A DNA stretch of 64,000 nt from Gelidibacter maritimus (GTDB lineage: Bacteria; Bacteroidota; Bacteroidia; Flavobacteriales; Flavobacteriaceae): NCBI RefSeq assembly GCF_014062315.1, contig NZ_JACGLT010000001.1:248001-312000 (forward strand). Reading direction: 5' to 3'. A program made the position numbers and the translations under genes. The notes below the pieces were generated by a model. It did not search any database, was not told the DNA's origin, and was given only the letters and a program-made list of their open reading frames with translations. Every line of letters starts with the position of its first letter. Position 1 is the first letter of the stretch. This document shows positions 1 to 64,000 of the stretch, piece by piece.

Positions 1-778
1 TTTTTAAGCCGGTTGCTGATTTGATCTTAAGTTCGCCGTTGCCCACTGGGATTTTAAATTTCGCATATACAGGGATCTTATTGGCATCTGCCGTGAGATA
101 CAATAAGTTATCATTTGTTCCGCCTTTAAGTATATCTTTATTCTTCAGGGATAACGCCAATTTGTAACACTCTTTTTTGCCAATGGCCGTATTAATGGTT
201 TCCTTGCTTACGTACTTTACACTGATTACCATCTCTTCGTTATCAAAAATAACCTTAAAATTTTGGACCTCGCCAGGCGTAGCTTTATGGATGTCCAAAT
301 TACGAATATGATAAATGGTGGTTACAATATCTTTGGTGCCGGCGTTGATTTTGACCGAAGTTGTTTTATCAATAGTCTCGCCCTTACTATTCTTTTTGCG
401 CATTAAGCTTTTAACGGAATTAGTCTTATGGCTGAACGTATATTGCATAAACTTGTAGTAGTTGCCTTCGTTAATATCGCGTTTGTATAAGTAAGGTGTC
501 AGGCTTGTAGGACTGACATAACTTTCATAAAGATCACGGATTTTAAAAAAGCCATCCCATTTAGTATATGTAGCTGCAGTACATTTGAGGTGTAATAGGG
601 TAGCATTTGACGTTTTGACCTGACCCGTTTCCATAGTCACTTGTGCAATTTCGGTCATTAAGCCAGACATATTATATGCGGCCGTAAAGGTTAGCTTTTC
701 TCCCACTGCAATAGTATTGTTTTGGCCTAATACCATAGCGCCGTATATAAAAATGCTAACAAGTAAGATGTGTTTCAT
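1..778 (-). CDS. DUF3108 domain protein, partial (3' end outside window)
   Basis: An open frame on the minus strand starts with ATG at 778-776 (MKHILLVSIFIYGAMVLGQN) and stays open to the left edge, about 259 codons. The N-terminus is a typical signal peptide, so the protein is exported. The body has the alternating beta-strand pattern and the motif KLTFTAAYNMSGLMTE of DUF3108 proteins, which are periplasmic or outer-membrane-associated proteins of unknown function in Bacteroidota. The family is usually about 250-270 residues in flavobacteria, so only the last few residues are probably missing. It stands alone and points away from csbD. The family call comes from recall of its sequence pattern. 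Confidence 0.75.
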   Translation of the reverse strand, partial: MKHILLVSIFIYGAMVLGQNNTIAVGEKLTFTAAYNMSGLMTEIAQVTMETGQVKTSNATLLHLKCTAATYTKWDGFFKIRDLYESYVSPTSLTPYLYKRDINEGNYYKFMQYTFSHKTNSVKSLMRKKNSKGETIDKTTSVKINAGTKDIVTTIYHIRNLDIHKATPGEVQNFKVIFDNEEMVISVKYVSKETINTAIGKKECYKLALSLKNKDILKGGTNDNLLYLTADANKIPVYAKFKIPVGNGELKIKSATGLK

Positions 779-999
779 ATTTGAAAATTAGACCTCAAAG
801 ATATTTATATAAACATTAATAATCCTCATTTTATTTATAAGCTTTTGCACCATTCATCCCACAGGGAAACAGCAATTAATACTGTTAAATTAATCCCAAA
901 TTAGCAAACGCATTAATGATTGCGTCTTTTGAGATACGCAATGGATAGTAATAGATGTAATTTTATGTAGAACAATTATTAACTTAAAACTTAAACATT

Positions 1000-1185
1000 A
1001 TGAACTCAGATCAATTTGAAGGTAAATGGAAACAAATTAAAGGTGAATTTAAAAAGAAATACGGAAAAATCACCGATGATGAATATACCGAAGCCGAAGG
1101 TAACTTTGATAAGATAGCTGGAAAAGTGCAAGAGCGCTACGGCAAATCTAAAGAAGATTTAAAGAAGGAAATTGATAACTGGTAG
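1000..1185 (+). CDS. CsbD-family stress protein
   Basis: A 61-residue, highly charged helical protein beginning MNSDQFEGKWKQIKGEFKKK, which is the CsbD signature (QxxGKWKQ..G..K..WG-like repeats). CsbD proteins are small soluble proteins induced by general stress; their biochemical role is unknown. The length matches the family. A strong terminator follows 22 bp after the stop, so this is a single-gene transcript. The AT-rich leader upstream (about 950-999) has no clear Shine-Dalgarno sequence, as is usual in this phylum. Confidence 0.9.
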   Translation: MNSDQFEGKWKQIKGEFKKKYGKITDDEYTEAEGNFDKIAGKVQERYGKSKEDLKKEIDNW

Positions 1186-1207
1186 AATACCACTTATTGA
1201 TTTATGG

Positions 1208-1240
1208 AAAGGTTCCCAAACGTCTTGTTTGGGAACCTTT
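1208..1240 (+). terminator. Rho-independent terminator after csbD
   Basis: A perfect 14-bp stem (1208-1221 with 1227-1240) closes a 5-nt loop GTCTT and runs into a T-rich tract at 1238-1247. It lies directly behind the csbD-like gene. Confidence 0.9.
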
Positions 1241-1370
1241 TTATTTTCCGGCAATGGGTTTTTAATACCCCGAAATTCTTGATTTAATAGCCTTATGATA
1301 CTTTGCAGGAAACGCTTAATAAAGCAGGCCTAATCAGGGTGTTGTAAGCCTGAGGGATTCTTTCACTCTT

Positions 1371-1434
1371 TTTGGTTCAAACCAAATAAACTGACCGATA
1401 TCATTGTTGGTAACTCTACATTGCCGTATCTTGG
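1371..1434 (+). promoter_or_regulatory. Candidate promoter and operator of the split-barrel flavoprotein gene
   Basis: TTG at 1404-1406, a 20-bp spacer, then TATCTTGG at 1427-1434 resembles the Bacteroidota TTG/TAnnTTTG promoter with one base missing in the -7 element. Just upstream, 1371-1386 is a near-palindrome TTTGGTTCAAACCAAA (7-bp arms, 2-bp centre), a possible regulator site. Both are read directly; the function is inferred. Confidence 0.35.
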
Positions 1435-1455
1435 TAAAATAAAACAACTAACATC

Positions 1456-1911
1456 ATGTACACTAATCTAGACGAAAAAGCCTGTTTGAAGGTTCTTAAA
1501 AACGATTACTTAGGACATTTGTCCTACATTTATCAAAACAGACCATTTGTTGTTCCCATTACCTATTTTTATGATGCCGAAACGAATGTCATAATATGCT
1601 ATTCGGCTGAAGGCCATAAAATGAATGCGATGAGAAAAAACAATGAAGTAGCTTTCAATATTGTCGATGTTGATGGTCTTACTAATTGGAAATCAGTAAT
1701 GGTGCACGGCAAATTTGAACAACTCTTTGGCAGTGATGCCAAATCTTATCTGCATGTGTTTTCTTTAGGAATCAAAACTTTGATCGCTGAAAAGGAATTG
1801 AAAGAGTTGAGTTTTATTAGTGAATTTTCAAGTAAGGCAATTAATGAAAATATCCCAATGATTTTTATCATTAAGGTTGAGGAGATTACAGGTAAGACAC
1901 GCAAGGAATAA
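1456..1911 (+). CDS. Pyridoxamine 5'-phosphate oxidase-like flavoprotein (FMN split barrel)
   Basis: A 151-residue cytoplasmic protein with the split-barrel pattern: an N-terminal helix, then GHLSYIYQNRPFVVPITYFY, a conserved G-H-K-xx-xM-R stretch (EGHKMNAMRKN), and VMVHGKFEQL. These are hallmarks of the NimA/PPOX-like FMN- or heme-binding family. Members bind flavin and may reduce small molecules or nitro groups; the substrate cannot be predicted here. It is a single gene between terminators, convergent with the glutamate-synthase-like gene. In flavobacteria such genes are often stress-inducible, which fits the CsbD neighbour, but that is inference. Confidence 0.8.
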   Translation: MYTNLDEKACLKVLKNDYLGHLSYIYQNRPFVVPITYFYDAETNVIICYSAEGHKMNAMRKNNEVAFNIVDVDGLTNWKSVMVHGKFEQLFGSDAKSYLHVFSLGIKTLIAEKELKELSFISEFSSKAINENIPMIFIIKVEEITGKTRKE

Positions 1912-2047
1912 GTCGCTAAATATTTTCTGTATTCGTCTTAAGAGAGCGGGCTGTCACGTCATCAGCCTTAAGGACAGATTGATAATTTCTCAAGGACTCC
2001 AAGAATAGGTACAAACTTTTGAAACCTCAGACCTAATCTTAAGTTGA

Positions 2048-2091
2048 ACCATAAAAAAAAAGGCCATCGAATGAGGCCTTTTTTTTATGGT
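2048..2091. terminator. Bidirectional terminator between convergent genes
   Basis: A long inverted repeat (2048-2065 with 2075-2091) has an A-tract in one arm and a T-tract in the other, with a GGCC/GGCC core and a 9-nt loop. It can form a U-tailed hairpin in either direction, serving both the + gene ending at 1911 and the - gene ending at 2121. Confidence 0.85.
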
Positions 2092-2120
2092 CTGAATTTA
2101 TTGACTCAAATTTCCCTGAC

Positions 2121-3710
2121 TTATTTCATGATACGCGTCAGATGGAAAAATTTCTTATAACTCTCAGGAATGGTGTTAATGTCCAAAAGTGAATTAGGCT
2201 CCATGTATGGATAAATTTCGTCGTAAGTTTTTACATCATAAAGACCCACCCTTTTGCTAATGTGGTTACGGGTCAATTCACTAGGATCATTCAAGCCTGC
2301 TGCCGCAACAAGTTCCAAAAAGCTATGTATGGTAGCTTCATGGTATCTTTTGGCTCTAGGCCATTTATCTTCTACAACCAATCCTTTTACCAAAGAAGGG
2401 TTTTGTGTAGCAACCCCAGTCGGACAGGTGTTCAAGTTACATTGCAATGCTTGGATACACCCTACGGCCAACATCATGGCTCTTGCACTATTACAACCGT
2501 CAGCACCAAGCGCAATGGCTCTTGCCATGTGGAATCCGGTAATGATTTTGCCGGCAACAATAACTTTAATCTCTTTTCTTAACCCAAAACCAACCAAGGT
2601 ATCATGAACAAAAATGAGACCTTCACGAAGTGGCATTCCCATGGAGTTTGAAAATTCTACCGGAGCAGCACCTGTACCGCCTTCACCACCATCAATAGTG
2701 ATAAAGTCAGGAGTAATACCCGTGTAAATCATCGCTTCACAGAAATCCATGAATTCTTGTTTCCTTCCTAAACATAATTTAAATCCAATAGGTTTTCCGT
2801 CACTTAAATCTCTAAGGCGTTTTATAAAGTGCATAAACTGGATAGGATCGGCAAATGCAGTATGCGACGGTGGAGAATGAACTGCAACGCCAGGTTTTAC
2901 GTGTCTTATACGGGCTATTTCTTCGGTATTTTTAGCAGCTGGTAATATCCCGCCATGGCCAGGTTTTGCACCTTGCGATAGTTTTATTTCAATCAATTTT
3001 ACCTGAGGTCTTAGAGCATTTTCCCTAAAGGTGACGTCATTAAACGTACCGTCATCATTTCTACATCCAAAATACCCAGTTCCAATTTGCCAGATAAGGT
3101 CGCCACCATACTTAATATGATGATCACTAATTCCACCTTCACCCGTATTATGGGCAAAATGACCCATTTTAGCACCTTTGTTCAATGCTAAGATTGCATT
3201 GTTGCTCAAAGACCCAAAACTCATGGCAGATATGTTCAACAAGCTTGAAGAATACGGTTGTTTACAATCTTTACCACCAATCAGTAACCTCGGAAACTCT
3301 CCAATTTCCTTTGGATTTTGCTTTGCGTACATGGAATGTTCCAGCCATTCGTAACCTGAATGGTAGATGTCCATTTGTGTCCCGAAAGGCTCAGTATCTG
3401 TTTGACCTTTAGCCCGTCGGTAAATCAATGATCGTAGAATACGATTTAAAGGCCTTCCTTCAGTATCTGTCTCCACAAAATATTGCATGATTTCCGGGCG
3501 AATGGATTCAAGCATATATCTGGCACGACCAATTAAAGGGAAGTTTCGTCGGATGGTATGACTCTTTTGAAATATATCAAAGACACCCAACAATATGAGT
3601 GGAATAACAATTACAAAAGCCCATAGAATAGGACTCCAAAATAGAGCGATTCCAACGATTGCTACTACGACTATAACCGAAATTAAAATAAATTTTTCGC
3701 GAACTTTCAT
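2121..3710 (-). CDS. Membrane-anchored FMN-binding glutamate synthase-like protein
   Basis: A 529-residue protein homologous to the synthase (FMN, GltB second) domain of glutamate synthase. Two N-terminal membrane segments (about residues 8-42) anchor it. The FMN barrel shows SAMSFGSLS, GGEGGTGAAPVEFSNSMG and, near residues 415-430, the C-x5-C-x4-C iron-sulfur motif (CIQALQCNLNTCPTG). It lacks the amidotransferase domain, and no GltD is nearby, so it is the stand-alone archaeal-type/YerD-like form. Its donor and product are not established, and true glutamate synthesis is uncertain. Single gene, convergent with the upstream flavoprotein gene. Confidence 0.85.
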   Translation of the reverse strand: MKVREKFILISVIVVVAIVGIALFWSPILWAFVIVIPLILLGVFDIFQKSHTIRRNFPLIGRARYMLESIRPEIMQYFVETDTEGRPLNRILRSLIYRRAKGQTDTEPFGTQMDIYHSGYEWLEHSMYAKQNPKEIGEFPRLLIGGKDCKQPYSSSLLNISAMSFGSLSNNAILALNKGAKMGHFAHNTGEGGISDHHIKYGGDLIWQIGTGYFGCRNDDGTFNDVTFRENALRPQVKLIEIKLSQGAKPGHGGILPAAKNTEEIARIRHVKPGVAVHSPPSHTAFADPIQFMHFIKRLRDLSDGKPIGFKLCLGRKQEFMDFCEAMIYTGITPDFITIDGGEGGTGAAPVEFSNSMGMPLREGLIFVHDTLVGFGLRKEIKVIVAGKIITGFHMARAIALGADGCNSARAMMLAVGCIQALQCNLNTCPTGVATQNPSLVKGLVVEDKWPRAKRYHEATIHSFLELVAAAGLNDPSELTRNHISKRVGLYDVKTYDEIYPYMEPNSLLDINTIPESYKKFFHLTRIMK

Positions 3711-4337
3711 CTCTTAAATGGATTTAAAATGCAAATATACTATTACAAAATCGGAATGCATACTAAAACGAAATAGTTTAAATGAATTTTTATATTATTT
3801 AATTCAATATTTTAAATTTGAACTAAAAGCGATTCTATTTTCGACGAATTATAAAACTGAATTAACAGAAAAGACTTAGCTGAGAGATGTAAATTACTGA
3901 AGATTTATAACGCGACATAGGTGGATCATATAAGATAAATGGTTTGATCAGGTCTTATCTTGCCAATTAGTTCGATTGCTAAAACATTTTACCACTAAGC
4001 ATTACAAAAATTTTGCGGTATTTTGGTATTTGAAGCATGAATTTAAAATCAGCGAAAAGTTGATAAAAGATATCGAGGAAAAACAACATGACATGTTTGT
4101 TGAAAAAGTGGTAGTGCGTCTTGAAGGACCCTCAACCTAAGAGGAGGCCTAATTGAAATACGATAGCCTTTAAAAACTTTTCTGATATGGACCCATTTGT
4201 CCCATCTGAAATTTATCTTTGTCTAATTATGGAGGTGCTTTATATATCTAAATGTAAATGTCAGCTCAATCCATCTTAATTTTAAACAGGCTTAACTTGA
4301 ATATGAGAATCACCCATAAATTTTACCTGCAGACGTA
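3711..4337. other. Long intergenic region, AT-rich
   Basis: 627 bp between divergent genes. It holds a possible gene remnant (3934-4140) and a perfect TAnnTTTG match (TATCTTTG, 4214-4221) about 115 bp ahead of the MFS gene. The nearest TTG (4197-4199) is only 14 bp upstream of that element, so it is a weak promoter candidate. An isolated half-site TTAGTTCGAT at 3967-3976 resembles one arm of the GbsR/MarR operators near 6.1 and 6.7 kb. Confidence 0.5.
3934..4140 (+). pseudogene. Possible coding remnant without start codon
   Basis: A frame is open from just after a TAA at 3931 to TAA at 4138-4140. It reads as protein-like sequence ending FVEKVVVRLEGPST, preceded by an amphipathic helix (KISEKLIKDIEEKQ). 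There is no ATG until codon 54. Either it is the tail of a decayed gene or a chance frame. I recognise no family. Confidence 0.25.
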
Positions 4338-5501
4338 ATGGCATCTAAACTTTCAAATTCGGTCTTGTACCTCATGAGCTTATCTGCAGGTCTGGTGGTC
4401 GCAAATTTGTATTATAATCAGCCTTTATTAAATCTTATTTCTGATTCGTTTAACGTCACTGAGGCTGCCGTTAGTAATGTGGCATTATCTACTCAATTGG
4501 GATACGCCTTTGGATTACTGTTTATAATTCCATTGGGAGATAAACTTTCCAATCATAAGATCCTTCAGTTCGATTTTGTGCTTATGATTGCTGCCCTTAT
4601 AGCGGCTGGAATGTCACAAACCTTGATTGCATTGATTGTCAGCAGTTTTTTTATTGGTTTTACATCTGCAATTCCACAGTTGTTTGTTCCCATGGCAGCC
4701 CAGTTATCTGACGAAAATGAGAGAGGCCGTGCTATTGGAATTGTTATGAGCGGATTGTTGATTGGAATTTTGGGCAGTAGGATCATCAGTGGTTTTATTG
4801 GCGATGCATTTGGCTGGCGCGTGATGTATTTTGCGGCAACAGTATTGATGGTAATTTTGTTTATTATTTTAAAATGGAAGCTTCCTAATTTGAAACCCAA
4901 TTATCAAGGAAGCTATGGTGATTTAATGCGTTCGCTTTGGTCTTATCTTAAAACAGAACCGTCTTTACGGTTGGCAGCTTTGCGGGGCGCATTGGGCTTT
5001 GCTGGTTTGAGTGCGTTTTGGACGACACTGGTTTTTCTTATGGAAGATTCCTTTGGCTATGGCAGCACTGTTGCCGGAGCTTTCGGAATATTTGGAATAG
5101 CCGGTGCACTTGGTGCCACCGTAGTAGGAAAACTGAGCGATAAAGTCAGCAAAAATAAAATTATCTTCTATTCGGCGCTCCTACTTATTCTTTCTTGGTT
5201 GATTTTCATGATGTCTGGCCAATCCATCATCGGACTGATTTTAGGTATTATTTTGGTGGACTTAGCGTTACAGGCCTTGCATATTACCAATCAAAACATT
5301 ATTTTTTCAAAACATCCAGAGGCTCGTAATCGAGTCAATACCGTATATATGGTCGGGTTTTTTATAGGGGGAGCACTGGGCACAGTTTTGGGCGCTGTGG
5401 CATGGCAACAGTTCCGTTGGGAAGGCGTGAGTTGGTTGGGTATAATTCTATCTGTATTGATATTGTTAGCGCACCTTTTTTTTAGAAAGAAAACATTATA
5501 A
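4338..5501 (+). CDS. MFS transporter (DHA-type exporter)
   Basis: A 387-residue protein with about 12 hydrophobic segments. The N-terminus contains LVVANLYYNQPLLNLIS, characteristic of the YNPL-type MFS subfamily (YgaY/YfnC-like drug exporters), and a loop PLGDKLSNHKILQ matches the MFS motif A (GxLaDrxGrk) loosely. GALGATVVGKLSDKVSKNK is the second-half copy of that loop. It probably exports a hydrophobic or drug-like compound by proton antiport. The next gene starts 6 bp after the stop, so the two are co-transcribed. Confidence 0.85.
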   Translation: MASKLSNSVLYLMSLSAGLVVANLYYNQPLLNLISDSFNVTEAAVSNVALSTQLGYAFGLLFIIPLGDKLSNHKILQFDFVLMIAALIAAGMSQTLIALIVSSFFIGFTSAIPQLFVPMAAQLSDENERGRAIGIVMSGLLIGILGSRIISGFIGDAFGWRVMYFAATVLMVILFIILKWKLPNLKPNYQGSYGDLMRSLWSYLKTEPSLRLAALRGALGFAGLSAFWTTLVFLMEDSFGYGSTVAGAFGIFGIAGALGATVVGKLSDKVSKNKIIFYSALLLILSWLIFMMSGQSIIGLILGIILVDLALQALHITNQNIIFSKHPEARNRVNTVYMVGFFIGGALGTVLGAVAWQQFRWEGVSWLGIILSVLILLAHLFFRKKTL

Positions 5502-5507
5502 AAAGTT

Positions 5508-6047
5508 ATGAAAATTACACTGAAATTCATTGTCATTATTGCAGTATTTAATTTCCAAACTCCGTTGAAGGCACAAGATTGGAAAACGCCAATTATCCAA
5601 GGTTACGGAAAAATCATCCATTATGATCAGGCAGAGAATACGCCAGATCCATCCAAAGAATACAAAATAATATTTCACATTAAAGATGGGAAGGAGCGTG
5701 AGAACGTTAACGAAGGTCTTTGGAAAATAGCACGACTGATTAATCTTATGGGCAATTATCAAGTACCGCATAAAAATTTAAAGATTGTGGCCGTCATCAG
5801 CGGAACTGCGACGCCTGTTGTATTGACAAACAAGGAACATCAAGAGCGGGAACAAAGAAATAACCCAAACCTCGATTTGCTGAGTAAATTGAAGCAGCAT
5901 AAGGTCAAAATTTTAGTTTGCGGACAAGCGTTGGGGAAACATAAAATAGACGCAATTAAAGACCTCAATCCTTTTGTAGAAATTACAACATCGTCTCTCA
6001 TAGCCCTTCCAAGTTATCAAATGGAAGGCTATGTGCCTATGTTCTAA
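5508..6047 (+). CDS. Exported DsrE-family protein
   Basis: 179 residues: a signal peptide (cut near LKAQ-DW), then a DsrE/DsrF-like alpha/beta domain with YKIIFHIKDG, ISGTATPVVLTNKEH and KVKILVCGQAL. The cysteine in VCGQAL is at the position of the sulfur-carrying Cys of DsrE-type proteins. The family moves sulfur or related species; exported members in Bacteroidota have no firm role. It lies 6 bp behind the MFS gene. Function beyond the fold is unknown. Confidence 0.8.
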   Translation: MKITLKFIVIIAVFNFQTPLKAQDWKTPIIQGYGKIIHYDQAENTPDPSKEYKIIFHIKDGKERENVNEGLWKIARLINLMGNYQVPHKNLKIVAVISGTATPVVLTNKEHQEREQRNNPNLDLLSKLKQHKVKILVCGQALGKHKIDAIKDLNPFVEITTSSLIALPSYQMEGYVPMF

Positions 6048-6097
6048 CATTGTTGATAACCCAATGCCAGGAAAGAATAACAAAACTTTAATATAAT

Positions 6098-6132
6098 TTA
6101 GTTCGATATGTTATGAACTAAGTGTATTTTTA
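6098..6132 (+). promoter_or_regulatory. Operator 1 and core promoter of the GbsR/MarR gene
   Basis: Inverted repeat TTAGTTC (6098-6104) / GAACTAA (6115-6121) with a 10-bp spacer. It overlaps a core promoter: TTC at 6102-6104, then 20 bp, then TATTTTTA at 6125-6132 (TAnnTTTG-like). A near-identical copy lies at 6698-6733, suggesting autoregulation by the adjacent regulator. Confidence 0.65.
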
Positions 6133-6150
6133 TAGAAAAGTTAGTTAGTT

Positions 6151-6639
6151 ATGGCTCTTTTGAAAGAAAAACTAAAATTAATAGAAGACATTGGTCTTCG
6201 ATTGGAAACGAGGTTGCAAATTGCGCCTCTGGCAGCACGAATTTATGCGTTATTGACCTTGTCTTCTTATAACGGATTGACCTTTGAGGAGATTCGTGAG
6301 ATTATTGGTTCGAGTAAAAGTTCGACGTCGGTAAACTTGAAGGTGCTTACCCAATTAAAATACATTGAATACTATACAAAGTCAGGAGATAGAAAACGCT
6401 ACTTTCGGGTTGCAAAATATTTTCAGCTAACAACCTTAGAAGCGCATTTCGAAACTTTGGAGAATGAAATGGTTTTGGTTAAGAAAATCAATTCTTATAA
6501 TAGGGAATATTATCCTGAGAAATTCACCAATGAGAAGTCCTTGGGTGATATTACGACAGCCTATTTGGAAAAAATGAAAGCGCTCGTTGAAACGACCATT
6601 GAAGAAATTAAAACTCACCAGATTTCTGAAACACGATAA
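6151..6639 (+). CDS. GbsR/MarR-family transcriptional regulator
   Basis: A 162-residue winged-helix protein. Residues about 25-90 (AARIYALLTLSSYNGLTFEE, then SKSSTSVNLKVLTQL) form the helix-turn-helix and recognition helix, followed by the wing (YTKSGDRKRYFRV) and a coiled C-terminal dimerisation helix. This matches the GbsR/MarR family common in Bacteroidota, where members often repress efflux or osmolyte genes. It starts 30 bp downstream of operator 1 and precedes operator 2, so autorepression plus control of the downstream gene is likely. The ligand is unknown. Confidence 0.85.
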   Translation: MALLKEKLKLIEDIGLRLETRLQIAPLAARIYALLTLSSYNGLTFEEIREIIGSSKSSTSVNLKVLTQLKYIEYYTKSGDRKRYFRVAKYFQLTTLEAHFETLENEMVLVKKINSYNREYYPEKFTNEKSLGDITTAYLEKMKALVETTIEEIKTHQISETR

Positions 6640-6697
6640 GAAGGCAATCTAAGGCACAAACTCTCAAAAAATAAACTTTAACAATAGTTTACCTCTA

Positions 6698-6733
6698 TTT
6701 AGTTCGTAGTGTTATGAACTAAACTTAAATTTG
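6698..6733 (+). promoter_or_regulatory. Operator 2 and core promoter upstream of the META lipoprotein gene
   Basis: TTTAGTTC (6698-6705) / GAACTAAA (6716-6723), with a 10-bp spacer. It overlaps TTC (6703-6705), a 20-bp spacer and a perfect TAnnTTTG match TAAATTTG (6726-6733). Operator core and promoter spacing are the same as in operator 1. The predicted transcript has about 210 nt of leader before the META gene, with no clear small ORF in it. Confidence 0.65.
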
Positions 6734-6948
6734 TACTATAGAGGTCTTGTAGTATTGTAAATATCGTCCAATGCTGTTGAAGTCATCCTTATTTGAGACA
6801 CGGTATTTCTTGATGGAGTTAAATAACTCTTAATTCTCTATGGATATTTACAGGAAGGTATGGTTCTTGGAACGTTGAGATGGCTTCTATATAACCATAT
6901 GTAATCTTAAGAGACAAATATGAAATTGAATCAATAAAAAACATAACC

Positions 6949-7806
6949 ATGAATATGAAAATTAAAACACTCACATTAGCCCTTTTAGCAATTACCATCA
7001 TGAGCTGTAATACGGGGAAAAAGTCAAATGCAAATCCAGAAGTTTCAGGCAATGATGCTGAAATGACCACTCCAGAAAACACTGCCGATGTGCAGTCCAT
7101 TGAAAACACAAAATGGATTATCACTACTTTAGAAGGTCAGGACATGTCCGATCGTGAAGAGAACGGCCAGGTGATTTATTTCACATTAAACTCTGAGGAC
7201 AACCGCGTTAACGGTTTCTCAGGATGTAATAGTTTTATGGGCACCTATAAATTAGAAGAAGGTAATCGAATTTCTTTTTCACAGATGGGAGTAACCAAGA
7301 TGGCTTGTCCAGATGCAAAAATTGACGAGTCCCAAATTCTAAGCGTTTTTGAACATGCTGATAATTTTACTATAACCGACGGTAAACTAGCATTAAATAA
7401 AGCTAAGAGAGCGCCATTGGCAACATTTAAAAAAGGAGTTATGGAAGATGAATCTATTGTTGGTAAATACTGGAAGTTGAAAACTTTGCAAGGTCAGGAT
7501 GTCCAAATGGCCGATAACCAAGAGCGTGAAATCTATTTTACTTTACAGTCTCAAGATAACCGTGTGAACGGGTTTGCGGGTTGTAATACCGTTAACGGTG
7601 AATATACTTTGGAAGAAGGAAACCGTATTCGTTTTAAAGGGATGATGACCACTTTAAAAGCTTGTCCAGATGTAGATGTCAATGAATCTGAATTCTTAGA
7701 AGTCTTTGAACTTGCAGATAACTATACTATTGTGGATGATGTATTGAGTTTAAACGTGGGAAGAAGAGCGCCATTGGCAGTTTTTGAAGCCGTTTATTTT
7801 GACTAA
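6949..7806 (+). CDS. Lipoprotein with two tandem META (HslJ-like) domains
   Basis: 285 residues. The N-terminus is a lipoprotein signal with lipobox ending IMSC. Two repeats follow (about 50-160 and 168-280), each with W(I/K)..TLxGQD, NRVNGF(S/A)GCN, a conserved ACPD and RAPLA(T/V)F; these are META domains. META proteins such as HslJ sit in the envelope and are linked to stress or antibiotic tolerance. The two copies are similar along their whole length, so the gene arose by internal duplication. Operator 2 places it under the upstream GbsR/MarR regulator (inference). Confidence 0.85.
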   Translation: MNMKIKTLTLALLAITIMSCNTGKKSNANPEVSGNDAEMTTPENTADVQSIENTKWIITTLEGQDMSDREENGQVIYFTLNSEDNRVNGFSGCNSFMGTYKLEEGNRISFSQMGVTKMACPDAKIDESQILSVFEHADNFTITDGKLALNKAKRAPLATFKKGVMEDESIVGKYWKLKTLQGQDVQMADNQEREIYFTLQSQDNRVNGFAGCNTVNGEYTLEEGNRIRFKGMMTTLKACPDVDVNESEFLEVFELADNYTIVDDVLSLNVGRRAPLAVFEAVYFD

Positions 7807-7934
7807 ATTTATTCGCACCTTTAGGTTTTACTACCCCGAGTTTTTATATTCTGACCATTAGTGCCTGATGTTATAACTATGAGGCAACTGATATTTTGAA
7901 ATATTTATTTATTAATCAATTTAAAACTTGAAAA

Positions 7935-9008
7935 ATGAACACAACCTTAAAAAAGCTTAAAGACATCAGTTCGGAAAACTGTATTACTATTATCATGAAT
8001 TCCCACCGAACCAAACCTGATTATCTTAAAGATGAATTAGCTCTTAAAAATCACATCAAAGAAGTTGAAACAAGACTTCTTGCAGATACTAATAAAAAAG
8101 ACGCTACAAAATTAATTGACAAATTGCACGCGCTTGCGGCAGACATTGATCACAGTCGTAATTTGGACAGCTTATTGCTTTTTGTAAACCATGATGTAGC
8201 TGAGTATTCAAGATTGCCAATTAAAGTTGTAGACCGTGTGATTATAGATAATACCTTTGCTACAAGGGATTTAGTGCGATCCATCCACGCTGAATCACAC
8301 TATTACTTATTGGTTTTAAGTCAGGATAAGGCACGATTAATTGAGGCATTGAATGATAAGGTAGTCAAAGAATTTGGATCAACGTTTCCTATGGAAAACC
8401 AACACTCTTTTTCCAAAAACAAAACTCAAGCCGCGACAGCATCACGACAATCAAGTTTGATTAATGAGTTTTTTAATCAAGTGGATAAAGAAGTGAATCG
8501 CATTAGAAAAGAAAATCCACTTCCTGTCTTAATTTCCACTGTCGAAGAAAACTATTCTGAATATTTAAAAGTTGCAGACGAAAAGCAGAGCATTTACGAT
8601 ACTTATCTGAACAAAAACAGAATGGCTGAAAAAGATCATGCAATCGTTTCAGAAGCTTACAAGATTATTGAAACTTATAACACCAAAAGAAACAACGATC
8701 GAAAGGCTGAATTGTTAAAAGCGGTATCTGAAAACAAATTCTTAAGTGACACAAATGAGATTTGGAAAGCCATTTCCCAAGGAAAAATACAAACACTTTT
8801 TATTGAGCAAGGCTTATTTCAACCCGCTATTTTAGAAAATGATAGAATTGTGTATGTGTCAGAAGACCAAAGAACGGATAAAGAGGTCATCGATGATATT
8901 TATGATGAAATGATTGAGATGAATATGGATTTTGGAGGTGACGTTGTTTTCCTTCCAAAAGGAGAATTGGATAAATTCAACGGGTTTGGCGCAGTTACGC
9001 GTTATTAA
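7935..9008 (+). CDS. baeRF3-domain protein (bacterial archaeo-eukaryotic release factor family 3)
   Basis: A 357-residue cytoplasmic protein. The N-terminal domain (CITIIMNSHRTKPDYLKDEL...NHIKEVETRL), then ESHYYLLVLSQDKARLIEAL, and a C-terminal eL30-like domain (about 265-357, AISQGKIQTLFIEQG...GGDVVFLPKGEL) match the baeRF3 family. These are relatives of eRF1 thought to act on ribosomes under stress, but no bacterial member of this subfamily has a firm role that I know of. It stands alone between the META lipoprotein and an SDR gene; the stress-gene neighbourhood supports a stress role. Confidence 0.8.
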   Translation: MNTTLKKLKDISSENCITIIMNSHRTKPDYLKDELALKNHIKEVETRLLADTNKKDATKLIDKLHALAADIDHSRNLDSLLLFVNHDVAEYSRLPIKVVDRVIIDNTFATRDLVRSIHAESHYYLLVLSQDKARLIEALNDKVVKEFGSTFPMENQHSFSKNKTQAATASRQSSLINEFFNQVDKEVNRIRKENPLPVLISTVEENYSEYLKVADEKQSIYDTYLNKNRMAEKDHAIVSEAYKIIETYNTKRNNDRKAELLKAVSENKFLSDTNEIWKAISQGKIQTLFIEQGLFQPAILENDRIVYVSEDQRTDKEVIDDIYDEMIEMNMDFGGDVVFLPKGELDKFNGFGAVTRY

Positions 9009-9313
9009 AAGTTCTTGCATATTAAAATGGGCATTCGTTATTAGTAAGGTATTTAGCTAATGCTATTTATTTTGGTTTTAAAGTCTTTTGAAAAGAATTT
9101 TATTCAATATTAAAATTCTTTAGTAACCAGGAAAAAATAAAATAGGACTGCTTGGACAAATTTAATTTAAACGCTAATTGCCTGTAAGTTGAGCACTATC
9201 AAATCTTTGCTTTCTGTAGGCAAGTCTATTTCCTGCCTATACGGCAGGGTATAAGCGTAGCGATCTTGATTCCATATCAAAAAAGAAACGATTAATCTAT
9301 ATATACTTTAAAA
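9009..9313. other. Intergenic region with a short hairpin
   Basis: 305 bp, AT-rich. An inverted repeat CCTGCC (9232-9237) / GGCAGG (9243-9248) with a 5-nt loop is of the kind scattered through flavobacterial genomes. No U-tract follows, so it is unlikely to be a terminator. Nothing else recognisable. Confidence 0.5.
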
Positions 9314-10126
9314 ATGGATGTTAAAAAAACACATATTGTAATTACGGGAGGCGCTGGTGGAATTGGGCAGGCATGTGCTCAAGCTTTTAAGGATCAACCA
9401 ATAATTATAACTGATTATTCGCAGGATCAAGTTGATAAAACAGTCGAATCTTTGTTAAAAGACGGCTTTGATGTGTCAGGAATTTCTTGTGATATCACGG
9501 ATAAAAAAGATATAGACAAGCTTACTAAATTTGTTTCTGACAAAGGTGCACTAAAAGCATTGATACACACCGCTGGGGTCAGCGGTACAGTTAAAGATCT
9601 GAAAAAAGTGTATACCATTGATTTGGTTGCAACTGAGCTTTTGATAAATGCTTTTTATGAACTTGCCGAAAAAAATTCGGTGGCGGTATTGCTTTCTTCC
9701 ATGATGGCGCATGCTGTTCCTGCAAACCCTGAATATGATGAAGCGCTTATCAATCCACAAGCGTCAGAATCTTTTGACATTGTGAGTAAGTTTGTTGACG
9801 GTTCTTCAGATACTATGTACAATTTTGCAAAACGAGGCGTTCATTTGCTTTCTCATAAATATGCGAGTAAATGGGGCGGAAAAGGTGCGCGAATAGTCAC
9901 CGTCTCACCTGGTGTGATTGAAACCCCCATGGCGTTGAAAGCAGCCGAAGAACATCCTGAACGAATGGAAAAAATTAAACAGGCAACACCTTTAAAACGA
10001 AATGGTCAACCAGAAGATATTGCCGGAGTTGTCCGTTTTTTAACCACTGAAGCCGCCAGTTTTATTACGGGGACTGATATATTAGTGGATGGTGGTGTGA
10101 TTCAGAACATCAAAAAAATGGGATAA
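9314..10126 (+). CDS. SDR-family oxidoreductase
   Basis: 270 residues with a classical short-chain dehydrogenase layout: the cofactor motif TGGAGGIGQA (11-20), HTAGVSG in place of NNAG, a catalytic Ser in LLSSMMAH, the YNFAK active-site Tyr/Lys, and PGVIETPM plus the C-terminal TGTDILVDGG. The Asp in ITDYS after beta-2 favours NAD over NADP. The substrate is unknown. A DUF488 gene follows 27 bp downstream and then an epimerase, suggesting one operon to about 12.1 kb. Confidence 0.85.
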   Translation: MDVKKTHIVITGGAGGIGQACAQAFKDQPIIITDYSQDQVDKTVESLLKDGFDVSGISCDITDKKDIDKLTKFVSDKGALKALIHTAGVSGTVKDLKKVYTIDLVATELLINAFYELAEKNSVAVLLSSMMAHAVPANPEYDEALINPQASESFDIVSKFVDGSSDTMYNFAKRGVHLLSHKYASKWGGKGARIVTVSPGVIETPMALKAAEEHPERMEKIKQATPLKRNGQPEDIAGVVRFLTTEAASFITGTDILVDGGVIQNIKKMG

Positions 10127-10153
10127 AACCGTTGAGATTAAAAACACCTCGAT

Positions 10154-10675
10154 ATGGAGCATAAAAAGACTATATGGACTATTGGACATTCAACCAGAAC
10201 TTTTGAAGAGTTTTTGGAACTGCTCAATGGTGATGAGATAGCCTTACTTATTGATGTGCGTCGTTTTCCAGGTTCGCGAAAATTTCCGCAATACAACACA
10301 GAAGCGCTCGAATCTGCCTTAGGTGAAAATGGCATAGGGTACAGACATATAGAAGCTTTGGGCGGACGCCGTAAAGCCTCCGAAAATTCTAAAAACACCG
10401 TATGGAATCACCCATCCTTCAGAGGTTATGCTGATTATATGGAAACTTCAGAATTTAAGGACGCCTTCAAAACGTTAGAATCCGTTGCTGCTGACAAAAG
10501 ATGTGCCATCATGTGCTCTGAAGCGGTTTGGTGGCGTTGTCATCGCTCCATGATTTCGGATCTACTTAAGGCAAATGGTTGGAAAGTCATTCATACAATG
10601 GGCGAAAACCAGCATCAAGAACACCCGTTTACAAAACCGGCAAAAGTAGAAGATGGACAATTGTCCTATCAGTAA
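10154..10675 (+). CDS. DUF488 family protein
   Basis: 173 residues with the DUF488 signature: WTIGHSTRTFEEFLELL at the N-terminus, LLIDVRRFPGSRKFPQYN, and IMCSEAVWWRCHRSMISDLL with the conserved C-x-E and C-H-R residues. The biochemical role of DUF488 is not established; the Cys/His/Arg set suggests metal or nucleotide chemistry. It sits in a + strand run between an SDR and an epimerase gene (23 bp gap to the latter). Confidence 0.85.
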   Translation: MEHKKTIWTIGHSTRTFEEFLELLNGDEIALLIDVRRFPGSRKFPQYNTEALESALGENGIGYRHIEALGGRRKASENSKNTVWNHPSFRGYADYMETSEFKDAFKTLESVAADKRCAIMCSEAVWWRCHRSMISDLLKANGWKVIHTMGENQHQEHPFTKPAKVEDGQLSYQ

Positions 10676-10698
10676 ATAATAATCGGAAATAAACCTCC

Positions 10699-11721
10699 AT
10701 GAAAAAGAAAAATATTTTACTAACAGGTGCTTCCGGAACGGTAGGTTTTGAAGTATTAAAACAATTGATAGAAAAAGAAGACTATGACATCACGGTTTTT
10801 GATAAAAAGACGAAGCTCTCAGAAGAGAAATTAGAGCCGTTTGCCAGTCAAATTAATCTTATTTATGGGGACATTTCAAATCCAAAAGATTTAGAGTTCA
10901 TAAGAAATATTGATGCGGTAATTCATTTGGCTGCTATCATTCCACCCGTGGCAGATGCGTATCCAGAGCTTGCCAAAAAAGTAAATATTGATGGCACCCA
11001 CCATTTGATTAAACATTTGGAAGCGCATTCGCCAAAGGCATTTTTTATGTATAGCTCCAGCATTTCTGTTTATGGTGATCGTGTCGAAAATCCGTATATA
11101 AATGTGGGTGATGCACTTACACCGAGTGACGGAGATGCCTACGGCGAAACAAAAATAGCCGCAGAGAAGTTAATCCAAGAAAGCCATTTGGATTGGACAA
11201 TTTTTAGATTGGCCGCCATTATGGGCAATCATAAAATGAGCAAATTAATGTTTCATCAGCCCTTAAATACGGCATTGGAGATTGCTACGCCTCGAGATAC
11301 CGCACGTGCCTTTGTTAATGGCATTGAGAAGCAACAGGAACTGTCCAAGAGGATTTTTAATTTGGGAGGAGGCGAAAGTTGTAGGATCAGTTACGAACAT
11401 TTTTTGGAACGCTCTTTTGCAGTTTTCGGTCTTGGAGATGTCGATTTCCCGGAATATGCATTTGCGGATAAAAATTTTCACTGCGGATTTTATGCCGATG
11501 GAGATGACTTAGAGAATATCGTTCAATTTAGAAGGGATAGTTTGGAAGATCATTTTGAAATGGAGGCTAAAAAAGTATCCTCATTAAAAAAAACTGCTGC
11601 GTCACTTTTTAAAAAACCTATCAAGTGGTTTTTACTAAAAAAGTCAGAACCTTATCGCGCGTTTAAAAGGAAAGACGCCGAACAAATGCACCATTATTTT
11701 AATCTAAAATCAAAATTATGA
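10699..11721 (+). CDS. NAD(P)-dependent epimerase/dehydratase-like protein (extended SDR)
   Basis: 340 residues. TGASGTVGFEVLKQL (8-22) is the TGxxGxxG Rossmann motif of extended SDRs. HLAAIIPPVADAYPELAKKVN and YSSSISVYGD carry the catalytic Ser/Thr region, and YGETKIAAE the YxxxK pair. The C-terminal 60 residues are basic and poorly defined. It is likely an NAD(P)-linked sugar or lipid epimerase/reductase with unknown substrate. The stop overlaps the start of the DUF2141 gene by 4 bp (ATGA), so the two are translationally coupled. Confidence 0.8.
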   Translation: MKKKNILLTGASGTVGFEVLKQLIEKEDYDITVFDKKTKLSEEKLEPFASQINLIYGDISNPKDLEFIRNIDAVIHLAAIIPPVADAYPELAKKVNIDGTHHLIKHLEAHSPKAFFMYSSSISVYGDRVENPYINVGDALTPSDGDAYGETKIAAEKLIQESHLDWTIFRLAAIMGNHKMSKLMFHQPLNTALEIATPRDTARAFVNGIEKQQELSKRIFNLGGGESCRISYEHFLERSFAVFGLGDVDFPEYAFADKNFHCGFYADGDDLENIVQFRRDSLEDHFEMEAKKVSSLKKTAASLFKKPIKWFLLKKSEPYRAFKRKDAEQMHHYFNLKSKL

Positions 11722-12134
11722 CTACTATAATCTTATACCTATCATTTATAGCAAGTTTTTTCGGACATGACAACCCGCAATTAACCGTTCACGTTAAAAA
11801 TATTAAGTCGCTTAAGGGCGAAATCATTATCGGCGTCTTTAATACCGATAAAGACTTTTTGAAAGACGGGGTGGCCATCAAAAACTACACAATTTCTGTT
11901 GATGAAGTCAACGAAACCATTGTAATAAACGATTTGCCAAAAGGTGAGTATGCCTTGTCATTGTATCATGATGAAAATTCTGATAACGAATGTAATCGAA
12001 ATTTTCTTGGAATTCCAAAGGAGGCTTATGGCTTTTCAAACAATGTCAAACCAAAGTTCTCGGCCCCTTCCTATGAAGAATGTAAGTTTATGTTGGTAGA
12101 AAATAAGACCTTGGATATTATATTGTTGCACTAA
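11718..12134 (+). CDS. Exported DUF2141 protein
   Basis: 138 residues with an N-terminal signal peptide (IILYLSFIASFF), then a beta-rich domain with LTVHVKNIKSLKGEIIIGVF, LPKGEYALSLYHDENSD and GIPKEAYGFSNN, the DUF2141 signature. Such proteins are periplasmic or outer-membrane associated in Bacteroidota and have no assigned function. The acidic DENSDNE loop could bind Ca2+ (inference). It overlaps the epimerase gene by 4 bp, so both probably come from one mRNA. Confidence 0.85.
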   Translation: MTTIILYLSFIASFFGHDNPQLTVHVKNIKSLKGEIIIGVFNTDKDFLKDGVAIKNYTISVDEVNETIVINDLPKGEYALSLYHDENSDNECNRNFLGIPKEAYGFSNNVKPKFSAPSYEECKFMLVENKTLDIILLH

Positions 12135-12257
12135 TCATACAATACTCTTATTTATTCTATTAGGACTAAGCTGATGCATGTCATTGATATTACCCGTTAT
12201 TCAATTTAAATTAGCATTAGAAAAAAATAACTTATCAATTACTTAAAAACTTAAATT

Positions 12258-12896
12258 ATGGAACCAACATTCTTAAAATCAATTAAAAGTGCTATCAAAC
12301 ATTGGTACATTCCTCTGCTTGTAGGTGTGTTTTTTATCATTGTCAGTATTGTTGCTTTTACCTCGCCAGGCAGTTCATTGCTTACTTTGTCCTTTCTTTT
12401 TGCATTATCGTTCTTATTTGGTGGCATTTCAGAGGCGGTTTTTTCTGTCGTTAATAGACATCAATTGGAAAATTGGGGCTGGTCTTTAGCATTTGGAATT
12501 ATTACTTTTATTGTTGGAATATCTCTCATGAGTCATCCGGCTCTGTCCATCAGTGTCATGGCGTTCTATATTGGTTTTATCATCCTCTTCCGATCGGTTT
12601 CTGCCATTGGCTTTGCTATGGACGTCAAACGATATGGCGATAAAAATTGGGGATTATTATTGGTTTTAGGAATTTTAGGTACTATTTTTTCCTTTATTCT
12701 TATTTGGAATCCATTGTTTGCTGGCTTGAGTATTGTGGTCTTGATAGCCTTGAGTTTTATGTTTGCAGGACTTTTCAGTATTGTTTTGGCTTTTCAATTG
12801 AAAAGATTGCATAAATCATCTAAAAAGATATCCGCAGAACTAAGAAAACGTTATGACGATTTAGTAAAAGATATCGACACAGAATGGAACTCATAA
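12258..12896 (+). CDS. HdeD-family membrane protein (DUF308)
   Basis: 212 residues with six predicted membrane segments in three pairs, typical of HdeD: LVGVFFIIVSIVAFTSPGSS, a glycine-rich FLFGGISEAVF, then VMAFYIGFIILFRSVSAI, ending in a charged cytoplasmic tail (about 185-212). HdeD is linked to acid resistance in Escherichia coli; the mechanism is unknown. Single gene with its own leader. Confidence 0.85.
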   Translation: MEPTFLKSIKSAIKHWYIPLLVGVFFIIVSIVAFTSPGSSLLTLSFLFALSFLFGGISEAVFSVVNRHQLENWGWSLAFGIITFIVGISLMSHPALSISVMAFYIGFIILFRSVSAIGFAMDVKRYGDKNWGLLLVLGILGTIFSFILIWNPLFAGLSIVVLIALSFMFAGLFSIVLAFQLKRLHKSSKKISAELRKRYDDLVKDIDTEWNS

Positions 12897-13006
12897 TAAG
12901 TAATTTCCATTAAAATAAATTCATCCAAAGCACACTTATCAGTGATGCAATCAAAGAATTCTATTTTAGGACAATAATTGACTGTGCAAACCTTAAAAAA
13001 TCAGAT

Positions 13007-13468
13007 ATGAATATCAGAAGTGCAACATTAGAAGATCTTGAATCTGTGCATCAAATAGAAACCTTAAGTTTTGACGATGGAAGTTATCCGCCATTTGTTT
13101 TAAGGCAATTTTTTGATATATCCCATGAGTATTTCTTGGTGGCAGAAGACGAGGGAAAGATTCTCGGTTATGTGCTGGGTAATATCAATAAGAATACAAG
13201 CCAGGGTTGGGTGTTGTCTTTAGGCGTTCACCCTGAATCACGGGGAAAAAAATTAGGAAAACTACTCACGGAAAAACTTGTTGAACTTCTTGAAAACGAT
13301 TTGAGCACAGAAATCTGCTTGACAGTTCACCCTGATAATACAATGGCCAAAAAAATATATGAGAATCTCGGATTTAAAGCGGTAAAGACTTTTGATAATT
13401 ATTATAATGATCTTGAGGCAAGATTATTAATGAAAAAGCAACTCATCACTTTACGGTTTAACGCTTAA
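13007..13468 (+). CDS. GNAT-family N-acetyltransferase (RimI-like)
   Basis: 153 residues. It starts MNIRSATLEDLESVHQIE, shows the RimI-like FDDGSYPPFVLRQFF, the central beta-4 strand VLSLGVHPESRGKKLGKLL with the acetyl-CoA-binding R/Q-x-x-G-x-G/A loop (RGKKLG), and a C-terminal NTMAKKIYENLGFKAVKT. This is a single-domain GNAT; the best guess is a protein N-alpha- or small-molecule acetyltransferase. The amidohydrolase gene starts 12 bp after its stop. Confidence 0.85.
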   Translation: MNIRSATLEDLESVHQIETLSFDDGSYPPFVLRQFFDISHEYFLVAEDEGKILGYVLGNINKNTSQGWVLSLGVHPESRGKKLGKLLTEKLVELLENDLSTEICLTVHPDNTMAKKIYENLGFKAVKTFDNYYNDLEARLLMKKQLITLRFNA

Positions 13469-13480
13469 GCAACATCAAAT

Positions 13481-15208
13481 ATGAAACCATCCATTTTCAT
13501 TATTTTTATAATGACCCTATTTTTTAACTGCAAAGACAGCGAAAACGCAGATATAGACAATACAAATACTTCTCAAATTTCTCAGCTATTTTATAATGGA
13601 GATATTATTACAATGGCATCAGATCAAGCAGAATATGCTGAAGCAGTTGTTGAGGAATATGGCAAGATTGTTTTTGTTGGAAGTCAGAAAGATGCCGAAT
13701 CAAAATATGGAAATGCCAAAAAAATTGACCTTAGCGGAAAAACCCTATTACCAGGCTTTATCGATCCGCACAGTCACTTTGGGATGGTATCCAATACAAT
13801 GGGGCAGGTTGATCTTAATCCGGAGCCAGTTGGAACAGTGGTCAATATTAACGACATTTTAAAGACATTAGAAACGTTCAAGAAAGAACGTAACATTCCA
13901 GACGGCGAATGGATTTTTGGTTGGGGTTATGACGATGGTCAGTTGGCTGAAAATCGCCATCCTACCAAAAGAGACATCGATAAAGTATTACCAAACAATC
14001 CGGTATATTTACAGCATACCAGTGGACACATGGGTGTTGCCAACAGTTTGGCGCTTGAAAAACTGAATGTCAATTCTGAAAGTAAGAATCCCGAAGGTGG
14101 CAACATCGAGCGTTTTCCCAATTCAAAAGAGCCAACGGGATTGGTTCAAGAGACTGCCATGTACCCTTTTGTAGGCAATATGTTGGAGATCCTGGCGAAA
14201 GATCAGGAAACTTTTTTTGATACAACACAAGAGTACTATGCGTCCAATGGAATCACTACGGCACAAGATGGCATGACGGATAGGAATACCATTCGGTTTA
14301 TTCAGTCGCAAGCCGATGCGGGAAAATTAACTATCGATTTGATTTCACTGGCAGGTTATGCTGAATTGGACAGCAACGTCAAAGACAGTACGTTGCATTT
14401 CAAGAACTACAAAAACGGATTTAAAGTTCAAGGCACAAAAATCGTAGCCGATGGATCGCCACAAGGTAAAACAGCATATTTCACCGAGCCCTATCTCACT
14501 GAAGTTCCGGGTTGCCAGGATGATTGTAAAGGGCTGCCCAGTTTATCTCAAGAAACTATTAACACTTTGTTTCTTAAAGCATACGAACACGATAACCAAT
14601 TATTCATTCATTGCAATGGCGATGCCACAATAGATATGATTATTGAAGCCCATGAAAATGCCTGTAAGCAATTGAACCAGCCTTTGGACAAAGACCGGAG
14701 AACCATACTCATTCATGCTCAATTTGCCCGTGCTGATCAGCTGGAAACGTTTGTGAAATACAAGATGGAACCTTCATTTTTTACGAATCACGCCTTTTTT
14801 TGGGGCGATGCCCACGTAAAGAATTTAGGAAAGAAAAGAGCGGCATTTTTAAGTCCGATGGTTTCTGCCAAGAAATTAGGTTTAAGGCCCACCAACCATT
14901 CTGATGCAACGGTAACGCCCATTGCTCCGCTTTTTACTGTTTGGTCTGCGGTCAACCGTATATCACGTTCAGGTGCCGTCATTGGTGAAGCTGAGAAAGC
15001 TACGCCTTACTTGGCTCTGCAGGCTATTACAAGTAATGCAGCCTATGAGTTTTTTGAAGAAGATTTAAAAGGTTCGTTGTCTGACGGTAAACTGGCGGAT
15101 TTTGTGATTTTAGATAAAAATCCTCTAAAAATAGAACCTATGGAAATCAAAAACATTCAGGTTTTAGAAACAATAAAAGAAGGTAAAACAATATTTAAGA
15201 AGGAATAG
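13481..15208 (+). CDS. YtcJ-like amidohydrolase, predicted lipoprotein
   Basis: 575 residues. The N-terminus is a lipoprotein signal (FIMTLFFNCKDSE), so the enzyme is probably tethered in the periplasm or on the surface. The amidohydrolase core shows TLLPGFIDPHSHFG (metal-binding HxH, near residue 95), FIHCNGDATID, ILIHAQFAR and TNHSDATVTP (catalytic Asp), with a late GSLSDGKLADFVILDKNPL segment closing the beta-sandwich. It belongs to the YtcJ/NfdA-like group that cleaves amide or formamide bonds; the substrate is unknown. It follows the GNAT gene by 12 bp. Confidence 0.85.
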   Translation: MKPSIFIIFIMTLFFNCKDSENADIDNTNTSQISQLFYNGDIITMASDQAEYAEAVVEEYGKIVFVGSQKDAESKYGNAKKIDLSGKTLLPGFIDPHSHFGMVSNTMGQVDLNPEPVGTVVNINDILKTLETFKKERNIPDGEWIFGWGYDDGQLAENRHPTKRDIDKVLPNNPVYLQHTSGHMGVANSLALEKLNVNSESKNPEGGNIERFPNSKEPTGLVQETAMYPFVGNMLEILAKDQETFFDTTQEYYASNGITTAQDGMTDRNTIRFIQSQADAGKLTIDLISLAGYAELDSNVKDSTLHFKNYKNGFKVQGTKIVADGSPQGKTAYFTEPYLTEVPGCQDDCKGLPSLSQETINTLFLKAYEHDNQLFIHCNGDATIDMIIEAHENACKQLNQPLDKDRRTILIHAQFARADQLETFVKYKMEPSFFTNHAFFWGDAHVKNLGKKRAAFLSPMVSAKKLGLRPTNHSDATVTPIAPLFTVWSAVNRISRSGAVIGEAEKATPYLALQAITSNAAYEFFEEDLKGSLSDGKLADFVILDKNPLKIEPMEIKNIQVLETIKEGKTIFKKE

Positions 15209-15386
15209 AATTGGGCTTTAAAGTGGTTATTCGGCGCTATAGTATGCAACAAGACGAATAATAAAAGTACAATTTAAAAGTATGGCTTCAAGGTTTTGAA
15301 TACCCTGCAAGAATTAAGATTATGCAGAATGGAAAATCAATTGTCATATTCAAATAGACAACAACATTAAACAATAAATATATATT

Positions 15387-16160
15387 ATGGAGATATCAAA
15401 ACTATTTGACTTAAAAGGAAAAACCGCCATAGTTACAGGCGGGGCTAACGGAATCGGTAAAGCAACAGCCATTTTATTGGCAAGACACGGTGCGAATATT
15501 TCCATCGGCGATTTCAATTTGGAAGATGCCAAAAAAACAGTTCAAGAAATTGAAGCACTAGGTGTTAAAGCGATTGCAGTGGCTTGTAATGTCTTAAAAG
15601 ACGACAATTTAGTAAACCTTATAGAGACTACGGTAAAAGAATTGGGCGGCATCCACATTTTGATCAATAATGCTGGCGGGGGAGGCGGCGGACGTGAAAA
15701 TCCGTTCAAAATTTCTGTTGATGATATCAAACGCGATTATGATTTGAATGTGTTCAGTGGTTGGAGGTTGTGTCAATTGGCAGTGCCGCACATGAAAAAG
15801 GAAGGCTATGGCTCTATTGTATTTACAACTTCAATGTCAAGCGTAAATAAAAGCCCAAACATGAGTGGCTATGGCGGGTCAAAAGCAGCAGTAAATCATA
15901 CAGTTGCCAACTTAGCACACGATTTTGGACCTGAAGTGCGTATCAACGCCGTTGGTCCAGGAGCAACGCGGACAGCAGCTTTAGAAAGTGTTTTGACACC
16001 AGAAATTGAAGCCACCATGTTGAAACATACGCCAATTAAACGTTTGGGAACGGCCGATGATATTGCTGGAGCTATGTTGTATTTTGCAGCACCAATTTCG
16101 GAGTGGGTGAGTGGTCAAACACTTTTTGTGAATGGCGGTGGAGAGCAAACTTTAGAGTAA
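15387..16160 (+). CDS. SDR-family oxidoreductase (7-alpha-HSDH/FabG-like)
   Basis: 257 residues, classical SDR. Cofactor loop TGGANGIGKA (16-25), Asp after beta-2 (IGDFN; NAD-preferring), NNAGGGGGG, catalytic Ser in TTSMSSVN, YGGSKAA (Tyr/Lys), and VGPGATRTAAL. Overall it resembles 7-alpha-hydroxysteroid dehydrogenase/FabG-like enzymes, but the substrate is not predictable. Single gene. Confidence 0.85.
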   Translation: MEISKLFDLKGKTAIVTGGANGIGKATAILLARHGANISIGDFNLEDAKKTVQEIEALGVKAIAVACNVLKDDNLVNLIETTVKELGGIHILINNAGGGGGGRENPFKISVDDIKRDYDLNVFSGWRLCQLAVPHMKKEGYGSIVFTTSMSSVNKSPNMSGYGGSKAAVNHTVANLAHDFGPEVRINAVGPGATRTAALESVLTPEIEATMLKHTPIKRLGTADDIAGAMLYFAAPISEWVSGQTLFVNGGGEQTLE

Positions 16161-16382
16161 TTATAGCAATCAATTTATATAAGATTGCAGTAGTTTCAAT
16201 GTTGAAACCTCGCTATATTTGCCGCTGTCTAAAAATGTGAGATTTCCTATTTTATAAATTTTGCTGATATCGGATATGTCAATGTTAGAGGCTAAGTAGA
16301 TGGCTAGCTATAATGGACTTTTGAAGAATCAATGACTACTACAAAACTCACGATTGAATTCAGATTTTAAAGTTGTTGGCCC

Positions 16383-17285
16383 ATGGGAAAAGTATTAAAC
16401 AATCGTTGGTTTCTTTTCATTATCATCTCCCTCACCTGGGGAAGTTCCTTCATTTTGGTAAAAAAGTCTTTACTCGGGTTTTCGCCTTATGAGATTGGCG
16501 CCATTCGGGTGGCTATTTCTGGATTGTTACTTAGTTTTATTGGCCTACCGGCTATTTTTAAAATGCCCCGAAAAACTTTGTTTTGGGTGATTATTGCAGG
16601 ATTCTTCGGTAATTTTTTACCCATGTTTCTATTTCCAATAGCGCAACAGAAGGTGAGTAGCTCATTGGCGGGAATTTTAGACGCCTTGTTTCCTATGTTC
16701 GTCTTAGCTTTTGGATTTCTGCTTTTTGGAATAAAAAGTAGATGGTCTCAAGTATTGGGTGCCGTCATAGGTTTTTTGGGAGCAGCAAGTCTTATTTATT
16801 TTTCTGAGGCCAATACCGACAGTTCACAATTTTGGTATGCCATGATTGTGGTCTTGGCAGGGGCTTCTTATGGAGTGAATGCCTTATTGATAAAGGAGAA
16901 AATCCCTAACTTGTCTTCCATCAAATTAACTGCTGCCGTATTTACGTTTTGGGCCATTCCTTCTATAGTCGTATTATTTTTTACGGACCTGTTCCAAAAT
17001 TTTGAATGGACACCCGAGCGGACCGAAGCCATGAGCTATCTCGGATTTTTAAGCATTTTCGGAACTGCGGTGGCCATGTCTTTATATTATAAACTCATTC
17101 AAAACACATCGCCAGTTTTTGCGAGTTCAGTGAGTTATGTTCTGCCCATTGTAGCCGTAATCTGGGGCGTCTTGGATGGTGAGAAGTTCACGTTTTGGTA
17201 TCTCATTGGTGCTGTACTAATTGCCATCGGTATTTATCTTATTCGCGAAAAGAAAAAAAATCCATTCTTGCCACCTCCGAAATAA
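16383..17285 (+). CDS. EamA/DMT-family transporter
   Basis: 300 residues with ten membrane segments in two EamA repeats (about 8-140 and 150-290): ISLTWGSSFILVKKSL at the start and SYVLPIVAVIWGVLDGE in the second repeat, the typical EamA PxxxxxxG-E region. It is likely an exporter of amino acids or small metabolites. Single gene; a 450-bp gap follows. Confidence 0.9.
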   Translation: MGKVLNNRWFLFIIISLTWGSSFILVKKSLLGFSPYEIGAIRVAISGLLLSFIGLPAIFKMPRKTLFWVIIAGFFGNFLPMFLFPIAQQKVSSSLAGILDALFPMFVLAFGFLLFGIKSRWSQVLGAVIGFLGAASLIYFSEANTDSSQFWYAMIVVLAGASYGVNALLIKEKIPNLSSIKLTAAVFTFWAIPSIVVLFFTDLFQNFEWTPERTEAMSYLGFLSIFGTAVAMSLYYKLIQNTSPVFASSVSYVLPIVAVIWGVLDGEKFTFWYLIGAVLIAIGIYLIREKKKNPFLPPPK

Positions 17286-19147
<1,862 letters not shown>

Positions 19148-19186
19148 GTCCTACAGGCACTTTAAGACAATAAACTAATATTAAAC

Positions 19187-19230
19187 AGACCTCACAGTAT
19201 GCCGATCAAACCGGAACTGTGAGGTCTTTT
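19187..19230 (+). terminator. Rho-independent terminator after tmm
   Basis: A 12-bp perfect stem AGACCTCACAGT (19187-19198) with 19216-19227, a 17-nt loop and a following run of seven T. It closes the tmm transcript. Confidence 0.9.
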
Positions 19231-19297
19231 TTTATTTGAATTCATCTTAAGATAAAAAAATATCTTAATTTAACCATATAAATGTCGTCTCTACAAT

Positions 19298-20749
19298 ATG
19301 AATTGGATAATATTTGCAGAAATTGCTTACGCACTTTTAGTAATTATCGTTATTTTAAGAGTGCTACTTGATACGCGGAGTAGCACAAAAGCATTGGCCT
19401 ATATCCTTTTTATCATCTTTGTTCCGTTTATCGGAATGATATTTTATTTTTCTGTTGGCATCAATTACCGCAAGCGAAAGCTGTATTCAAAAAAGATTGT
19501 TGACGATGAGCCGTTTCGAAAAAGTATTAAGGAGCGTATGAATATTTATTCGGAATCTATAAGTAATTCCGGATTGGTAGCATCAGAATATCAGAATCTT
19601 TCTGAATTTATCCTTCGTTCAGGATTTAGTCCGCTCACGGCAAATAACAAAGTGAAACTACTGGTTAATGGAGAGGAAAAATTCCCAGAATTATTAAAAG
19701 CCTTAGAAAATGCGAAATCGCACATTCATATAGAGTATTATATTTATGAAGACGACATTACAGGAAACGCGGTGGCAGACGTTTTGATTAAAAAAGCGCG
19801 AGAAGGTGTAGAAGTACGTTTTATGTATGATGATTTTGGTAGTCGTCTTGGTAAAGCCTTCATCCAGAAATTGGAAGATGCGGGTGTTCAAACCGTTCCA
19901 TTTTATAAAATTATCTGGTATGCTTTTGCCAACCGACTCAATTATCGGAATCATCGGAAAATAATAATTATTGATGGCACGGTCGGATTTATTGGAGGCA
20001 TTAATATGAGTGATAGGTATCGGAATGATTTTCAGACAGACAATCACTTATATTGGCGTGACACCCATTTGATGATTGAGGGACAGGCAACCGCTTATTT
20101 GCAGTATTTATTTTTATGCGATTGGAATTTTTGTAGTCCAATGCGTTTTGACTACAGTAAGGTTTATTTTCCTGACCAAACCAAACATGAAATAATAGAC
20201 AATGATGTAGTACAGATTGCTGCTTCAGGTCCGGATAGTCCACAGCCCGTCATTTTCTATTCGTTATTGGAGGCCATTGGCTCAGCTAAGAAAAGAATTT
20301 ATATTGCAAGTCCGTATTTCATTCCAGGTGAAAGTTTAATGGATGTCTTAATCATTGCTGTTCAGAGCGGTTTAGACGTTAAAATTATAATTCCTGGAAA
20401 ATCGGATTCTAAGATGGTCGATGCCGCAGCACGGGCTTACTATACCGAATTGCTTCAGTTTGGCGCTAAAATTTATAAATACAACAAAGGGTTTATACAC
20501 GCAAAAACGATGGTTATTGATGATAATTTAGCTATCGTCGGATCGGCCAACATGGATTACAGAAGTTTTGATCTCAATTTTGAAGTCAATGCGATGGTTT
20601 ACAGCAAGGAGGTAACGAAACAGCTTACTGCAGTATTTGATGAAGATTTGAATGATTCAGAACTCATCGATGCGGAAGCGTGGCTCAGACGTCCCAAATA
20701 CATGAAATTATGGGAACGGATGGTGCGATTATTATCACCTTTTCTTTAA
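19298..20749 (+). CDS. cls: Cardiolipin synthase (PLD superfamily)
   Basis: 483 residues. Two N-terminal membrane segments (about 1-20 and 35-55) precede two phospholipase D domains, each with an HKD motif: NHRKIIIIDGTVGFIGG near residue 220 and IHAKTMVIDDNLAIVGSANM near residue 402. Length and layout match bacterial cardiolipin synthase A (about 480 aa), which joins two phosphatidylglycerols at the inner membrane. Single gene behind the tmm terminator. Confidence 0.92.
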   Translation: MNWIIFAEIAYALLVIIVILRVLLDTRSSTKALAYILFIIFVPFIGMIFYFSVGINYRKRKLYSKKIVDDEPFRKSIKERMNIYSESISNSGLVASEYQNLSEFILRSGFSPLTANNKVKLLVNGEEKFPELLKALENAKSHIHIEYYIYEDDITGNAVADVLIKKAREGVEVRFMYDDFGSRLGKAFIQKLEDAGVQTVPFYKIIWYAFANRLNYRNHRKIIIIDGTVGFIGGINMSDRYRNDFQTDNHLYWRDTHLMIEGQATAYLQYLFLCDWNFCSPMRFDYSKVYFPDQTKHEIIDNDVVQIAASGPDSPQPVIFYSLLEAIGSAKKRIYIASPYFIPGESLMDVLIIAVQSGLDVKIIIPGKSDSKMVDAAARAYYTELLQFGAKIYKYNKGFIHAKTMVIDDNLAIVGSANMDYRSFDLNFEVNAMVYSKEVTKQLTAVFDEDLNDSELIDAEAWLRRPKYMKLWERMVRLLSPFL

Positions 20750-20958
20750 TTTTATACCTCTTTTGATATTAAGTTCTGTTGGTAAAACACTAAGCTTTTT
20801 AACGCAATAGGGGCGTTTAAGAGTTTAGAAGCCCCTGGGATCCGTTCGGTCAGCACAAGCAGGCAAGTCTTTTTAGTAGGTAAGCTTTGGTTTATTGAAG
20901 TAGCGGTAAATAACTGAAATATAATCATTTAATAGATTACACTAATAAATAGGAAACA

Positions 20959-21705
20959 ATGAAAAATTTAGAAAATCATGTAGTTATCATTACCGGCGGA
21001 GCGGCTGGAATAGGAGGAGCTATCACGACGGTGTTGACAGAGAGAGGTGCCTCTGTAGTAGCTGTAGATCTTAACGAAGTAGCAGGTAAGGAAAAGGAAG
21101 CATCAAATCCCACACAGATTGCATTTTTAAAAGGAGACATTTCTAAGGAATCCGTGGCTAAGGAGGCCGTTGACATGGCTATTTCCAAATTTGGTAAGTT
21201 GACGGGCGTGGTCAATAATGCACACGCTTCCCGCCAAAAACCCTTAATGGAATTAACTGAAGAGGATTGGGCATTATCTATGGATACAGGACTGACTGGC
21301 ACGTTAAATTTTATGAAAGCCGCGTATCCTGAGCTAAAAAAATCGGGAGGTGCCATTGTAAATTTTGGATCTGGTGCCGGTTTATTAGGTCAAAAAAATC
21401 AAGCGAGTTATGCCGCAGCAAAAGAAGCCATCCGCGGATTGTCTCGTGTGGCAGCCAATGAGTGGGCAGAAGATGCTATACGAGTCAATGTTGTTTGTCC
21501 GTTGGCGTTTACCGAAGGTGTTGCAAAATGGAAAGAAGCCCATCCTGAACAATATGAGGAGGTAGCAAGTAAAAACCCAATGAACCGTTTTGGCGACCCA
21601 CAAAAAGATATTGCTCCCATAGTAGCATTTCTATTAAGTGACGACAGCCAGTACATGACTGGTCAGACCCTTATGGCAGATGGCGGCGATATAAAATTGA
21701 CCTAA
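20959..21705 (+). CDS. SDR-family oxidoreductase
   Basis: 248 residues. TGGAAGIGGA (11-20), VAVDLNE (NAD-type Asp), NNAHASRQ as an altered NNAG, catalytic Ser in NFGSGAG, YAAAKEA (Tyr/Lys), and the C-terminal YMTGQTLMADGG. A classical SDR with unknown substrate. The NNAH in place of NNAG is unusual but seen in divergent SDRs. It is followed after 68 bp by the NDH-2 gene and may be co-transcribed with it. Confidence 0.85.
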   Translation: MKNLENHVVIITGGAAGIGGAITTVLTERGASVVAVDLNEVAGKEKEASNPTQIAFLKGDISKESVAKEAVDMAISKFGKLTGVVNNAHASRQKPLMELTEEDWALSMDTGLTGTLNFMKAAYPELKKSGGAIVNFGSGAGLLGQKNQASYAAAKEAIRGLSRVAANEWAEDAIRVNVVCPLAFTEGVAKWKEAHPEQYEEVASKNPMNRFGDPQKDIAPIVAFLLSDDSQYMTGQTLMADGGDIKLT

Positions 21706-21773
21706 TACGGCATTGATTTAGAGGGTTTTGAAAGTTTAATGCTCTAAAAATTATGCTTAAAACAAAATAAGAC

Positions 21774-23066
21774 ATGCAAGAAAAACATATCATCATTATT
21801 GGAGGTGGATTTGCGGGGGTAAATTTGGCAAAACAAATGGGCAATAAAAAGGGGCTCAGAGTTACTTTGGTGGATCGAAATAACTATAATTTTTTTCCGC
21901 CTTTATTGTATCAGGTTTCTACGGGAATGTTGGATATATCAAGCATATCCATACCTTTTCGAACCCTTTTTATAGGTTACAAAAATTTATTTTTTAGAAT
22001 TGGTGAATTTGAGGCTATAGTGCCAGATCAAAACAAAGTTGTCCTTTCTACTGGAGCAATGCATTATGATGCTTTGGTTTTTGCGACAGGTACAGAAAGC
22101 AATTATTTTGGCATGGAGAATATTGAAAAGAATGCGTTGCCTATGAAAACGGTCAATGATGCCATAAAATTGAGAAACTACCTCCTTATGGAAGGTGAAA
22201 GATACACTTATTGTACTGATGAGGCCGAAAAACGTAAAATGCGAAATATCGTGATTTCTGGTGCGGGACCATCTGGGGTTGAAATTGCTGGTATGATTGC
22301 AGAAATGCGTAAGCGAAAGCTGAAGGAAATTTACCCAGAATTGGAAAATGAGCGTCTAAATATTTATTTGGTTGATGGCGCACCAACGGTTTTACCACCA
22401 ATGAGTGAGAAATCGCAAAAATATACTCTGAAAATCCTAAAACAATTGGGCGTCATTGTGAAGTTGAACACTATGGTTTCTGATTATAAAGATGACAAAG
22501 TGTTTTTCAAAGATGGCAAGACCATTGAGACGAAAACCTTGATTTGGACTGCAGGCGTTACCGCTTTAAAGTTTAAGGGGCTTTCGGAAGCCAGTTATGA
22601 TAAGAGCAACCGAATTAAAGTTGACGCCTACAATAAAGTGATTCATACTGATAACATTTATGCTATTGGTGATACCTGTATCCAGACTACAGATCCTAAT
22701 TTTCCCGACGGACACCCACAGTTGGGAAGTGTGGCGCAACAGCAAGGGAAAGCCTTGGGGGCCAATTTTGTAGCCATGGCCAAAAATGACGAGCTTAAAC
22801 CCTTTAGATATAACGATAAAGGCGCCATGGCCATTATTGGCGATCAGAAGGCAGTGGCGGACATGACCTTCCCAAAAATAATTCTTACGGGTTGGTTGGC
22901 TTGGTTTTCATGGTTGTTTGTGCATTTATTTTTATTGGTTAGTTACAGAAACCAATTCAGAACATTTTGGAATTGGTTCAATGCCTATCTGGGAAAAGGG
23001 CAGTCTCAAGGTATTATGATAGGAAAATTTCCAAAAGATGCGCCTTTAACTAAAAAAAAGTGTTAA
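21774..23066 (+). CDS. ndh: Type II NADH dehydrogenase (NDH-2)
   Basis: 430 residues. FAD-binding IIGGGFAGVNLAKQM at the N-terminus, VFATGTESNYFGM, the second dinucleotide motif VISGAGPSGVEIAGMIAEM, IYAIGDTC, and HPQLGSVAQQQGKALG of the quinone-site region. The C-terminus carries a hydrophobic segment (LAWFSWLFVHLFLLVSYRN) for membrane association. This is the single-subunit rotenone-insensitive NADH:quinone oxidoreductase, which passes electrons to menaquinone without pumping protons. Its products can feed the cytochrome bd oxidase encoded at 41-44 kb. Confidence 0.88.
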   Translation: MQEKHIIIIGGGFAGVNLAKQMGNKKGLRVTLVDRNNYNFFPPLLYQVSTGMLDISSISIPFRTLFIGYKNLFFRIGEFEAIVPDQNKVVLSTGAMHYDALVFATGTESNYFGMENIEKNALPMKTVNDAIKLRNYLLMEGERYTYCTDEAEKRKMRNIVISGAGPSGVEIAGMIAEMRKRKLKEIYPELENERLNIYLVDGAPTVLPPMSEKSQKYTLKILKQLGVIVKLNTMVSDYKDDKVFFKDGKTIETKTLIWTAGVTALKFKGLSEASYDKSNRIKVDAYNKVIHTDNIYAIGDTCIQTTDPNFPDGHPQLGSVAQQQGKALGANFVAMAKNDELKPFRYNDKGAMAIIGDQKAVADMTFPKIILTGWLAWFSWLFVHLFLLVSYRNQFRTFWNWFNAYLGKGQSQGIMIGKFPKDAPLTKKKC

Positions 23067-23154
23067 ACGCAGAACATTTCCGGTAATAAATCCGAGAAAT
23101 CAAAATTTTTCAAAAAATCAATTCCCGTTTTTTAGCTTTTTTACGTTGAAAGTG

Positions 23155-23162
23155 TATCTTTG
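23155..23162 (+). promoter_or_regulatory. -7 promoter element of nhaA
   Basis: TATCTTTG is a perfect TAnnTTTG match. It overlaps the upstream ATG at 23160, so that ATG cannot be the translation start if this promoter is used. It supports the start at 23199. No clear TTG at -33. Confidence 0.45.
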
Positions 23163-23198
23163 GAGGACTATATACATTTCAAAGTCTATTACGTGTCG

Positions 23199-24509
23199 AT
23201 GATAAAAAAACTAATCGTTACCCCACTCCAGAAATTTGTTAAAATTGAAAGTTTTAGTGGTATCTTATTGATGATTGCTACCATTATTGCACTTGCATGG
23301 GCAAATTCGCCTTTCGGTGAATCTTATCGAGAAATTTGGCAGTATGATATTGGTATAATTACCAATTCATTTGAATTTTCACTTCCTGCTGTCTTATGGG
23401 TTAATGATGGGTTGATGGCAATCTTCTTTTTTCTGATCGGATTGGAAATCAAGCGTGAATTAGTCATTGGCGAATTGAATACGACCAAAAAGATAGCCTT
23501 TCCACTCGTTGGTGCATTGGGCGGCATGGTGATTCCTGTGAGCTTATTTTTGTTGTTGAACCAGAATCCGGAGACGGTAAAAGGATGGGGTATTCCTATG
23601 GCAACAGATATTGCCTTTTCTTTGGCTATACTGAACGTTATAGGAAAGCGGGTGCCTTTAAGCTTAAAAATATTCCTTACCGCTTTTGCTATAGTTGATG
23701 ATATTGGTGCTGTTTTGGTCATTGCACTGTTTTATAGTGGAAGCCTTAATACAACACTGTTATTAATTGCATTGCTTTTATTAGGTGTTTTATATCTGAT
23801 CTCCTACAAAGGCTATTATTCAAAATACACCATGCTGATCTTAGGCGTCGCTATTTGGTTCCTGTTTTATTTTGCCGGCATACACCCTACAGTAGCTGGT
23901 ATCATGTTGGCCTTTTCGGTACCAATCAGACAGAAAATAGACACCTCTACATTCTTACAACATTTGAATATTGTTTATAAGGATATTAAAAATTCAATTG
24001 TCCTCCAGCAACCGATACTTTCTAATGAGCAATTGGAAAACATCAATGATTTACAAGATTGGACAGCAAAATTCAGATCGCCTTTACAAAATTTAGAACG
24101 CAGTTTGCACGGTTGGGTCGCCTATTTTATTATTCCAATTTTCGCACTTGCCAATGCAGGGGTTATGATTGATAGCTCAGTAGAACTGGATACAGCCTTA
24201 GTAATAAACATTGTATTAGCCTTAATTGTTGGAAAGAGCGTTGGAGTTACATCCTTTGTCCTGTTGGCTAAAAAGATTAAAATCATTGAAGTACCAAGCG
24301 ATATAAACTTCAAGCAGATTGTAGGTGTTTCATTTTTGGCTGGAATAGGATTTACGATGGCTATTTTTATTGCAAGTTTAGCTTTTGTTACCCATCCTGA
24401 ATATATCGATTCGGCCAAGATAGGTATTCTTATAGGATCATTTATCTCAGCTATTATCGGTTATACGCTACTAAAATTCGCTACTAAAAAACCGCCTGAA
24501 GCAGTCTGA
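23199..24509 (+). CDS. nhaA: Na+/H+ antiporter NhaA
   Basis: About 436 residues from the chosen ATG at 23199 (MIKKLIVTPLQKFVKIESFSG); an in-frame ATG at 23160 lies inside a promoter element. About 12 membrane segments. MATDIAFSLAIL carries the Asp matching Asp133, and AIVDDIGAVLVIALF the Asp pair matching Asp163/164 of E. coli NhaA, so the ion site is intact. There is an insert of about 45 residues between helices (roughly 280-325, QHLNIVYKDIKN...), seen in many Bacteroidota NhaA. It exports Na+ in exchange for H+, fitting a marine life style. Confidence 0.93.
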   Translation: MIKKLIVTPLQKFVKIESFSGILLMIATIIALAWANSPFGESYREIWQYDIGIITNSFEFSLPAVLWVNDGLMAIFFFLIGLEIKRELVIGELNTTKKIAFPLVGALGGMVIPVSLFLLLNQNPETVKGWGIPMATDIAFSLAILNVIGKRVPLSLKIFLTAFAIVDDIGAVLVIALFYSGSLNTTLLLIALLLLGVLYLISYKGYYSKYTMLILGVAIWFLFYFAGIHPTVAGIMLAFSVPIRQKIDTSTFLQHLNIVYKDIKNSIVLQQPILSNEQLENINDLQDWTAKFRSPLQNLERSLHGWVAYFIIPIFALANAGVMIDSSVELDTALVINIVLALIVGKSVGVTSFVLLAKKIKIIEVPSDINFKQIVGVSFLAGIGFTMAIFIASLAFVTHPEYIDSAKIGILIGSFISAIIGYTLLKFATKKPPEAV

Positions 24510-24654
24510 TATTTCCATTACTGGTAAAAGAGGAAGCATGGTGCTTTGTAAAGTTATTTAAGTTTTATCTACAACTATCACAGTAACTTGTGGGGTAAAA
24601 TCAATCTTTTTATTGAGCCTTTATCATGCCTTTTAATTTCAGAAAGAGTATTCC

Positions 24655-25770
24655 ATGACAGAATTTTTTGAAACATACCGATCGCATATAATCTATGGGG
24701 CAGTTGTACTTACAACTATAACCATACTTCTTGTCCTTACAAATGTCATCAGTAACTGGTTGCTTAGAAGGAAGTCCACTAACGCCACTCATGTTCCTGT
24801 AAAGCCGTTAAAGATTTTAAAACGAACCTTAAACACAATTTGGTTGGTTTTAGGGATTCTTGCCCTTAGCTTTATTTTTGTTGAAAAAGAAAAAGATACA
24901 GCCAACTTAAAGGCTTATTTTAAATTAGCAAGTTACTTAGGAGTTGTTGCAGTGGCAACCATTGTCTCTGCCACCTTAGTTAATTTGTGGTTTAAAAGAA
25001 AAATAGAAGAAAAAATTGTCTATCAGTATGACCCTACCAGTTATAAGTTTTTACGTTATGTAGCAGTATTCTTGATTTGTTTTGTCGGCATTCTTTTCGG
25101 TCTATTAGCCTTCCCTTCACTGAAAGGGGTAGCTCAAACAGCATTGGGTGGTGCAGGTGTGTTGGCAATAATTGCCGGTGTAGCGTCGCAGGAGGCGCTA
25201 TCCAACTTAGTGGGTGGCGTATTTATTATATCCTTTAAGCCTTTTAAGATTGGGGACGTTATTAAAGTGACGGACACTATGGTAGGCACCGTAACAGATA
25301 TTACTTTACGTCATACCGTGATCAGAAACTTTGAAAACAAAATGATTGTAATACCAAATGCTGTAATCAATAAGGAAAGGTTGATCAATTTTGATTTAGG
25401 CGATGCGAGATGTTGCGAACATATTGAAATGGGAATTTCTTATGATAGCGATATAGATCTTGCAAAAAAGATCTTACAAGAAGAGTGTGAAAAACATCCT
25501 TTAATTTTGGATAACCGCTCTGAGATTGAGAAGAAAGATGGATTGCCAATGGTGAGAACAGCACTTACCAAAATAAATGATTCTACGCTAACCATAAGGG
25601 CATGGGCGTGGTCAAGAAACTTTTCGGATTCCTTTGCTTTGAAGTGCGATGTATTTGAAAGTACATTTAAACGCTTTGGCGCATCCAATATAGAACTAGC
25701 TTATCCTACACGAACAATTTATATGACCAATGCTAAGGAAAAGCTAGTGGAAACGCCCATAAATGAATAG
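24655..25770 (+). CDS. Small-conductance mechanosensitive channel, MscS family
   Basis: 371 residues: four N-terminal hydrophobic segments, with the pore-lining helix GGAGVLAIIAGVASQEALSN, then the MscS signature GGVFIISFKPFKIGDVI and the beta domain (TDTMVGTVTDITLRHTVIRN, FENKMIVIPNAVI). It opens on membrane tension to release solutes during hypo-osmotic shock. It ends 14 bp from the convergent rhodanese gene. Confidence 0.9.
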   Translation: MTEFFETYRSHIIYGAVVLTTITILLVLTNVISNWLLRRKSTNATHVPVKPLKILKRTLNTIWLVLGILALSFIFVEKEKDTANLKAYFKLASYLGVVAVATIVSATLVNLWFKRKIEEKIVYQYDPTSYKFLRYVAVFLICFVGILFGLLAFPSLKGVAQTALGGAGVLAIIAGVASQEALSNLVGGVFIISFKPFKIGDVIKVTDTMVGTVTDITLRHTVIRNFENKMIVIPNAVINKERLINFDLGDARCCEHIEMGISYDSDIDLAKKILQEECEKHPLILDNRSEIEKKDGLPMVRTALTKINDSTLTIRAWAWSRNFSDSFALKCDVFESTFKRFGASNIELAYPTRTIYMTNAKEKLVETPINE

Positions 25771-25784
25771 ACGATTTCTAAAAT

Positions 25785-26159
25785 CTATTCATAATTTAAA
25801 TAGCCGCCTTTCAAATCGTAAATAATATCAAATCCCATTTCTGACAATTTCTTTGCAGCTTTTTGACTTCTATTGCCACTTCTGCAGTAGATATAAAGTG
25901 GTTCATCTTTGTCGAAACTGTCAAATTTATCACTGAAATCATCAGATAAAAAATCAATGTTCACTGCGTTTTGAATATGTCCATCATTATACTCTTCTGG
26001 TGTTCTGACATCAATTAATTGAACGTTTCCATTAGAAATATCTTCTTTAAATGAAGGGGCAGTCAAAATGACCATATGCTCCGTAGAATTTTTATTTTGG
26101 TTTTTACAAGAAAAACTGAGTATAAGAATGAGAAGCGTTAAGAGAATTGAATTTTTCAT
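25785..26159 (-). CDS. Rhodanese-domain lipoprotein
   Basis: 124 residues. Lipoprotein signal (LLTLLILILSFSC), then one rhodanese domain: IDVRTPEEYNDGHIQNAVNID and the active-site loop YIYCRSGNRSQKA with the persulfide-forming Cys. It probably sits in the periplasm or on the membrane and transfers sulfane sulfur. It lies downstream of the RND/DUF2892 operon but behind a terminator (26448-26486), so it is likely a separate transcript. Confidence 0.88.
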   Translation of the reverse strand: MKNSILLTLLILILSFSCKNQNKNSTEHMVILTAPSFKEDISNGNVQLIDVRTPEEYNDGHIQNAVNIDFLSDDFSDKFDSFDKDEPLYIYCRSGNRSQKAAKKLSEMGFDIIYDLKGGYLNYE

Positions 26160-26562
26160 AACTACAATTATTTATTAGAAGTAAACCTTGGACATCTTAT
26201 TGCGAGTAATGCCTTTAAAATAATTCCGAGGTATCTATCTGCAAAAGTATTAATTTTTGATGAGCTCTCTTTGCATATATAAAGGAATTCATCATATAAC
26301 AAGATAATTTTTCACCATTAAAAGCTGCTTGCCTGTGTAAAATACAGAATGCTTTTAGATGAGATTTTAGGTAATTTTTAGATGATCACTTCTATATAGA
26401 ACTTATCTGTCGCATTATAGGTTTCTATTAGAGAATCAAAAATGCAAAAAAGCGCTAACTTACGATCCGTGTGTGTTAGCGCTTTTGGCTATTAAAACTG
26501 ATTAAAATTTGAATGTTTTCCGATAATTGGACACCTTCGTTTTTTTTTTTAAACATAAGATT
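26160..26562. other. Intergenic region between rhodanese and DUF2892 genes
   Basis: 403 bp, AT-rich. It contains the terminator at 26448-26486 and must hold the promoter of the rhodanese gene. No ORF or RNA gene was recognised. Confidence 0.5.
26448..26486 (-). terminator. Terminator of the RND operon
   Basis: A 12-bp perfect stem AAAAGCGCTAAC (26448-26459) with 26475-26486 and a 15-nt loop. Read on the minus strand it is followed by a run of T, so it ends transcription behind the DUF2892 gene. Confidence 0.85.
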
Positions 26563-26787
26563 TTAATTAACTTTTTTGTTCGGAACGGAGCAAGTAATTC
26601 CCGAATTTTTAATTCCCAACTTTTGTAAAATGGTTTCCAATAAGCACCATTTAGTAAATGCCGATTGGATTAAATTAACTCCGATGAATACTGTAAGCCA
26701 CATCCAATTTGGATTGACGTAAACAGTGAGTACAACACTTAATAATACCATTGTACCTACGATAACTCTAAAATATGTATTTAGCAT
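26563..26787 (-). CDS. DUF2892 (YgaP-like) membrane protein
   Basis: 74 residues with two closely spaced membrane segments (YFRVIVGTMVLLSVVLTVY and MWLTVFIGVNLIQSAFT) followed by KWCLLETILQKLGIK, the DUF2892 signature also found fused to rhodanese in YgaP. The conserved Cys of KWCLLE is present. It is the last gene of the RND operon, 19 bp behind the PII-like gene, and a separate rhodanese lipoprotein gene follows, recreating the YgaP pair as two proteins. Confidence 0.85.
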   Translation of the reverse strand: MLNTYFRVIVGTMVLLSVVLTVYVNPNWMWLTVFIGVNLIQSAFTKWCLLETILQKLGIKNSGITCSVPNKKVN

Positions 26788-26806
26788 TTTATTTGATTTT
26801 TTAAGT

Positions 26807-27112
26807 TTAAATATGTCTTTCTATTGGAACCACAACTGCTCTTACCGCATTGCTGGTTTCTAATTTTGAATTGAAGTCTGCTATGGCATTGAATAAATAG
26901 TCAATGTTTTCATCTTCTGTAAATGAGAAAAATAAACGCGACTCATTACTGAACTTTTCGCTGGCAAACCAACTTGAAGTCATTACAACAGACGATCCAT
27001 TCTTGTATCCGTCAATATCAGAACTACTAAAGTTGTGAATATTCGCATTTTTGAAGAGCCTTAGAACATCTTTTCTAAACTCCTCGACCGAGGTAACGAT
27101 TACTAATTTCAT
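26807..27112 (-). CDS. Small PII-like (ferredoxin-fold) protein of the RND operon
   Basis: 101 residues, soluble, no signal. The pattern beta (MKLVIVTS) - helix (EEFRKDVLRLFKNA) - beta - beta (SRLFFSFTE) - helix (YLFNAIADFNSKL) - beta (VRAVVVPIERHI) fits the ferredoxin-like/PII-like fold seen in small proteins encoded beside RND pumps. Function is unknown; by analogy it may sense or regulate the pump. It lies 66 bp behind the pump gene, separated by a small hairpin. The fold is inferred from the strand pattern only. Confidence 0.6.
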   Translation of the reverse strand: MKLVIVTSVEEFRKDVLRLFKNANIHNFSSSDIDGYKNGSSVVMTSSWFASEKFSNESRLFFSFTEDENIDYLFNAIADFNSKLETSNAVRAVVVPIERHI

Positions 27113-27155
27113 AATTTTTATTTTTAATTATATTGGAAATGTATGGCCAACCTAA

Positions 27156-27175
27156 GGACAGCTTGGTAGCTGTCC
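27156..27175 (-). repeat. Short hairpin between pump and PII-like genes
   Basis: A perfect 8-bp inverted repeat GGACAGCT / AGCTGTCC with loop TGGT. No T-run follows on the minus strand, so it is more likely an mRNA-stabilising or processing hairpin than a terminator. Confidence 0.5.
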
Positions 27176-27178
27176 CGA

Positions 27179-30100
27179 CTACGAATTATTTTTTTCAATC
27201 ATATAATACACCAATGGCACCACCAACAAGGTCAACACTGTGGACACGATAGTTCCTCCCATTAATGAGATTGCGAGTCCCTGAAAAATCGGGTCGAAAA
27301 GAATCACAAAGGCACCTATAACCACTGTTCCTGCTGTTAAGAGGATTGGTGTTGTTCTTACCGCACCTGCTTCAATAACGGCTTGTTTCAATGGCACACC
27401 ATCAGCAGTCCGTAAATTGATAAAGTCAATTAATAAGACCGAATTCCGCACCATAATCCCGGCCAATGCAATCATTCCAATAAATGAGGTTGCCGTAAAA
27501 AAGGCACCCATGATCCAGTGGCCTAGTATAATGCCTATTAAGGACAACGGAATGGCCACCATCATGACAATTGGTGCTTTAAAGTTTTGGAACCAGCCAA
27601 CAATCAGAATGTATATCAGAATTATGGCGCCTAAAAAGGCAATTCCTAAATCTCTGAATACCTCTAAGGTAATCTGCCACTCACCATCCCATTTCACCGT
27701 ATAATTATCTTCAAAATCGGGCTGACCTAAATACATTTCATTTAGTTCATAACCTTGTGGTAATGGAATCTCCTTTAGCTTGTCTTCCATACCCAAAATT
27801 GCGTAGGCAGGACTTTCTAAATCGCCAGCCATATCGGCCAGTACATAGACCACGCGTTTTTGGTTTTTACGATATATACTCTTATCAGCTATGGTTTTAT
27901 TAATAGTCACCAAATCGGCAATAGGGATCATATTTCCTTGATTGGATTTGACTTTCAACTGTGAAATATCCGAAATAGTGGATTTTTCCTTTTCATCCAA
28001 AGCCAGTATCAAGCCCACTTGATTGCTGGCATCCTCATCATACAAGGTGGTAATGGCATTGTTTGATAAGGCCATATTCATGGTATAGGTAATTTGCTGC
28101 GGTGCTACACCGTATAACATGGCTTTTTCCTTATTAATAACAAACTGGTATTCAGTTTGATCATCTTCAACCATCCAATCGATATCTACAACATCTTCCG
28201 TATTTCTCAGAATCTCTTGAATATGATCAGCAATCTTCATTTGCTCGTCATAATCTGGACCATAAACTTCAGCGACAATGGTGGACAGTACAGGAGGTCC
28301 TGGTGGAACTTCAACTAATTTTACATTGGCATTAAATTTATTCGCAATTTTTTGAATATCAGGACGTAGCAGTTTTGCCACATCATGACTTTGAGCTTTA
28401 CGATCATTTTTGTCAATTAAATTCACTTGAATATCCGCCATATTGCTGCCCCCTCGTAAATCGTAATGACGCACCAGGCCGTTAAAAGTAATAGGAGCGG
28501 AGGTTCCAATATAGTTCTGATAATTGACTACTTCTGGACGGGTGGATAGATACTGAGAGATTTCTTGAGCTACCATTCCGGTACGTTCCAAGGTGGTACC
28601 AGCAGGCATATCAATAACTACCTGGAATTCATTCTTGTTATCAAAAGGCAACATTTTTACAGCGACTGAATTCGTGAAGAACAATAACATTGTTCCAATC
28701 AACACTGCAAATGTCAACGTTAAAAACAACCAACGTTTTCCTTTGCTTTCTAATAAAGGCCCCTCTAATTTGTTATAGAGCTTATAAATAAAGGTTTCTT
28801 CCAATGGCTTTTCAACCTTTTCAACTTTCTCTTTCTTATCTTTTTCTCTTAAGAAAATATAACCCAAATAAGGGGTAATGGTCAATGCCACAAAAAGTGA
28901 TAAGATCATGGCAATAGAGGCTCCAATTGGCATAGGCGCCATATATGGGCCCATTAATCCGGATACAAAGGCCATAGGTAAGACAGAGGCGATCACGGTT
29001 AAGGTGGCCAAAATAGTTGGGTTTCCAACCTCATTAATGGCGTATAAAGCAGCCTGTTTAAACGGGAGGTGCTTCATCTTAAAGTGCCTGTGCATGTTTT
29101 CTGCAATAATAATGGAGTCATCCACCACAATTCCCGTTACGAACACCAAGGCGAAAAGTGTAATTCGGTTGAGAGTGTAATCCATCATATAGTAGCTTAG
29201 CAAGGTCAGGGCAAAGGTAATTGGCACTGATAAAAAGACGACCAATCCACCACGCCAGCCCATGGCAAGCATCACGACAAGTGTTACGGCAAATATAGAT
29301 CCTATCAGATGCCAGAGCAGTTCAGAGACCTTTTCCGAAGCTGTCTCGCCGTAGTTTCTGGTGATTTCAACGTGGACATCATCTGGAATTAAAGTGCTGC
29401 GCAAATGCTCTACTTTATCTATGATGACTTCAGCAATTTTCATGGCATCTGCACCTTTTCGTTTTGCAACGGAAATGGTCACTGCTGGATATTCTGATTT
29501 AAAATCCGAAGCTTTTTCACTGCCTTGTCCAAAGCCCAAACTCACATAATTCTGTGGGACTTCTGGGCCATCAATAATATCTGCAATTTGTTTTAAATAA
29601 ATTGGCTGATTTTGATGTACGCCAACCACGAGGTTTTCAACATCCGTAGCCGTTTTTAAAAACTTCCCTGTGTTTACAAGAAACTCCGTGTCGTTCTTAT
29701 CGAAACTTCCAGAGCTTAGTTGACTGTTGTTGGCTTTGATCATTTCAGAAACCGAAAGGAAATCCAAACCGCTTGAAGCCAATTTATCTTTATCGAGGAC
29801 GACGCGCAGTTGACGATCTCTCCCGCCGATTTTATGAGTGATAGCTACGTCATTTACTTTTTTTATCTCGCCTTCTAACTCTTGTGCTATTTGGCCCAAC
29901 TGGTAATCGTCGTAATTTTCACTCCACAAGGTTAAACCTAACATCGGTACATCATCAATGGCACGGGTTTTTACCAATGGAAATGTGACTCCTGCGGGCA
30001 TTTGATCCATGTGCCTATTGATCTCGTTGTATAATTTTACAAACGAACGCTCAATATCTTCACCCACATAAAATTGGACGATAACCATGCCTTGCTCTTT

Positions 30101-30370
30101 CATGGATGTGGAATACACATATTCAACACCTTTAATATTCGAAATTAATTGCTCTAAAGGCTTGATGACACGTGATTCGACCTCCGTTGGACTTGCACCT
30201 GGATAGCCCACAAAAATATCAGCCATTGGCACATCAATCTGTGGTTCTTCTTCACGCGGAATTATAAACGAACTGTACACACCAACCACGGTAAATACGA
30301 TCATCAAAAGCACTGTGAGCTTCGATTGTATAAAAACTTTTGCAATTTTACCTGCGATACCTTCTTTCAT
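27179..30370 (-). CDS. RND-family efflux pump (AcrB-like inner-membrane subunit)
   Basis: 1063 residues with the 12-helix RND layout: one N-terminal helix, a large periplasmic loop, helices 2-6, a second loop and helices 8-12. It begins KVFIQSKLTVLLMIVFTVVG and shows IPREEEPQIDVP, VVDDSIIIAEN in helix 4 (proton-relay Asp pair) and GIMVRNSVLLIDF in helix 10. The pump takes substrates from the periplasm or inner membrane and hands them to the adaptor and TolC encoded upstream. The sequence resembles pumps of the broad AcrB/MdtB type rather than CusA; the substrate is unknown. Confidence 0.9.
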   Translation of the reverse strand: MKEGIAGKIAKVFIQSKLTVLLMIVFTVVGVYSSFIIPREEEPQIDVPMADIFVGYPGASPTEVESRVIKPLEQLISNIKGVEYVYSTSMKEQGMVIVQFYVGEDIERSFVKLYNEINRHMDQMPAGVTFPLVKTRAIDDVPMLGLTLWSENYDDYQLGQIAQELEGEIKKVNDVAITHKIGGRDRQLRVVLDKDKLASSGLDFLSVSEMIKANNSQLSSGSFDKNDTEFLVNTGKFLKTATDVENLVVGVHQNQPIYLKQIADIIDGPEVPQNYVSLGFGQGSEKASDFKSEYPAVTISVAKRKGADAMKIAEVIIDKVEHLRSTLIPDDVHVEITRNYGETASEKVSELLWHLIGSIFAVTLVVMLAMGWRGGLVVFLSVPITFALTLLSYYMMDYTLNRITLFALVFVTGIVVDDSIIIAENMHRHFKMKHLPFKQAALYAINEVGNPTILATLTVIASVLPMAFVSGLMGPYMAPMPIGASIAMILSLFVALTITPYLGYIFLREKDKKEKVEKVEKPLEETFIYKLYNKLEGPLLESKGKRWLFLTLTFAVLIGTMLLFFTNSVAVKMLPFDNKNEFQVVIDMPAGTTLERTGMVAQEISQYLSTRPEVVNYQNYIGTSAPITFNGLVRHYDLRGGSNMADIQVNLIDKNDRKAQSHDVAKLLRPDIQKIANKFNANVKLVEVPPGPPVLSTIVAEVYGPDYDEQMKIADHIQEILRNTEDVVDIDWMVEDDQTEYQFVINKEKAMLYGVAPQQITYTMNMALSNNAITTLYDEDASNQVGLILALDEKEKSTISDISQLKVKSNQGNMIPIADLVTINKTIADKSIYRKNQKRVVYVLADMAGDLESPAYAILGMEDKLKEIPLPQGYELNEMYLGQPDFEDNYTVKWDGEWQITLEVFRDLGIAFLGAIILIYILIVGWFQNFKAPIVMMVAIPLSLIGIILGHWIMGAFFTATSFIGMIALAGIMVRNSVLLIDFINLRTADGVPLKQAVIEAGAVRTTPILLTAGTVVIGAFVILFDPIFQGLAISLMGGTIVSTVLTLLVVPLVYYMIEKNNS

Positions 30371-30445
30371 TGATATATTTTTTTAATTTCCTCAAACGAG
30401 ATATTCTTATGCTATTTATTTTTCACAATTGAAATCTGCGACTAA

Positions 30446-31525
30446 CTACTGAGCACTGATCTTAGCGCCATTAAATAATTTACCATCAGACGAAACGATA
30501 TAGGATTCATCTGCCGATAGTCCAGATAATACTTCAACTTGATCACCAAATGTTCTACCTAAACGTAACCATCGTAATATGGCAGTGTTGCTTTGGCTTA
30601 TTGTATAAACACCTGTTAATTGACCATTCGTGATGATGGCTTCGGTTGGAACTAAAACCAGCTCTGTGGAAGCTTTTTTCTCAATTGGAAATTGCACGGT
30701 AACAAACATTCCGGAAAGAATATTGGCTTTTGTTTTATCTAAAGCAATCTTTACTAAATATTGGCCTCCTGTGTTTTTTGCAGAAGAACTCACTTCAGTA
30801 ACGGTACCTTTAAGTGTTTCATTGATGGATTTCACCATTACACTCACTTCGGTATTCTTCTTAATTTGCGAAATTTCTGTTTCAGGAACACTGGCAATTA
30901 CTTCAAATTCACCTGGAGTTTCAATACTAATTAGCGGTACACCTGGGTTGGCCATATCACCTGTTTCAATATTTTTACTCGTCACAATTCCGCTAAAAGG
31001 AGCGGTAATATTACTGTAGGCGAACTGTGCATTAATTTCGTTTTTCATTTGATTGGCAGATTCCAGACGCGCTTTTGCCATTTCATAATTGGCCGTCATA
31101 TCATCCATTTCTTTTTGTGAAGCACTGGCGCTCTCAAACAAACTCTGAAAACGGTTGTAATCTTTTTTCGCATTGTTAAAAGCAACTGTGGCTTCTGTGA
31201 TACCAGCGTTAACCTGCGCTTGTTTAGCTTGTAAATCGGCATTGTTGATAGATACCAATAATTGTCCTTTCCTTACTTTATCGCCAACGTTGACGTGTAC
31301 GTTATTGACATAACCCATCATTCTCGTGCTCAAATCGGCACTATTGGTGGCTTGGATTTTTCCACTAACTGATAAAAATGGGTTACTGCCATTGGTTGCT
31401 ACTTGATTAACAACTACGGGAATTGCTGGAGTGGTATCAGCAACTGCTTTCTGGTCTTTGCTGCCGCAACTTGTTACAAATTGAGATGCTGAAACGATGC
31501 CTAATAGATAAATATATTTTTTCAT
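30446..31525 (-). CDS. RND efflux periplasmic adaptor (membrane fusion protein)
   Basis: 359 residues. Lipoprotein signal with lipobox near VTSC. Lipoyl/barrel-sandwich halves (MGYVNNVHVNVGDKVRKGQL and APFSGIVTSKNIETGDMANP) flank a coiled-coil hairpin (about 95-165), followed by a beta-barrel domain. This is the adaptor linking the RND pump to TolC. 100 bp behind the TolC gene and 75 bp ahead of the pump gene, same operon. Confidence 0.9.
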   Translation of the reverse strand: MKKYIYLLGIVSASQFVTSCGSKDQKAVADTTPAIPVVVNQVATNGSNPFLSVSGKIQATNSADLSTRMMGYVNNVHVNVGDKVRKGQLLVSINNADLQAKQAQVNAGITEATVAFNNAKKDYNRFQSLFESASASQKEMDDMTANYEMAKARLESANQMKNEINAQFAYSNITAPFSGIVTSKNIETGDMANPGVPLISIETPGEFEVIASVPETEISQIKKNTEVSVMVKSINETLKGTVTEVSSSAKNTGGQYLVKIALDKTKANILSGMFVTVQFPIEKKASTELVLVPTEAIITNGQLTGVYTISQSNTAILRWLRLGRTFGDQVEVLSGLSADESYIVSSDGKLFNGAKISAQ

Positions 31526-31625
31526 TTTTTTATTGGTTTTAATTTGATGCCTGCAAAGTGTATAGAGCCTTGCGGGATAAGTTGGTTTCTGACAAAAAAA
31601 TAGGACTGCCTAATGCAGATTTTTG

Positions 31626-32936
31626 TTAATCTTTGGTTAAGAATTCTAAATATGCTTGTGCGTAATTGTATTCGAAAATGGTCTGATAATATTCCAATTG
31701 CTTTTGGGCAAATTGCGTTTCGGCCGTTAATAGATCGGATGTTTTTTCTAATCCTTCCTTAAACCTATTGGTCCTAATTCTTAGGGATTCTTCAGATTGT
31801 TTTAATGAGAGACTGGTGAGCCTTAATTTGTTCTCAGCATCTACATAAGCCCGTCTTGCTTTATTCAATTCTAAATTACTTTGAGATACATATTGCGAGT
31901 ATTCCAATTGCGATTTTTCAAATTCAGCTTTACTCTTTTGCGCTTTACCAATCCTTTTGGACCCTTGAAAAAGATCCCATGATAACTGCGCGCCAAACAA
32001 ATAGCCATTGGCATCACCCTGAAATATTTTATCATCGTACAGTTCATAGCTTCCAAATGCGTTTAATCGTGGCATGAATGCCATTTTATCCGCTTTGTTT
32101 AGGGCCTCATAAGCATTTGTTGCCAATTGCATGGCTTTTATATCCGAACGGTTCTCTGAGATGGTTTTGTTCTGCATATTTGAAACGGAAATGGTTAAAC
32201 TGTCAGAAGGAATGTAAACCACGTAAGCATCGTCATTCATTAAAAAAGATAAATAGTTGGATGCGTTTTGCACATTGCTTTTGGCCGTCTGCAATTGGTT
32301 GAGGACCTCGGTGACGCGAACTTCAACATTGAGGACATCGGCACGTTGGAGGTAACCTTGTTTAAAACTATTGTCGGCTAATTTTTTATTGGCATTGGCG
32401 GCATTGAACGCTTGCTGTAAAACGTCCACACCTTTATATGCCAGTTGCAGTTGCATATAAGCCTTATCGACTTCAAAAGCTAAATAGTCAGAAGTTCTTT
32501 CAGTTTTCAAAGCCATGGCCTCCATTTTTGATTTGGCGGCCTTACGTTGGTACATGCCATCCAAATTGATGAGTGGCTGTTGGATTTCAAATTTGGTTGC
32601 AAAACTCTCAACTTGCGAAGGATCATTTAATAAGGCAGGATTGAAATCGTTTTGTGTCAATATGCCCTGATTTAATTTAGAACCAAATGCCATTAACGGA
32701 TTCGTGGTTGCAATTCCGGTATGACTGGCCGTAATATTAGGCAAATAGACTGCATTGGTTTGTCGGTAATCTGCTCTTGCTTCAATAAATTCCTGTTCAG
32801 ATATTTTTATTGAAGTATTATCTTCACTCACCTTGTTTAAAACCTCGGATTTTGAAATTGGGATAACTTCCTGTGCCTGAAGCACTGAAATGCTACTCAA
32901 GAAATAAAAAGTTAGTACGAATAATTTGATCTTCAT
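31626..32936 (-). CDS. TolC-family outer-membrane efflux protein (RND operon)
   Basis: About 436 residues from the chosen ATG at 32936 (MKIKLFVLTFYFLSSISVLQAQ), a clean signal peptide. An upstream in-frame ATG at 32948 would add MIIN and falls only a few bases from the predicted transcript start. Two outer-membrane efflux repeats with long coiled-coil stretches (LTTLQ-like ADVLNVEVRVTEVLNQLQTA; FKEGLEKTSDLLTAETQFAQ) match TolC proteins. It is the first gene of the operon and carries an FNR-like box in its promoter. Confidence 0.9.
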   Translation of the reverse strand: MKIKLFVLTFYFLSSISVLQAQEVIPISKSEVLNKVSEDNTSIKISEQEFIEARADYRQTNAVYLPNITASHTGIATTNPLMAFGSKLNQGILTQNDFNPALLNDPSQVESFATKFEIQQPLINLDGMYQRKAAKSKMEAMALKTERTSDYLAFEVDKAYMQLQLAYKGVDVLQQAFNAANANKKLADNSFKQGYLQRADVLNVEVRVTEVLNQLQTAKSNVQNASNYLSFLMNDDAYVVYIPSDSLTISVSNMQNKTISENRSDIKAMQLATNAYEALNKADKMAFMPRLNAFGSYELYDDKIFQGDANGYLFGAQLSWDLFQGSKRIGKAQKSKAEFEKSQLEYSQYVSQSNLELNKARRAYVDAENKLRLTSLSLKQSEESLRIRTNRFKEGLEKTSDLLTAETQFAQKQLEYYQTIFEYNYAQAYLEFLTKD

Positions 32937-32956
32937 GTTTATAATCATTTATGCCA

Positions 32957-33000
32957 CAAACATACGTTGGATAAAGAACGTGGTCAGTAACTTATGTTAC
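32957..33000 (-). promoter_or_regulatory. FNR-like box and -7 element of the RND operon
   Basis: The palindrome GTAAC-TTAT-GTTAC (32987-33000) is followed on the minus strand by a perfect -7 element TATGTTTG (32957-32964). Box plus element span 44 bp, exactly as at 43862-43905, 46477-46520 and 53073-53116. The box centre lies about 33 bp upstream of the -7 centre, i.e. near -40, the position of a class II activator such as FNR. Confidence 0.75.
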
Positions 33001-33004
33001 CCAC

Positions 33005-33030
33005 AAAAAAAACACCCTTTTTCAAGGGTG
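33005..33030 (-). terminator. Minus-strand terminator upstream of the RND operon
   Basis: On the minus strand a 7-bp stem CACCCTT / AAGGGTG with loop GAAA is followed by eight T. It ends either the ABC exporter transcript (last gene stops at 33254) or a small transcript from the FNR-like box at 33233. Confidence 0.8.
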
Positions 33031-33202
33031 CTTTTCCACTTTTTAACCAATCAAAAAATTGATAACCACATCAATTTACTTTTCTAGTGCATCTAGACAT
33101 CGAAGACAAGCTGCATTGTTTTGTTTTTTTTAATGATATGAAGGTGTTGAAAACCTGCTAAGACTTATTTTGATAACTATTTCTGTCTGTAAATATGTGT
33201 TT

Positions 33203-33246
33203 GTAATTTAGTAGTTATCTTTTAATTTTAGCGTGACTTATGTTAC
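33203..33246 (-). promoter_or_regulatory. Weaker FNR-like box with degenerate -7 element
   Basis: GTGAC-TTAT-GTTAC (33233-33246), one mismatch from the palindrome. At the same spacing the minus strand reads TAAATTAC (33203-33210), matching only TAnnTT of the -7 consensus. No gene starts within 260 bp; the next element is the terminator at 33005-33030. It may drive a short RNA or be a relic. Confidence 0.4.
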
Positions 33247-33253
33247 ACAGTCA

Positions 33254-34375
33254 TTAATTCGCTTTTCTATAACTCCAAACCGCTAAACCATTCATGATAA
33301 TGGCATAAGCCAGGGTTTTGATCAGCTGTGGTAAAATATCCGTAAAACCAGAGCCTTTAAGCATAACCATTCGCATCACTTCAACATAGTATTTTATAGG
33401 GTTGAACTCGGTAATTATTTGGGCCCATTTTGGCATGCTTTCTATAGGAGTAAACAGTCCACTCATTAAAATAAAAATGACCACAAAAAACCAAGCAATA
33501 AACATCGCTTGCTGTTGGGTGTCGGTGAAATTTGATATAAACAAACCGATACCCAAAATGACTAAAATATAAATGGAGGTGTAGACATACATGAGTACCA
33601 AACTCCCCACCATTGGAACATTAAAAATCAATCTTGCCAATAGTAATCCAACCGTTAACAGGCCCATACCAATAACCCAAAATGGAAAGAGTTTCCCAAT
33701 AATAAATTGATTTTTCTTAATGGGGGTGACATTAATCTGCTCTAAAGTACCTATTTCTTTTTCTCTGACAATATTCATTCCTGACAGAAATAGGGTAATC
33801 ATTGTGACTAACAAAACCAAAATGCCAGGTACCATAAAAGTTTTATAATTTAAGGTTTCGTTATACCAAAACAAGGGAATCGTATCGATATATGCAGGTT
33901 GAATTTGAGCATCCGAAATTTGTACCAAATCTGTTCTAATATGCTTATTATAGCTCTGTATGATTTGGGTGATATAGACATTTTCAACCCCTGCTGCTGC
34001 ACCATCAATGGCATTAATGGTAACCCCTAGGTTGACATATTTCTCATTTTGAAGATCGCGCGCAAAATGGCGGGGAATTTCTAAAACAACATCGATTTCT
34101 CCGTTTAACATGGCCGAACTTGCCTTGGCCTCAGATGGAAAATCGGTCAATACATCAAAATATGTTGAAGCGTTGAATTTTTCTATCAATGCTCTTGACG
34201 TCGACGAATGATCATTATCAATATACCCAAATTTGATATTCTTAACCTCAAAAGTGGCGGCGTTGGAAAGAATGACCAATTGGAGTAGGGGCAGAACAAA
34301 AATAATAGGAAGCATACCCTTATTTCTAAAGATTTGCTTGAACTCTTTTTGTATGATGTAAAGTATTGTTTTCAT
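33254..34375 (-). CDS. ABC-2 exporter permease (YbhR-like)
   Basis: 373 residues. One N-terminal membrane helix (FKQIFRNKGMLPIIFVLPLLQLVIL), a large extracytoplasmic domain (about 45-175), then five helices including GMNIVREKEIGTLEQINVTP, the ABC-2 coupling motif. Same family as E. coli YbhR. Last gene of an eight-gene exporter operon and 191 bp behind its paralog; the two permeases should form a heterodimer served by the two ATPases upstream. Confidence 0.88.
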   Translation of the reverse strand: MKTILYIIQKEFKQIFRNKGMLPIIFVLPLLQLVILSNAATFEVKNIKFGYIDNDHSSTSRALIEKFNASTYFDVLTDFPSEAKASSAMLNGEIDVVLEIPRHFARDLQNEKYVNLGVTINAIDGAAAGVENVYITQIIQSYNKHIRTDLVQISDAQIQPAYIDTIPLFWYNETLNYKTFMVPGILVLLVTMITLFLSGMNIVREKEIGTLEQINVTPIKKNQFIIGKLFPFWVIGMGLLTVGLLLARLIFNVPMVGSLVLMYVYTSIYILVILGIGLFISNFTDTQQQAMFIAWFFVVIFILMSGLFTPIESMPKWAQIITEFNPIKYYVEVMRMVMLKGSGFTDILPQLIKTLAYAIIMNGLAVWSYRKAN

Positions 34376-34390
34376 CTTAGTTCCCGTGAA

Positions 34391-34415
34391 TCCCGATAGT
34401 TATCGGGAGGAATCT
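34391..34415. repeat. Intergenic hairpin repeat (CCCGATA/TATCGGG) with AATCTC tail
   Basis: TCCCGATAGTTATCGGGA (34391-34408) is a perfect hairpin followed by GGAATCTC. It belongs with the hairpins at 35680, 35705 and 36567, which carry a similar (G)GAATCT or GGGATCTC tail, all in gaps of this operon. Confidence 0.6.
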
Positions 34416-34566
34416 CTTTTTAGGTTAATTCATTATAAACATGTTGCGAATTGATGCGCTATAATCTTTTTTCAATTTGAAAACACCTACACGGTTTTTA
34501 AAACCTTGCAGAATGATTATTCTTTTTTGTTCACTCGTCTCTGCCAACTCACCTCTACCCACTAAT

Positions 34567-35673
34567 CTACTCCAATCTGATTTTATACTTCTTTACACTC
34601 AATGCGATAAAGAATACCGTCATTCCCAACAAAATCAAGGTTTCTTTCCAAATAAATTGCATGCCTACACCTTTCAGCATAATGGCTTTTAAAATAATGA
34701 TAAACCATTTTGCCGGGATGATATTACTAATGATTTGAAGTGGCATTGGCATGCTGGAAATAGGAAAAATAAATCCGGACAACAAGATCACAGGCAGCAT
34801 CAATCCCATTAAGGAAATCATCATTGCGGTTTGCTGTGTTGCCGAAATCGTCGAAATTAAAATACCTAGTGCTAATGAGGTAATGATAAACAACACACTT
34901 TCCAGCCCTAAAAGAATAAGACTTCCTTGTACGGGCATATTAAAGATGAAAATGCTCAACATTACAATGACTACGGCATTGATAATCGATAGAAATATAT
35001 AAGGGACTACCTTTCCAATAATCACTTGAAATGGTCTTAATGGCGATACTAAAAGGATTTCCATAGTGCCCAATTCTTTTTCCCTAGTTATGGAAATGGA
35101 AGTCATCATTGCTGAAACCAACATCAAAATGATGGTCATCACTCCAGGAACAAACATGTACACACTTTTTAGTTCTGGATTATAAACCATACGGGTTTGA
35201 GGAAGTATTTGATAGGCTATGATGATGTCTTTGTTTAATTCTTTTTGATACTGCTGAAGAATGGCGTTGATGTAATTGGTAATCGTATTGGCGGTATTGG
35301 GATCTGTGGCATCTGTAATAACCTGTATGGTTGCTTTGTGATCCTTGATCAGGTTCTTGCTGAAATCTTTTTCAAAATTAAGAACGGCCTTAACTTGCCC
35401 TTTCTGGAAAACCGATGCAATATCAGCTTCACGAGTGATCATTTGTTTAATGCTGAAATACTTTGAGGCCGCTATCTTATTGATAATTTCCTCTGTAGTA
35501 TTATCTTTTGAATGGTCTAAAATAGCAATATCCACATTGTTGATTTCATTGGTAATGGCAAAACCAAACAGTAGAATTTGGGCAATAGGCATTCCGAAGA
35601 GAATAAACAATGAGCGCCTATCCCTAAAAATATGGTAGAATTCCTTTTTTATAAAACCTATGAATCTTTTCAT
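34567..35673 (-). CDS. ABC-2 exporter permease (YbhS-like)
   Basis: 368 residues, with the same layout as its neighbour: helix 1 (SLFILFGMPIAQILLFGFAI), an extracytoplasmic domain, then five helices with SISITREKELGTMEILLVSP as the coupling region. YbhS/YhhJ family of multidrug or peptide exporters. Gap of 158 bp to the ATPase gene upstream filled by hairpin and CACAGAG repeats. Confidence 0.88.
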   Translation of the reverse strand: MKRFIGFIKKEFYHIFRDRRSLFILFGMPIAQILLFGFAITNEINNVDIAILDHSKDNTTEEIINKIAASKYFSIKQMITREADIASVFQKGQVKAVLNFEKDFSKNLIKDHKATIQVITDATDPNTANTITNYINAILQQYQKELNKDIIIAYQILPQTRMVYNPELKSVYMFVPGVMTIILMLVSAMMTSISITREKELGTMEILLVSPLRPFQVIIGKVVPYIFLSIINAVVIVMLSIFIFNMPVQGSLILLGLESVLFIITSLALGILISTISATQQTAMMISLMGLMLPVILLSGFIFPISSMPMPLQIISNIIPAKWFIIILKAIMLKGVGMQFIWKETLILLGMTVFFIALSVKKYKIRLE

Positions 35674-35679
35674 CTCACT

Positions 35680-35725
35680 CCCTGCGAAGGCAGGGATCTC
35701 TATATTCCGGCCTAAGCAGGAATCT
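35680..35725. repeat. Two adjacent intergenic hairpin repeats
   Basis: CCCTGC-GAAG-GCAGGG (35680-35695) followed by ATCTC, then TTCCGGC-CTAA-GCAGGAA (35705-35722, one mismatch) followed by TCT. Both start within 35 bp of the permease start codon on the 5' side of that gene. Confidence 0.6.
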
Positions 35726-35752
35726 ATTATTAGTTAATAATTTTAATTGTTA

Positions 35753-35790
35753 CACAGAGCGCCACAGAGAAATCACAGAGCTGCACAGAG
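35753..35790. repeat. Four CACAGAG repeats with helical spacing
   Basis: CACAGAG occurs at 35753, 35763, 35774 and 35784, a period of 10, 11 and 10 bp. Similar CACAGAG arrays are found in intergenic DNA of various bacteria; the function is unknown to me. Confidence 0.65.
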
Positions 35791-35831
35791 TTTTTAAACT
35801 GTAAACCGCGACTGCGACTGAAAACTCCTTT

Positions 35832-36566
35832 CTATCCCCGCGCCAATTTCAAAAACACATCATTCATGCTTTCCGCCTGAAACTGCTCTTTGAGTTTCAT
35901 TGGTGTATCTAAAGCTTCAATTTTTCCATCGACCATTATAGAAACCCGATCGCAATATTCTGCTTCATCCATATAGTGAGTGGTCACAAAAACGGTAGTG
36001 TCTTGATTGGCTGCCTTATAGATCATTTCCCAAAATTGACGTCTAGTGATGGGATCAACGGCTCCTGTTGGCTCATCTAAAAACACGATTTTTGGATCGT
36101 GAATCAACGCTACTGAAAACGATAGTTTCTGTTTCCAGCCCAATGGTAGCGAACCTACTAACTGGCTGGCAACATTTTCAAGTCCTAATTCTTTAATTAA
36201 TGCTTCTGATTTTTCTTTAATTCTTTTTCGTGATAAACCATATATTCCACCAAAAAAGGTAATATTTTCCTTAACCGTTAAATCGTCATACAAGGCAAAT
36301 CTTTGGCTCATATAGCCAATGTTTCTTTTGATGTCGTTGGGATTGGTCAAGACATCAAATCCAGCTACTGTGGCCTTTCCAGACGTCGGATTTGAAATCC
36401 CGATCAGCATTTTTATGGCTGTAGTTTTTCCTGCACCATTGGCACCCAAAAAGCCAAAAATCTCACCCTTCTTAACATCAAAAGTGATGGCATCCACAGC
36501 TGTGAAATCACCAAACATTTTGGTCAATCCTTCTACTTGTATGACGTTGTTGTTCTGCATATTCAT
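35832..36566 (-). CDS. ABC exporter ATP-binding protein (second half of YbhF-like pair)
   Basis: About 244 residues from ATG at 36566 or 242 from 36560. An in-frame ATG at 36590 would translate through a hairpin repeat (MRFPLSWE) and is unlikely to be the true start. Walker A GANGAGKTT, Walker B IVFLDEPTGAVDP and H-loop TTHYMDEAE are intact. The signature reads SLPLGWKQ instead of LSGGQ, as I recall for the second ATPase domain of E. coli YbhF. Here the two YbhF halves are separate genes. Confidence 0.88.
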   Translation of the reverse strand: MNMQNNNVIQVEGLTKMFGDFTAVDAITFDVKKGEIFGFLGANGAGKTTAIKMLIGISNPTSGKATVAGFDVLTNPNDIKRNIGYMSQRFALYDDLTVKENITFFGGIYGLSRKRIKEKSEALIKELGLENVASQLVGSLPLGWKQKLSFSVALIHDPKIVFLDEPTGAVDPITRRQFWEMIYKAANQDTTVFVTTHYMDEAEYCDRVSIMVDGKIEALDTPMKLKEQFQAESMNDVFLKLARG

Positions 36567-36588
36567 TTCCCACGAAAGTGGGAATCTC
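36567..36588. repeat. Intergenic hairpin repeat TTCCCAC-GAAA-GTGGGAA
   Basis: A perfect 7-bp stem with GAAA loop followed by TCTC. It lies immediately before the likely start codon of the second ATPase gene, inside its leader, and is the same family as the hairpins at 34391 and 35680. Confidence 0.6.
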
Positions 36589-36653
36589 ATTACGAATGTT
36601 TAATCTTGTTGGGTTTTTGACACCTCTAAAGATGTTTTTAAAAACCGTACAGT

Positions 36654-37556
36654 TTATTTTGCCAATTCCATAAAAGTGTCTTCAATTGTGGCATCCGTTT
36701 CATGAATTTCAATATTCTTCAGATTTTTAGATTCTAAATAGTGCTGCAATTCCGTCGGATTAAAATCTGTTCTACTATCTGTATAATGTACAAACTCGCC
36801 AAAAGGATAGACACTATGGTTAAATTCGTAGTCCTTTAAATTCGTTATTAGCTGGTACATATTATCTGAGCGAACGTTGTAAATGGGTTTTGGATAGTGC
36901 TTTACAATAGCTTTTGGAGTGTCAATCTGCAAAATTCTCCCATCTTGAATTAAAGCCACTCTATCGCATAGAGCGGCTTCATCCATATAAGGGGTGGATA
37001 CCAAAATGGTAATTCCTTTTTGTTGCAGGCGTTTGAGCATTTCCCAAAACTCTTTCCTTGATACTGGATCTACGCCTGTGGTAGGCTCATCCAAAAACAA
37101 GACTTTTGGTTTGTGGATTAATGCACAACTCAATGCTAATTTTTGTTTCATTCCTCCGGAAAGTTTCCCGGCACGACGATCTTTAAAAGGCTCAATTTGA
37201 ACATAAATATCCTTAATCAAATCATAGTTTTCATCGATGGTCGTTCCAAAAATAGTAGCGAAAAAGTTCAGATTCTCCTCCACTGTTAAATCTTGATATA
37301 GCGAGAATCTACCTGGCATATAGCCAACATTCTTCCGAATCTCTTTATAATCTCCAACCACATCAAAACCAGCGACTGTGGCTGTGCCATGATCTGGAAA
37401 TAAAAGCGTCGTTAATATCCTGAACAATGTTGTTTTGCCAGCACCATCGGGTCCAATAAGCCCAAAGAGTTCATTTGGTTTTACTTCAAATGAAATGTCC
37501 TGTAAGGCCTTTACGTTTTTATAGGATTTTGATATGTTGGAAATTGAAATACCCAT
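36654..37556 (-). CDS. ABC exporter ATP-binding protein (first half of YbhF-like pair)
   Basis: 300 residues. Walker A GPDGAGKTTLFR, signature LSGGMKQKLAL, Walker B VLFLDEPTTGVDP and switch region TPYMDEA. The Walker A form GPDGAGKT is that of the first nucleotide-binding domain of YbhF. A C-terminal extension of about 80 residues follows the core. The gene directly abuts the lipoprotein gene (stop and start within 1 bp), so both are in one mRNA. Confidence 0.88.
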   Translation of the reverse strand: MGISISNISKSYKNVKALQDISFEVKPNELFGLIGPDGAGKTTLFRILTTLLFPDHGTATVAGFDVVGDYKEIRKNVGYMPGRFSLYQDLTVEENLNFFATIFGTTIDENYDLIKDIYVQIEPFKDRRAGKLSGGMKQKLALSCALIHKPKVLFLDEPTTGVDPVSRKEFWEMLKRLQQKGITILVSTPYMDEAALCDRVALIQDGRILQIDTPKAIVKHYPKPIYNVRSDNMYQLITNLKDYEFNHSVYPFGEFVHYTDSRTDFNPTELQHYLESKNLKNIEIHETDATIEDTFMELAK

Positions 37557-38051
37557 TTATTTAAAATAATCGTAATAGGCGTTGATGTTCACATCAATAG
37601 CGCTTTTCAGCTTTGAAGCGTCTTCAACAGATTCAGTTTGTGTAAGCGCAGCGATTTTTTCGATTAACGGATGTAACCACACGTGTAAGTTATCATGTGC
37701 CGGACCTTGCATTGTACAATTTTTTATGACATAATTCTTATCCTCATTAAGGAGGTCAGCTAATTTATGATATTCAGCTAATGTGCTCGTTGCTTGTGTG
37801 TTTATAGTGTGTTGAAGTTTTTTAACGCCTTCATTGGTCGGGAGATCGGACTGCCATTTCTCGCCATTGTCCATTTCTATCTCTTCAGTCCAAGAATTAT
37901 CATACACATTTGCAGCAGCTTCAACGTGATGCTCGTTTAAATGATCGTCACGATTTTCTACTTCTTCGGAATGCGTAATAGTTTCTTGATTTTTGTTGTC
38001 CTTACAGCTTACTAATGCCAATAGACTGATGGTAAAAATTAAATGTTTCAT
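37557..38051 (-). CDS. Predicted lipoprotein with Cys/Met/His-rich motif in exporter operon
   Basis: 164 residues. Lipoprotein signal MKHLIFTISLLALVSC, then an acidic, His-rich linker (NRDDHLNEHHVEAA), and a helical domain with the motif C-T-M-Q-G-P-A-H-D-N-L-H-V-W-L-H (about 112-127). The Cys, Met and three His could bind a transition metal (inference). I recall similar small lipoproteins in Bacteroidota but no named family. It sits between adaptor and ATPase genes, 53 bp from the former, so it probably serves the exporter at the periplasmic side. Confidence 0.6.
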   Translation of the reverse strand: MKHLIFTISLLALVSCKDNKNQETITHSEEVENRDDHLNEHHVEAAANVYDNSWTEEIEMDNGEKWQSDLPTNEGVKKLQHTINTQATSTLAEYHKLADLLNEDKNYVIKNCTMQGPAHDNLHVWLHPLIEKIAALTQTESVEDASKLKSAIDVNINAYYDYFK

Positions 38052-38104
38052 TGTTTTTAAATTTAGTGGTTATTATTATTTGAATTTGATTATTAAAATT
38101 TATA

Positions 38105-39022
38105 CTAATGATTCGTCTCTTTGGAAAGCGTTGGGGGTAGTAGCCACATTTCTGCAGGCATACCTATTTTTAAACCTCCGTCATTAACGACGTCAACCTT
38201 AACAGCATATACCAAGGCCACCCTTTCTTCTTTTGTTTGGATGATTTTTGGTGTGAATTCCGCTTCCGAAGCAATCCAACAAATTTTACCTTCGTAAGAT
38301 TTCATCGTATCTGCATCATCAATCTTGATGGTTACTTCTTGTCCTATTTTAAGGTTGGCCAATTGTGTTTCGCTGATATAAACTCGCAACTGCATGATGC
38401 TCAAATCGGCAATTTTATAAAGCGGTTTGCCAAATACCGTGATTTCATTTGGCTCGATATATTTGGTTAAAACGGTACCATTTATCGGATTGATGATTTT
38501 ACTTTTCTGAATCTGATCATCAATTTGTTTTAATTGGACATCAATACTTTTTAGTTCATTGACCACAGGTGCATTTTGGATTTCTACACTGCGGATTTGA
38601 TTTTTGATCACGTTAATTTCACCTTGGATATCGTCCAATTGTTTTTGTGTTCCTGCATTGTCCTTTATGAGGTTTTCGGTTCGTTCTTTATTGGTGTTCG
38701 CTGTTTTTAATTGGGCATTCAAAACATTAATTTGAGATAGTACACCTTTGGATTTTGAACTGATGACTGCTTTTGAAACTTCTAATTGTTCTCGTTTTAG
38801 GGCTAGCGGAATGGTGTCGATATACCCTATAAATTGGTCTCTCATAAGCTGATCGCCTTCAGAAACTTCAAACTGAATCAGTTTTCCAGTGTTTTCAGCT
38901 GAAACGGTTATTTCTGTGGCTTCGAAATTGCCGTAGCCATCTGCTTTCTCGTTGGAATCGCTACACGATAATAGGGTAGTGGCCGCTATTATTAAACCTA
39001 TTATGTATTTGTAATATTTCAT
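38105..39022 (-). CDS. HlyD-family periplasmic adaptor (YbhG-like)
   Basis: 305 residues. Lipoprotein signal (AATTLLSCSDSNE), split lipoyl domain (TGKLIQFEVSEGDQLMRDQ and INGTVLTKYIEPNEI) flanking a long coiled coil (about 75-175), then a beta-barrel domain. This is the adaptor joining the ABC exporter to the TolC protein encoded just upstream, matching YbhG in E. coli. Confidence 0.88.
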   Translation of the reverse strand: MKYYKYIIGLIIAATTLLSCSDSNEKADGYGNFEATEITVSAENTGKLIQFEVSEGDQLMRDQFIGYIDTIPLALKREQLEVSKAVISSKSKGVLSQINVLNAQLKTANTNKERTENLIKDNAGTQKQLDDIQGEINVIKNQIRSVEIQNAPVVNELKSIDVQLKQIDDQIQKSKIINPINGTVLTKYIEPNEITVFGKPLYKIADLSIMQLRVYISETQLANLKIGQEVTIKIDDADTMKSYEGKICWIASEAEFTPKIIQTKEERVALVYAVKVDVVNDGGLKIGMPAEMWLLPPTLSKETNH

Positions 39023-39038
39023 GCTTTATGGTTTTATT

Positions 39039-39132
39039 TCCCGCTGATCTCGCTGATGTTCGCAGATTTTTTGTGCCTTTGTTTTCTGCGTTGATTTGCG
39101 AATCCTGCTTAGCCGGCAGACGGGTCTGCGGG
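39039..39132. repeat. Intergenic repeat cluster with CGCAGA/TCTGCG and GCAGA/TCTGC arms
   Basis: CGCAGA (39061-39066) pairs with TCTGCG (39085-39090); further on GCAGA (39116-39120) pairs with TCTGC (39125-39129) around CGGG. The text resembles dispersed intergenic repeats I recall from other flavobacteria. It fills the TolC-adaptor gap. Confidence 0.45.
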
Positions 39133-39139
39133 ACAATTA

Positions 39140-40390
39140 TTACTGCCCTATAATGACGTTATAATTTGCTTTTGCCAGTTGTAATTGAATTTTATGTTTT
39201 ATCAAAGTATTTTCGTCTTCGTATAAATTAGTGAGTTCCGTGATATATGCCGATGAGGTGATAACACCGTTTTTCAGCTGGGAATCTGCCGATTTAAGGA
39301 CTTCTTTTCGAAGATCGATAATCTCTAAATCTGATTCGATGAACCCTTCAATCTTTTCGATTTCCTTTTGTTGTTGATTCAGTTCGGTGTTGGTATTTAG
39401 TTTGAAAGTTTCGGTTTCAGTATCGATAATATCTTTATTGATAGATAGAGATTCGCGCTGTTTTTTATTGGTATTCCAGTCAAAGACATTCCAATTCAAT
39501 TTAACGCCAACCGTATAAAATGCTTGAAAGGAATTGTCGAGCATATTCAATCCAGGATTTCCATACCCACCCGTTGCAAACCCGAGCAGTTTTGGTGCAT
39601 TTTGTTTAGTGATCAATGCTTCGTTGCTTTCAATTTCGTCTTTTTTAAGTTGAAACAATTCCAGCTCTGGTCGGTTTAATTCTGTTTTTGATGCTGTTTC
39701 CACCAATGTGTTTTGAAAATGGACTGATGTATTCAACGGTTGACCAATAATGTCGGCAAGCGTTTCAATGAGTGCTAGTTTATTGCTCTCGACTTCTGTT
39801 AATTGCTGGTTTATTTTTAACAATTCGGCTTCCAGGACCTTATCAGATGATGGCAAAATCACTCCGTATTTAATTCCTGAGGTTACTTCGCTCAATTTTA
39901 CTTGTATTTGTTCTTGTTTTGCTTTTAACAATAAATGCGTTTCCTGCGATAATAAAATCGAAAAATAGAGCTGATTGATCTTTTGTTTTAGCTGATAGAG
40001 GTTGACTTCAACCTGTTTCTGCCTGGTTTTGAGTTGGGAGGATTTTACAGCTAATGAGGCATCCGTCGCCCCTCCATTATAAATAAGTTGGTTGACCGAT
40101 AGTGTTGCACGGTACTGGTCCTTATTAAGCGGTTCAATGTTTGAATTGGGGATGGGAACTTCAATCACCTCGGATTGATAGGTGGCTTGCGCATCAAAAC
40201 TTAATTGTGGTAGTTTGCCGTTGGAAACCACTTCTTTTTCTAATTGGTTTTGTACCTGTAATAATTCGGATTGCTTGGCCAAAGGATAATTGACGATAGC
40301 GAGATTATAGCATTCCTGGAGCGTAATGGTTTGTTGAGAAAGCATAACGCTTGTATATAGTCCTATGAAAACAATTAACAATCGTTTCAT
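39140..40390 (-). CDS. TolC-family outer-membrane protein (ABC exporter operon)
   Basis: 416 residues. Signal peptide MKRLLIVFIGLYTSVMLSQQ, then two efflux repeats with long helices (KQIQVKLSEVTSGIKYGVIL; LKSADSQLKNGVITSSAYIT). The start overlaps the TetR gene stop by 4 bp (ATGA), so the two are coupled. It supplies the outer-membrane channel for the exporter. Confidence 0.9.
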   Translation of the reverse strand: MKRLLIVFIGLYTSVMLSQQTITLQECYNLAIVNYPLAKQSELLQVQNQLEKEVVSNGKLPQLSFDAQATYQSEVIEVPIPNSNIEPLNKDQYRATLSVNQLIYNGGATDASLAVKSSQLKTRQKQVEVNLYQLKQKINQLYFSILLSQETHLLLKAKQEQIQVKLSEVTSGIKYGVILPSSDKVLEAELLKINQQLTEVESNKLALIETLADIIGQPLNTSVHFQNTLVETASKTELNRPELELFQLKKDEIESNEALITKQNAPKLLGFATGGYGNPGLNMLDNSFQAFYTVGVKLNWNVFDWNTNKKQRESLSINKDIIDTETETFKLNTNTELNQQQKEIEKIEGFIESDLEIIDLRKEVLKSADSQLKNGVITSSAYITELTNLYEDENTLIKHKIQLQLAKANYNVIIGQ

Positions 40391-41001
40391 CCTTTTGGTG
40401 TTTTGATGGCATTGATAATAAAATGGGCAACTTCAACTTTTCGGCTTTCCACAAATGCCTTATAGGCTTTTTCGTCTTTTTTTGTAAGCGCTTTAACTAA
40501 TGGTTTTCCCAGAAAAGGAAAGATGTTAAGGGCAAGGATATTCACGAATAATTGGTCGGCATCTATCGGTTTTAAAATGCCTTCCTTAATTTCAGAATCA
40601 ACTTTTATCTTAAATTTTTCGAGATTTGGGAAGCCTGTATTGTCTTTAAGTTTTAGAATGAAATCTTCATTTCTGTTGAGCTCATTGATGATAAAATTTG
40701 GGAGATACGGATGTTTCATCATGAAAGATGTATAGTCACTTGTGAATTTTATGATTTTATCTTCAATGGAAGAATCATCGTTTAATATGGCATTCAGCTG
40801 TGGCGCTAAAAGCGAAAATGCATTTTTAAAAACAGCCTCAAAAAGCAATTGCTTACTTCGATAATAATAATGAAGCATCGCTTTATTAATGCCAGCTTTA
40901 TCGGCTATCTCCTGCATTCGTGCGCCATCCATGCCTTTTGACTGAAAGACGTCTTTAGCAGCGTCCAATATTTGATGTTCTGTCGTTTCCTCTTTTTTCA
41001 T
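40387..41001 (-). CDS. TetR-family regulator of the ABC exporter operon
   Basis: About 204 residues from ATG at 41001 (MKKEETTEHQILDAAKDVFQ). An in-frame ATG at 41034 lies within a predicted promoter. The N-terminal helix-turn-helix reads GMDGARMQEIADKAGINKAMLHYYYRSKQLLF, a canonical TetR fold (given here as one domain of about 45 residues); the rest is the ligand-binding helical domain. It is the first gene of the exporter operon, so it likely represses itself and the exporter until a toxic ligand binds. Confidence 0.88.
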   Translation of the reverse strand: MKKEETTEHQILDAAKDVFQSKGMDGARMQEIADKAGINKAMLHYYYRSKQLLFEAVFKNAFSLLAPQLNAILNDDSSIEDKIIKFTSDYTSFMMKHPYLPNFIINELNRNEDFILKLKDNTGFPNLEKFKIKVDSEIKEGILKPIDADQLFVNILALNIFPFLGKPLVKALTKKDEKAYKAFVESRKVEVAHFIINAIKTPKG

Positions 41002-41031
41002 TTTAACTAATGAGTTTAACCAAATGGTTGA

Positions 41032-41069
41032 CAAAGCTACAAAAAATAATCAAATGATACATCATTCGA
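41032..41069 (-). promoter_or_regulatory. Promoter and candidate TetR operator of the exporter operon
   Basis: On the minus strand TAGCTTTG (41032-41039) is a perfect TAnnTTTG element. Just upstream AATGAT-AC-ATCATT (41053-41066) is a perfect 6-bp inverted repeat, extended by TC/GA at the outside (41050-41069). It would cover the -33 region and block transcription if bound. Confidence 0.5.
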
Positions 41070-41095
41070 TGATTTTTAACCTGCATTTTGTGAGT

Positions 41096-41392
41096 TTATG
41101 GGTTCAATTTCCTTTTTATCAGTTCAATTCCGAACACTCCAATGGCGCCACCAGCCATTGAAACCAACATATTTATTGTTAACAAGGCACGATTTGCATG
41201 GCCAGTAGCCATTATTGATATCGGATCAAAACCAAGACGCCCGAATACCTTGATAAAAAAAATACTCCCAAACACGCCTGCCATGGTATTACCAATAAAT
41301 CCCAATGACTTTTTTTTATTAATTACAGCAAATACATGGGCAGCAATAATGCCCATAAAAATACTGATGAGTGCAATGAGTGTGTCTGTCAT
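41096..41392 (-). CDS. Small membrane protein at the end of the cyd operon
   Basis: 98 residues with about three membrane segments (LIALISIFMGIIAAHVFAVI; MAGVFGSIFFIKVFG; MLVSMAGGAIGVFGIELI) and glycine-rich helices, loosely like GlsB/YeaQ proteins. I do not recognise a specific family. It begins 21 bp behind cydB and is probably the third gene of that operon, so an accessory role for the oxidase is possible but unproven. Confidence 0.6.
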   Translation of the reverse strand: MTDTLIALISIFMGIIAAHVFAVINKKKSLGFIGNTMAGVFGSIFFIKVFGRLGFDPISIMATGHANRALLTINMLVSMAGGAIGVFGIELIKRKLNP

Positions 41393-41413
41393 AACAAAGG
41401 ATTACTTGGAAAG

Positions 41414-42490
41414 TTAATGGTCGCCATAGCCTACATCATCCATCTTTCCACGGAAAACACGATATTGAACAAACATATAGACCGCGACCAAAAGTGCTGC
41501 AATTACAAACCAATATACGCCAATAGCTAAACCATATTCGTGCGCTGCAACATTATATAAGGTTAAAGAAGGATTGACATCGTTTGTAGAAGGCAATACT
41601 TTAGGGAATATGGAGGCCACAGTAGAAGCTAATCCCCCGAGCAGAAACAGTGTTGAGAATAAAAACCCCAAACCGTCTTTTTTAAATGACCTTACTTTAA
41701 ACAAACCAAAGAGTCCCGTAAACGCAATCAACGGAAAAATAATTAACCAAGGATGTTCCAAAAAGTTGCGAAATGGATTAGGATCAATGATATGCCATGT
41801 TGACAAGGATATGATCACCAATGCCAACAGCACAAAATTAAGATTGAAAATTACTTTTTTAAGTTTTGGGTTTAGGTCAGAGTTGGTCTTGAAAATAATC
41901 CAATTGGCGCCATGAATCGCCAAGGATATCACACCAACCAGGCCCAACATTAGAGTAAACCAATCGATAACCCCTAAATGTTCCGAATGCGGACTAAAAC
42001 TTGAATTCCACAAAGGCAAAAAGAAAAAATGGGGTTCATGTGTGGAGACACCATCGGTAACCATGCCCAAATTCACACCTCTGACTATATTTCCCAAGGC
42101 GATGCCGAAGAATAGGGCCAACAACAAACTTGCAATCCCAAAAGCTTTATCCCAAATAACTTCCCACATTCTGTTTTTGATCTGACCACGAAGTTCAAGA
42201 CCAATTGCCCTAAAAATAAGCAGCCATAAAATCATCATCAACGGCAGGTAAAACCCACTGAATGACGAGGCATACAAGGTTGGAAATGCAAAAAATAAAA
42301 CGCCACCAACGGCTATTAGCCAGACCTCATTGGCATCCCAAAATGGGCCAATGGCGTTGGTGACCGCCTTTTTATCTTTTTCAGTTTTGGCAAAGAACAA
42401 ATGAATGATTCCTGCACCAAAATCATAACCATCCAAAATAACATAGATGGTTAACATGGTCATTAGAATGATATACCAGTATAATTCCAT
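41414..42490 (-). CDS. cydB: Cytochrome bd oxidase subunit II
   Basis: 358 residues, eight to nine membrane helices. The start LTIYVILDGYDFGAGI carries the D-G-x-D-x-G motif of subunit II, then GPFWDANEVWLIAVGGVLFF. Length is typical. It is 2 bp behind cydA and forms the heterodimer that reduces O2 with quinol. Confidence 0.92.
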   Translation of the reverse strand: MELYWYIILMTMLTIYVILDGYDFGAGIIHLFFAKTEKDKKAVTNAIGPFWDANEVWLIAVGGVLFFAFPTLYASSFSGFYLPLMMILWLLIFRAIGLELRGQIKNRMWEVIWDKAFGIASLLLALFFGIALGNIVRGVNLGMVTDGVSTHEPHFFFLPLWNSSFSPHSEHLGVIDWFTLMLGLVGVISLAIHGANWIIFKTNSDLNPKLKKVIFNLNFVLLALVIISLSTWHIIDPNPFRNFLEHPWLIIFPLIAFTGLFGLFKVRSFKKDGLGFLFSTLFLLGGLASTVASIFPKVLPSTNDVNPSLTLYNVAAHEYGLAIGVYWFVIAALLVAVYMFVQYRVFRGKMDDVGYGDH

Positions 42491-42492
42491 AA

Positions 42493-43827
42493 TTAGTTGT
42501 GTTTTGAAGTTTCTGGACCTTTGTGGATGATTTTCACGGCCAGCATGATAAACAATAGTCCTAATAATGCGTAAAGTCCAATAAAGCCGAGCAAGGTGAA
42601 CAAGGTATTTCCTGATGAAACAGTCGGTGAAATCCCATCTGCAGTCCGCAAGAGATTATACACCAACCAAGGTTGCCTCCCCAATTCGGCAGTATACCAT
42701 CCGGCGGTATTGGCTATATACGGAAAGGGCAGCATAAACATCAACGCCCAGAGTACCCATTTTGTAGTATATAGTTTTTTTCGATACAATTGGATGCTTG
42801 CAATAAGCATCAATCCGATAAAAATGGTGCCCAAGCCCACCATAATATGGTAGGAGTAATACAATCCAGGAATGTTTGTTGGATAGACACTTTCATCAAA
42901 TTCATTAAGCCCTTTTATCTGTGCGTCCCATCTTTGGTAGGTCAAAAAGCTCAATACGTTGGGCACCGCAATTTTATTGTCGAGTTTTTTGTTTTCAACA
43001 TCAGGTTGCCCGATTAAGATAATCTCAGCGCCACCATCTTCAGTTTCAAAAATACCTTCCATGGCAGCGAAGGTTACCGGTTGGTGCTTGGCCACATTTT
43101 TAGCTGCCCAATCCCCTGTTGGAAAAGCAATTAAAATACTGGAGATCAATCCAAAAATAACACCTGTTTTTACAAAAAGCTTCCCAAATTCGCTGTGCTT
43201 ATTGTTTAATAAATAAAAGGCTCCAATAGAGGCCACCACAAATGAAGAGGTAATGACTGAGCCCATTTGATTATGTAAAAATGCAGGCATCAACCACGGA
43301 TTAGAGAACAACGCTCCAAAATTGTTAAGCACAAATTTTCCATTTTCCAGAATTTCATAGCCAACCGGGTATTGCATCCATGAATGCGTGGCAATGATCA
43401 GATAGCCACTTGCCCAAGATCCTAAAAACACCAGAAAACCAGTTAAGAAATGCAGCTTCTGACCCATTAATTTTTCCCCAAACAGAAATAAGCCCAAAAA
43501 CGACGATTCCAAGAAAAACGAAAACATGCCTTCCATAGCCAGGGTTTGGCCAATAATGCCTCCCGTAAGCTCGGAAAATTTAGCCCAGTTGGTGCCAAAC
43601 TGAAATTCCATCGGAATTCCTGTAACGACACCCATTGCAAAATTTAGCGCAAAAATTTTCATCCAAAATTTGGCGGCATCATTATACTTGTCAATCTTGG
43701 TTCTTAAAAATCGCCATTTAAAATAAACGATCATTAAAGATAACCCCATGGTCAATTGTGGAAATAGGTAATGGAAAGTGATCGTGAAAGCAAACTGCAT
43801 CCGATCATAAAAGAGCATGTCTTCCAT
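42493..43827 (-). CDS. cydA: Cytochrome bd oxidase subunit I
   Basis: 444 residues. FAFTITFHYLFPQLTMGLS holds the heme b595 His; SWMQYPVGYE and the conserved GRQPWLVYNLLRTADG region are present. The Q-loop is short, as in the short-loop class common outside enterobacteria. The enzyme is the high-affinity menaquinol oxidase used at low O2 and under sulfide or NO stress. An FNR-like box lies 65 bp upstream. Confidence 0.93.
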   Translation of the reverse strand: MEDMLFYDRMQFAFTITFHYLFPQLTMGLSLMIVYFKWRFLRTKIDKYNDAAKFWMKIFALNFAMGVVTGIPMEFQFGTNWAKFSELTGGIIGQTLAMEGMFSFFLESSFLGLFLFGEKLMGQKLHFLTGFLVFLGSWASGYLIIATHSWMQYPVGYEILENGKFVLNNFGALFSNPWLMPAFLHNQMGSVITSSFVVASIGAFYLLNNKHSEFGKLFVKTGVIFGLISSILIAFPTGDWAAKNVAKHQPVTFAAMEGIFETEDGGAEIILIGQPDVENKKLDNKIAVPNVLSFLTYQRWDAQIKGLNEFDESVYPTNIPGLYYSYHIMVGLGTIFIGLMLIASIQLYRKKLYTTKWVLWALMFMLPFPYIANTAGWYTAELGRQPWLVYNLLRTADGISPTVSSGNTLFTLLGFIGLYALLGLLFIMLAVKIIHKGPETSKHN

Positions 43828-43861
43828 ATTATAAAAGCTTTTGAGCGATAAATTTATTATA

Positions 43862-43905
43862 TAAATATATGAGAACCCTATTTCTAAATCTGTAACATAA
43901 GTAAC
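43862..43905 (-). promoter_or_regulatory. FNR-like box and -7 element of cydAB
   Basis: Minus strand GTTAC-TTAT-GTTAC (43892-43905; one arm mismatch) followed by TATATTTA (43862-43869, TAnnTTT with A for G). The 44-bp span and spacing equal those of the three other boxes. The predicted transcript begins about 30 nt ahead of cydA. Confidence 0.7.
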
Positions 43906-44112
43906 AGAGCTCTATTTAATTTTTTGAAATCGTTATTTTACTTCTACTAAATTCCTTGAAATTCAGTTTTTTATCAAATTTTAGCAAGTAAGCCCAATAA
44001 AGGTAATATATAGATGCTGTTTCTTTATAATGTTTATTGTATAATTGTAATATATATGACTGTTTTAATTCTCAAATTAACATAGTTTAATTTTTTCTCT
44101 TATTCATTTACT

Positions 44113-46137
44113 ATGGATGTCATTATCAATCAACTTATAGAAGAATTTCAGTTACCCTTGCACAATCCTGTGTTGATTTTTTCCTTGATTCTTTTTATTA
44201 TCCTTCTGGCGCCCATTATATTGCACAGGATTCGAGTTCCGGGAATTATCGGGTTGATTGTTTCGGGAATCATCATCGGACCAGCAGGCTTGAATATTTT
44301 AGAGAAAAGTCTTTTCGTGGATGTTTTCTCTACCATCGGCCTTTTATATATTATGTTCATCGCGGGTTTGGAACTTGATTTAACCCAGTTTAGAGCGACC
44401 CGAAACAAGAGTGTACTGTTTGGTTTCTTAACGTTTACGATTCCGATTGCAATCGGGTTTCCCGTTTGTCATTATATTTTGGGATTTGATTTTAATGCCA
44501 GCCTACTGACATCCAGTATGTTTGCTACCCATACCTTGGTAACCTACCCAATAGTCAGCAAGCTTGGCGTATCAAAAAACGTTGCTGTGGCCATTACGGT
44601 TGGCGGAACAATACTAACAGATACAGCCGTTCTTATCATGTTGGCGGTTATATTAGGGTCTCATGATGGAGGACTCACTCAGGAATTTTGGGTTCGTTTG
44701 GGGATATCCTTGGTCTTGTTTTCAGCATTTATGTTTATGGTTATTCCAAGAATTGCAAAATGGTTCTTTAGGAAATTGGAGAGCGAGAAACATTCCCATT
44801 ATATTTTTGTGCTTTCGGTAGTTTTCTTTTCTGCATTTTTAGCAGAGATCGCCGGTTTGGAATCCATAATTGGAGCGTTCGTTGCGGGATTGGCACTGAA
44901 TAAGCTTATACCACACTCTTCTGCCTTGATGAATCGCATTGAATTTATAGGCAATTCTTTATTTATTCCCTTTTTTCTTATTAGTGTGGGCATGATCGTG
45001 GATATTAGTGTAATTATGAGTGGACCTATGGCATTAATTGTTGCGGGGACACTCACCATGGTGGCTCTTTTTGGGAAATGGGCAGCAGCTTTTTTAACCC
45101 AAGTAATTTTTAAATTTTCCAAAGGTCAGCGCAAGTTAATTTTTGGATTGAGTAGTGCCCATGCCGCAGCAACCTTAGCGGTGATTTTGGTTGGATATAA
45201 GGCAGGAATTTTGGATGACAATATTCTTAATGGTACGGTTATATTGATTCTTGTAACATGTATCATTGCATCCTTTGTTACAGAAAGTGCTGCAAAAATG
45301 ATTGTTAGAGCTTCAGACGACGATGAAAATATGCAATTGACCAGCCCTTCTTTTCAAGAAACAATTTTAATACCGATTGCCAATTTGGTGAATATTGAAA
45401 AGGTTTTAGATTTCGCCGTATTGATTAAAGATAAAAAATCGAGTAATCCGCTATCTATACTAACTGTAGTCCCCAATACTGCTGAAGCAGAGAAAATCAT
45501 TCATAAGGCCAAGGAAGGCTTGGAAAACTATTTAAAAGAAACCACGGCATCTGATACCAACGCTACTGTTATGGCCACAATTGACCATAATCCTGCAAGT
45601 GGAATATCACGTACAGCCAAGGAAATCATAGCCGATATTATTTTACTGGGGTGGCCTCAAAGAACCGGGTTTTTAGATAAATTGATAGGGGACAAGATGG
45701 AAAGTATTTTACAAAATACAGAAAAAACACTTTTTATCTGTGACTTTGAAACCTCCTTGGTAAGCCATAAACGGTTATTTGTCATTGTTCCACCAAACGC
45801 TGAATATGAAGAAGGTTTTGCACATTGGGTCAATAAAATAGCAAAATTGTCAGTGGAATTGTCCATTCCAATCCATTTGAATTGCAATGAGGCAACGCAA
45901 CAATCCATATTGAAGTTTGCAAAAGACAATAAAGTAACGCTGTCAATGGAATATAAGCAGTTTAGAGATTGGGATGACTTTCTTATTGTATCAAGAGATA
46001 TAGATGATACCGACCTGATCATTTTAGTATCTGCTCGGAAAGGCTATATATCTCATTTTGGACAATTGGATAGGATTCCATTAAAATTGGAGCGGCATTT
46101 TCCTGATTTGAGCAAAATGGTAATTTATCCACAATAA
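44113..46137 (+). CDS. CPA2-family cation/proton antiporter with C-terminal universal-stress-like domain
   Basis: 674 residues. Residues about 1-400 hold about 12 helices of the Kef/NhaS3 type, starting with LIFSLILFIILLAPIILHRI, RVPGIIGLIVSGIIIGPAGL and FIAGLELDL; GGTILTDTAVLIML carries the conserved TDT pair of the antiporter core. The last 260 residues form a cytoplasmic tandem USP-like region (ILIPIANLVNIEKVLDFAVL, ADIILLGWP). It exchanges Na+ or K+ for H+. Single gene, divergent from cydA. Confidence 0.88.
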   Translation: MDVIINQLIEEFQLPLHNPVLIFSLILFIILLAPIILHRIRVPGIIGLIVSGIIIGPAGLNILEKSLFVDVFSTIGLLYIMFIAGLELDLTQFRATRNKSVLFGFLTFTIPIAIGFPVCHYILGFDFNASLLTSSMFATHTLVTYPIVSKLGVSKNVAVAITVGGTILTDTAVLIMLAVILGSHDGGLTQEFWVRLGISLVLFSAFMFMVIPRIAKWFFRKLESEKHSHYIFVLSVVFFSAFLAEIAGLESIIGAFVAGLALNKLIPHSSALMNRIEFIGNSLFIPFFLISVGMIVDISVIMSGPMALIVAGTLTMVALFGKWAAAFLTQVIFKFSKGQRKLIFGLSSAHAAATLAVILVGYKAGILDDNILNGTVILILVTCIIASFVTESAAKMIVRASDDDENMQLTSPSFQETILIPIANLVNIEKVLDFAVLIKDKKSSNPLSILTVVPNTAEAEKIIHKAKEGLENYLKETTASDTNATVMATIDHNPASGISRTAKEIIADIILLGWPQRTGFLDKLIGDKMESILQNTEKTLFICDFETSLVSHKRLFVIVPPNAEYEEGFAHWVNKIAKLSVELSIPIHLNCNEATQQSILKFAKDNKVTLSMEYKQFRDWDDFLIVSRDIDDTDLIILVSARKGYISHFGQLDRIPLKLERHFPDLSKMVIYPQ

Positions 46138-46476
46138 TAACCCTTGTGGTGTGAAACTGTGTGAGCTAAACCTCATTTTAAATTAATGAAGCTCAATTGT
46201 AAAAGTTACGAAGCAATGCATTTAAATTAATACTTGAACCAATCCCGCAGCAAAGTGAGATCATCGGGTATTTTTCACGAATGGTTTTTAATGTCAGCAG
46301 CTTGCATGGTTTGAAAAATTTTTTCCTTATTTGTTACTCTTGGGCTTGTCCCAGTCGTGCCAGTCGGCCGGACCCTAAGGTTTTCCCGTATCTGAAGTTC
46401 CGTCTTGTTTTTTTAGAAATTGTCGAGCTCTTGATCTTTGCTCCAAGGTAATTTAATAAGACTTTAACAGGGCAAA
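46138..46476. other. Intergenic region with possible decayed gene on the minus strand
   Basis: About 340 bp with a GC-richer patch at 46330-46400. Read on the minus strand it shows short protein-like fragments in different frames, e.g. GPADWHDWDKPKSNK before TAA and IREKYPMISLCCGIGSSI further down, consistent with a frameshifted relic. No family was recognised. Confidence 0.25.
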
Positions 46477-46520
46477 GTAACAAAGGTTACATTGGTACCA
46501 CAGTATTTCCCTTATGTTTG
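46477..46520 (+). promoter_or_regulatory. FNR-like box and -7 element of the small exported protein gene
   Basis: GTAAC-AAAG-GTTAC (46477-46490), a perfect palindrome, followed by a perfect -7 element TATGTTTG (46513-46520). The span is 44 bp, as at the three other sites. The -7 element overlaps the ATG at 46514, which therefore cannot be the start codon of the mRNA made here. Confidence 0.75.
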
Positions 46521-46528
46521 TCCTTATC

Positions 46529-46891
46529 TTGAAAACTAAATCTTACATAGCGTTAGTTCTGATAAGTATTTTTCTGGCAAAGTTTGCTGCGATAGATGCT
46601 AATGGATTGAATATTATATTCAGTAGAAGCAACACTACTTTTGTAAATCCATATTGTCAGAAAAACTCTAGCAGTGAGAAATCAGATGCTTCGGATAGCT
46701 TTTTGCAACAGGATCATTTTGAAACACAGGTCATTACTTTAAGTGGAAATTGTACTTCTCCATTTCAATTTGAGATATGCTCTTGGGAAGCGCACTTCTC
46801 CGATGACATCGTTGTGGTCAACCAACACTTTACTTCCAAATTACGCTATCGCTATTTAGATAGCATATCTCCGCCTCCTCGGATTGCCTAA
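46529..46891 (+). CDS. Small exported protein of unknown function, likely TTG start
   Basis: About 120 residues from TTG at 46529 (LKTKSYIALVLISIFLAKFA, read as MKTK...), which gives a clean signal or anchor helix. The ATG at 46514 lies inside the -7 promoter element. The mature part contains VNPYCQKNS, SGNCTSPFQFEICSWE and a C-terminal YLDSISPPPRIA with three cysteines in all. The SPPPR-type end is shared by several small flavobacterial proteins found near metal or efflux genes (recall). Function unknown. The FNR-like box directly upstream ties it to low O2, NO or sulfur signals. TlpA follows after 212 bp. Confidence 0.6.
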   Translation: MKTKSYIALVLISIFLAKFAAIDANGLNIIFSRSNTTFVNPYCQKNSSSEKSDASDSFLQQDHFETQVITLSGNCTSPFQFEICSWEAHFSDDIVVVNQHFTSKLRYRYLDSISPPPRIA

Positions 46892-47103
46892 ATGCCTTTT
46901 TGCGAACATTTTAAGGTCGGTGTATTCATTGTGATCTATCCTTAATACAGGCTGATGCATCCTCTGTTACGCAATAGACCGTTCAAAAATCAAACCATTC
47001 TAATTCGCATTTCTTAATGTAGTTTATAATTCAAATTCAACATTTAGTAATCAAATAGATACAATCATAAAACAATTGAGAGTTTCAATAAAATTTAAGA
47101 CAA

Positions 47104-47730
47104 ATGAAAAATAATAAAACAGATAACAACAAAAAGAAAACATGGATACAGTACGGAGTTTTTGCTGTAATTGCCATTACACTTTACGCCACCGGATTGC
47201 ATACTGAAGTGATTGGATTTGCACAACGCGGCATTCTAGCTACTGGATTGATGAATCCTAATGTAAAAGACATTACCCAAGTACGAGAAAATGAGAACGA
47301 TATTGCGATTGCGTCAGAATTTGAAAAAGCAGATTTTAGTTTAAAATTGATGGATAGCGATGGTAATGTTACCTCCTTGGAAGCTTTGAAAGGTAAGGTT
47401 ATTTTTATGAATTTCTGGGCCACTTGGTGTCCACCTTGTATTGCCGAAATGCCGAGCATTGATAAGTTGCACGAAGACCTGGGAGATGAAGTAGCCTTTG
47501 TCATGCTCTCCTTAGATCAGGATTTTGAACTTGCCAAAGCTTTCGATAAACGAAAAGGATATAACTTACCCATTTATGCTCCTGCAAGCAATTTACCTCC
47601 AATGTACCAGTCGTCAGCAATTCCTACCACCTATATTATTGATGCCAAAGGAAACTTGGTATTGACGCATAAGGGAATGGCGGATTATAATGATGAAGGA
47701 TTTAAAAAGTTCCTTAGAAGTTTAAAATAA
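47104..47730 (+). CDS. TlpA-family thioredoxin-like protein
   Basis: 208 residues. One N-terminal membrane helix (YGVFAVIAITLYATG) exposes a thioredoxin domain to the periplasm. The active site WATWCPPCIAEMP has the CxxC pair and the TlpA-type WCPPC; AIPTTYIID is the cis-Pro loop. It probably reduces disulfides of exported proteins, e.g. in cytochrome or metal-site maturation. Located between the FNR-box gene and the SoxB-like gene. Confidence 0.88.
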   Translation: MKNNKTDNNKKKTWIQYGVFAVIAITLYATGLHTEVIGFAQRGILATGLMNPNVKDITQVRENENDIAIASEFEKADFSLKLMDSDGNVTSLEALKGKVIFMNFWATWCPPCIAEMPSIDKLHEDLGDEVAFVMLSLDQDFELAKAFDKRKGYNLPIYAPASNLPPMYQSSAIPTTYIIDAKGNLVLTHKGMADYNDEGFKKFLRSLK

Positions 47731-47913
47731 TATGATTTTCACCACTTGGTATTAGTGCACGGACGTTTACCTCGGACAAAAAGATAATTTCTTACACATG
47801 GCTCATGGGCTATACCAAGAGAATCTTAATGTCCAAAATCGACAAAAATTGTAAATTTATGGTTGACGTTAGAAAGTATATTACACAATTTCTTACTGAC
47901 AAAATATCTAAAT

Positions 47914-49338
47914 ATGAAACTGAATATATTATTTATAAACGATGTACACGGATATTTAGCACCGCACCCAGAATTGTTCTACAACGAAACGGGAGAGGTC
48001 GTAGAAACCGTTGGCGGATATGAGCGTATTGCTGGACTTGTGGAAGCTATAAGGAATGATAACCCGAATACACTGCTTTTTGATGGCGGTGATACATTAC
48101 ACGGCACTAAACCTCTGGTAGATTCGCAAGGAGAAGCGATTATCCCTATTTTAAATTCAATAAAACTCGATGCCTTGATAGGACATTGGGACTTTGGCTA
48201 TGGTCCGGAACGACTACAAGAGATTAGTGAGCATTTAACGTTTCCAATATTAGGCTGTAATGTCTATAATGAAGATGGCTCAAGTTTTTTAAATCCCACT
48301 ATGATGTACGAAAAAGGAGGTGTGAAAATAGGGGTTATCGGAATTTGTGCCATGATTGTTGACAAAGTTATGCCAGAAAAGATGGGTAAGGGATTGAAGT
48401 TTACTTCTGGAGTTGATGAGGTGCCACAACACATTAAGAGTCTGAAAGCTCAAGGAGCAGATGTGATAGTCTTGCTGTCACATAATGGATTTCCGCAAGA
48501 TGTTGCACTTTTGGAGCAAGTAGAGGGTGTTGACATTTGTTTAAGCGCACATACCCACAATAGAATTTATAAACCTCTTATGATTAATGGGGCACGTATT
48601 GTACAATGTGGGTGCCACGGTTCATTTATGGGGAAATTCACCCTTGAGATAGAAAAAAATACTATTAAAAACTATGCCTACGAACTTATTAAAATTGACA
48701 GTTCATTACCTAAAAGTGAAAAGATAGACGTATTGGTTGAGAAGGTTCTAAAGCCGTATCAGAACATTGGAACTGTTGTTTTAGGACGTACTGATACTAT
48801 ATTACATCGCTACAATACCATTAATTCAACCATGGATAGTTTTTTGTTAAATGCTATAGCAAATGCCACAAAAACAGATATCGCATTTTCAAACGGGTGG
48901 CGTTATGGCGCTCCCATATTTGGAGACATTACCGAGAATGATCTTTATAATATAGCACCAATGAATCCTCCTGTTTCTACAGTAGAAATGACTGGTACTG
49001 AAATTAAAGAGATGCTGGAAGAAAATTTAGAACGCACTTTTTGTAAGGATCCATTTGGGCAAATGGGAGGTTATGTCAAGAGAGTTTTAGGATTGCAAAT
49101 TAATATGCGCATAGAAAATCCAAACGGACATCGCATCCAGGAAATCTATTATGAAGGATCACATCTTAATCTTGAAGAGATATATAAAGTGAGTTTCGTA
49201 ACCACTCAAGGTGTTGCCAAAAAATATGGTAAAAACCGAAAAGAGCATCATATGAAAGCAGTGGACGCTATGAAATCTTATTTAAAGAAAACCCCAATTT
49301 ATACTCCAGAAAAAGTAGTGAGTTTTCGATTGGTTTAA
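47914..49338 (+). CDS. SoxB-like metallophosphoesterase/5'-nucleotidase-family protein, cytoplasmic
   Basis: About 474 residues from ATG at 47914 (MKLNILFINDVHGYLAPH); an in-frame ATG at 47863 would add an unrelated 17-residue lead. The metallophosphoesterase motifs are NDVHG, DGGDTLHG, LIGHWDFGYG, LLSHNG and SAHTHN. Where 5'-nucleotidases have GNHEF, this protein has GHWDF, as in the thiosulfohydrolase SoxB (GHWEF). The C-terminal domain FSNGWRYGAPIFGDITENDL, VEMTGTEIKEMLE and DPFGQMGGYVKRVLGL also follows SoxB (recall). No signal peptide, unlike SoxB, so it would act in the cytoplasm. Substrate uncertain: nucleotide or sulfur compound. Confidence 0.75.
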   Translation: MKLNILFINDVHGYLAPHPELFYNETGEVVETVGGYERIAGLVEAIRNDNPNTLLFDGGDTLHGTKPLVDSQGEAIIPILNSIKLDALIGHWDFGYGPERLQEISEHLTFPILGCNVYNEDGSSFLNPTMMYEKGGVKIGVIGICAMIVDKVMPEKMGKGLKFTSGVDEVPQHIKSLKAQGADVIVLLSHNGFPQDVALLEQVEGVDICLSAHTHNRIYKPLMINGARIVQCGCHGSFMGKFTLEIEKNTIKNYAYELIKIDSSLPKSEKIDVLVEKVLKPYQNIGTVVLGRTDTILHRYNTINSTMDSFLLNAIANATKTDIAFSNGWRYGAPIFGDITENDLYNIAPMNPPVSTVEMTGTEIKEMLEENLERTFCKDPFGQMGGYVKRVLGLQINMRIENPNGHRIQEIYYEGSHLNLEEIYKVSFVTTQGVAKKYGKNRKEHHMKAVDAMKSYLKKTPIYTPEKVVSFRLV

Positions 49339-49498
49339 TGTTTCCTATATTTTCCATAATATTTTAATATGATACTTATGAATTCCTATTATGAGGCGCG
49401 TACTCATGGACTAAAATGAGTTATAGAACAAAATCAAAAAGTCACTTTAAGTAATCCTTCATGTTTTTTGGAAATTATCCAAGATGATATAGTAAAAT

Positions 49499-49948
49499 TC
49501 ACATAAAACGTCGTGTTATTCTCTTGTAATCTCTATATTCTGGAAATTTTTTTGCTAATAATTTTTCTTCATATATCGATTTAAAATAAAACAGGATCAA
49601 TATAAAAAATGTAATCAAAATTTTATAAAATGACGATTGATAAAGGGCATAACCGAGTCCCGAAAAAATCAGAGCGGTATAAATAGGATGTCTTGATATA
49701 CGATAAGCTCCTTTGGTGATCAAAGTGCCAGAAGTCACTGGAGATGGGAAAGGTGAAAGTTTAGTGTTCAACTGTAAAAGGGCTATGATTCCGAATGAAA
49801 TGGAAAGTACCATTAAAACTAAACCCGAATAGCATAACCATTCGGGTAGTTGAATATTTAATAAACATAGAGGTAAAAAATAAGCTATAAAAAGCAATAC
49901 ATGTACTGTTACAAATAGATAATCTTTAAAAGGTACTCTTTTAATCAC
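49499..49948 (-). CDS. Isoprenylcysteine carboxyl methyltransferase-like membrane protein
   Basis: 149 residues, four membrane helices. KGAYRISRHPIYTALIFSGL is the SAM-binding RHPxY motif of the ICMT/phospholipid N-methyltransferase family, followed by a C-terminal EEKLLAKKFPEYRDYKRIT region with the conserved E and Y. It methylates a lipid or lipid-linked thiol/amine in the membrane; the substrate is unknown. Convergent with the SoxB-like gene. Confidence 0.8.
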   Translation of the reverse strand: MIKRVPFKDYLFVTVHVLLFIAYFLPLCLLNIQLPEWLCYSGLVLMVLSISFGIIALLQLNTKLSPFPSPVTSGTLITKGAYRISRHPIYTALIFSGLGYALYQSSFYKILITFFILILFYFKSIYEEKLLAKKFPEYRDYKRITRRFM

Positions 49949-50018
49949 TATTTAAAATTCTTTTAAAAGGACGTTGAAAAGATAAGAGCTTCAGTGTTTT
50001 AAAAGCCACTAATGGGGA

Positions 50019-50681
50019 TTAAAGATGCTTTTTAGCGAGATAAAAATCTACCTTTTCAACAGAATCGTCAGCCAATCTTGCGTTAAGCTCATCCAGTGTC
50101 TTTGGTGGACCAACGATAATTTTATCCCCTTTTTTCCAATCTAAAGGCATAGCAACCTTGTGTTCGTCTGAAATTTGGAGCGCCTCTAAAACACGTAAGA
50201 TTTCATTCATGTTTCTACCGATGTTCAAAGGATAATACATGATTAATCGTATTTTCTTACTCGGATCTATAAAAAACACGGCACGCACTGCGGCAGTTTC
50301 ACTCTCATTAGGTTGTAGCATCCCGTACAATTTTGCTACTTTCATATCAATATCGGCAATGATTGGAAAATCGAAATAAACACCAGTGTTTTCCCTTACA
50401 TTTTGAACCCAACCCATATGAGAGTGGATACTATCAATACTTAAGCCTAACAACTCAGTGTTTAGTGCGTCAAATTCACTTTTACGAGAAGCAAATCCAC
50501 TCAGCTCTGTGGTACATACTGGTGTAAAATCCGCTGGATGTGAGAACATCACCACCCATTTGTCTTTTGCAAACTCTGAAAATTTTATATTTCCTTTTGT
50601 GGTCACCGCTTCAAAATCTGGAGCGTCGTCACCAATTCGTGGCATTGAAGTGCCTTCTTGCAGTTCTAAATTTGTTTCCAT
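50019..50681 (-). CDS. 1-Cys peroxiredoxin (Prx6-like)
   Basis: 220 residues. MPRIGDDAPDFEAVTT then FSHPADFTPVCTTEL with the peroxidatic Cys in PVCTTE. The long C-terminal region (about 160-220, LQISDEHKVAMPLDWKKGDK) matches the Prx6/Bcp-like 1-Cys class (about 210-220 aa). It reduces peroxides in the cytoplasm. No FNR-like box is visible; it is probably its own transcript. Confidence 0.92.
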   Translation of the reverse strand: METNLELQEGTSMPRIGDDAPDFEAVTTKGNIKFSEFAKDKWVVMFSHPADFTPVCTTELSGFASRKSEFDALNTELLGLSIDSIHSHMGWVQNVRENTGVYFDFPIIADIDMKVAKLYGMLQPNESETAAVRAVFFIDPSKKIRLIMYYPLNIGRNMNEILRVLEALQISDEHKVAMPLDWKKGDKIIVGPPKTLDELNARLADDSVEKVDFYLAKKHL

Positions 50682-50985
50682 AATTATGTTTTTACTATTT
50701 TTTTTGATTGTTTATAAAATTACGCATTAATTGCTCCTTTACCCAATTACACTGGCTACATAAGCTTTAATTGGCCAGGATTTAACATCTCTTGGTAAGG
50801 AAGTTATACTATAAAAAAGAAATTACTCTTTAACTTGTTCTACAACATTACCTGAACAGCAAGGCCATTCAGGTAAGTGTGTGTTGCACAAAATAGAAGT
50901 AAAAACTAATCCACTACAAATCGAGTATCATTATTTTGTGGCCAATTGAGGGTTTTTAATAGCCCCGAGGTTCGTGATTTTAGCA
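50682..50985. other. Intergenic region with a possible small minus-strand coding relic
   Basis: 304 bp. On the minus strand a frame ends with TAA at 50823-50825 and encodes a Cys-rich tail LCNTHLPEWPCCSGNVV ending EQVKE, but it opens only after TGA at 50928-50930 and has no ATG. A 9-bp inverted repeat TTACCTGAA / TTCAGGTAA (50848-50856 with 50868-50876) lies in it. Possibly a decayed small gene; family unknown. Confidence 0.3.
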
Positions 50986-52317
50986 TCAGTCTTTAAATTC
51001 TTCTATCGCATCGCTTAAATCATAAACTGTAACACCTTGCATTTCGTTCTCAAGGATACTACTTCCCGCTGCACTTCGATAGCCACCTGCACAATGCACA
51101 ACTATAGGCTTATCGGTAGGGATCTTACTTGCGGTGTCGCGCAGGTCATAGAGTGGATGCTCAAGCGCTTTTTTGAAAAACTTACCGTCTTCTATCTCAC
51201 TTTGATTCCTGATGTCCACAATAGTATAGTTGTCTGGATTCTTTTTAAAATCTGCCAAATCTAACGTCTTAGTTTTTACCAAATTTTCATCTGAAAGCGT
51301 AATGACCTTAATCACCTGCTTTTCGTAACCTATCTTGGCCAATCGGTTTAAAAGCTTGTCCTTGTTTTCTTTATTGTCGATGACCAAAGTAAATTTTTCT
51401 TTTGGTGCAACAATAGAGCCGATCCACGTTTCAAATTTTGCCGTATCAGAGTCCGCTTGAATGTTAATGCTTCCTTTTAAATGTCCTTTCTTAAATGAGG
51501 CTTCATCTCTCATGTCAATAATGAGACCCGTAGCCGTTGTGTTTTCTTCAAAAGGAATCTTATCTAGGGTTGGATCTAAATCATCCGCTCCAGCCTTATT
51601 GATGTCAACATTAAATCCAAAATAAGAAGGAATAAAAGGCTGACCGTCGAGTAAGGTATTCATGAATTGCTCTTTGGATTGGTCTTTAAAGGCCCAATTG
51701 CCCATACGTTCATCGCCCAAAGTACTACTGGCGGCTTCACTTAGGTTTTTTCCACAGAGTGAACCGGCACCATGAGCAGGATATACAACCGTGTCATCTG
51801 GTAAATCATTAAATTTAGTGGTCATGGTATCGAACATCATTTCCGCCAACTCTTCGCGTTTCGCGGTCATATTACCAACGCTTTCACGTAAATCCGGACG
51901 CCCAACATCTCCAATAAACAGAGTATCACCAGTAAACATTGCGGTTTTATCACCTTCTGTAGCAACTATCGTTATACTGTCTGGAGAGTGTCCCGGTGTA
52001 TTGATGGCCTTCAGCGTAATCTTGCCCAAACTGATAGTATCGCCGTCATCAAAAGATTTGTGAGGATAGTCCGCACCTAATTTTTCGCTGTTGTAAATCG
52101 TGGCTCCAGTGTCTTTATGAATCTCAAGATGTGAGCTCACGAAGTCGGCATGTGGATGTGTTTGGATGATTGCTGAGATTTTGGCGTTATTGGTTTTTGC
52201 AAAATCATAATATTGCTGTGGATCACGTTCTGGATCAATAACCGCCATCTTGCCATCACTAATTATGGCGTAGGAATAGTGTGAAAGGGGTTTGTATTCA
52301 AATTGTTTGATATTCAT
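50986..52317 (-). CDS. MBL-fold hydrolase with two rhodanese domains (persulfide dioxygenase-like)
   Basis: 443 residues. Residues about 1-240 are a metallo-beta-lactamase fold with QTHPHADFVSSHLEI and MFTGDTLFIGDVGRPDL, the pattern of ETHE1/Blh-type persulfide dioxygenases. Two rhodanese domains follow (about 255-345 and 355-443). Only the last has the active Cys (VVHCAGGYRSAAG); the middle one reads VIDNKENKDK at that place and is probably structural. The enzyme likely oxidises glutathione-type or other persulfides to sulfite, in the cytoplasm. It is 40 bp behind the methyltransferase gene, one operon. Confidence 0.88.
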   Translation of the reverse strand: MNIKQFEYKPLSHYSYAIISDGKMAVIDPERDPQQYYDFAKTNNAKISAIIQTHPHADFVSSHLEIHKDTGATIYNSEKLGADYPHKSFDDGDTISLGKITLKAINTPGHSPDSITIVATEGDKTAMFTGDTLFIGDVGRPDLRESVGNMTAKREELAEMMFDTMTTKFNDLPDDTVVYPAHGAGSLCGKNLSEAASSTLGDERMGNWAFKDQSKEQFMNTLLDGQPFIPSYFGFNVDINKAGADDLDPTLDKIPFEENTTATGLIIDMRDEASFKKGHLKGSINIQADSDTAKFETWIGSIVAPKEKFTLVIDNKENKDKLLNRLAKIGYEKQVIKVITLSDENLVKTKTLDLADFKKNPDNYTIVDIRNQSEIEDGKFFKKALEHPLYDLRDTASKIPTDKPIVVHCAGGYRSAAGSSILENEMQGVTVYDLSDAIEEFKD

Positions 52318-52357
52318 ATTGTTTAAATTTTATTGGATAAAGTTATTTATCTTATTT

Positions 52358-52984
52358 TTACTTTTTAATAATGGGATGTTTCAATTTTTTAAAACTGCAG
52401 AATTGAAAGTTCTGTATAGTTTCAAAGGGTGTGATATGATCGGTGGTGAGGCATTTTGTTTTTTCAAAGTGCGTTTCAAATACTTCTGCCAAACCGTTTT
52501 CATCATATTGGGAAATTTCCAAACCGCTACACTTGGTTGGGCCTTGTTTTGAAAAGGTACCTATGATTAATCTGTCGGCCACAAAATTGCTGGTGATGGT
52601 TGTGTACGTTTTAATATGTTCTTTTGACGTTAAAAAATGAAATGCCGCACGGTCGTGCCATAAGTCATAAATATCTGTAGGTTCAAACTTGGTAACATCA
52701 CTAACAATCCACTGTACACTATCGGCTTTTTCTCCTAAGCGCTTTTTTGCTTTTTCAAGGGCTTTGGCAGAAATATCCAATACGGTAATATCTTGATACC
52801 CTTTTTCAATTAGAAAATCCACGAGTTTACTGTCGCCACCACCAATATCGATAATCTTAGCTGTTTTAGAAACCTCTGATTCCTCTATTAATTTCAAAGA
52901 AATTTCAGGTTTTTCTTGAGTCCAGCTGACTTCGTTTGGACTTTTGCTCTCATATACAGATTCCCAATGTGCTTTTGAGTCCAT
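52358..52984 (-). CDS. Class I SAM-dependent methyltransferase
   Basis: 208 residues. Begins KAHWESVYESKSPNEVSW, then motif I IIDIGGGDSKLVDFL, motif II ITVLDISAKALEKAKKRLG and the later VSDVTKF and HDRAAFHFL. The first motif HWE.VYxxK.pxEVSW is frequent in small methyltransferases related to thiol/thiopurine methyltransferases. The substrate is unknown; its position ahead of the persulfide dioxygenase-like gene, under the same FNR-like box, suggests a thiol or sulfide substrate (inference). Confidence 0.8.
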   Translation of the reverse strand: MDSKAHWESVYESKSPNEVSWTQEKPEISLKLIEESEVSKTAKIIDIGGGDSKLVDFLIEKGYQDITVLDISAKALEKAKKRLGEKADSVQWIVSDVTKFEPTDIYDLWHDRAAFHFLTSKEHIKTYTTITSNFVADRLIIGTFSKQGPTKCSGLEISQYDENGLAEVFETHFEKTKCLTTDHITPFETIQNFQFCSFKKLKHPIIKK

Positions 52985-53072
52985 TTTTATATATTTATTA
53001 TCGTCTTACCCATGTTATTAGCTTTAAATACCTTTATGGTTTAGCCTTAATATAGCTTATTTCTAATACTGC

Positions 53073-53116
53073 TAAAGATAACAATCTTGTAGCAGAATTA
53101 CTGTAACCTAAGTTAC
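53073..53116 (-). promoter_or_regulatory. FNR-like box and -7 element of the methyltransferase/MBL-rhodanese operon
   Basis: TGTAAC-CTAA-GTTACA (53102-53117), a perfect 6-bp-arm palindrome, followed on the minus strand by TATCTTTA (53073-53080; TAnnTTT with A for G). Box and element again span 44 bp. The leader to the methyltransferase start is about 85 nt. Confidence 0.7.
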
Positions 53117-53261
53117 AAAATGCAAGTAAATGGTGAGATTGGAGAATTTATGTTCAGAAATTTACAAACTTTAGAATGCTGGCGGAACACATGTTTTTTG
53201 GATATGAAAGATCAACCGGTTTCAGTTCCTTAATGGTTTCCGATTCATTTAGGTTAAAAAT

Positions 53262-54026
53262 TCAAAATAACAATTTAAGTTGCTCTCTTGTTGGCGCAGG
53301 TAGGAGTGTGATTTTTTCTAAATTAGAAAGGTCTTCAGTAACCGATAGAGCACCAATATAGTCTGGATTTAATTGGAAGCTAAGAATAGTAATTACTTTA
53401 TAATTGCTAAATAATGATGAGGGTAATGAATGGAGACCATCTAAAACATGAATTTTCGAAATATTATCGTCAATTCCTTTTCCAACCGCTTTTACCACGG
53501 CTTCCTTACGTGTCCAGAATTTATAAAAAGAAAGATGTTTGTCACTATGAACGGTGATGGTATTTATTTCTTTCTGATTGAAAACATGTTTTAAGATATC
53601 GTCATAATTAAAACCTCTATTAATAAATTCAATATCAATACCTATCTGGCTTTTTCCTATAGCAATAAGTGCATAAGCTTCTGCGTGGCTAACATTAAAA
53701 AAGACGGAGGGATGTGAAGGTAAATATGGCTTTTTGTTTATATCGACCTTGAGATTGATTTCGCCAATGTCTACCACAATATGTTTAGCTAAAAGAAATT
53801 TCAGAAGTGCTCTACAGATAACAAATCTATTTTTATCTTTTGTAAAATGATATCGATTGGCCCGATTACATTCGGAGTGAGACAAAAGACCCATTAAATC
53901 AGGAACTAAGTCTTGAAGTTTTGATAACTCAATCTTATAAAGTTTTATGCCATGATCCGCTTCCATAGTATGGTTGGAATCAGGAATAACGGATTCAATC
54001 GTTTTACAATTGATCGTGCTATACAC
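53262..54026 (-). CDS. 4'-Phosphopantetheinyl transferase (Sfp type)
   Basis: 254 residues. The conserved IGIDIEFINR (Mg2+-binding Asp) and FYKFWTRKEAVVKAVGKG (W-x-x-K-E-A) motifs and the Sfp-length second half are present. It transfers phosphopantetheine from CoA to serines of carrier domains. The start overlaps the NRPS stop by 8 bp, so the enzyme is made with, and very likely activates, the three carrier domains seen in this operon (Ser at GGTSL, GLDSL and GGHSV). Confidence 0.9.
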   Translation of the reverse strand: MYSTINCKTIESVIPDSNHTMEADHGIKLYKIELSKLQDLVPDLMGLLSHSECNRANRYHFTKDKNRFVICRALLKFLLAKHIVVDIGEINLKVDINKKPYLPSHPSVFFNVSHAEAYALIAIGKSQIGIDIEFINRGFNYDDILKHVFNQKEINTITVHSDKHLSFYKFWTRKEAVVKAVGKGIDDNISKIHVLDGLHSLPSSLFSNYKVITILSFQLNPDYIGALSVTEDLSNLEKITLLPAPTREQLKLLF

Positions 54027-57000
54027 TTTCTAAGGTTTTATTGTCCAGCACCTCTTGAAGTTTTTCTGCTAAAACTTTGACATGGGGTTCGTCAAACATA
54101 TCCACATGGTTGCCCGGGACCATGTGTTTTCGAATACCTCTAAGACCCATTTTTTTCCATCCTAATAAATCATGGTCATGGACAAAATTAATTTCCTCCA
54201 TGGCTCTAAATAAATCGATTACAAAATCTTGGGGAGTAATCGTATAGGCGTTAGTGGCTTTTTGGTGATTTTCTTCCATTTTGTAGGGCACGTTGAATTG
54301 CATTTCGTACTGTTTCTCCTTGCCATGTTTTAACCTTAAAAATAATCCAGAGATTTGGATTTTCAACAATTCTTTTCGTCGTATAAAATGTTTTTTGCTC
54401 GCAAACATATTAAAACTTAAGTACACAACTTTTCCCATTTGAAATAGGTTTGAGAGTAACTTTTTCTTAACAGGATTAGTATAATAGTAAGACGGGTAAA
54501 CATAGGTGTCAAATTGTGCAACAATTGTAACTACCTTCCCTTGGGCTCTTAATTGTCTGGCCATTTCAAAGGCAACGATCCCACCGTAAGAGAATCCCCC
54601 TAAGGCATAAGGTCCGTTCGGATTTGATGCAAGAATTTCAGATATATAATCTGCTGCCATTTGATCGATTGAATCGTGTGGTTCATCTACACCACTTAAT
54701 CCTCTGGATTGGAGACCGAAAACGGGTTGGTCTTTATCTAAATGATGAGCCAGGGCATTGAACATTAAAACATTATGGTTGGCGCCATGAACCACATATA
54801 AAGCTGGTTTTGTACCTTCTGGTTTAAGTGGAACCAAGGAGTCCCATACAATGAATTCACGATCCATGTATGCAGCCAATTCTTTGACCGTAGGATGTTT
54901 GAGTAATGCTACCAAGGGTAATCTATTTCCAGTTACTTTCTCTATTTTGGCCATTACTTGAACCCCAACAACAGAATGTCCCCCAAGTTCGAAAAAGTCA
55001 CTGCGACTATCAATCTTGTCAATTTTGAGGCATTCCTCCCATATGGAAGTGATTATTTTTTCTGATTCGGTAACAGGTGCACTAAAACCTAACTGTTCAT
55101 CTTTGGAGGGGAGGTTCTGCAACAATGCTTTTCGGTCGATTTTTCCACTAAGCGTTGTCGGGAAAGCTTTGACTAAAATAAATTGATTCGGAATCATGTG
55201 GGCAGGAAGTTGATCTTTTAAGACGTCTTTCCAAACCTTCACTTGATTTGTATTCAGTTTATCTAAATCTGAAGCTATGACATTTGCGATTAATTGATCC
55301 TCATTGAGCAAAACTACTGCCGACTGAATGTGGTCCAAGGCATCGAGCGCTTGTTCTATTTCTTCCAGTTCAATACGCTGACCTCTAATTTTAACCTGAT
55401 GGTCTATGCGTCCCAAACAATGTACATCGCCTGAAGGAAGTAATCTGGCCAAATCGCCTGTGCGGTATAGGGTAGGGCCTAAATCAGTTTCGATAGGGTT
55501 TTTTATGAATTTTTCAGCAGTTAAATCGTCGCGCTTCCAATAGCCTTGAGCAACACCGTCACCGGCAATGCAAAGTTCCCCAATTTTATTAGGTGAAACC
55601 AATCGATTGTGCTCATCAACAACATAAAGTTGGGTATTGGCCATGGGATGGCCGATGGTAATGCTAGTGTCTTCCTTGGATATCTTCTTCATCGCAGACC
55701 AAATAGTGGTTTCGGTAGGTCCATACATATTCCAAAGCTCAGTCACTTGTTTCAGAATGCTTTTTGCTAAAACCAACGGCAGTGCCTCTCCTGTTGAGAT
55801 GGCTCTAAGGGGTAAAGGTTCATCCCATCCTGAGTATAATAACATTTGCCAAGTGGCAGGAGTAGCCTGCATCATGGTAATTTTCTCCTTCTTCATCACA
55901 TCGAGCAACAATCGGGTATCCTTGGATGTTTCCTCATTGGTGATGATCAATTTAGCACCAATTAAGAGCGGGGCAAACAGCTCTACCATGGCAATATCAA
56001 ATGAGATTGTAGTGATTGAAATTAAGGTATCTGAAGCTTTAATCCCCGGTTTTTTCAAGACACTAAATAAAAGATTAACCAGGTTTTTATGGGTAATCGG
56101 TACGCCTTTGGGCTTTCCGGTAGAGCCTGACGTATAAAGGATATAAACAATATTTTCAACGTCTACCTTTTCTTTTAAAGGCGTTATAGGATATCTTGCT
56201 AAATTTGAAAATATATTTTCTAAGAGCAAGAGTTTTGTGTTAGAATCTAATGCAGAAGAAAATTCTTTTGTGGTTATCGTGAATTTAACTTCTGAATCCT
56301 GCAACATAAATGCCAAGCGTTTGTTTGGATAGCTAGGGTCTAGAGGAAGATATGCGGCACCACATTCCATAATGGCTATTAAAGTGACAATCAGCTCAAT
56401 GGAACGCGGCAAAGAAACAGCAACGAAATCGCCGTTTTCAACTCCCTGTTCCTTCAAATAATGAGCCACTTGATGCACCTGGCGTTCCAATTCACCATAG
56501 GAAATTTCCGCATCGCCAAATTTTAGAGCTGTTCTTGAAGGATTGGCCTGAGCTTGTTTTAGAAGTAATTCGTGTAAAGGTTGTTTTGGATAAGAAGCAA
56601 CGGTATTGTTCAATTCAGCATACTCTGAGGCATCTATTTTAATAATATCACCAATCTTAACATCAGGATTGGCTACGATGCTTTGAACAACTTTTTCAAA
56701 AGAAACCATCATCTCTTTTATAGATTCAGGCTTAAATATATTTGAATTATAGGACCACTCTAACACAAGAGCATCGGCAGAACCTGAAGCATTTAGGAAA
56801 ATTTCAAAGGTTTCGTACGCTCTTGGATTACTTTTCAATTGATATTCCAAACCTTCAAATGACACGCCATCATCCAGACCCATATCGATATTGAATACCA
56901 CTGGAACCAACGGAACTCTAGATGGGTCTCTTGCTATGGACAGCTTTTGAAGTAATTCTCCAAAACTAAATTTCTGATGTTCATAGGCGTCAAAAAGCTG

Positions 57001-58014
57001 AGGTTTACGTTGTTTGAGATAGTCCTTAAAAGAAAGGGTCGTATCAATTTTACTTCGTAATGGTAGTAAATTTACACAATGACCAACCATTTGAATTTTA
57101 CCACTTGCTGCTTGATCGGCTGATGGGAGACCTAAAACAATGTCCTCTTGTCCGGTTTGTGTATAGAGAAAAATCTCGAAAGTGGATAGGAGGGTAGTCA
57201 CTAAACTGGATCCAGATTTAAGCCCGGTTTTCTTCAGTGCATTTACCAATGCCATCGACATTGGTAAATCTAAACGCTCACTTTTGAATGTTCTGTACTG
57301 GGGCCGTGGAAAATCTGTAGGTAAAGTAAGTTGCGGTACTGTACCCTTGAATTTATCAAGCCAAAAATTCTCGTTTTTGGTATGCTGAGGACTTGCCAAA
57401 TAAGCTTGCTGCTCATCCGCATAGGCGGAAAAACTTTCAGGTTTGGGTAGCGTGTTTGGCTTTTTGAGGACATTGGCAGAATAAAGACCTCCCAATTCTT
57501 GAAGCATAATCCCTATTGACCATCCGTCGCAAATAATATGATGTCCGGTGAGCACCAATTGGTGTTCCGTCTCAGATAACTTAAGAAGTCCAACTTTCAA
57601 TAAAGGACCTTTTACCAAATCAAAGACATAATTAGCCATTGCTGATAAATAATCTTTTATGGCCTTGTTTTTTTCGGCATCATTAAATTGTGAAAAGTCT
57701 TGATTATCGATGGTGATGGCCAACTTCTTAAAGATGGTCATGAATCGGCCATCCGTACTGAACACAGCTCTCAATGCTTCATGGCGACCGACCAAGGTCT
57801 GCACTGCATCATTGAATGCTGATTTATCAAGATCGCCTTTTAAAATAAGGCTTACCGATTCATTATAGGCTCTGTTGGCATCATCATCTCCTAATTTACA
57901 AGCTATCCATATTTCCGCCTGCGGTTGGGTGGTGTAGATGACGCGCTCTATTTCGGGTCCTGCAAAAGGATTGAAATTAGGTTGGTTATCTATGATAATT
58001 GTAGACTCTTTCAT
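54019..58014 (-). CDS. Nonribosomal peptide synthetase, C-A-PCP-TE
   Basis: 1331 residues. Condensation domain about 25-460 with HHIICDG (158-164). Adenylation domain about 480-965: A3 YTSGSTGKPKGV (627-638), A4 SFDIAMVELF, A5 NMYGPTET, A7 YRTGDL, A10 LSGKIDRKAL. PCP about 980-1050 with attachment Ser1014 (GGHSV). Thioesterase about 1065-1325 with nucleophile Ser1142 (GGFSYGG) and a late GNHVDM His. No epimerase or methylation domain. It adds the last residue and releases the product. 92 bp behind the hybrid gene, overlapping the Sfp gene. Confidence 0.93.
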   Translation of the reverse strand: MKESTIIIDNQPNFNPFAGPEIERVIYTTQPQAEIWIACKLGDDDANRAYNESVSLILKGDLDKSAFNDAVQTLVGRHEALRAVFSTDGRFMTIFKKLAITIDNQDFSQFNDAEKNKAIKDYLSAMANYVFDLVKGPLLKVGLLKLSETEHQLVLTGHHIICDGWSIGIMLQELGGLYSANVLKKPNTLPKPESFSAYADEQQAYLASPQHTKNENFWLDKFKGTVPQLTLPTDFPRPQYRTFKSERLDLPMSMALVNALKKTGLKSGSSLVTTLLSTFEIFLYTQTGQEDIVLGLPSADQAASGKIQMVGHCVNLLPLRSKIDTTLSFKDYLKQRKPQLFDAYEHQKFSFGELLQKLSIARDPSRVPLVPVVFNIDMGLDDGVSFEGLEYQLKSNPRAYETFEIFLNASGSADALVLEWSYNSNIFKPESIKEMMVSFEKVVQSIVANPDVKIGDIIKIDASEYAELNNTVASYPKQPLHELLLKQAQANPSRTALKFGDAEISYGELERQVHQVAHYLKEQGVENGDFVAVSLPRSIELIVTLIAIMECGAAYLPLDPSYPNKRLAFMLQDSEVKFTITTKEFSSALDSNTKLLLLENIFSNLARYPITPLKEKVDVENIVYILYTSGSTGKPKGVPITHKNLVNLLFSVLKKPGIKASDTLISITTISFDIAMVELFAPLLIGAKLIITNEETSKDTRLLLDVMKKEKITMMQATPATWQMLLYSGWDEPLPLRAISTGEALPLVLAKSILKQVTELWNMYGPTETTIWSAMKKISKEDTSITIGHPMANTQLYVVDEHNRLVSPNKIGELCIAGDGVAQGYWKRDDLTAEKFIKNPIETDLGPTLYRTGDLARLLPSGDVHCLGRIDHQVKIRGQRIELEEIEQALDALDHIQSAVVLLNEDQLIANVIASDLDKLNTNQVKVWKDVLKDQLPAHMIPNQFILVKAFPTTLSGKIDRKALLQNLPSKDEQLGFSAPVTESEKIITSIWEECLKIDKIDSRSDFFELGGHSVVGVQVMAKIEKVTGNRLPLVALLKHPTVKELAAYMDREFIVWDSLVPLKPEGTKPALYVVHGANHNVLMFNALAHHLDKDQPVFGLQSRGLSGVDEPHDSIDQMAADYISEILASNPNGPYALGGFSYGGIVAFEMARQLRAQGKVVTIVAQFDTYVYPSYYYTNPVKKKLLSNLFQMGKVVYLSFNMFASKKHFIRRKELLKIQISGLFLRLKHGKEKQYEMQFNVPYKMEENHQKATNAYTITPQDFVIDLFRAMEEINFVHDHDLLGWKKMGLRGIRKHMVPGNHVDMFDEPHVKVLAEKLQEVLDNKTLESV

Positions 58015-58106
58015 CAGTTTTTAACTGTAAATAATTTGTAATTAAACAAGTGTTGAATCAATCCCCACTATATTTCTGTCATTCAGACTCTTATGGTTTG
58101 TAGCTT

Positions 58107-61100
58107 CTATAATTCAATTTTTTTATAGGCTCCTTCATTATTTTCATCATCAATATACCATGCTGGATTTCCCGATTCGTCCATACCTAATTTAGCGCCC
58201 GGTTGTGGAGGCTGGTTCAATTCTTTGGAGTTCTTTGTACTTGAGGTGGTTTTATCATTTGAATTGGATTGAAATACACCTGCTTTTTGAAGTTCATGGA
58301 TACTTTCCTTGAACGCGTTTATGATATAAGTAACATCCTCTTCTGTGTAGGCTGTGGTCAAGAAACAAGGAAAACCATCCCAAACATGCACTCCTTTAAG
58401 TCGCATGAGTACAAAAACCAATTCGCCATAAGGCACCTCCTCTTTAAAGGACAATCTCCACAAGGACCTAAAGTGATTGATTTCAAGTGGTAACTCATGA
58501 TTTTTAAAGAATGAATTCATTTCTGAGGCCAATCGGTCGGTCATTCTTGATAAATCATCCTGAAGCTTTGGCCCGTTTTCTTTTAAATGGATCAATGAGG
58601 CTTTTGCAGATGCTAATGCCAACGGATGGCGTACGAATGTCCCAGCGAAATAAGTGACGCCGACTTCTGGATAGGAATCATCTCCAAATTGCCAGTGCCC
58701 ACCATCAAGCGCATCCATATATTTTTTGCTACCCGCTATAGCTCCAATAGATAGTCCTCCACCGATTACCTTTCCGTAAGTGGCGATGTCTGCTTTAATA
58801 TCGTACATGCCTTGAATTCCTTGTGGATGCATGCGGAACCCCGTGATGACCTCGTCAAAAATAAAGGCGGTATTTGAAGCTTTTGTGATGTTTCGAACTT
58901 CTCGTAAGAATTCTACAGGTTGAAACTCTGGTCTTCTACTCTGAACAGGCTCCACAAGTACGGCGGCCAATTCGTGGGCTCTTTCTCGGATAATTTGTAG
59001 ACTTTCTTCAGTACCATAATCCAAAATCAACATGTTTTGGACTGATTCTGGCATAATTCCTGGTGCAGCAGGAAAGGATTTCTTTATACGAGAACCTCTT
59101 ACCAAAACCTCATCGGTTATGCCATGATAGGATTTTGAAAAAGCAACAATCAATGATTTGCCTGTTACTGTCCGTGCAATTCGCATGGCGCCCAATACTG
59201 CTTCTGAGCCCGTATTGCAAAGGGCTGATCGGTCGTGATGCGTTAATTCGCAAAGCAATTCGCAAACTTCACCAGCCAAAGGATGTTGTGGACCAACTTC
59301 ATAACCAAGTTCAATTTGATTGTGCAATGCTTCTTTAATAAAATCAGGTTGATGACCAAATAAGCAGGAGCCGAAACCATTTAAGGCATCAATATATTCG
59401 TTGCCGTCAATATCCCAGAGTTTATTCCCCGAAGATTTTCCAACCACTATCGGGTAGACCAGCTCTTTGGTTAATGGTTTGAAACCAGAAACCACCCTTG
59501 GATCAGCCATATGCGATCGGTGTTTTTGAGCGTAGGCTTTGCTATTCGCGGTTTTGTTATTGTAATTTGTTGTCAAATTATTCAAGAAAGCTTTTTGGCT
59601 ATCATTGACATCAGAGGCATTCTTTTCTATTTTAGGCGAAGCCCCAAATGGCTTTTGATGTTCTTTTTTTTCATCCTCAGATAACACTTCAGTGGGTGTA
59701 CTTTTGGTTGTATTGGCTGGAACTGGGCCAGACATTCTGTCCGTCTGAACCATAGGCTTTTCTTGCTGCTGCGTTGGCGATGGTGGAGCATAAGTACCAT
59801 TTCCTTGAAGTAATTCTATTTGCTTACCCAATAATTGCAATTGCTGTGCAATCAGATTTAAAGCTGGATTACCATTTGTGCTATTAGAATTACTATTAAA
59901 ATTTTGAGTCTGCAAATGAGACTGTGCTTGCGAATGCGAATGAGGTGTGAAAGTAGATGGATTGTTATTAGTAAAATCGGCCACTGGGCTGATAATTGGT
60001 GTTGGTGCAAGTGTTTCTTTAGGAAGCACTTGGTCCAAATGCTCTGCTAATAAATTCGGAGTGCTCAATTCCTCATTTAATTCTCGAAAAGTAATTGGGG
60101 TATTAAAATCATTTCTAAACGTGATGGCCATTTGGGTTAAAACCAAAGAGTCAAGGCCAAGTTCAAGAAAGTTATGATCATGCTCGGACGCTTCCAGTTC
60201 TATTCCTGATGTGTCCATGATGATATCTGAAATTTTTTCCAGAATCTTAGTTTTTCTTTGTGGTTGTGCAACAGTATCCATATGGTATTGTGATTGTATA
60301 GATTGATTGTTATTTGTTTGTTCAGATTGGTAATTATTGGCTTCTGTGGTTGGCGCCTTCATGTTGGCGTTATGAGGTACCATTGGTGGATCTACCCAAC
60401 ATAATTTACGGTCGAAAACATATGCTGGTAAAGCGATTCTTTGACGGGATTGACCTTTATAAAAAGCTTGCCAATCGGGTTCAATGCCTTTTAGCCAAAG
60501 CTGACCTAATGCGGAAAGCAGGGTGTGATAGGAGTTTTGATCAGCGTTTGGTGCCACTAAGCTCGCGATTGAAGTAGCTGATTTGGCTTTCTTTTTTTGT
60601 TGTGATAAAGTAGCTAAAGCACGACCGGGCCCCACTTCCAAGAGCAGCAGATCGTCTAAGTCTAGGGCAGTATCCATTGCATCCGAAAAGCGAACCGTGG
60701 CACGTAAATGATCGGTCCAATATTTCGGATCTGTAGCTTCCGAATCGCTGAGCCATGTGCCAGTAACCGTAGATATAAGAGGAAGGCGTGGAATGTTCAA
60801 AGCCACCTTTCTAACTTCAGCTTCAAATGCTTCTAAGACAGGATCCATCATATTGGAATGAAATGCGTGACTCGTTAAAAGTAAACGATTGGGTATTTCC
60901 TTTGCCTCTAAAATTTTCGCAAACTCTGCAATTGGAGCATCTTCACCTGAAATCACGCATAATAGATCGGAATTGACCGCTGCAACAGATAGGGTCTTTG
61001 GAACCATTGGGGCTAAACTCTCGTATGGTGTCCTCACGGAAAGCATACTGCCTCCAGGAAGACTACTTACCAATCTTCCACGAACGGCAACTAATAATAA

Positions 61101-64000
61101 TGCGTCCTTTAAGCTAAATATTCCAGCCAAGTGGGCGGCTACAAATTCGCCAATACTATGGCCGCATAGAAGGGTGGGTTTAATCCCCCAATTCATCCAT
61201 AGTTGAGAAAGCGCATACTCTATAACAAATAATGCTGGTTGTGTATATTGGGTATCTTTTAACTGATCTTCAGCTTCAACAGAATCTTTCTCAGGATAAA
61301 TAATATTACGAATATCATATTTAAATGCCTCCTGTAGAATTTTAGCACACGCATCTACGGCGTCACGGAATACAGATTCCTGCTCATAAAGTGCTTTCCC
61401 CATTTGTAAATATTGTGCCCCTTGGCCAGGAAAAAGAAATGCCAGATTTTGAGGAATGGATTTTAACTCAGATGTCTTTACCGTTGATCCATTTTCAGAT
61501 ATGAGCTGTTTCACGGCGTCTTCTGAATCTGTGGCTAAAATAAAGCGTCGTTTGTTAAAGGAATCTCTTGTAGCGCTCAGTGAATAGGCCACATCTGCCA
61601 ATTTAATGTCATTTGAAGCGTTTATAAAATTACCAAGCGCCTCTTGATACCCATCAAGACTATTCTTGCTTTTTGCCGACCAAGTTAGAATCTGCAAGGG
61701 CTTGCTTTCACCTGAAGGTGTTTGTTTATTAACAAATTCTTCTACTACGACATGTACATTGGTGCCTCCAACCCCAAATGAACTAATTCCGGCCCGACGG
61801 ATTCCTTCAGAATCCCAGTCGCTAAGCACGTTATTGACATAAAATGGACTGTTTGCAAAATCGATAGCTGGATTAGGACTTGTAAAACCTAATGATGGGG
61901 GAATTTGTTGGTGGTTCATTGCTAGAATAGTCTTTATGAATCCAGCTGCACCAGCCGCAGCCGTTAAATGCCCCATATTACTTTTTATTGAGCCAATGGC
62001 ACAATAATTCTTATTTGGCTGTTCGCCAAAAGCATCATGTAGGCCTTCCATCTCAATTGGGTCACCAATAGGAGTGGCTGTACCATGCGTTTCAATATAA
62101 CTAATATTGGATGGCGCTAAATTTGCATCCTGAAGCGCACGGTAGATAGCTTCTGATTGCCCTTCAACACTTGGAGCCGTAAAACTGCCTTTGCCACCAC
62201 CATCGTTACTAATTCCGACCCCTTTTATAATGCCATAGATATGATCGCCATCCGCTTTTGCTGCTTCTAAACTTTTGAGGAGGACAACGCCACATCCATC
62301 ACTAAATACAGTTCCTTTTCCATCTTTGTCAAATGATCGGCAATGGCCATCAGGACTTAACATAGAACCTTCTTGATAAAGATGACCACTACGTATTGGA
62401 ACAGTCACGCTAGACCCACCGGCAATTGCTACATCACATTGTCCATTTCTAATAGCTTCAGTTGCCTGCGATATGGCAAGCAACGAAGTTGAACACGCAG
62501 AATGTACACTGACAGCAGGTCCCTTTAGATTTAAGTGATAAGCAGTTCTTGTGGCGATATAATCCTTTTCGTTGAGGGTACTCGCTTGGAAATCGCCTAC
62601 CTGATTCAATAATTCTGGGTTGGGCAGAATGTTATTCTTATAATAGGTATTCATGCCAGTGCCTGCATACACGCCAACACTTCCATCGTAATGTTTGGGT
62701 AGGTGTCCCGATTGCTCGAGGACTTCCCAAGCCACTTCTAAAAATAGACGTTGTTGCGGATCCATGACCGAAGCAACCTTCGGATTTAATCCAAAAAATG
62801 CAGGATCAAATTCTGGAGCTGATGGGATAATGCCTCGCGCTCTGACGTATAAAGGATCATTCCGTAAATCTTCAGGAATAGCACGATCTAATTCTTCAGG
62901 AGAGAAAAATGAGATGGTCTCTTTTCCATTTTTAAGAACCTCCCACAATTCTTGGATGGAATTTGCTCCTGGAAATCTGCCGGCCATCCCAATAACAGCT
63001 ACATCTTTTGATATTCCGTTTTTAGTATTGTTTTTATATGTTTTTTTTGTTTTCGTACTCTTATTAGGTTCTAAATAGGCTGAGATTTCAGCAATTCTTG
63101 GAAATTGGTAGAGTTTTGTTACAGGCAATTTATAGTCGTAATCATTTAATAAAACAGCTACTAGTTTCTGTGCCAAGAGGGATGTTCCGCCCAATTCAAA
63201 AAAGTTGTCATCAATACCTATTTCCGGAATGTGCAATAAATCAACCCATACCTTGGTCAAATTTTTCTGAATTTTAGTAGTTGCTGCTTTGTATGGAGGC
63301 GCGGAATTGGGTCTGCTATATTCTGGTGCGGGTAAGCTTCTTTTGTCAATCTTACCACTTGAAGTTTTTGGAAATTCTTCAACTAATATAAAATAAGACG
63401 GCATCATGTAGTCCGGTAATATTTCAGAAACTTTCTTACGGATGTCAACAATATCTAAGTTGTCATGATTAGATTGCATATAAGCAACTAATTGCGATTG
63501 ACCGCCCAAGTGATTGGACGCAATGACAACCGTCTGGAGAATACCCGACAATGAGTTAATGGCCGATTCTATTTCTGCCAATTCAATTCTATGGCCACTA
63601 ATTTTGACCTGATCATCTTTCCGTCCAAGGAACTCTATATTTCCGTCAGGTAGGTATTTAGCAATATCACCCGTCCGATATATCCGATCATACTTACCGT
63701 CAGGAGATTTCCAACCAACAAATTTTTCATCTGTTAATTCTTGTTTGTTCAAATAACCTTCCGCTAAACACTCGCCAGCAATGCACAACTCGCCAATGTT
63801 CCCATCCGATAAGACTTGTTGTTCTGAATCAAGGATATATAAACCGGTATTACTTATAGCCTTACCAATGGATGGCAGAGTTGGCCAATCGGCAGGATTT
63901 CCGTCTAATTTTAATTCTGAAACCACATGGCATTCTGTAGGTCCATATTGGTTGTAAAGTATACAGGTTTTTAATTTAGTAAATAAATTGATGACCTGAG
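58107..64000 (-). CDS. Hybrid NRPS-PKS with in-line aminotransferase, 5' part outside window
   Basis: The frame is open through the right edge; the GTG at 63926 is not the start, since QYGPTE (A5 motif) lies upstream of it. Residues are counted from that GTG: rest of an adenylation domain 1-200 (YRTGD, SSGKIDKRSL); PCP 215-285 with Ser249 (GGTSL); ketosynthase 308-735 with Cys478 (HSACSTS), His614 and His653; acyltransferase 825-1125 with Ser924 (GHSIGE) and HAFH (1020-1023), the malonyl-type motif; ACP 1225-1300 with Ser1260 (GLDSL); Q/N-rich linker to 1440; class III aminotransferase 1445-1875 with PLP Lys1719 (ATYGKVIGGG); tail to 1939. No ketoreductase. The module converts a beta-ketoacyl to a beta-aminoacyl unit. 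Confidence 0.93.
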   Translation of the reverse strand, partial: QVINLFTKLKTCILYNQYGPTECHVVSELKLDGNPADWPTLPSIGKAISNTGLYILDSEQQVLSDGNIGELCIAGECLAEGYLNKQELTDEKFVGWKSPDGKYDRIYRTGDIAKYLPDGNIEFLGRKDDQVKISGHRIELAEIESAINSLSGILQTVVIASNHLGGQSQLVAYMQSNHDNLDIVDIRKKVSEILPDYMMPSYFILVEEFPKTSSGKIDKRSLPAPEYSRPNSAPPYKAATTKIQKNLTKVWVDLLHIPEIGIDDNFFELGGTSLLAQKLVAVLLNDYDYKLPVTKLYQFPRIAEISAYLEPNKSTKTKKTYKNNTKNGISKDVAVIGMAGRFPGANSIQELWEVLKNGKETISFFSPEELDRAIPEDLRNDPLYVRARGIIPSAPEFDPAFFGLNPKVASVMDPQQRLFLEVAWEVLEQSGHLPKHYDGSVGVYAGTGMNTYYKNNILPNPELLNQVGDFQASTLNEKDYIATRTAYHLNLKGPAVSVHSACSTSLLAISQATEAIRNGQCDVAIAGGSSVTVPIRSGHLYQEGSMLSPDGHCRSFDKDGKGTVFSDGCGVVLLKSLEAAKADGDHIYGIIKGVGISNDGGGKGSFTAPSVEGQSEAIYRALQDANLAPSNISYIETHGTATPIGDPIEMEGLHDAFGEQPNKNYCAIGSIKSNMGHLTAAAGAAGFIKTILAMNHQQIPPSLGFTSPNPAIDFANSPFYVNNVLSDWDSEGIRRAGISSFGVGGTNVHVVVEEFVNKQTPSGESKPLQILTWSAKSKNSLDGYQEALGNFINASNDIKLADVAYSLSATRDSFNKRRFILATDSEDAVKQLISENGSTVKTSELKSIPQNLAFLFPGQGAQYLQMGKALYEQESVFRDAVDACAKILQEAFKYDIRNIIYPEKDSVEAEDQLKDTQYTQPALFVIEYALSQLWMNWGIKPTLLCGHSIGEFVAAHLAGIFSLKDALLLVAVRGRLVSSLPGGSMLSVRTPYESLAPMVPKTLSVAAVNSDLLCVISGEDAPIAEFAKILEAKEIPNRLLLTSHAFHSNMMDPVLEAFEAEVRKVALNIPRLPLISTVTGTWLSDSEATDPKYWTDHLRATVRFSDAMDTALDLDDLLLLEVGPGRALATLSQQKKKAKSATSIASLVAPNADQNSYHTLLSALGQLWLKGIEPDWQAFYKGQSRQRIALPAYVFDRKLCWVDPPMVPHNANMKAPTTEANNYQSEQTNNNQSIQSQYHMDTVAQPQRKTKILEKISDIIMDTSGIELEASEHDHNFLELGLDSLVLTQMAITFRNDFNTPITFRELNEELSTPNLLAEHLDQVLPKETLAPTPIISPVADFTNNNPSTFTPHSHSQAQSHLQTQNFNSNSNSTNGNPALNLIAQQLQLLGKQIELLQGNGTYAPPSPTQQQEKPMVQTDRMSGPVPANTTKSTPTEVLSEDEKKEHQKPFGASPKIEKNASDVNDSQKAFLNNLTTNYNNKTANSKAYAQKHRSHMADPRVVSGFKPLTKELVYPIVVGKSSGNKLWDIDGNEYIDALNGFGSCLFGHQPDFIKEALHNQIELGYEVGPQHPLAGEVCELLCELTHHDRSALCNTGSEAVLGAMRIARTVTGKSLIVAFSKSYHGITDEVLVRGSRIKKSFPAAPGIMPESVQNMLILDYGTEESLQIIRERAHELAAVLVEPVQSRRPEFQPVEFLREVRNITKASNTAFIFDEVITGFRMHPQGIQGMYDIKADIATYGKVIGGGLSIGAIAGSKKYMDALDGGHWQFGDDSYPEVGVTYFAGTFVRHPLALASAKASLIHLKENGPKLQDDLSRMTDRLASEMNSFFKNHELPLEINHFRSLWRLSFKEEVPYGELVFVLMRLKGVHVWDGFPCFLTTAYTEEDVTYIINAFKESIHELQKAGVFQSNSNDKTTSSTKNSKELNQPPQPGAKLGMDESGNPAWYIDDENNEGAYKKIEL

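Follow-up and report, generated by a model that had tools for sequence, protein, structure and literature searches.

A compact NRPS-PKS-NRPS assembly line of Gelidibacter maritimus predicted to join a 3,4-diamino acid to a glycine-like residue, with starter domains exchanged among its relatives

The hybrid NRPS-PKS gene at the right edge of the analysed stretch of Gelidibacter maritimus DNA (the window, 64,000 nucleotides) is best explained as part of a self-contained NRPS-PKS-NRPS assembly line, which, as judged from sequence, is likely to make a 3,4-diamino acid unit joined to a glycine-like residue. As the starter adenylation domain (A1) keeps its first pocket Asp and has a proline-like pocket, the predicted unit is a vicinal diamine and not a plain beta-amino acid. 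In this respect, the original prediction of a plain beta-amino unit as in iturin and microcystin was corrected.

The domains of the gene, their order and the catalytic residues were read directly (Table 1). In the ORF list, the frame inside the window is only a part of the gene and is open at the window edge. The genome sequence gives the whole gene as L002:10107-16829 (-), which encodes 2240 aa and equals window 58107..64829. Its start lies 829 bases beyond the right window edge, and the completed gene brought no new module. Pfam matches gave the order A-PCP-KS-AT-ACP-AMT, namely, AMP-binding (12-360), its C-terminal subdomain, PCP, ketoacyl-synt (608-982), Acyl_transf_1, a second PP-binding stretch and Aminotran_3, while no ketoreductase family was matched in the 2240-aa protein, including the region between KS and AMT. 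Thus, the single-protein arrangement without ketoreductase that had been read from the partial gene also holds for the complete one. By alignment, the catalytic residues in Table 1 and AT Ser1225 were present. Across the 28 hybrid rows aligned, the carrier serines, the KS Cys and His, and the AT Ser and HAFH were invariant, and the AMT lysine was found in 26, the other two (L058 and L059) being without the entire AMT. The HAFH of the built-in AT is presumably the malonyl-type motif, and chain extension by malonate was retained as a reading. As full-length orthologues are present in several genera, an artefact or gene fragment was ruled out.

Table 1. Coordinates of the assembly line features and neighbouring genes (window positions unless a locus is named).
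Feature	Coordinates	Strand	Basis
Hybrid NRPS-PKS gene, window part	58107..64000	-	ORF + Pfam
A1 starter adenylation core, window part (core residues 12-410; begins past window edge)	63600..64000	-	Pfam; pocket DVQLMAQVV, proline-like
A1 C-terminal subdomain (Asub), residues 419-493	63351..63575	-	Pfam
PCP1, residues 524-586, Ser550	63072..63260	-	Pfam + alignment
KS, residues 608-1035, Cys779/His915/His954	61725..63008	-	Pfam + alignment
Cis AT, residues 1131-1450, GHSIG + HAFH	60480..61439	-	Pfam + alignment
ACP, residues ~1531-1596, Ser1561	60042..60239	-	Pfam + alignment
AMT, MycA type, Pfam match 1792-2147, Lys2020	58389..59456	-	Pfam, PDB comparison, alignment
C-A-PCP-TE termination module, 1331 aa	54019..58014	-	ORF + Pfam
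Condensation domain, HHIICDG	56611..57948	-	Pfam + motif
A2 adenylation domain, pocket DIVQITMIW, Gly-like	55141..56559	-	Pfam, PDB comparison, pocket alignment
PCP2, LGGHS	54868..55053	-	Pfam + motif
Type I thioesterase, GFSYGG + GNH	54058..54801	-	Pfam + motif
4'-Phosphopantetheinyl transferase (PPTase), ACPS superfamily, HetI/Sfp-like	53262..54026	-	ORF + family search
Membrane protein, without Pfam family	L003:4191-5030 = window-equivalent 65191-66030	-	Structure model
SAM methyltransferase	L003:5119-5982 = window-equivalent 66119-66982	-	Pfam
JmjC/Cupin_8 oxygenase genes between hybrid and C-A-PCP-TE	L005:16661-17554, L014:16633-17511, L047:11145-12080, L048:8087-8977		

The expected class III aminotransferase was confirmed and assigned to the MycA kind by PDB comparison. 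Its nearest solved structure by far was the mycosubtilin MycA AMT (6kfm, E 3.5e-115, 388 bits), followed by glutamate-1-semialdehyde aminomutase (1e-44, 156 bits). According to the accessible part of PMC3870968, the MycA AMT is functionally characterised and aminates a PKS chain, taking the amine from Gln. Thus, beta-amination is the natural reading for the AMT of the hybrid. The Aminotran_3 domain stands in cis after the ACP, and the C domain follows on the next protein in the window and on the same protein in L081. The AMT was also among the best conserved parts, with 70-76% identity to 11 AMT-bearing relatives of the other starter types. This conservation and the lysine kept in every AMT-bearing row make it very improbable that the AMT is bypassed or inactive on the chain, in which case a 4-amino-3-oxo-acyl peptide would arise, with possible cyclisation to a tetramic-acid-like or another ring, even though four relatives without an Aminotran_3 domain (L058, L059, L082 and L083) retain KS, AT, ACP and the C-A-PCP-TE protein. 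A trans-acting AMT was also considered for these four genomes, but only distant class III enzymes were found (best 32-33% identity) and no MycA-like AMT was found elsewhere in them. Therefore, amination is not essential to the family. With beta-amination as the preferred reading for the AMT-bearing members, the four relatives, whose starter codes are DAEHIGKVT, Asn-like and, twice, Gly-like, should make beta-keto products and serve as natural controls. In another Flavobacteriaceae genome, a KS-ACP-AMT-C protein of other lineage (L060:14888-19786) has an AMT approximately 41% identical.

That the starter is selected by an A domain, and is not a fatty acid, was upheld by the TIGR01733 amino acid adenylation domain, for which the hybrid scores 346.9 bits against a cut-off of 317.4, and by Asp235, the first letter of the pocket code. 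In A domains, Asp235 anchors the alpha-amino group. It was kept in 36/36 starter A domains read (from 37 hybrids, L028 being cut by a contig end). When the pocket region of A1 was compared with the PDB, tyrocidine synthetase 2 (1.2e-24) and gramicidin S synthetase 2 (8.4e-23) were matched, with the next match at 1.2e-9; the matched parts (TycB1 and GrsB1) are, we take it, proline modules. The pocket code of proline A domains is DVQLIAHVVK. Seven of the nine positions read in A1 are as in DVQLIAHVV and those at 299 and 322 differ, the tenth letter, Lys, being added by convention and seen by eye in the SGKIDK motif of A1. At position 278, the MAFFT alignment sets A1 and A2 one column apart; the residue taken was the third one ahead of the conserved Pro, giving Leu for A1, as in the proline code, and Gln for A2. 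Gln322 is kept in 17/17 Pro-like rows and Met299 in 16/17; as the two changes are kept in these rows, a proline analogue is possible. It is quite likely that A1 activates an alpha-amino acid, followed by beta-amination, and reasonably likely that proline in particular is its substrate.

A non-amino starter (an alpha-keto, aryl or other acid), with a plain beta-amino acid peptide as the product, would have a precedent in the cyanobacterial beta-amino polyketide lines, which begin with alpha-keto, aryl or fatty acids according to the accessible part of PMC13252402, a preprint. However, the Asp235 kept in all starter A domains read and the closeness of the A1 pocket to proline A domains make such a starter improbable, and the keto-acid loading modules described there carry a KR, which is absent in the hybrid.

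The C-A-PCP-TE gene lies directly downstream of the hybrid, and thus the line ends at that protein. The HHxxxD(G/A) and GxSxGG motifs were found in all 28 C-A-PCP-TE-like proteins examined, the LGG(H/D/N/T)S string in 20/28 and GNH in 21/28, the rest of which would need a looser pattern. The PPTase frame shares 8 bases with the end of the C-A-PCP-TE gene. Upstream of the hybrid on the same strand lie a membrane protein and then a methyltransferase, and nothing of an assembly line. As the only genomic match to the condensation family lies in the gene that immediately follows the hybrid, the assembly line is self-contained. The original prediction had named an inactive KS or AMT and an additional upstream module as grounds for giving it up; neither was found, as the catalytic residues are in place by alignment and the upstream genes and the sole condensation match show no such module.

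The A2 pocket region was nearest in the PDB to 4zxh and 5u89, both of which we take to be Gly-activating A domains. The pocket code of glycine A domains is DILQLG(M/V/L)(I/V)WK, and A2 has Thr at 301 where the Gly-type code has Gly. The 28 C-A-PCP-TE-like proteins, counting that of the window, gave 30 A domains that were read. The exact DILQLG(M/V)(I/V)W was found in 12 of these and two more were one or two letters off, while Thr301 was found in nine, that of the window among them, and other codes in seven, two of them Asn-like. The Thr301 implies that the substrate of A2 may have changed, and Gly or a near relative is slightly favoured as its substrate. The same logic could also give another structure, in which the amino acid of A1 is not proline (e.g., pipecolate or an oxidised or hydroxylated proline) or that of A2 is not Gly. 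This possibility, which overlaps with the best explanation, agrees with the changed positions 299 and 322 of A1, with Thr301 in A2 and with the JmjC/Cupin_8 oxygenase gene near 7 of the 27 loci inspected, though that gene is absent from the neighbourhood in the own genome. It is nevertheless rather unlikely, as most A1 pocket positions equal the Pro code and the two best solved relatives of A1 are presumably proline domains.

For the preferred reading, we infer each substrate and reaction as follows. A1 would adenylate an alpha-amino acid, most likely L-proline, and load PCP1. The built-in AT would place malonyl on the ACP, and the KS would condense the starter with it to give a 4-amino-3-oxo-acyl-ACP. 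With no KR, the MycA-type AMT (PLP; donor probably Gln, as for MycA) would turn the 3-keto group into an amine, giving a 3,4-diaminoacyl-ACP. As the starter bears an alpha-nitrogen and the beta-keto group is aminated after one malonate, two neighbouring nitrogens are expected; for a proline starter, the unit would be 3-amino-3-(pyrrolidin-2-yl)propanoyl. On the next protein, the C domain would couple the diamino unit to the Gly-like residue picked by A2, the TE would free the dipeptide in linear or ring-closed form, and the neighbouring PPTase would arm the carriers. For Pro + malonyl + Gly, the linear product was calculated by hand as C9H17N3O3 ([M+H]+ 216.134) and the cyclised product as C9H15N3O2 ([M+H]+ 198.124).

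The model of the membrane protein (pLDDT 82.7) matched the Rce1 CAAX protease in the PDB (TM 0.67, E 5e-5) and, more weakly, SpdC (E 0.012), and its GEVVWVSY motif is invariant in 12 aligned members. A CPBP-type fold with an immunity or processing role is possible from this model. The methyltransferase model matched many SAM methyltransferases generically, none being clearly closest. A metallophore reading from the neighbours was rejected, as no receptor or metal-transport family was found in four large neighbouring genes (L006, L013, L048 and L052). A promoter scan gave a result no better than shuffled sequence. On both sides of the cluster, MBL-fold/rhodanese-type genes that look similar in their translations by eye were observed (window 50986-52317 (-) and L003:9761-11170 (-)).

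Kinship and conservation were likewise read directly. The named full-length relatives number 11, the closest named being Gelidibacter pelagius at 88%. In Flavobacteriaceae, an orthologue was found in 17/397 genomes, own counted, of which 14 are full length, one is cut by a contig end (G270) and two are without AMT (G246 and G357); this count leaves out 15 further genomes matching in part only, at 32-42% identity. In the Bacteroidota sample, 16/395 genomes had an orthologue, own counted, comprising 13 at full length (one, G618, at 43%), two without AMT and one fused, and leaving out 13 further listed genomes matching at 33-44%. Both counts are lower bounds because two candidates per genome were scored. 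In the own genus, 5/9 genomes had an orthologue, own counted. None of the 11 named loci was identical to another aligned hybrid, the highest identity being 88.6% between L004 and the window, and G777 of the own-genus set (likewise 88%) and L004 may represent one strain.

In L081 (3353-13666), the whole line is one 3437-aa protein, A-PCP-KS-AT-ACP-AMT-C-A-PCP-TE, and in L089 the protein break falls after C rather than before it, and thus the domain order proposed here is supported. A C-A-PCP-TE gene follows the hybrid in 26/27 loci inspected, four of them with one oxygenase gene between (Table 1). In L055, a partial C domain precedes A1 in the hybrid (8416-15804 (-)), which has an NRPS gene (16280-19900 (-)) upstream of it. 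Accordingly, not every relative begins its line with A1, and the beta-amination module there stands inside a longer line. Besides the oxygenase gene, a window-like methyltransferase was found near 22/27 loci, a PPTase near 20/27 and the membrane protein near 13/27; the contig of L054 ends close to the gene, so absences there mean little. In ten further loci, of which three belong to a single different Flavobacteriaceae genus and seven lie outside this family, no such methyltransferase or membrane protein was found, and a PPTase was found in eight; one of the ten, L086, had no C-A-PCP-TE gene within the stretch examined. Some relatives have extra NRPS parts (L006:16698-23981 and L012:16701-23984; L011:16640-25072), in the form of either a downstream protein of 2427 aa whose first A domain is Asn-like or a tandem pair of C-A-PCP-TE-like genes.

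Compared with the window, 13 relatives with other starters showed 27-35% identity in the A1 core, 68-80% in KS, 52-78% in AT and 70-76% in AMT, where present, while the A1 core of 13 same-starter relatives was 58-86% identical; L028, with 47% over a partial core, was put in neither group. Mean A1 core identity was 59.3% within and 32.8% between starter types (630 pairs), and the corresponding values were 73.6/70.1 for KS and 64.5/59.1 for AT (630 pairs) and 74.3/68.3 for AMT (595 pairs). A KS-AT tree of 37 rows, 36 of them labelled, was built by a quick method. L046 and L049, which pair as sisters on it, share 85% in KS, 82% in AMT and 28% in the A1 core. On this tree, the eight starter code types, which lump some codes (DAM..G takes in DIL, DAI and DPM rows), need 14 changes, the least possible being 7, and the Pro-like type alone needs 7, at least 6 of which are forced by well-supported branches. 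When A1 cores were clustered at 50/45/40% identity, 10/7/5 scaffolds were obtained, with 15/13/11 changes on the tree. As core identity is low between types, KS and AMT stay at ~70% and scaffolds change 11-15 times, it was concluded that the starter domain has been exchanged repeatedly. That every code change is an exchange was rejected: at the 45% cut-off, the four DAM..A rows fall into the Pro-like scaffold, which L075 (DAQ) joins at 40%, such codes lying on or near that scaffold (45-53% core), and L073 and L074 share 53% in the A1 core. Thus, the DAM..A and DAQ rows appear to have diverged in place.

The gap between same-type and other-type identity (9 same-type and 12 other-type rows chosen of 27) was large over residues 1-390 (up to ~50 points), 4-15 points to ~600 and, from the KS on, within ~6 points save for the ACP-AMT linker (up to 11). 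After controlling for KS and AT identity, a shared scaffold was worth 23.6 points of identity for the core, against 11.2 for the C-terminal subdomain, 8.0 for the PCP and 0.8 for the ACP control. These gains do not bear out an exchange limited to the A core with the subdomain staying; the exchanged piece thus often includes the subdomain and the PCP, partly or wholly. According to the accessible part of PMC8097286, the A core is the usual target of exchange in other NRPSs, with the subdomain left in place; exchange itself is therefore a known mode. The point of interest here is its repetition on a loading module that feeds a KS.

Considered together, the relatives give a slight preference to a Bacteroidota family of compact lines that load an alpha-amino acid directly, lengthen it with malonate and aminate the chain. 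AMT-bearing members would give vicinal diamines, often joined to a Gly-like residue, and the family would have diversified chiefly by exchange of the starter A domain (Pro-, Gly-, Asn- and Thr-like and other codes) and sometimes by AMT loss. If true, vicinal diamine amino acids, which are chemically awkward to make, would become accessible by prediction from genomes through a ten-domain line, and a small, testable product class would be added in Flavobacteriaceae, for which few products are known despite numerous NRPS-PKS clusters. The natural starter exchanges (~30% core identity, with KS and AMT at ~70-85%) are ready templates from which KS-feeding loading modules could be engineered. A role of such diamine dipeptides as metal chelators or metallo-aminopeptidase inhibitors is pure speculation.

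Among known systems, the mycosubtilin and iturin synthetases have the order carrier-KS-ACP-AMT-C, like the line described here. These synthetases (MycA and ItuA) and the hybrid share a MycA-type AMT, a beta-amine made from a beta-keto chain and a downstream NRPS. Unlike in iturin, the hybrid has an amino acid A domain, an Acyl_transf_1 in cis and just one further residue. In iturin, the starter comes from a fatty acyl ligase and malonyl transfer is performed by a separate protein, as given in the accessible part of PMC11751314. The hybrid has neither trait, as its A1 scores as an amino acid adenylation domain with Asp235 kept and its AT is built in. The McyE-type modules of microcystin and nodularin, with KS-AT-...-AMT, an AT in cis and beta-amination ahead of an NRPS module, also resemble the hybrid. 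Unlike them, the hybrid has no reductive or methyl domains, its line has two residues and its starter would bring its own alpha-nitrogen.

The cyanobacterial beta-amino polyketide lines (Athmu/Atpoa/Ahmos classes) resemble the family studied here in that their diversity lies in the starter module. Their strategies, as listed in the accessible part of PMC13252402 (2026 preprint), are an alpha-keto acid with KR, an aryl acid by CoA ligase and a fatty acid by CoA ligase, and the directly loaded alpha-amino acid predicted here is none of the three. TycB1 and GrsB1, the nearest solved relatives of the A1 pocket, belong to elongation and not loading modules, and two pocket positions differ. For the amino acid starter, the nearest functional parallel is possibly the cephabacin NRPS-PKS of Lysobacter lactamgenus, a gammaproteobacterium, in which, as we assume, arginine is lengthened by one acetate unit and joined to alanines within a beta-lactam cluster. 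Surveys of Flavobacteriaceae and Bacteroidetes, in the text available for each, count NRPS-PKS hybrids without describing the present line (PMC10734526 and PMC9248904). The former names Winogradskyella among the genera with exclusive PKS/NRPS hybrid families of their own, and the word aminotransferase is absent from its main text and from the text available for the latter. Within open-access main texts, no published description or characterised cluster was found. Thus, while the logic of the line is already known from iturin and microcystin, the starter variant predicted here from sequence appears to be new.
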